Source: Chryseobacterium sp. UBA6632 (GTDB taxonomy: Bacteria > Bacteroidota > Bacteroidia > Flavobacteriales > Weeksellaceae). From it: a stretch of DNA of 13,735 nt. The notes under the pieces are model-generated. The model had not been told where the DNA came from, did not search any database, and saw nothing but the letters and a program-made list of their open reading frames with translations. Both the position numbers and the translations under genes were made by a program. Positions 1 to 13,735 of the stretch are shown one piece after another; within the stretch, counting starts at the first letter, position 1; the number at the start of each line of letters is the position of its first letter. The stretch spans positions 1 through 13,735 of the forward strand of contig DKLU01000146.1 in the NCBI GenBank assembly GCA_002455915.1. The letters are read 5' to 3'.

Positions 1-194
1 GCTTTTTAACATAGAACATCACGGCTAGGGAAGTTGTTTACCAATTAAAAATCAGTAATAACATTCACCTTTTATCATTCCAAATGAATCTACAAAAAAT
101 AAAAACTTCCATTACCCAACATCCTAACTTCCATCTTTTTATTATTTAATCATCAATCCTTCATTTAAAAATTTTATTGTCGGATAAATAATTC
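1..194. other. Intergenic sequence before the first gene, nothing identified
   Basis: Strongly AT-rich stretch with no supportable ORF. Around 105-140 it contains runs of the kind 'aacttccatc', which resemble the hairpin repeat at 11611-11692, so it may hold a degenerate copy of that dispersed repeat. No tRNA-like fold was seen. Confidence 0.5.
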
Positions 195-202
195 TATTTT
201 TG
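195..202 (+). promoter_or_regulatory. Bacteroidota-type -7 promoter element (TATTTTTG)
   Basis: TATTTTTG fits the TAnnTTTG -7 consensus of Bacteroidota primary sigma factors. A TTG at 177-179 could be the upstream element, but its spacing is shorter than usual. Transcription would be expected to begin within a few bases of the ATG at 210, giving a leaderless or nearly leaderless message. Confidence 0.6.
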
Positions 203-209
203 TTATATC

Positions 210-848
210 ATGGAAACCAAATCCCCATTTTTAGACACTTTATTTATGCTTCGGAAAGACGAATGCATCACTATTTTTACGGACATTCAGGAAATCTCAA
301 AAAAAGAAGAGCACGATGCTGCCGATTATTTTGAATCTGAATTCGAAAAAGAACGTCTTGAGTTTTTATCAGATCAAATCAGTTGTGATAAAGAGGCGGC
401 TGTTTGGGCTGCAAAAGTGCTGTATCACAGTGCACAATTGCATCTTATCAGAAAAGGAACCGGAAAAGATTTAGAAAAACTGATTCCGAAATTTAAAGGA
501 AAAAGAGATGTTTCATCCATGTTATCGGCCGATCTTTCGTTGAGGTTTTTACCACAAATCATTATCGTCCTTCAAAATGCGGATACTGAAGATGCTTTAG
601 TGAAAATGCTTGAAGAAATACTATTCCAATTTCATTATTCAGGAATTGGATATGATCTGAATCTGGAAAAAATAAATTGGGAAGAAGAACTGAAAGATAA
701 AACCTACCGAAAATTATATCTCGAAAGAATTGTAGAAAAAAAAGCATATCAGCTTGCGGAAATTCCTTACATCAATCAGTTATTGATCGCCGAATTTGGA
801 ATGTATAAAGATATTTTCTGGAGAGAATTAAAAATTGTAAAGGATTAA
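210..848 (+). CDS. Unrecognised 212-residue protein upstream of the MoxR system
   Basis: I do not recognise this family. The protein is soluble, rich in charged residues and appears almost wholly alpha-helical, with no signal peptide, membrane segment or catalytic motif. A short hydrophobic stretch (LPQIIIVLQ) lies near residues 114-122. The start at 210 sits only 7 nt after a good -7 promoter element, so translation may be leaderless; Met13 (nt 246) is an alternative start. The gene points the same way as the MoxR cluster but is separated from it by about 106 nt holding a dispersed repeat, so it may be an accessory of that system or simply a neighbour. Nothing in the sequence decides between these. 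Confidence 0.75.
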   Translation: METKSPFLDTLFMLRKDECITIFTDIQEISKKEEHDAADYFESEFEKERLEFLSDQISCDKEAAVWAAKVLYHSAQLHLIRKGTGKDLEKLIPKFKGKRDVSSMLSADLSLRFLPQIIIVLQNADTEDALVKMLEEILFQFHYSGIGYDLNLEKINWEEELKDKTYRKLYLERIVEKKAYQLAEIPYINQLLIAEFGMYKDIFWRELKIVKD

Positions 849-857
849 ATCTTTGTT

Positions 858-949
858 GTCTTTGTTAAGTGAAACGCCTTTGCGAACTTAAAAACATTTA
901 TTTATTAAAAAGAAACTTAGCGCTCTTTGCGTTTAAAAGATAAAATAAA
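858..949 (+). repeat. Dispersed intergenic repeat R1, copy 1
   Basis: This about 90-nt stretch recurs at 11004-11084 in the same orientation. Shared blocks include GTGAAACGCCTTTGCGAAC and CTTAGCGC-nCTTTGCGTT. The two blocks within one copy are partly complementary (AACGC...GCGTT), so the repeat can form an imperfect hairpin. It lies directly before the ATG of the MoxR gene, as copy 2 lies before the YkuK-like gene. I associate similar sequences with flavobacterial intergenic regions, so it is likely a genome-wide repeat and not specific to these systems. Confidence 0.7.
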
Positions 950-954
950 AATTA

Positions 955-2088
955 ATGACTCAGAATATAGAAAAATTAAACAAAGTACTGTCCTATGTGA
1001 AAGATACTTTCGTTGGAAAAAACGATGTTGTAGATCTATTGGGAATCTGCCTTTTGGCGAGAGAAAATGCCTTTTTGTACGGCCCTCCGGGAACGGCAAA
1101 ATCTGCTATTGTGAGAACATTAGCAAATACCGTAAAAGATGGCAAAAACTTCGAATATCTTTTGACGCGTTTTACTGAACCCAACGAAATTTTCGGTCCT
1201 TTTGATATCAGAAAATTAAAGGAAGGCGAACTATTGACGAATACCGAAGGAATGATGCCGGAAGCTTCCATGGTTTTTCTGGATGAGATCTTCAATGCCA
1301 ATTCGGCGATTTTGAATTCACTTTTGATGGCTTTGAACGAAAAAATTTTCAAAAGAGGAAAAGAAACTAAGCATCTTCCTGCCTTAATGTTTGTTGGAGC
1401 AAGTAATGTTCTTCCCGAAGACGAAGCATTGAATGCTTTATTCGATCGTTTTTTGATCAGAATTAATGTCGATTATGTACATCCCGATCTTCTTCAACAA
1501 GTACTTTTAGCCGGAAGAAAACTCGAAAATCTTGTGGAAACAGAAAGTCCTGAAATTTTGGCTCATGAGATCAAAGAACTTCAGAGTTTGTGCAGAAGCA
1601 TAGATTTGAAGCCTATTTATGAGGTGTATTTAAATACGATTATCAGTCTTAGAAATACAGGAATTGCCATTTCCGACCGTAGAGCGGTAAAGTTGCAGAA
1701 TTTGATTGCAGCAAGTGCTTTGATTTGCGGAAGAAATGAAGCCATTTTATCGGATTTATGGGTGCTGAAACATATTTGGGACACCGAAGAACAGATTGAA
1801 ATTCTGGAAGGTATCATCAACAGGACGATTGAAAAAGATGAAAATCCTCAGTCTCATCCTCAGGCATTGCAAAACAAAACGCCGAATCCTGAAGAAGTGA
1901 TGAAAGATGTTAAAATTTTGATTGAAAAATGGGAAAGCGGCGCATTAAGTTTTGAAGAGCAGAATGTCATCAAAGATAAATTGAGATATCTTCAAACGCG
2001 TTGCGACTGGATCAAAAATCCTGAACAAAAACAATTTATTCAAAAAGAAATTGAAAGTTTATGGCAGAAGATTCTCCAAAGCGCATAA
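955..2088 (+). CDS. RavA/MoxR-family AAA+ ATPase
   Basis: A cytosolic AAA+ ATPase of the MoxR group, closest in feel to RavA. Visible motifs: Walker A GPPGTAKS (residues 43-50), Walker B MVFLDEI (106-112), sensor 1 FVGASN (146-151), an arginine-finger-like ALFDRF (161-166) and a sensor 2 region SDRR (240-243). The C-terminal about 120 residues are helical and charged. MoxR ATPases form hexamers that remodel or load partner proteins, typically working with a vWA protein encoded nearby, as here. The gene opens the tightly packed block and overlaps the next ORF by 28 nt. The first Met of the frame (955) follows an A/T-rich leader within a repeat. The family call is firm; the specific client is unknown. 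Confidence 0.95.
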   Translation: MTQNIEKLNKVLSYVKDTFVGKNDVVDLLGICLLARENAFLYGPPGTAKSAIVRTLANTVKDGKNFEYLLTRFTEPNEIFGPFDIRKLKEGELLTNTEGMMPEASMVFLDEIFNANSAILNSLLMALNEKIFKRGKETKHLPALMFVGASNVLPEDEALNALFDRFLIRINVDYVHPDLLQQVLLAGRKLENLVETESPEILAHEIKELQSLCRSIDLKPIYEVYLNTIISLRNTGIAISDRRAVKLQNLIAASALICGRNEAILSDLWVLKHIWDTEEQIEILEGIINRTIEKDENPQSHPQALQNKTPNPEEVMKDVKILIEKWESGALSFEEQNVIKDKLRYLQTRCDWIKNPEQKQFIQKEIESLWQKILQSA

Positions 2089-2804
2089 AAGAATATTGGG
2101 CAGAATTTCCACGTTCTTCTGAAGATTTTCTAGGCTCGATCCGAGATTGGAAAAATGTTCAGATCGCAACGGATGATGAGATCATTTGGCTCAGAGGTTT
2201 TACCGAAGAACAGACAGTTTCTTCGGAGCTTCAGCAGTTGCCTAATTTTTTACTTTACGAATTACGAGACGGACTTTTATTCAGAATAGAAGCCTTGGTT
2301 CCAAGTAAAAAAATACGTACAGGTTTGCTTTGGATGTCGATTCATAAAGCTTTGCAGCTCACTTTTCCTCCTTCCAATCAGAATTTTTTTGGAATCGATG
2401 GGAAAATTGAAGTTCAGCTAAAACCGAGTGAAGAAGAGCAGCCGGCAACCGCTTTGTTATGTTCAATGAAAGATATCAAAGAGATGCTGATTGCAATGCC
2501 AAAATTCAAACTGGAAAAAATCAACTGGATTGTTATTAATGATAAAGCTTTATTTATGGTAAATCCGTTGTTAAGCTTTCCGGGAAAAACATTTTGGCTG
2601 AAAAACGATCATTTATTGCCGACAGGTTTTGATTTTGAGTTTAAAAATCTGAGCACTTTACTGCAAAAAAAATATAATGAAGAACAAGGTAAATGGCTTT
2701 TATGGAACGAAGACGGAAGTTATCTTTCAATCGATAAAAATGATTTTCGAAAGTTGTCCGTAAGCTCATTTCGCCTTACTGAAAAATCACAGGAATGGAT
2801 ATAA
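2061..2804 (+). CDS. Accessory protein of the MoxR-vWA-beta-propeller system (bpX-type domain likely)
   Basis: A 247-residue soluble protein without membrane segments or enzyme motifs. It has alternating hydrophobic and charged strands and several Trp/Phe-rich turns (for example WLRGF near 44-48). Its place between the MoxR ATPase and the vWA-propeller gene matches the small accessory bpX domains described for the MoxR-vWA-beta-propeller ternary systems, but I cannot say which numbered bpX family it is. Its ORF overlaps the MoxR gene by 28 nt and the following gene by 10 nt, which implies translational coupling within one operon. The first 9 codons lie inside the upstream coding region; no better internal Met is near. 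Confidence 0.75.
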   Translation: MAEDSPKRIKEYWAEFPRSSEDFLGSIRDWKNVQIATDDEIIWLRGFTEEQTVSSELQQLPNFLLYELRDGLLFRIEALVPSKKIRTGLLWMSIHKALQLTFPPSNQNFFGIDGKIEVQLKPSEEEQPATALLCSMKDIKEMLIAMPKFKLEKINWIVINDKALFMVNPLLSFPGKTFWLKNDHLLPTGFDFEFKNLSTLLQKKYNEEQGKWLLWNEDGSYLSIDKNDFRKLSVSSFRLTEKSQEWI

Positions 2805-5191
2805 ATCAATATTTCCAATCGTATGAAAATTATTTCTGGGAATGGACGACCGATGAAGACGTTCCCGATGAATCCGGCTATCATGAAAACAATCTTATTT
2901 CGATCCCGAATATAGGGTTCATTGCGTATAGAGCTTATGTGATCGAAGTTTTGAAAATGTTAAAAGTAGGTTTCCCGAGTTTTGGTTCTCTGCTTTTAAC
3001 TTTGTATGCCACTCAGGATGGGTATATCAATTTTAATGATGCATTGGCTCCGACAAAGAATTTTTACGGCGATGGAGATGCTGTAAAAGGAATTGTGAAT
3101 ATAACGGTTGATTTTCTGGAGCGCGTAAAAAGTTTAGATAAAGTCTATAAAAAAGGTCAAAATAGAATCACGCTTTTACAAACCTTATTTGGAAGCGTTT
3201 ATCTTCGATTGTCGTCCGGAAATTCTGAATTAATTTTAGGAAGATACCGAAAAAGACCGCATAAAATTGGTGAAAGCGCAGTTAAAAAGTATGCAACTCC
3301 CAACTTTGTTTATAATGATCTACGGATTTTTGAACGATTAAACCAAATATTTCCTACAACACAGTCCATTATTGATGCATTACAGGGAAAAATTGATGAT
3401 CTTGAATTGGAAGATGAAATTGCCGAAGATGAAGCCACTGTAGAAAGTGGCGGAGATGATTTCATTCAGGAATTGATAGAAGAGCCAAAAACATTTCAGG
3501 TTGGAAGTTTAATTAAAAGAATTTGGAGCGGTTTAAAAATTCCGATGAAGCATCTTTCACCTGGCGAACAGCCAATTGGCGGCGTTTCTGATATGACGAA
3601 TAAAGGGGAACTTCACAGAATGCTTTTGTCTGAATTTGCTAATGAAGATGAGGTTTTCATGAGTAGAATTGCCAATAATGAGGCATTGTATATTCAAAGG
3701 GAAATTCCGCCTGAAGAAAATATTTTTGAAAGAATTATTTTAATCGATACTTCTCTGAAAAATTGGGGAACGCCGAAGGTTTTGTCTTTTGCTTCCACAA
3801 TTGCGATCATCAAACATCCGAAAGCACACACGGAATGCAAAGTTTTTGCCTTGGGTAAAAATATCACACCGATGTCTTTGGATAAAGTGGAAGAAGTGGT
3901 TGAAAACCTGAATCAGGTGAGTGGTTTATTGGATGTTTCACCAGCATTGGACGAGTTTTTCAGTAAAAAGCATTCTGAAAAAGATCTGGAAGTTTTCTTT
4001 GTTACGAATGAGGAAAATTTAGCCAATCCCAATCTTCAGAAGGTGATTCACGAGAATAGAGATCGATTGAAATTTATTGTAACCACTTCGGCAAATGGTG
4101 AACTGAATTTTTATAAACATCACAACGGAGCCAGAAAACATATTCAGAAAATTATCTTGCCTTTGCAGGAATTATGGGCAAATCCTCCAAAGAAAAAGAC
4201 GGTTCAAAATAATAATGCTCAGAAAAGAGGCTCCAAAACTCCGGTTCCGTTGAATTATCCGGTGCTGTTGCCAACGCCGAAAAGTAGAATTGCCACTTTT
4301 TTATATGAGGGAGAATTTTATATTTTAAGCAATAAAAAACAGTTGCTGCGAACGTATTTGTCAGACAATTATTACAACAAAAATATTTATGTAAGTTCTA
4401 GAATTCATCGTGGTTCAGAGGTTTTGGTTGAAAATATTTCCATAAAACCGAAAGGACAGTTTGCTTTGGCTAAAGATAAACAGGGAAGTTATATTATTTG
4501 CCAATATCAGCCGGATAAAAAATTACTTTCAAAACTGAATGTGATTACCGGAGAATATTCTGATCTGAATGTAACGGGACAAAATATTCCGTTGAATTTT
4601 AATCTTATTTACTTTAACCGAAATTTTTATCTGCATGAAGATGGTTTTCCGATGATCTTCAAAATTAATATTGAAGGTAAAATTTCTATAGAACAGGTAG
4701 AAAATAATGAAGAAATAAGCAGACGATTTATCCGAAACACGGCAGAGCTGGCGAGGCTTCATAATGGTGGAGAAAATATTTTGAGCAATTTTGGAATCAT
4801 AGGAATTAATGAAGCACAAGAATTAGTGGTTTCCAAATTGGCTTTATCGCGTAGGTTTGATAATGTATATAATTTTAATAAAAATCTTATGGATTTGGAT
4901 GTCATCGCAAGCCAGAATAAGAACAAATATACTTTTGGAGATGGCAGCGAAATCATCACCGATACCCGCGGAATGCTCACTTTTAAAAGCAGCAACAAAC
5001 ATATTCCTACTTTTTATATACCTTCCACGCAATACGGTTATCTTGCGTTGGCAACCGGAAAAGATTTTGGCGGTTCAGAATATTATCTGCCTAAAAATAC
5101 GCAGTTGAAGATTAAAGAAATGGACGAAATGTATACGGATTATATGAAGAATTTCATTAAACATATTTTGGATTATGGAACTAAGAATTAA
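2795..5191 (+). CDS. Large vWA plus predicted beta-propeller protein of the MoxR-vWA ternary system
   Basis: A 798-residue protein with three parts. Residues 1-300 are mostly helical and end in a segment (about 245-300, containing the GGVSD and LSEFANEDE-type motifs) typical of the N-terminal extension of MoxR-partner vWA proteins. Residues about 312-450 are a vWA fold, but the metal site is DTSLK (318-322) rather than DxSxS, so metal binding may be lost or changed. After a basic, Asn/Lys-rich linker (465-485), residues about 490-775 are repetitive beta-rich sequence consistent with a beta-propeller. It overlaps both neighbours (10 and 17 nt). In these systems the vWA protein is the adaptor between the MoxR ATPase and its target; the propeller would supply binding specificity. 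Domain boundaries are estimates by eye. Confidence 0.85.
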   Translation: MDINQYFQSYENYFWEWTTDEDVPDESGYHENNLISIPNIGFIAYRAYVIEVLKMLKVGFPSFGSLLLTLYATQDGYINFNDALAPTKNFYGDGDAVKGIVNITVDFLERVKSLDKVYKKGQNRITLLQTLFGSVYLRLSSGNSELILGRYRKRPHKIGESAVKKYATPNFVYNDLRIFERLNQIFPTTQSIIDALQGKIDDLELEDEIAEDEATVESGGDDFIQELIEEPKTFQVGSLIKRIWSGLKIPMKHLSPGEQPIGGVSDMTNKGELHRMLLSEFANEDEVFMSRIANNEALYIQREIPPEENIFERIILIDTSLKNWGTPKVLSFASTIAIIKHPKAHTECKVFALGKNITPMSLDKVEEVVENLNQVSGLLDVSPALDEFFSKKHSEKDLEVFFVTNEENLANPNLQKVIHENRDRLKFIVTTSANGELNFYKHHNGARKHIQKIILPLQELWANPPKKKTVQNNNAQKRGSKTPVPLNYPVLLPTPKSRIATFLYEGEFYILSNKKQLLRTYLSDNYYNKNIYVSSRIHRGSEVLVENISIKPKGQFALAKDKQGSYIICQYQPDKKLLSKLNVITGEYSDLNVTGQNIPLNFNLIYFNRNFYLHEDGFPMIFKINIEGKISIEQVENNEEISRRFIRNTAELARLHNGGENILSNFGIIGINEAQELVVSKLALSRRFDNVYNFNKNLMDLDVIASQNKNKYTFGDGSEIITDTRGMLTFKSSNKHIPTFYIPSTQYGYLALATGKDFGGSEYYLPKNTQLKIKEMDEMYTDYMKNFIKHILDYGTKN

Positions 5192-6902
5192 ACCTTTTCC
5201 GAAAAACAGCTATCCAAAGAAAGGACTTTTGATAAAAGGTTCTTCACCTTTGGTATGGCTTCAGGAAATGGAATTGTTAGGAATTGATCTGAATGAGGTG
5301 AAATCTTTTGCGATTCCGTCTAATGAACCGAATATTTTATACGGTTGTTTTTTGATTTTCAATGGTTTTGCTCCTAATGAAATTGGAAAAAATGCTTATT
5401 TTCAGTCGGTTGATGATCGATTGTTTATTCCTGAAAATACTATTTTTTATCCGAAGATTTTGCCGGAAGAGTGGAAAAGTTCAGGTTCAGAATATCTGAT
5501 TATGCATCCTGATTTTGGTTTGGTGAAATTGTCAGAGCAAATTAATTGGCTGGAAGTCATTCAATCTCCTTTGCTGGATTCTTCGAAAGTTCGAAAACCT
5601 TCAAACGGAGTTAAAATTCCTTCTGAAATTAAGAGTTATACCGTGGAGATGGATGATGATAAGGTGTTGGAAGCTTTATCTAAACCTAAAACCGATGAAG
5701 AATGGATGAAAGATTTACCATTCGATCTGAAAAAAGTATTAGCAGGAAATCAAAAGGAAATTGAAAAATATTTAAAATATATCGAGCAGCATCCGGATAG
5801 AATCGTGGATTTGGGTGTACCGTTGGATGTGATGGGAACTTCACGCGGTGATGGTTTCAGCAAATTTAAATTTGGCGACGGAATGTTCGGTAGATTATTT
5901 GGAAATATATTTGGCGGAAATAATAATTCAGCTGAAAATTTTTCCGATAATGAACGTCCTCGTAAAAAAAGCTATTTCTGGATATTTTGGGTGATCATTA
6001 TTATATTTTCCATCATAAGATTTGCGATACGATGGGATAAAATGAACTCTACACCTGAAAAAAGTGAAAATGTTCAGACGAGTAACCTTCCGGTAATTTC
6101 AAAACCATCAGATCCGCTGATGTTCGAATCGGGAGTTACGGAAATAGATATGAAAATTGATTCTATTTATCGCGAAAAGAGAACACAACTTTCAAGAGAA
6201 CTCAACAAAACGAGACAAATTTACACACATAATGATGATTTGGTAACTCAGCATCATCTTCAGAATGGCGGACGAAATCTGGAAACTGTAGAAAATGATA
6301 TTGCGATCACAAAAAATAAAATGAAAAGGTCGAAAGATTCTCTGAAGCAGATTTATAATCAGAAAATTTTTCAGCAGGTAGAGGAAAAATCAACAAGTTT
6401 TAAGAAAAAAATTGCTGATTCTCTGAAACAATCAACCGGAAAACCTGCCGATAAAGGTTTGGTGAAAAGCATTTGGAATAAAAAACAAATTTTGATGATC
6501 GATTCTCTAGGAAAGTATTACGGAACAAAAGAAGAACCCGAACTTCCTGTTATTCATGATGGTAAAAATAATTTTGAAGAACTGCAAAATGCAACACCGA
6601 AGAATAATACCTCATTTATGGAAATCGTCTGGCTGATCATCTTTATGATAGGAGCGGTAGGACTTTATAATTATCTGGTAAAGAGAAATTATTTTGATAT
6701 CGGCGGCGAAAATATTCCGACGGGAGTGAAAGTATTACTCATGATTATCCTTTTGGGAATGTTGCTTTATATTTTTTATCCGCTCATTAATATGTTTGGC
6801 TACAACTGGTTTGTCTGGTTGCTCATCGTGTGTGTTATCGTCTTATTATATCGACTATTTAGTAAAGATAAAACCATCTTAAAATCTGATAAAAATGAAT
6901 AA
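5175..6902 (+). CDS. Four-pass membrane protein of the MoxR-vWA system
   Basis: A 575-residue protein with an N-terminal soluble domain (about 1-140), a linker with a Gly/Phe-rich stretch (226-250), TM1 (about 267-286), a charged helical or coiled-coil segment (about 320-450) and three further TM helices (about 482-502, 517-538, 541-562). There is no signal peptide; the basic PRKK motif just before TM1 suggests that the N-terminal domain is cytosolic, which would place the helical segment in the periplasm and the C-terminus (KSDKNE) back in the cytosol. It overlaps the upstream gene by 17 nt and the downstream gene by 8 nt. It probably anchors the complex to the inner membrane. The N-terminal domain may be one of the bpX domains, but I cannot assign it. 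No enzymatic motif is visible. Confidence 0.8.
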   Translation: MELRIKPFPKNSYPKKGLLIKGSSPLVWLQEMELLGIDLNEVKSFAIPSNEPNILYGCFLIFNGFAPNEIGKNAYFQSVDDRLFIPENTIFYPKILPEEWKSSGSEYLIMHPDFGLVKLSEQINWLEVIQSPLLDSSKVRKPSNGVKIPSEIKSYTVEMDDDKVLEALSKPKTDEEWMKDLPFDLKKVLAGNQKEIEKYLKYIEQHPDRIVDLGVPLDVMGTSRGDGFSKFKFGDGMFGRLFGNIFGGNNNSAENFSDNERPRKKSYFWIFWVIIIIFSIIRFAIRWDKMNSTPEKSENVQTSNLPVISKPSDPLMFESGVTEIDMKIDSIYREKRTQLSRELNKTRQIYTHNDDLVTQHHLQNGGRNLETVENDIAITKNKMKRSKDSLKQIYNQKIFQQVEEKSTSFKKKIADSLKQSTGKPADKGLVKSIWNKKQILMIDSLGKYYGTKEEPELPVIHDGKNNFEELQNATPKNNTSFMEIVWLIIFMIGAVGLYNYLVKRNYFDIGGENIPTGVKVLLMIILLGMLLYIFYPLINMFGYNWFVWLLIVCVIVLLYRLFSKDKTILKSDKNE

Positions 6903-7920
6903 ACAAAGATTTACAGATAAATTTATCGCGGCACTTTTTATCCTGATATTCATTAAAATATTCGGAATTCTGGCCGAGCTTTTCCATAAGAGCTTTTGGG
7001 ATGTGTTTGCTACTTTTTTAATTTTTGTAGTAGTGGCTATTGTTGTGCTTATTGTGGTTATTTTTCAATCTGACAAAGAAATAAACAATGCCAATGCTGG
7101 AAAAGGTGGCAGATCGATGGCGGGAAATAGCTCGTATGTAGAATCCTCAGTTTTCAACAGACTTCATAATATATACGAAGAACGTGCGCAAAAATATATT
7201 TCCGAGAAAGATTACAGAAATGCGGCAAAAGTGTATATCAATCTTTTGAAAGATAATTATCGCGGTGCAAAAACATTGGCAGACGGCGAATTGTATAACG
7301 AAGCAGCAGTAATTTACCTCAAAAAATTAAATAATAAATCTGAAGCAGCCCATTGTTACGAAAAAGCAAAACAGTATAAAAAGTCGATTGAATTATATAA
7401 AGAATTGGGGCAAAAAGAAAAAGTGGGAGATCTGTATAAGGAAATTAATGAGGTTGAGAATGCCGACAATTATTATCAAATGGTGGTAGATGATTATGTG
7501 AAATATAACCAAATGGTAAAAGCTTCTTTAATTTATCGTAAAAAAATGGAAAAACCGGAAGCAGCTCAAAAAATTCTACTTCAGGGCTGGGAAGAAAATA
7601 AAGATGCTTTTAATTGTTTGAATAACTATTTTGCGAATATCTTCGATGTTAAAAATCTGGATTCTGCGATTCGTGAAGTGTATAAAAAGACGCCTTCCGA
7701 GAAAAAATCGATTTATCTGGATGCAATGAAGCATGAATTTAAAAAAGATGTTCAGCTTCAGCCGACCGTAAGAAATATTGCTTACGAAATTATTGCTGAA
7801 AAAATTAAAACCCATTCTGAAATAGTGAATGAATTGAAACATTTCAATCCTGATGATGAAGTAATTTTAAAGGATATTTCAAGATATAAAATGAATCGGA
7901 GTAAAATTTTTGGACATTAA
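6895..7920 (+). CDS. Two-pass membrane protein with TPR-like helical domain
   Basis: A 341-residue protein. Two N-terminal TM helices (about 9-28 and 36-57) are followed by a flexible Gly/Asn/Ser stretch (65-80) and a long helical domain whose repeating pattern (DYRNAAKVYINLL, LYNEAAVIYLKKL, QYKKSIELYKELG; residues about 95-235) is characteristic of TPR or SEL1-like repeats. Such domains act as protein-binding scaffolds. It overlaps the preceding gene by 8 nt and is the last gene of the block. With both termini cytosolic, the TPR domain could present substrates or partners to the MoxR-vWA complex; that is inference. Confidence 0.8.
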   Translation: MNKQRFTDKFIAALFILIFIKIFGILAELFHKSFWDVFATFLIFVVVAIVVLIVVIFQSDKEINNANAGKGGRSMAGNSSYVESSVFNRLHNIYEERAQKYISEKDYRNAAKVYINLLKDNYRGAKTLADGELYNEAAVIYLKKLNNKSEAAHCYEKAKQYKKSIELYKELGQKEKVGDLYKEINEVENADNYYQMVVDDYVKYNQMVKASLIYRKKMEKPEAAQKILLQGWEENKDAFNCLNNYFANIFDVKNLDSAIREVYKKTPSEKKSIYLDAMKHEFKKDVQLQPTVRNIAYEIIAEKIKTHSEIVNELKHFNPDDEVILKDISRYKMNRSKIFGH

Positions 7921-7936
7921 AATTTTATCTATAAAT

Positions 7937-8027
7937 GCTTCGACTTCGCCCAGCATGACCTCTCTAATACTAACTGTTTTTATTAGCGGTTAATTTTTAG
8001 CATTGTCATGCTGAGCGAAGTCGAAGC
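7937..8027. repeat. 23-bp inverted repeat downstream of the MoxR block
   Basis: The arms 7937-7959 and 8005-8027 are inverted copies with one mismatch (core CTTCGACTTCGC and its complement), separated by 45 nt. No T-run follows the right arm, so it is not a classic intrinsic terminator, although it could act as a 3' end stabiliser. I know near-identical sequences as common dispersed repeats in flavobacterial genomes. Confidence 0.75.
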
Positions 8028-8115
8028 GTCTGCAAATCCTTAATAATTAACAATAATGATGAGGTTATTTAGGCTGCTAATCATCCATTATTCTATTTTA
8101 ATTAAGAAAAATAAT

Positions 8116-8123
8116 TATCTTTG
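8116..8123 (+). promoter_or_regulatory. Promoter P1 -7 element (TATCTTTG)
   Basis: TATCTTTG, followed by CACC, is a full TAnnTTTG match. No convincing -33 TTG is seen at the expected distance. It lies 13 nt before the ATG of the 42-codon ORF and would drive the first small unit, which ends at the terminator at 8296-8324. Confidence 0.65.
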
Positions 8124-8136
8124 CACCAATAAAATT

Positions 8137-8265
8137 ATGACAATACAAAGAGCACATATCAGTTTAAATCTATGCGATCGCCCTGTAGTAAAGGGATCGT
8201 TCGGATATGAATGGATGATATTGAATGAGGCGAAATGTGCTTGCTTTGAAAATTATTTACTGTAA
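8137..8265 (+). CDS. Small ORF 1, 42 residues, possible leader peptide
   Basis: The peptide begins MTIQRAHISLNLCDR and ends ENYLL, with three Cys (residues 13, 34, 36) and no signal peptide. The frame is open further upstream to 8056, but P1 (8116-8123) lies inside that extension, so ATG 8137 is preferred. It has its own promoter and terminator. GAGGCG at 8227-8232, within the ORF, is the exact complement of CGCCTC (8299-8304) in the 5' arm of the terminator, which would allow an antiterminator. It weakly resembles small ORF 2 (an IS...NL..R.P....GY...IL pattern). It could be a regulatory leader peptide or a real small protein; coding status is uncertain. Confidence 0.45.
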   Translation: MTIQRAHISLNLCDRPVVKGSFGYEWMILNEAKCACFENYLL

Positions 8266-8295
8266 ACTCGTAAAAAATTAAACAAAATACTGCAG

Positions 8296-8324
8296 AAACG
8301 CCTCGATGATCGGGGCGTTTTTTG
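8296..8324 (+). terminator. Intrinsic terminator of small unit 1
   Basis: AAACGCC (8296-8302) pairs with GGCGTTT (8314-8320), followed by a continuing T-run. The stem lies 30 nt after the stop of small ORF 1. Its 5' arm can alternatively pair with GAGGCG inside that ORF. Confidence 0.85.
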
Positions 8325-8550
8325 TGTTTTTAGGGCAGAAATTATTTAGAATGAAAAAAAATAACCATAAAAATGAAAATTATTTAATAACAAATGAACA
8401 ATTAATAAGAAAATAAAGCGTGATAAGTAACCCGATGAGAGACAGTCATTTAGGTATTTAAGACATCTGCAAAATATTGCTGACGGAAATTCTTTATCCT
8501 AAATTTTAATCATAATTAATTGATTTTCAAATGTTTAAATGAAAAATAAA
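8325..8550. other. Intergenic stretch between the two small units, nothing identified
   Basis: About 226 nt of AT-rich sequence with no ORF, tRNA-like fold or strong hairpin that I could see. It separates terminator 1 from promoter P2. Confidence 0.5.
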
Positions 8551-8582
8551 TTTGCGGGTTAAAAAAAATCATCTTTACTTTG
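8551..8582 (+). promoter_or_regulatory. Promoter P2 of small unit 2 and probably of the tRNA-like array
   Basis: TTTG at 8551-8554 and TTACTTTG at 8575-8582 are separated by 20 nt, matching the Bacteroidota TTTG-N19-TAnnTTTG arrangement with one deviation (TT for TA). The start would be near 8590. The roughly 60-nt leader contains a TTGAAAG/CTTTCAA hairpin (8593-8599 with 8615-8621), and the first arm can also pair with TTTCAA at 8608-8613, so two alternative leader folds exist. Confidence 0.65.
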
Positions 8583-8651
8583 CAACCGAAAATTGAAAGC
8601 AACAAGTTTTCAACCTTTCAAACAAACTTTTTTTAAAACAAGAAAAATAAA

Positions 8652-8789
8652 ATGAAACAATTACATAACATATCTAATTTATCTTCAAGACAACCCGGTA
8701 TAGAGCCGACAGGGCAAGGGTATGCTTGTATTATTCTTCTTGATAGTGAATTTGTGGATAAAAGGTGCTTATATAAATGGGTCAGCTAA
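8652..8789 (+). CDS. Small ORF 2, 45 residues, possible leader peptide of the array
   Basis: The ORF begins MKQLHNISNLSSRQPG and ends YKWVS. It is soluble, with Cys26 and Cys39 and no known domain. It sits between P2 and a strong terminator, 24 nt before the stem. AGGTGCTT (8763-8770), near the end of the ORF, can pair with AAGCGCCT (8814-8821), the 5' arm of the terminator (8 bp with one G-U). Ribosome position on this ORF could therefore decide whether the terminator forms and whether the tRNA-like genes downstream are transcribed. It resembles small ORF 1 weakly. Coding status and the regulatory role are inference from layout. Confidence 0.45.
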   Translation: MKQLHNISNLSSRQPGIEPTGQGYACIILLDSEFVDKRCLYKWVS

Positions 8790-8812
8790 TAAACTGACAC
8801 GTCTAAAAATAT

Positions 8813-8842
8813 AAAGCGCCTCCCAAAAAGAGGCGCTTTTTT
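8813..8842 (+). terminator. Strong intrinsic terminator directly before the tRNA-like array (candidate attenuator)
   Basis: AAAGCGCCTC (8813-8822) pairs perfectly with GAGGCGCTTT (8830-8839), with a 7-nt loop and a T-run. Only about 10 nt separate the T-run from the first tRNA-like gene, leaving no room for a separate promoter, so the array is probably reached by read-through. A competing pairing of the 5' arm with 8763-8770 is available. Confidence 0.85.
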
Positions 8843-8851
8843 ATGTTTTAT

Positions 8852-8926
8852 GGTTTCTCTAGCTTATTTGGTAAAGCGTCGGTTTGTGGCACCGGAGAAC
8901 AGGGTTCGATCCCCGGAGATACCCCA
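8852..8926 (+). tRNA. tRNA-His-like gene, anticodon GTG
   Basis: Cloverleaf: acceptor GTTTCTC/GAGATAC with a T3-T70 mismatch, preceded by G-1 and followed by C73 and an encoded CCA, which are the tRNA-His identity features. D-stem GCTT/AAGC, anticodon loop TTGTGGC (8884-8890) with U33, and T-arm CAGGG/CCCCG with one A-C mismatch and a 6-nt TTCGAT loop. The shortened T-loop and the mismatches suggest a divergent or non-canonical copy and not the housekeeping gene. Confidence 0.75.
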
Positions 8927-8930
8927 AAAA

Positions 8931-9011
8931 GTGAATAGTCAATGGTCAATTTTACTTCGTAAGTTAATTTTAAAATTGATAACCAAAGCAGATTGACGAT
9001 TGCTTATTCAC
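8931..9011. repeat. Inverted-repeat spacer S1 (His to Ile)
   Basis: Begins GTGAATAGTCAATGGTCAAT and ends ATTCAC, so the ends can pair across the spacer. The internal parts resemble S2-S5. The spacer begins a few nucleotides after the His-like CCA and ends 12 nt before the Ile-like gene. Confidence 0.7.
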
Positions 9012-9022
9012 AAATTAAAAAC

Positions 9023-9096
9023 AATCTCATAGCTCAATGGGTTGGAGCATCGGTCTGATACGCCGAAGGTTGAAGGTTCGAGTCCTTCTGGGATTA
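9023..9096 (+). tRNA. tRNA-Ile-like gene, anticodon GAT
   Basis: A fully paired cloverleaf: acceptor AATCTCA/TGGGATT (7 pairs, one G-U), D-stem GCTC/GAGC, anticodon stem TCGGT/GCCGA with loop CTGATAC (GAT), and T-arm GAAGG/CCTTC with loop TTCGAGT. A73, no encoded CCA. The A1-U72 first pair is unusual for bacterial tRNA-Ile. The best-preserved member of the array together with the Tyr and Gln types. Confidence 0.85.
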
Positions 9097-9110
9097 CAGA
9101 AATAGGAATG

Positions 9111-9184
9111 GTGAATAGTGAATTTTGTTTCACAAGTGAATTTAAAAATTGACAAGCAAAGCGGATTGACAATTAACCATTCAC
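9111..9184. repeat. Inverted-repeat spacer S2 (Ile to Asp)
   Basis: Begins GTGAATAGTGAATTTTG and ends CCATTCAC. Shares with S3-S5 the core AAGTGAATTTAAAAATTGAC, followed by a short GC-containing hairpin and ATTGAC. Confidence 0.7.
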
Positions 9185-9194
9185 AAATAAAAAA

Positions 9195-9266
9195 GGTCTA
9201 TTGAGGTAATGGCTAACCTTCCTGACTGTCGCTCAGTCACTGCGAGTTCGATTCTCGCATAGACCG
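9195..9266 (+). tRNA. tRNA-Asp-like gene, anticodon GTC
   Basis: Acceptor GGTCTAT/ATAGACC (7 pairs) with G73, the Asp discriminator. D-stem AGGT/ACCT, anticodon stem CCTGA/TCAGT with a C-T mismatch at the top, loop CTGTCGC (GTC, U33 present), T-arm GCGAG/CTCGC with TTCGATT loop. Variable region of 4 nt; no encoded CCA. 72 nt in total. Confidence 0.8.
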
Positions 9267-9268
9267 AA

Positions 9269-9325
9269 GATTCACGGAAAATTCCGGATCCGACTGTCTC
9301 TCGGAGAAGATTTTTAAAGTGAATC
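9269..9325. repeat. Inverted-repeat spacer between Asp- and Pro-like genes
   Basis: GATTCAC (9269-9275) and GTGAATC (9319-9325) pair; an inner TTCCG/CGGAGAA pairing can extend it. It is not a member of the S family but has the same layout, filling the spacer from tRNA end to tRNA start. Confidence 0.6.
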
Positions 9326-9332
9326 TGCAAAA

Positions 9333-9404
9333 CTGGAAAGATAACGGTGGTTGTTTACCCGTCTTGGACGCGGGAGGTCGCAAGTTCGAATCTTGCTTTC
9401 CAGA
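9333..9404 (+). tRNA. tRNA-Pro-like gene, anticodon TGG
   Basis: Acceptor CTGGAAA/TTTCCAG with C1-G72 and A73, both typical of tRNA-Pro. Anticodon stem CCCGT/GCGGG, loop CTTGGAC (TGG, U33 present), T-arm GCAAG/CTTGC with TTCGAAT loop. The D-arm is weak (AAC/GTT with a T10-T25 mismatch), positions 8-9 are GA and A14 is replaced by G, so tertiary contacts may be compromised. Confidence 0.75.
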
Positions 9405-9413
9405 CGAAAAAAT

Positions 9414-9495
9414 GTGAATAGTCAATTGTGAATTTTGTTTTACAAGTGAATTTAAAAATTGACAAGCGAAGCAAATTGACCTATTCACAATTCAC
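9414..9495. repeat. Inverted-repeat spacer S3 (after Pro)
   Basis: Begins GTGAATAGTCAATTGTGAAT and ends ATTCACAATTCAC; the same core as S2. It separates the Pro-like gene from stem-bounded element A. Confidence 0.7.
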
Positions 9496-9523
9496 ACCAA
9501 GTTAATTGTTTCAAAAGAGAAAA

Positions 9524-9592
9524 AGAAAAGGTTTGTCGAGAGCAGACGATCTTTACGCCAAAAACACGATATAATATAGACAGGCTTTTTCT
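9524..9592 (+). ncRNA. Stem-bounded element A (candidate ncRNA, copy 1 of 4)
   Basis: AGAAAAGGTTTGTC (9524-9537) pairs with GACAGGCTTTTTCT (9579-9592) over 14 positions, three of them G-U. The 5' half continues with GAGAGCAGACGATCTTTACG, shared in pattern with elements B-D (AGA-nnn-TCT mini-hairpin). The interior is AT-rich and lacks a T-arm. Function unknown. Confidence 0.55.
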
Positions 9593-9647
9593 TAACTCAC
9601 TTTGAGGCTGGATGATGAAATTTTTAAACATAATATAAATTTTAGGT

Positions 9648-9713
9648 AAAATAAAGTTTGTCAAAGCGCAGAAGTTCTTATATCAAACAAAAAATTAAGA
9701 CAGGCTTTATTTT
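9648..9713 (+). ncRNA. Stem-bounded element B (copy 2 of 4)
   Basis: AAAATAAAGTTTGTC (9648-9662) pairs with GACAGGCTTTATTTT (9699-9713), 15 positions with two G-U. The 5' half reads AAAGCGCAGAAGTTCTTATA. It lies about 75 nt before the Cys-like gene; the interval is AT-rich with short inverted repeats. Element C has a nearly identical interior. Confidence 0.55.
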
Positions 9714-9788
9714 TTAATGAAAATTATAAAATTATAAAGGAGAAAAAGATCAATAATCATTTATCTCTTATCAACTATAATTAAAAAC

Positions 9789-9921
9789 GATGGTTCGCCG
9801 AAGTGGAAGAGTCGGGGCGGTCTGCAAAACCGTTGCGTAAGCTGAGTGAGTTTTGAAATGTGAAACATTCGTGAATTCAGATAAAAAAATAAAATGGTTA
9901 TGAACAATCTCATAACCATCT
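9789..9921 (+). tRNA. tRNA-Cys-like gene, anticodon GCA, with 58-nt T-loop
   Basis: Acceptor 5' strand GATGGTT (9789-9795), D-stem CCGA/TCGG, anticodon stem GCGGT/ACCGT, loop CTGCAAA (GCA). The variable region is long (TGCGTAAGCTGA), unlike normal tRNA-Cys and similar to the Tyr-like gene of this array. The T-stem 5' strand GTGAG (9846-9850) is not closed by a normal 7-nt loop. Its partner CTCAT appears at 9909-9913, followed by AACCATC (9914-9920), a perfect match to the acceptor, and U73, the Cys discriminator. The T-loop would thus hold 58 nt. The 3' part can alternatively form a 10-bp hairpin (9894-9903 with 9910-9919). It may be a precursor with an insertion, or a broken gene. Confidence 0.5.
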
Positions 9922-9942
9922 CAAATAACTAAAATGAGATTA
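9906..9942 (+). other. Mini acceptor-like hairpin overlapping the Cys-like 3' end
   Basis: AATCTCAT (9906-9913) pairs with ATGAGATT (9934-9941) around a 20-nt loop, followed by A. The 11 bases ACAATCTCATA at 9904-9914 are identical to the start of the Ile-like gene (9021-9031). It may be a deleted Ile-type remnant or an alternative fold competing with the Cys-like acceptor. Confidence 0.35.
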
Positions 9943-9947
9943 GTTCC

Positions 9948-10024
9948 GAAGAAAAAGAAAAGTTTGTCGAGCGTAGAAGTTCTTATATCAAACAAAAAAT
10001 TAAAGACAGGCTTTGTTTTTCTTC
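9948..10024 (+). ncRNA. Stem-bounded element C (copy 3 of 4)
   Basis: A long stem: 9948-9968 pairs with 10005-10024 (about 19 positions) around a small asymmetric internal loop, including GTTTGTC/GACAGGC with two G-U pairs. The interior GAGCGTAGAAGTTCTTATAT is almost identical to element B. It precedes the Tyr-like gene by about 80 nt. Confidence 0.55.
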
Positions 10025-10040
10025 ACAAGAAATTAAAAGT

Positions 10041-10088
10041 TAAGAATTGGAAGATTATTATAAAATATTACTCATTACCAATTGCTTA
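10041..10088. repeat. Inverted-repeat spacer before the Tyr-like gene
   Basis: TAAGAATTGG (10041-10050) and CCAATTGCTTA (10078-10088) pair with a small bulge; AT-rich loop. Confidence 0.5.
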
Positions 10089-10103
10089 TTACTCATGAAA
10101 ACC

Positions 10104-10190
10104 GGAAGTACGCCGAAATTGGAGAGTCGGGGCAGACTGTAAATCTGTTGCTTCATTGCTGAGTAGGTTCGAATCCTACTACTTCCACCA
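10104..10190 (+). tRNA. tRNA-Tyr-like gene, anticodon GTA
   Basis: A class II tRNA of good quality: acceptor GGAAGTA/TACTTCC, D-stem CCGA/TCGG, anticodon stem GCAGA/TCTGT, loop CTGTAAA (GTA), a 14-nt variable region, T-arm GTAGG/CCTAC with TTCGAAT loop, A73 and encoded CCA. The long variable region is normal for bacterial tRNA-Tyr. It could well be functional in translation. Confidence 0.85.
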
Positions 10191-10191
10191 A

Positions 10192-10262
10192 CTGCTGATA
10201 ATGTAATGGCAGCATGCAGGAAATGTACTCTTGTTGTTCAGGTTCGACTCCTGGTCAGATGG
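10192..10262 (+). tRNA. Degenerate tRNA-like gene, Thr-type anticodon TGT, lacking U33
   Basis: It starts 2 nt after the Tyr-like CCA. D-stem ATGT/GCAT, anticodon stem CAGGA/TCTTG, T-arm TCAGG/CCTGG with TTCGACT loop. The anticodon loop AATGTAC centres on TGT, but position 33 is A where U is nearly universal. The acceptor CTGCTGA/TCAGATG pairs at only 5 of 7 positions. The body resembles the Gln-like gene at 10901 (shared TCTTGTTGTTCAGGTTCGA). Unlikely to decode normally. Confidence 0.5.
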
Positions 10263-10278
10263 TCAAAGAAAGTGAAAT

Positions 10279-10351
10279 GTGAATAGTGAATTTTGCTCCG
10301 CAAGTGAATTTAAAGATTGACTACGAAGTAAATTGACGATTGACAATTCAC
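10279..10351. repeat. Inverted-repeat spacer S4 (Thr-like to Glu)
   Basis: Begins GTGAATAGTGAATTTTGC and ends CAATTCAC, with an inner TTGCTCCGCAA hairpin and the S-family core. It ends about 10 nt before the Glu-like gene. Confidence 0.7.
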
Positions 10352-10360
10352 AAGAAAAAC

Positions 10361-10433
10361 GCTCTATTCGTCTAACGGTTCAGGACGCCTGTCTTTCGAG
10401 CAGAAAACAAGGGTTCGATTCCCTTATAGAGTA
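10361..10433 (+). tRNA. tRNA-Glu-like gene, anticodon TTC
   Basis: Acceptor GCTCTAT/ATAGAGT (G1-U72 wobble), the GTCTAACGGTTCAGGAC D-arm typical of tRNA-Glu, anticodon stem CCTGT/GCAGA with a C-A mismatch at the top, loop CTTTCGA (TTC, U33 present), T-arm AAGGG/CCCTT with TTCGATT loop, A73, no encoded CCA. Confidence 0.8.
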
Positions 10434-10440
10434 CAGAAAA

Positions 10441-10522
10441 GTGAATAAGTGAATGGTGAATTTTGCTCCGCAAGTGAATTTTAAAAATTGACTACAAAGT
10501 AAATTGACGATTTAGAATTCAC
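10441..10522. repeat. Inverted-repeat spacer S5 (after Glu)
   Basis: Begins GTGAATAAGTGAATGGTGAA and ends GAATTCAC. It shares TTTTGCTCCGCAAGTGAAT with S4. It separates the Glu-like gene from element D. Confidence 0.7.
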
Positions 10523-10545
10523 AAAGAAATAGGTTTAAATGGAAA

Positions 10546-10621
10546 GGGAAAAGTTTGTCAAGCGCAGAAGATCTATACGAATATAACAGGCATAGTTTAT
10601 AAATATAGACAAGCTTTTCTC
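10546..10621 (+). ncRNA. Stem-bounded element D (copy 4 of 4)
   Basis: GGGAAAAGTTTGTC (10546-10559) pairs with GACAAGCTTTTCTC (10608-10621), 14 positions with two G-U. The 5' half AAGCGCAGAAGATCTATACG matches the other copies; the rest is longer and different. The change to GACAAGC still keeps the stem paired, which hints at selection on structure. Confidence 0.55.
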
Positions 10622-10632
10622 AGACCTAATAC

Positions 10633-10722
10633 ATAAGTAATGAGTAATGTGCAATGAGTAATTATTGCGAAGGTTAATATGAATTTATAAAGCATAATTT
10701 TTTTTATTACACATTACTTATT
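10633..10722. repeat. AT-rich inverted-repeat spacer before the Leu-like gene
   Basis: The ATAAGTAATG...TAATGTG region near 10633-10651 is partly complementary to ATTACACATTACTTATT near 10706-10722, giving an imperfect hairpin whose right arm ends shortly before the Leu-like gene. Confidence 0.45.
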
Positions 10723-10735
10723 AATCATGAAACTT

Positions 10736-10809
10736 GCGGGAATGGTGGAAATGGCAGACACACTTGATTTAGGCTCAAGGTTTTGGGGGTTCGAATCCCT
10801 CTTTCCGTA
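10736..10809 (+). tRNA. tRNA-Leu-like gene, anticodon TAG, without long variable arm
   Basis: Acceptor GCGGGAA/TTTCCGT (two G-U), D-arm in typical Leu style (GTGG...GGCAGACAC), anticodon stem CTTGA/TCAAG, loop TTTAGGC (TAG), T-arm GGGGG/CCCTC with TTCGAAT loop, A73. The variable region is only GTTTT, whereas bacterial tRNA-Leu has a long variable arm, so this is a reduced class I-sized version. Confidence 0.75.
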
Positions 10810-10815
10810 CAAAAG

Positions 10816-10893
10816 TATAATTGATAAGTCATCAATGATAATTGATTAATCTAAAAAATAAAATCAATTATAACTCATCATTTATCAATTATA
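10816..10893. repeat. Long imperfect inverted-repeat spacer (Leu to Gln)
   Basis: TATAATTGATAA (10816-10827) and TTATCAATTATA (10882-10893) are exact complements. The pairing continues inward (TGATAATTGATT with AATCAATTAT), for arms of roughly 34 nt around a short loop. It fills almost the whole interval between the two tRNA-like genes. Confidence 0.75.
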
Positions 10894-10900
10894 ATTAAAC

Positions 10901-10973
10901 TGATTCATAGTGTAATGGGTTAGCAAACAAGACTTTGACTCTTGTTGTTCAGGTTCGAGTCCTGATGAATCAA
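10901..10973 (+). tRNA. tRNA-Gln-like gene, anticodon TTG
   Basis: A perfect 7-bp acceptor TGATTCA/TGAATCA with U1-A72 as in tRNA-Gln, anticodon stem CAAGA/TCTTG, loop CTTTGAC (TTG, U33 present), T-arm TCAGG/CCTGA with TTCGAGT loop, A73. The D-stem has one mismatch (G10-A25). Last tRNA-like gene of the array. Confidence 0.8.
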
Positions 10974-11003
10974 CAGAAAAGGTTACAACAAAAAAACTCT
11001 TTT

Positions 11004-11084
11004 TTCTTTGCTGAGTGAAACGCCTTTGCGAACATAAAAACAGATAGTTGGTAAAAAAACTTAGCGCACTTTGCGTTAAAATAA
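11004..11084 (+). repeat. Dispersed intergenic repeat R1, copy 2
   Basis: The second copy of the repeat at 858-949, in the same orientation: GTGAAACGCCTTTGCGAAC, a divergent middle, then AACTTAGCGCACTTTGCGTT. It ends about 37 nt before the YkuK-like ATG. No clear TAnnTTTG promoter is visible in it, so the downstream genes may depend on transcription through the array. Confidence 0.7.
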
Positions 11085-11121
11085 ATATTTAAACAAATAC
11101 AAAACAAAACATGTAGAAAAA

Positions 11122-11607
11122 ATGGAAACGCAACAACAAACTTGGCAGAACATGATGGGAAAAATTTTCCAACAGTCTATCACACAGTTGGTAGAAGAAG
11201 CCATCATCCGCGAACAGGCAAATGGACATCGACTGAAAGTATGTGTGGGTTCAGACTCTCACGTTTATGGTGATGCTATTAATTATGCTACGGCAGTTGT
11301 CTTTATTCGTGAGGGAAAAGGAGCGTTTACCTTTATCAGAAAAGAAAGAGAAATACAGAGTATCAGTATCAAAGAGCGTATGCTGAACGAGGTGAATAAA
11401 TCAGTGGAAATCGCTTATGCAATTTGCTCTATTCTGGAAACTTATGATGTGGAAATGGAGGTACACGCAGACATTAACACCGATCCGGATTTCAAATCCA
11501 ACGTCGCTTTGAGAGACGCAATGGGATATATTCTGGGGATGGGATATGTGTTTAAAGCAAAGCCTTATGCATTCGCAAGTTCAAATTGTGCTGATATGAT
11601 GGTGTGA
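11122..11607 (+). CDS. YkuK-family (DUF458) RNase H-fold protein
   Basis: A 161-residue soluble protein that matches the YkuK family in length and pattern. The first strand carries VCVGSDSH (residues 40-47, Asp45), a mid-protein acidic helix follows, then VHADINTD (114-121, Asp116) and a C-terminal SSNCAD (Asp158). This spacing of acidic residues is that of an RNase H-like fold with two-metal chemistry, so a nuclease acting on RNA or RNA-DNA is likely, though YkuK proteins are not well characterised to my knowledge. It is the first protein gene after the tRNA-like array, on the same strand, which makes array-derived RNAs a plausible substrate. The start at 11122 is the first Met in frame after a stop in the leader. 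Confidence 0.85.
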   Translation: METQQQTWQNMMGKIFQQSITQLVEEAIIREQANGHRLKVCVGSDSHVYGDAINYATAVVFIREGKGAFTFIRKEREIQSISIKERMLNEVNKSVEIAYAICSILETYDVEMEVHADINTDPDFKSNVALRDAMGYILGMGYVFKAKPYAFASSNCADMMV

Positions 11608-11610
11608 AAT

Positions 11611-11692
11611 AGCTGGAAGTGGGATGATGGGAGATGGAAGTTTTTTTACAGTATAAATTTAACTTCCTTCATCTAGCTTCTAGGATCCATCC
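11611..11692. repeat. Hairpin-forming intergenic repeat
   Basis: GATGGAAGTT (11633-11642) is complementary, with a small bulge, to AACTTCCTTCATC (11661-11673), and the flanks AGCTGGAAG and TAGCTTC can extend the stem. Similar GGAAGT/ACTTCC text occurs near 105-140. It could be a partial terminator or processing site between the YkuK-like gene and the ATP-grasp genes. Confidence 0.55.
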
Positions 11693-11706
11693 AAAAAAAT
11701 AAAAAA

Positions 11707-12519
11707 ATGAAAACAATTTTAATCATTAACGGAGAAAAATACTGGAAAGATTATTTTGCAGGATTTAATGTGGTCCAGAAAAAAGTTCAGACCTCAGAAT
11801 TTATTGTAAAAGATGCTGAATTGTATGTAATTGATGAAGATGGAGTTTGTAAACCGGATGTAATTTTTTGGAGATTGGGGGCAATAAATCCTGAAATAAA
11901 ACACAGAAATATTTTGGAGTTAATTGAATATTCCGGAGTTCCTTGTGTGAATTCAGCTTCAACATTATTAATGGGTTATGAAAGATTATCAATGCTAAAT
12001 AGATTGAAAAGACTTGGATTACCTGTTGTTGATTTTAATGTAGCAACCAATACAACCCAATTAAAAAATCTGGAAATGCAGTTTCCTTTCGTGGTTAAAG
12101 TTGGAAATCATCACGGTGGATATGGGAAAAGTTTGGTTTCGACCGAAGAACAATGGGAAGAACTGAAAGATTTACTGTTTATTCATCAGGATTATGTGAC
12201 GACAGAGAAATTTATTAATTATAAATATGACATTCGTTATCTGGCTATCAATGATAAAATTTGGGCAATGAAAAGAAAAGGCAAATATTGGAAAGCCAAT
12301 TCTTTAACCCAAGAATATCAAATTGTTGAGCCGGAAAAAGAATGGGTAGAAAAAGTAAAATTGTTACAGGAAAACATCAAAGCAGATATCGTTGCGATTG
12401 ATCTTCTGGAAACAGAAAGCGGAGAAAAAGTGATTTTAGAATACAACGATATTCCCGGACTTTCAGGATTTCCTGAAGATGCAAAAATGGAATTGGCGAG
12501 TATTGTAAAAAGTAAATAA
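11707..12519 (+). CDS. RimK-like ATP-grasp enzyme
   Basis: A 270-residue ATP-grasp protein of compact RimK/glutathione-synthetase-like form. The pre-ATP-grasp part is about residues 1-95. The nucleotide-binding loop is FVVKVGNHHGGYGKS (128-142, with Lys131), EKFI follows at 167-170, an Arg at 177, and the metal site is formed by D231 and the E245-Y-N247 pair in VILEYNDIPG. ATP-grasp enzymes join a carboxylate to an amine or thiol through an acyl phosphate; the substrate here is unknown. The next gene, 25 nt on, is a second ATP-grasp protein, so the two may act on the same substrate in turn. No peptide resembling a known RiPP precursor for such ligases is obvious, although the small ORFs upstream have not been excluded. 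Confidence 0.85.
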   Translation: MKTILIINGEKYWKDYFAGFNVVQKKVQTSEFIVKDAELYVIDEDGVCKPDVIFWRLGAINPEIKHRNILELIEYSGVPCVNSASTLLMGYERLSMLNRLKRLGLPVVDFNVATNTTQLKNLEMQFPFVVKVGNHHGGYGKSLVSTEEQWEELKDLLFIHQDYVTTEKFINYKYDIRYLAINDKIWAMKRKGKYWKANSLTQEYQIVEPEKEWVEKVKLLQENIKADIVAIDLLETESGEKVILEYNDIPGLSGFPEDAKMELASIVKSK

Positions 12520-12544
12520 AAAGAACCTTTAAAAACTAATAACC

Positions 12545-13321
12545 ATGTATTTTTTAGTTCAGGCTAATGTGTATTTCGATCCCGATCATTACAAAATTTT
12601 TGATGCTTTGGAAGAATTAAATATCGATTACAGTGTAATTAATATTCCTCCAACCGCAGAAAAAATCGATTTCGAAACATACAGAAAAGATGTTTTCGTG
12701 TATGGTTCGGTGACGATTGCAAGATTGGCAAAACAAAATACAGATTGGTTTCCCGGTTCTTTTTATGGAGGCAATCATTTGTATGAAATGTATTCTAAAT
12801 ATTATGGTGAAAATCTTCTCAATCACAAAGTTTCTGTACATAAAATTTCAGAACAATTGATTTGGAAAAAAGATGAAATAAAATTCATTAAACCTTACAA
12901 CGAAGCGAAAATTTTTACAGGCAAAGTTTTTAATGAATTGGAATGGAAAGATTTTGTTTTTGAAGCTTTGAAAAATCAAGCTAATAGAATTACAGAGGAT
13001 TCTTTAATTCAAATTTCTGAAGCAAAACGAACAATAAAAGAAGCAAGACTTTGGATTGTTGGCGGACAAGTTATCGATGCAGGATATTATAAATTTAATG
13101 ATAATGCTCCTTTCGAAGAAAAAGTTTCAGAAGACGGATTGAATTTCGCTAATGAAATGATTGAAGTGTTCAACCTTGAAGAAGCTTTTGTAATGGATAT
13201 CTGTTTAACCGATGAAGGTTGGAAAATTGTTGAAATAAATTGTATCAACAGTTCCGGATTTTATCCAAACACAAACGTGAAAAGTATTATCAAAGCTTTG
13301 AATATTTACTTTTCAAATTAA
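12545..13321 (+). CDS. Second ATP-grasp enzyme, R2K-like
   Basis: A 258-residue protein. The N-terminal half (1-110) is a pre-grasp-like alpha/beta region. It is followed by FIKP (114-117, Lys116), KEARLWIVGG (165-174, with E166 and R168), FVMDIC (215-220, Asp218) and VEINCIN (229-235, with E230 and N232), the conserved Lys, Arg and acidic metal ligands of the R2K ATP-grasp clade. Members of that clade are known from predicted conflict and phage-related gene clusters; no substrate is established to my knowledge. It is 12 nt from the cREC gene and 25 nt from the first ATP-grasp gene, so the three are surely one operon. It is quite unlike the first ATP-grasp protein, so this is not a recent duplication. 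Confidence 0.8.
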   Translation: MYFLVQANVYFDPDHYKIFDALEELNIDYSVINIPPTAEKIDFETYRKDVFVYGSVTIARLAKQNTDWFPGSFYGGNHLYEMYSKYYGENLLNHKVSVHKISEQLIWKKDEIKFIKPYNEAKIFTGKVFNELEWKDFVFEALKNQANRITEDSLIQISEAKRTIKEARLWIVGGQVIDAGYYKFNDNAPFEEKVSEDGLNFANEMIEVFNLEEAFVMDICLTDEGWKIVEINCINSSGFYPNTNVKSIIKALNIYFSN

Positions 13322-13333
13322 AAAATTAAAGCA

Positions 13334-13705
13334 ATGGAAATAACAAAAAGATTACTGTTTCTGGACGATATAAGATATCCGATTGAGGCGTATCATTACA
13401 CCAAACAGGATATTTTCCTCAGAAACGACTGGCATATCGTTCGAAATTATGAGCAGTTTGTCAACCGAATTTTGGAAAAAGGACTTCCGGAAATGATCTC
13501 TTTTGACCACGACCTTGCTGATGAACATTATTTGAAACCGAATTCTCAGGAATTTGTTGAAAAAACAGGCTACGATTGTGCAAAATGGTTGGTAGAATAT
13601 TGTATGGATAATTATTTAGACTTACCCAACTTCTATTGCCACTCCATGAATCCTGTTGGAAAGGAAAATATTGAAAGCCTTTTAAAAAACTTTAAAAAAT
13701 TGTAA
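13334..13705 (+). CDS. cREC-type receiver domain protein (predicted cyclic-phosphate processing)
   Basis: A 123-residue single-domain protein of receiver-like fold. It has LLFLDDIR near the N-terminus (residues 7-14, D11, D12, R14), SFDHDLADEH (56-65, D58, H59, D60) and YCHSMNPVGKENI (101-113, H103, S104, N106). This His/Asp-rich pattern is that of the family named cyclic-phosphate-processing receiver (cREC), predicted in studies of bacterial RNA repair to act on 2',3'-cyclic phosphate ends left by endoribonucleases. It lacks the usual receiver layout of one phospho-acceptor Asp and a conserved Lys. It sits in the ATP-grasp operon, with its stop codon sharing one base with the next ATG. The family call is confident; the reaction is prediction. 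Confidence 0.8.
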   Translation: MEITKRLLFLDDIRYPIEAYHYTKQDIFLRNDWHIVRNYEQFVNRILEKGLPEMISFDHDLADEHYLKPNSQEFVEKTGYDCAKWLVEYCMDNYLDLPNFYCHSMNPVGKENIESLLKNFKKL

Positions 13706-13735
13706 TGGATATTTTTAGATTGATTCAAGATATAA
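13705..13735 (+). CDS. Start of the next operon gene, cut by the window end
   Basis: ATG at 13705 overlaps the preceding stop (TAATG) and opens a frame reading MDIFRLIQDI to the end of the window. Ten residues are too few to identify it. From the context, an RNA ligase such as RtcB, a nucleotidyltransferase or another ATP-grasp or repair protein would fit. Confidence 0.6.
   Translation, partial: MDIFRLIQDI

Follow-up and report, generated by a model that had tools for sequence, protein, structure and literature searches.

Leader-peptide attenuators of the trp and his type combine a short open reading frame (ORF), in which one codon is repeated in a run, with an intrinsic terminator and a mutually exclusive antiterminator. 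The locus described here, located in a 13,735-nucleotide stretch of Chryseobacterium DNA that we analyzed as a whole (the window), shares with them the short ORF, the intrinsic terminator, and a predicted mutually exclusive antiterminator. It differs in that it lacks the one-codon run, its leader sampling nearly all 20 amino acids instead, and in that two modules are arranged in series and the output consists of tRNAs and RNA repair. RNA-repair systems with cognate noncoding RNAs are said to have been set out by Burroughs and Aravind in 2016, with RtcB, RNA ligase, TROVE, SPFH, and tRNA-like RNAs as neighbors. This locus likewise gathers these components in one neighborhood, and it would be set apart from the systems so reported by its multi-specificity array and its predicted leader attenuators.

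Among upstream ORFs, toiL and whiB7 resemble this locus in that a single ORF senses several kinds of stall, and for the toiL ORF of topAI-yjhQ the available text proposes switching by stalls anywhere in toiL (PMC12121999). The toiL case differs in that a ribosome binding site is unmasked and the targets are others; an all-amino-acid composition is not mentioned in the available part of that source (PMC12121999). The trn operon of Anabaena is a plasmid-borne array of 26 tRNAs repressed by TrcR and, as we propose for the present locus, a supernumerary array that is silent until translation stress; it differs by its plasmid and its protein repressor, and the accessible portion of the article mentions neither leader peptides nor repair genes (PMC10272220). 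Phage tRNAs with changes in the anticodon loop evade anticodon nucleases and, to the extent that the available text describes them, are like the array tRNAs in having anticodon loops unlike the host set (PMC10264068); here, by contrast, the tRNAs are the bacterium's own, in a locus present in almost every sampled genome of the genus. Attenuation through leaders is already known, as are inducible tRNA arrays. Neither an all-amino-acid leader nor this operon appeared in a title or abstract among the matches listed, from which subscription papers are mostly missing, so that novelty is not proven.

A first-pass annotation of the window had described ten co-directional tRNA-like sequences in which no specificity is repeated. 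ARAGORN and Rfam (RF00005) returned the same eight tRNAs on the forward strand: His(GTG) at 8852..8925, Ile(GAT) at 9023..9097, Asp(GTC) at 9195..9266, Pro(TGG) at 9333..9405, Tyr(GTA), with an encoded CCA, at 10104..10190, Glu(TTC) at 10361..10434, a 75-nt Leu(TAG) without a long variable arm at 10736..10810, and Gln(TTG) at 10901..10974. Two irregular copies on the same strand complete the array, in which each specificity does occur once. A Thr(TGT)-like tRNA at about 10187..10265, its ends read by eye, was recognized by inspection of the sequence and reported by neither program. The second is a Cys(GCA)-like copy at about 9789..9921, read from the sequence and compared with a relative's copy, against which it remains recognizable but carries extra sequence that interrupts the T arm. 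Cys copies carry a long variable arm. They are similar to the Tyr copy of the array, at 75% over 57 nt within the window.

The protein genes that the annotation had placed downstream were recovered by Pfam, all on the forward strand: the RNase H-like YkuK (PF04308; 11122..11607), a RimK-like ATP-grasp (11707..12519), an R2K ATP-grasp (PF14243; 12545..13321), and cREC, a cyclic-phosphate-processing receiver domain (PF20274, cREC_REC; 13334..13705). A same-strand array lies 5' of YkuK in 49 of the best 80 YkuK loci retained from a set of genome contigs (with other genes between them in L050), which argues that the association is not due to chance; relatives in Chryseobacterium, Epilithonimonas, Tenacibaculum, Dokdonia, and Kordia have 2-18 tRNAs upstream of YkuK. 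Synteny of the array with RNA-repair genes across genera was likewise borne out, with cREC in 35/40 Chryseobacterium-clade loci and an Rnl2-type ligase in 25/40, at a place before which the window stops. RtcB, SPFH, and TROVE, for which the annotation had suggested looking downstream, and a PrfH-like gene each occur in subsets of the relatives' loci, RtcB in four from Flavobacteriaceae. Because YkuK is present in 114 of the 118 genus genomes sampled and bpX adjoins the locus in 36/40 clade loci, we have indirect indications that the locus is chromosomal rather than part of a plasmid or mobile element. The upstream bpX/MoxR system was rejected as a member of the unit, the flanks of 4/40 clade loci being without any of its genes, and the ATP-grasps were rejected as core components (RimK-like in 10/40 and R2K in 12/40 clade loci). 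PADLOC defense models gave no match for 9 proteins, and ARAGORN found no tRNA with 14 viral YkuK relatives.

Upstream of the array, two ORFs on the forward strand each encode all 20 amino acids: LP1 (8137..8265, 42 codons) and LP2 (8652..8789, 45 codons). LP1 is followed by an intrinsic terminator, T1 (8294..8325), and LP2 by a second, T2 (8813..8843), which lies immediately 5' of the first tRNA. A predicted promoter, P1, has a Bacteroidetes-type -7 element (TATCTTTG, 8116..8123) that is conserved in relatives and ends 13 nt 5' of the LP1 start codon; the element of a second, P2 (TTACTTTG, 8575..8582), falls within a stretch conserved to at least 95% per base. Both were assigned from TAnnTTTG, which we take to be the Bacteroidetes -7 consensus. 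Between T1 and P2, a mini-ORF of 21 codons (8351..8416) is situated in a conserved stretch. The first-pass annotation, whose coverage began downstream of 8116-8845, included neither leader ORFs nor terminators there.

LP1 and LP2 were both found at the same position in 41/41 Chryseobacterium-clade loci, always starting with ATG, and diverged versions of the modules were found in Flavobacteriaceae. Each clade leader contains 18-20 amino-acid types in 38-45 codons, one ORF list behind this survey having been filtered at 18 types or more. The 30 codons of LP1 that lie 5' of the antiterminator hold 20 types in 17/41 loci and at least 19 in 35/41, for which the random probabilities are 5e-5 and 0.0012, respectively. 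Taken together, the parts of LP1 and LP2 5' of the antiterminator cover 20 types in 34/41 loci and 19 in 7/41. Across the 38 distinct LP1 segments of this kind, shuffled columns averaged fewer types than the real ones in 2000/2000 shuffles. Without filtering, at least 19 types were present in 74 of 93 terminator ORFs upstream of arrays; in the control of 254 other terminators, 39 had an ORF, and two of these reached at least 19 types. The nine divergent loci alone (14 ORFs) differed from the terminator control with p=9e-5. No run of regulatory codons for a single amino acid was found in LP1 or LP2. The part of LP2 5' of its antiterminator is devoid of Trp in 40/41 loci and of Thr in 30/41, and the serial attenuators would therefore not simply sense these two amino acids. 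The coding signature of the leaders is weak: pN/pS was 0.70 for LP1 (1.17 and 0.66 in the shifted frames), with no clear third-position excess, and 0.60 for LP2, calculated on the 22 copies that share one length (0.82 and 0.88 in the shifted frames). Against Rfam, only tRNA scored above the curated threshold in the leader region; Phe_leader gave 25.8 and 22.2 bits, far under its threshold of 55 bits.

A late segment of each leader is complementary to the 5' arm of its own terminator. In LP1, TGAGGCG (8226..8232, forward strand) could pair with CGCCTCG of T1, and in LP2, AGGTGCTT (8763..8770, forward strand) could pair with AAGCGCCT of T2. A terminator follows the leader in 81 of the 82 clade cases (LP1 plus LP2) by script and in the remaining one by eye, and two-sided pair changes were seen at two pairs of T1 and one of T2. 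In 41/41 clade loci, LP1 and LP2 alike have a predicted antiterminator strand that pairs over 6 bp or more; L034 retains AGGTGCTT despite a reading-frame shift there. In the Flavobacteriaceae loci L043, L048, and L050, the LP1 copy tracks a changed terminator arm; no convincing LP2 antiterminator was found in L043, L046, L048, or L050 of this family, and in L042 the antiterminators of LP1 and LP2 are both weak. Within the genus, the antiterminator helices show no covariation because they hardly vary. Shuffled leaders reached the median leader-arm duplex score in 2.3% (LP1) and 3.4% (LP2) of cases, so the duplex is only moderately above chance. Full-length folding without a ribosome favored the terminator in most of the examples shown. 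In the window, the full terminator and the antiterminator were predicted at -17.1 and -16.8 kcal/mol for LP1 and at -15.9 and -17.5 kcal/mol for LP2; with stabilities this similar, antitermination would hinge on the order of folding. As judged from sequence, the Chryseobacterium clade appears to combine a conserved short ORF, an intrinsic terminator, and, by prediction, a mutually exclusive antiterminator, as expected of an attenuator.

We consider it likely that the locus is a chromosomal, inducible operon of spare tRNAs and RNA-repair genes, controlled by two transcription attenuators in tandem that probe the translation of nearly every amino acid. Transcription would begin at P1 and P2, and the lead ribosome would have to complete LP1 or LP2, peptides with nearly all amino acids. 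The antiterminator helix would draw its 5' strand from the final third of the ORF, with the stop codon in its loop. A ribosome completing the leader would disrupt this helix, allowing the terminator to form and keeping the array off. An upstream stall, whether from lack of a charged tRNA species (cleaved, for instance, by an anticodon nuclease) or from poisoned translation, would let the antiterminator persist, and RNA polymerase would continue through the tRNAs, YkuK, and the repair enzymes. A stronger version, which we regard as evenly balanced, is that of a universal codon attenuator: with a leader under selection to include all amino acids as the single sensor, the loss of almost any tRNA, rather than of a single amino acid, would induce the cell's own nuclease-resistant second tRNA set and RNA repair, an immune-like response to tRNA-cutting toxins in general.

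The leaders might instead respond to a general shortage of amino acids or to antibiotics that target the ribosome, and not to tRNA destruction, making the operon a general translation-stress response akin to Anabaena trn. Any stall would have the same effect on the proposed switch, and translation inhibitors switch on the array of Anabaena according to the available text (PMC10272220). We nevertheless find this doubtful, although possible: RNA ligases, cREC, TROVE, and SPFH lie near the array in relatives, and starvation would presumably leave the spare tRNAs uncharged as well.

The reading of the array as spares draws on a comparison with housekeeping tRNAs. The annotation had allowed that the array might hold the genome's only copies of these tRNAs, or that array and protein genes might not be found together elsewhere. 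In relatives neither is the case, because the synteny extends across genera and separate tRNA sets exist: one Chryseobacterium genome (G003) and a Dokdonia genome each cover all 20 amino acids with tRNA genes that lie apart from the array. The array is supernumerary in these two relatives, for which its interpretation as a housekeeping cluster was rejected. The bodies of the array tRNAs have diverged from those of housekeeping tRNAs, and the anticodon loop differs in 360/433 array tRNAs relative to one reference genome, with parallel changes in Dokdonia. In the window, for instance, the Pro(TGG) loop is CTTGGAC, with A37 in place of the housekeeping G37. The loops are the same as in housekeeping tRNAs for Lys (23/23) and Trp (16/16) and mostly so for Asn (18/20) and Met (6/8). 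No tRNAs for Ala, Gly, or Val were found by ARAGORN in Chryseobacterium-clade arrays, yet the leaders contain those amino acids.

The discriminator base matches the amino acid in 408/438 array tRNAs, and in 137/145 of those belonging to classes other than A73: Asp copies have G73 in 24/24, His copies C73 in 36/37 within the clade, and Cys copies U73 in 31/31. It is poorly kept in Thr (4/8 for TGT, 0/2 for AGT), and the loops of all eight Thr(TGT) copies found by ARAGORN in relatives lack U33. Because the matching base has been kept, the array tRNAs look chargeable, that is, like spares and not decoys. Of the functions put forward in the annotation, spare copies fit best, while decoys and guides or scaffolds fit less well with the retention of an amino-acid-specific base. 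With amino-acid identity kept and bodies and anticodon loops changed, the spares would probably replace lost tRNAs while evading the nuclease.

That the array RNAs stay uncharged and serve as decoys or sensors absorbing anticodon nucleases, with the repair enzymes working on the cut decoys, seems to us unlikely. The diverged bodies, the Leu copy without a long arm, the Thr loops without U33, and the interrupted Cys copy of the window would all suit such a role, but a decoy has no need of the discriminator base that is so widely retained, Cys copies keep U73 although they resemble the array Tyr copy, and the loops read by nucleases are among the parts that have changed. An ordinary extra tRNA cluster with ORFs upstream by chance and terminators from ordinary transcription units, although tRNA arrays are reported from several bacteria in the sources available in part and the leaders' coding signature is weak, is very improbable given the near-universal YkuK of the genus, the constant positions of leaders, terminators, and promoter-like elements across the clade, and a leader diversity above that of the terminator control.

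If the spare-tRNA reading is correct, bacteria hold a reserve tRNA set with altered anticodon loops, guarded by an attacker-blind sensor that works by attempting the translation of all amino acids. This would account for tRNA arrays beside RNA-repair genes, provide a host-side counterpart to the resistant-tRNA strategy of phages, and supply a reporter, built on an ORF, of damage to nearly any tRNA; the purpose of supernumerary tRNA arrays would become directly testable in a genus with 118 species genomes sampled.

The array also contains four copies of a hairpin RNA on the forward strand, at 9518..9597, 9646..9716, 9950..10022, and 10540..10622. Tested as a Y RNA partner of TROVE, this RNA was present in 24/25 genomes with TROVE and in 12/14 without it.

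Both ARAGORN and Rfam identified eight co-directional tRNAs of eight specificities in the window. The first-pass annotation had listed ten; its Cys copy has an interrupted T arm, and its Thr copy was found by neither program. The genes it had placed 3′ of the array were borne out by Pfam, namely RNaseH_like (YkuK), a RimK-like ATP-grasp, an R2K ATP-grasp, and cREC_REC. The sequence resembles Chryseobacterium: the YkuK protein encoded in the window shares 97% identity with the Chryseobacterium edaphi protein. The spacers between array tRNAs contain REP-like repeats about 89 nt long (8933-9021, 9106-9194, 9416-9504, and 10444-10532).

A YkuK alignment was used for the genome scan, and the best 80 of at least 589 confirmed matches were taken; as the loci were chosen by YkuK, array frequencies are conditional on it. 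By ARAGORN, 49 of these 80 loci carry a same-strand array of 2 to 18 tRNAs upstream of YkuK, namely all 40 from Chryseobacterium and Epilithonimonas (L001-L039 and L041; the clade) and nine others (L040, L042-L048, and L050). The L050 array lies 2.6-4 kb upstream of YkuK, with other genes intervening. ARAGORN found no array in the other 31 of the best 80 loci (L049 and L051-L080), which include Pedobacter, Mucilaginibacter, and Saprospiraceae; in one of them, L052, a pair of tRNAs lies some 4.5 kb downstream. It found no tRNA in 14 viral YkuK loci. Of the genomes sampled in the genus, 114 of 118 matched YkuK itself, as distinct from the array; in two of them, YkuK is split into two partial overlapping matches (G285 contig 1 and G260 contig 15). 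In the family to which the Dokdonia genome belongs, 16 of 199 matched, two of them strongly (E < 1e-60), one being the Dokdonia genome itself; both strong matches have arrays, and among the 14 weak ones the four inspected, over about 1.5 kb to either side, have none. Single tRNAs occur directly 3′ of YkuK in L045, L047, and L048, and the Kordia locus L050 has a Met/Val/Gly/Asp tRNA group at 2186-2448.

The association of the array with RNA-repair genes, claimed from the window, recurs in related genomes. In the fetched flanks of the 40 clade loci, we found cREC in 35, a T4 Rnl2-type RNA ligase in 25, SPFH in 14, R2K in 12, and TROVE in 9; a RimK-like ATP-grasp occurs in 10/40, and TROVE is present in 25 of the 39 genomes searched. 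SPFH follows in L040, L043-L047, and L050, four loci (L043, L044, L046, and L047) have RtcB upstream, and L043 and L046 carry an RF-1-domain gene that we read as PrfH. A tblastn search with 14 partner proteins (E <= 1e-6) of the 31 loci without an array, some of them short, found none. The MoxR-vWA-bpX ternary system that Pfam identified upstream of the array (bpX4, bpMoxR, bpX2, bpX0/1, and bpX3; 210-7917) was rejected as part of the unit; it is a neighbor in 36 of 40 clade loci. Between YkuK and SPFH of the Dokdonia locus (L044; G005 contig 1, 67163-67354) are further weak tRNA-like matches, which are possibly the SPFH-linked tRNA-like RNA of Burroughs and Aravind (2016).

Were the array the sole source of its tRNAs, it would be a housekeeping cluster. 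This is not so in the Chryseobacterium genome G003 (79 tRNA matches, E <= 0.001), where all 20 amino acids are covered outside the locus by tRNAs that include the array's anticodons and have very different sequences. Housekeeping tRNAs of G003 served as the reference for all 41 clade loci, which presumes that such tRNAs are similar across the clade. ARAGORN found 438 array tRNAs in these loci, five without a same-anticodon copy in G003; the seven-base anticodon loop differed from its housekeeping counterpart in 360 of the other 433 and was identical in 73. Typically, position 37 changes from G to A in Pro and Gln, from A to G or U in Glu, and from A to U in Asp (at least 22 of 24 copies; G in the window), and Ile, Tyr, and Cys loops are changed at position 38; Lys and Trp loops, and almost all Asn and Met loops, are unchanged. 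The long variable arm is missing from array Leu(TAG) (75 nt in 25/32 and 73-74 nt in the others, versus 83 nt for housekeeping), and array Cys has one (83 nt in 29/31, versus 72 nt); the window Cys copy is similar to the array's Tyr copy (75% across 57 nt). With three examples per class, array copies were 54-77% identical to their own housekeeping counterparts, two Ile(TAT) copies being lower. The Dokdonia array has 15 of 18 loops unlike its own housekeeping set, with changes parallel to those of the clade (Asp loop CTGTCTC; Leu 75 nt). G003 contig 6 also carries another small group of odd tRNAs, a 71-nt Ser(GCT), Gly(TCC), Asp, and Gly(ACC) (L127 10346-10657, reverse complement), at some 15 kb upstream from the array and near genes that look SIR2- and TatD-like by eye. 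ARAGORN also reported two tRNA-like genes with four-base anticodons, CTTG and CTTC, outside the locus (L117; G003 contig 9, 183250-183500).

The discriminator base is a tRNA identity element. Among the 438 array tRNAs, 408 share this base with the housekeeping tRNAs for their amino acid, comprising 271/293 of the A73 classes and 137/145 of the others (e.g., His C 36/37, Cys U 31/31, Asp G 24/24, Asn G 19/20, and Trp G 16/16); in the Dokdonia array, 17/18 do. Thr was poor (TGT 4/8, AGT 0/2), with loops lacking U33. This retention argues for selection on charging of the array tRNAs.

Ahead of the first tRNA are two modules built alike: a putative Bacteroidetes-type promoter element, a short ORF, and an intrinsic terminator. 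Both window ORFs, LP1 (8137-8265) and LP2 (8652-8789), encode all 20 amino acids. They occupy the same place in 41/41 clade loci, start with ATG, span 42-43 (LP1) and 38-45 (LP2) codons, and use 18-20 amino-acid types each, a range set partly by choice, as the initial ORF list was filtered at >=18 types. A terminator followed 81 of 82 leaders by script, and the 82nd was seen in the printed sequence. A random run of 42 codons would cover all 20 types with a probability of 0.003. Of the 41 loci, 17 have 20 types within the 30 LP1 codons ahead of the antiterminator strand (chance 5e-5), and 35 have at least 19 (chance 0.0012); because the loci are related, these probabilities cannot be multiplied. 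When columns were shuffled among the 38 distinct LP1 parts, the mean fell from 19.1 to 18.4 types, and 0 of 2000 shuffles reached the observed value, to which relatedness could contribute. Without a diversity filter, 93 terminator ORFs upstream of arrays had 16-20 types, 74 having at least 19; among 254 further terminators of these loci, 39 had a comparable ORF, two of which reached at least 19. Taken by themselves, the 14 ORFs of the nine divergent loci differed from this control at p=9e-5; the Tenacibaculum ORFs among them are related to each other, and one, in L046, resembles an exonuclease gene tail. The LP2 part before the antiterminator lacks Trp in 40/41 and Thr in 30/41 clade loci. Between the LP1 terminator T1 and the LP2 promoter P2, a conserved stretch holds a 21-codon mini-ORF (MKKNNHKNENYLITNEQLIRK; 8351-8416), and a second conserved stretch lies 3′ of it, before P2.

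Late in LP1, TGAGGCG is complementary to CGCCTCG of T1 (8294-8325), and late in LP2, AGGTGCTT is complementary to AAGCGCCT of T2 (8813-8843). Such a copy of at least 6 bp is present in 41/41 for each leader, mostly ending 30 nt (LP1) or 16 nt (LP2) ahead of the stop codon. Among shuffled leaders, 2.3% (LP1) and 3.4% (LP2) reached the median duplex score. Folded as far as the 5′ arm, the RNA forms a long hairpin around the stop codon, with means of −18.6 (LP1, including rows cut too late by the script, such as L029) and −18.2 kcal/mol (LP2), versus −12.8 and −11.3 kcal/mol for the terminator cores alone. With full stems, the window values are −17.1 (T1) versus −16.8 kcal/mol (LP1 antiterminator) and −15.9 (T2) versus −17.5 kcal/mol (LP2 antiterminator), and all four structures beat shuffles (z −3.3 to −4.7). 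Full-length folds took the terminator in most printed examples, so switching would depend on folding order and the ribosome. The terminators show slight covariation; the antiterminators are near-invariant within the genus and thus give no covariation support. Across families, the LP1 copy follows the arm, as in GGACGCT/AGCGTCC (L043), AGACGCTT/AAGCGTCT (L050), and GGATGCT (L048), with shuffle fractions of 0.003, 0.003, and 0.023. Antiterminators were weaker in L044, L045, L047, and L040 LP2 (0.05-0.14), and none was convincing in L042 or in LP2 of L043, L046, L048, and L050. In L034, the peptide at the antiterminator site is in another frame and AGGTGCTT is still kept, which points to selection on the RNA.

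We propose that a ribosome finishing the leader would open the antiterminator and let the terminator form, while one stalled upstream would leave it intact, so that the array and repair genes are transcribed. With nearly every amino acid in the leader, loss of almost any tRNA could trigger the response; cut tRNAs would be mended by the repair enzymes, and the loop-altered spare tRNAs would sustain translation meanwhile. In this scheme, the timing of the steps, co-transcription, and the charging and resistance of the spare tRNAs are inferred.

Each known system we compared has one element in common with the array locus. Codon-specific attenuators are one such system. As far as the available parts of the reports go, the same applies to the toiL and whiB7 uORFs (PMC12121999), the TrcR-controlled tRNA array of Anabaena (PMC10272220), phage tRNAs with altered anticodon loops (PMC10264068), and the linkage of cREC with RNA ligase in phage and cellular genomes (PMC7824862, which terms R2K enzymes peptide ligases). 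No report of leaders, tRNA array, and repair genes combined was found in the limited literature searched.

A hairpin RNA, GUUUGUC.AGCGCAGAAG ... AGACAGGC with a 14-bp stem, occurs in four + strand copies in the window array (9518-9597, 9646-9716, 9950-10022, and 10540-10622). Among 11 copies, four stem pairs are changed on both sides. A + strand pattern search found it in 38/41 clade loci, in each case 155-1800 nt 5′ of YkuK. By eye it is Y-RNA-like, and it is present in 12 of 14 genomes without TROVE.
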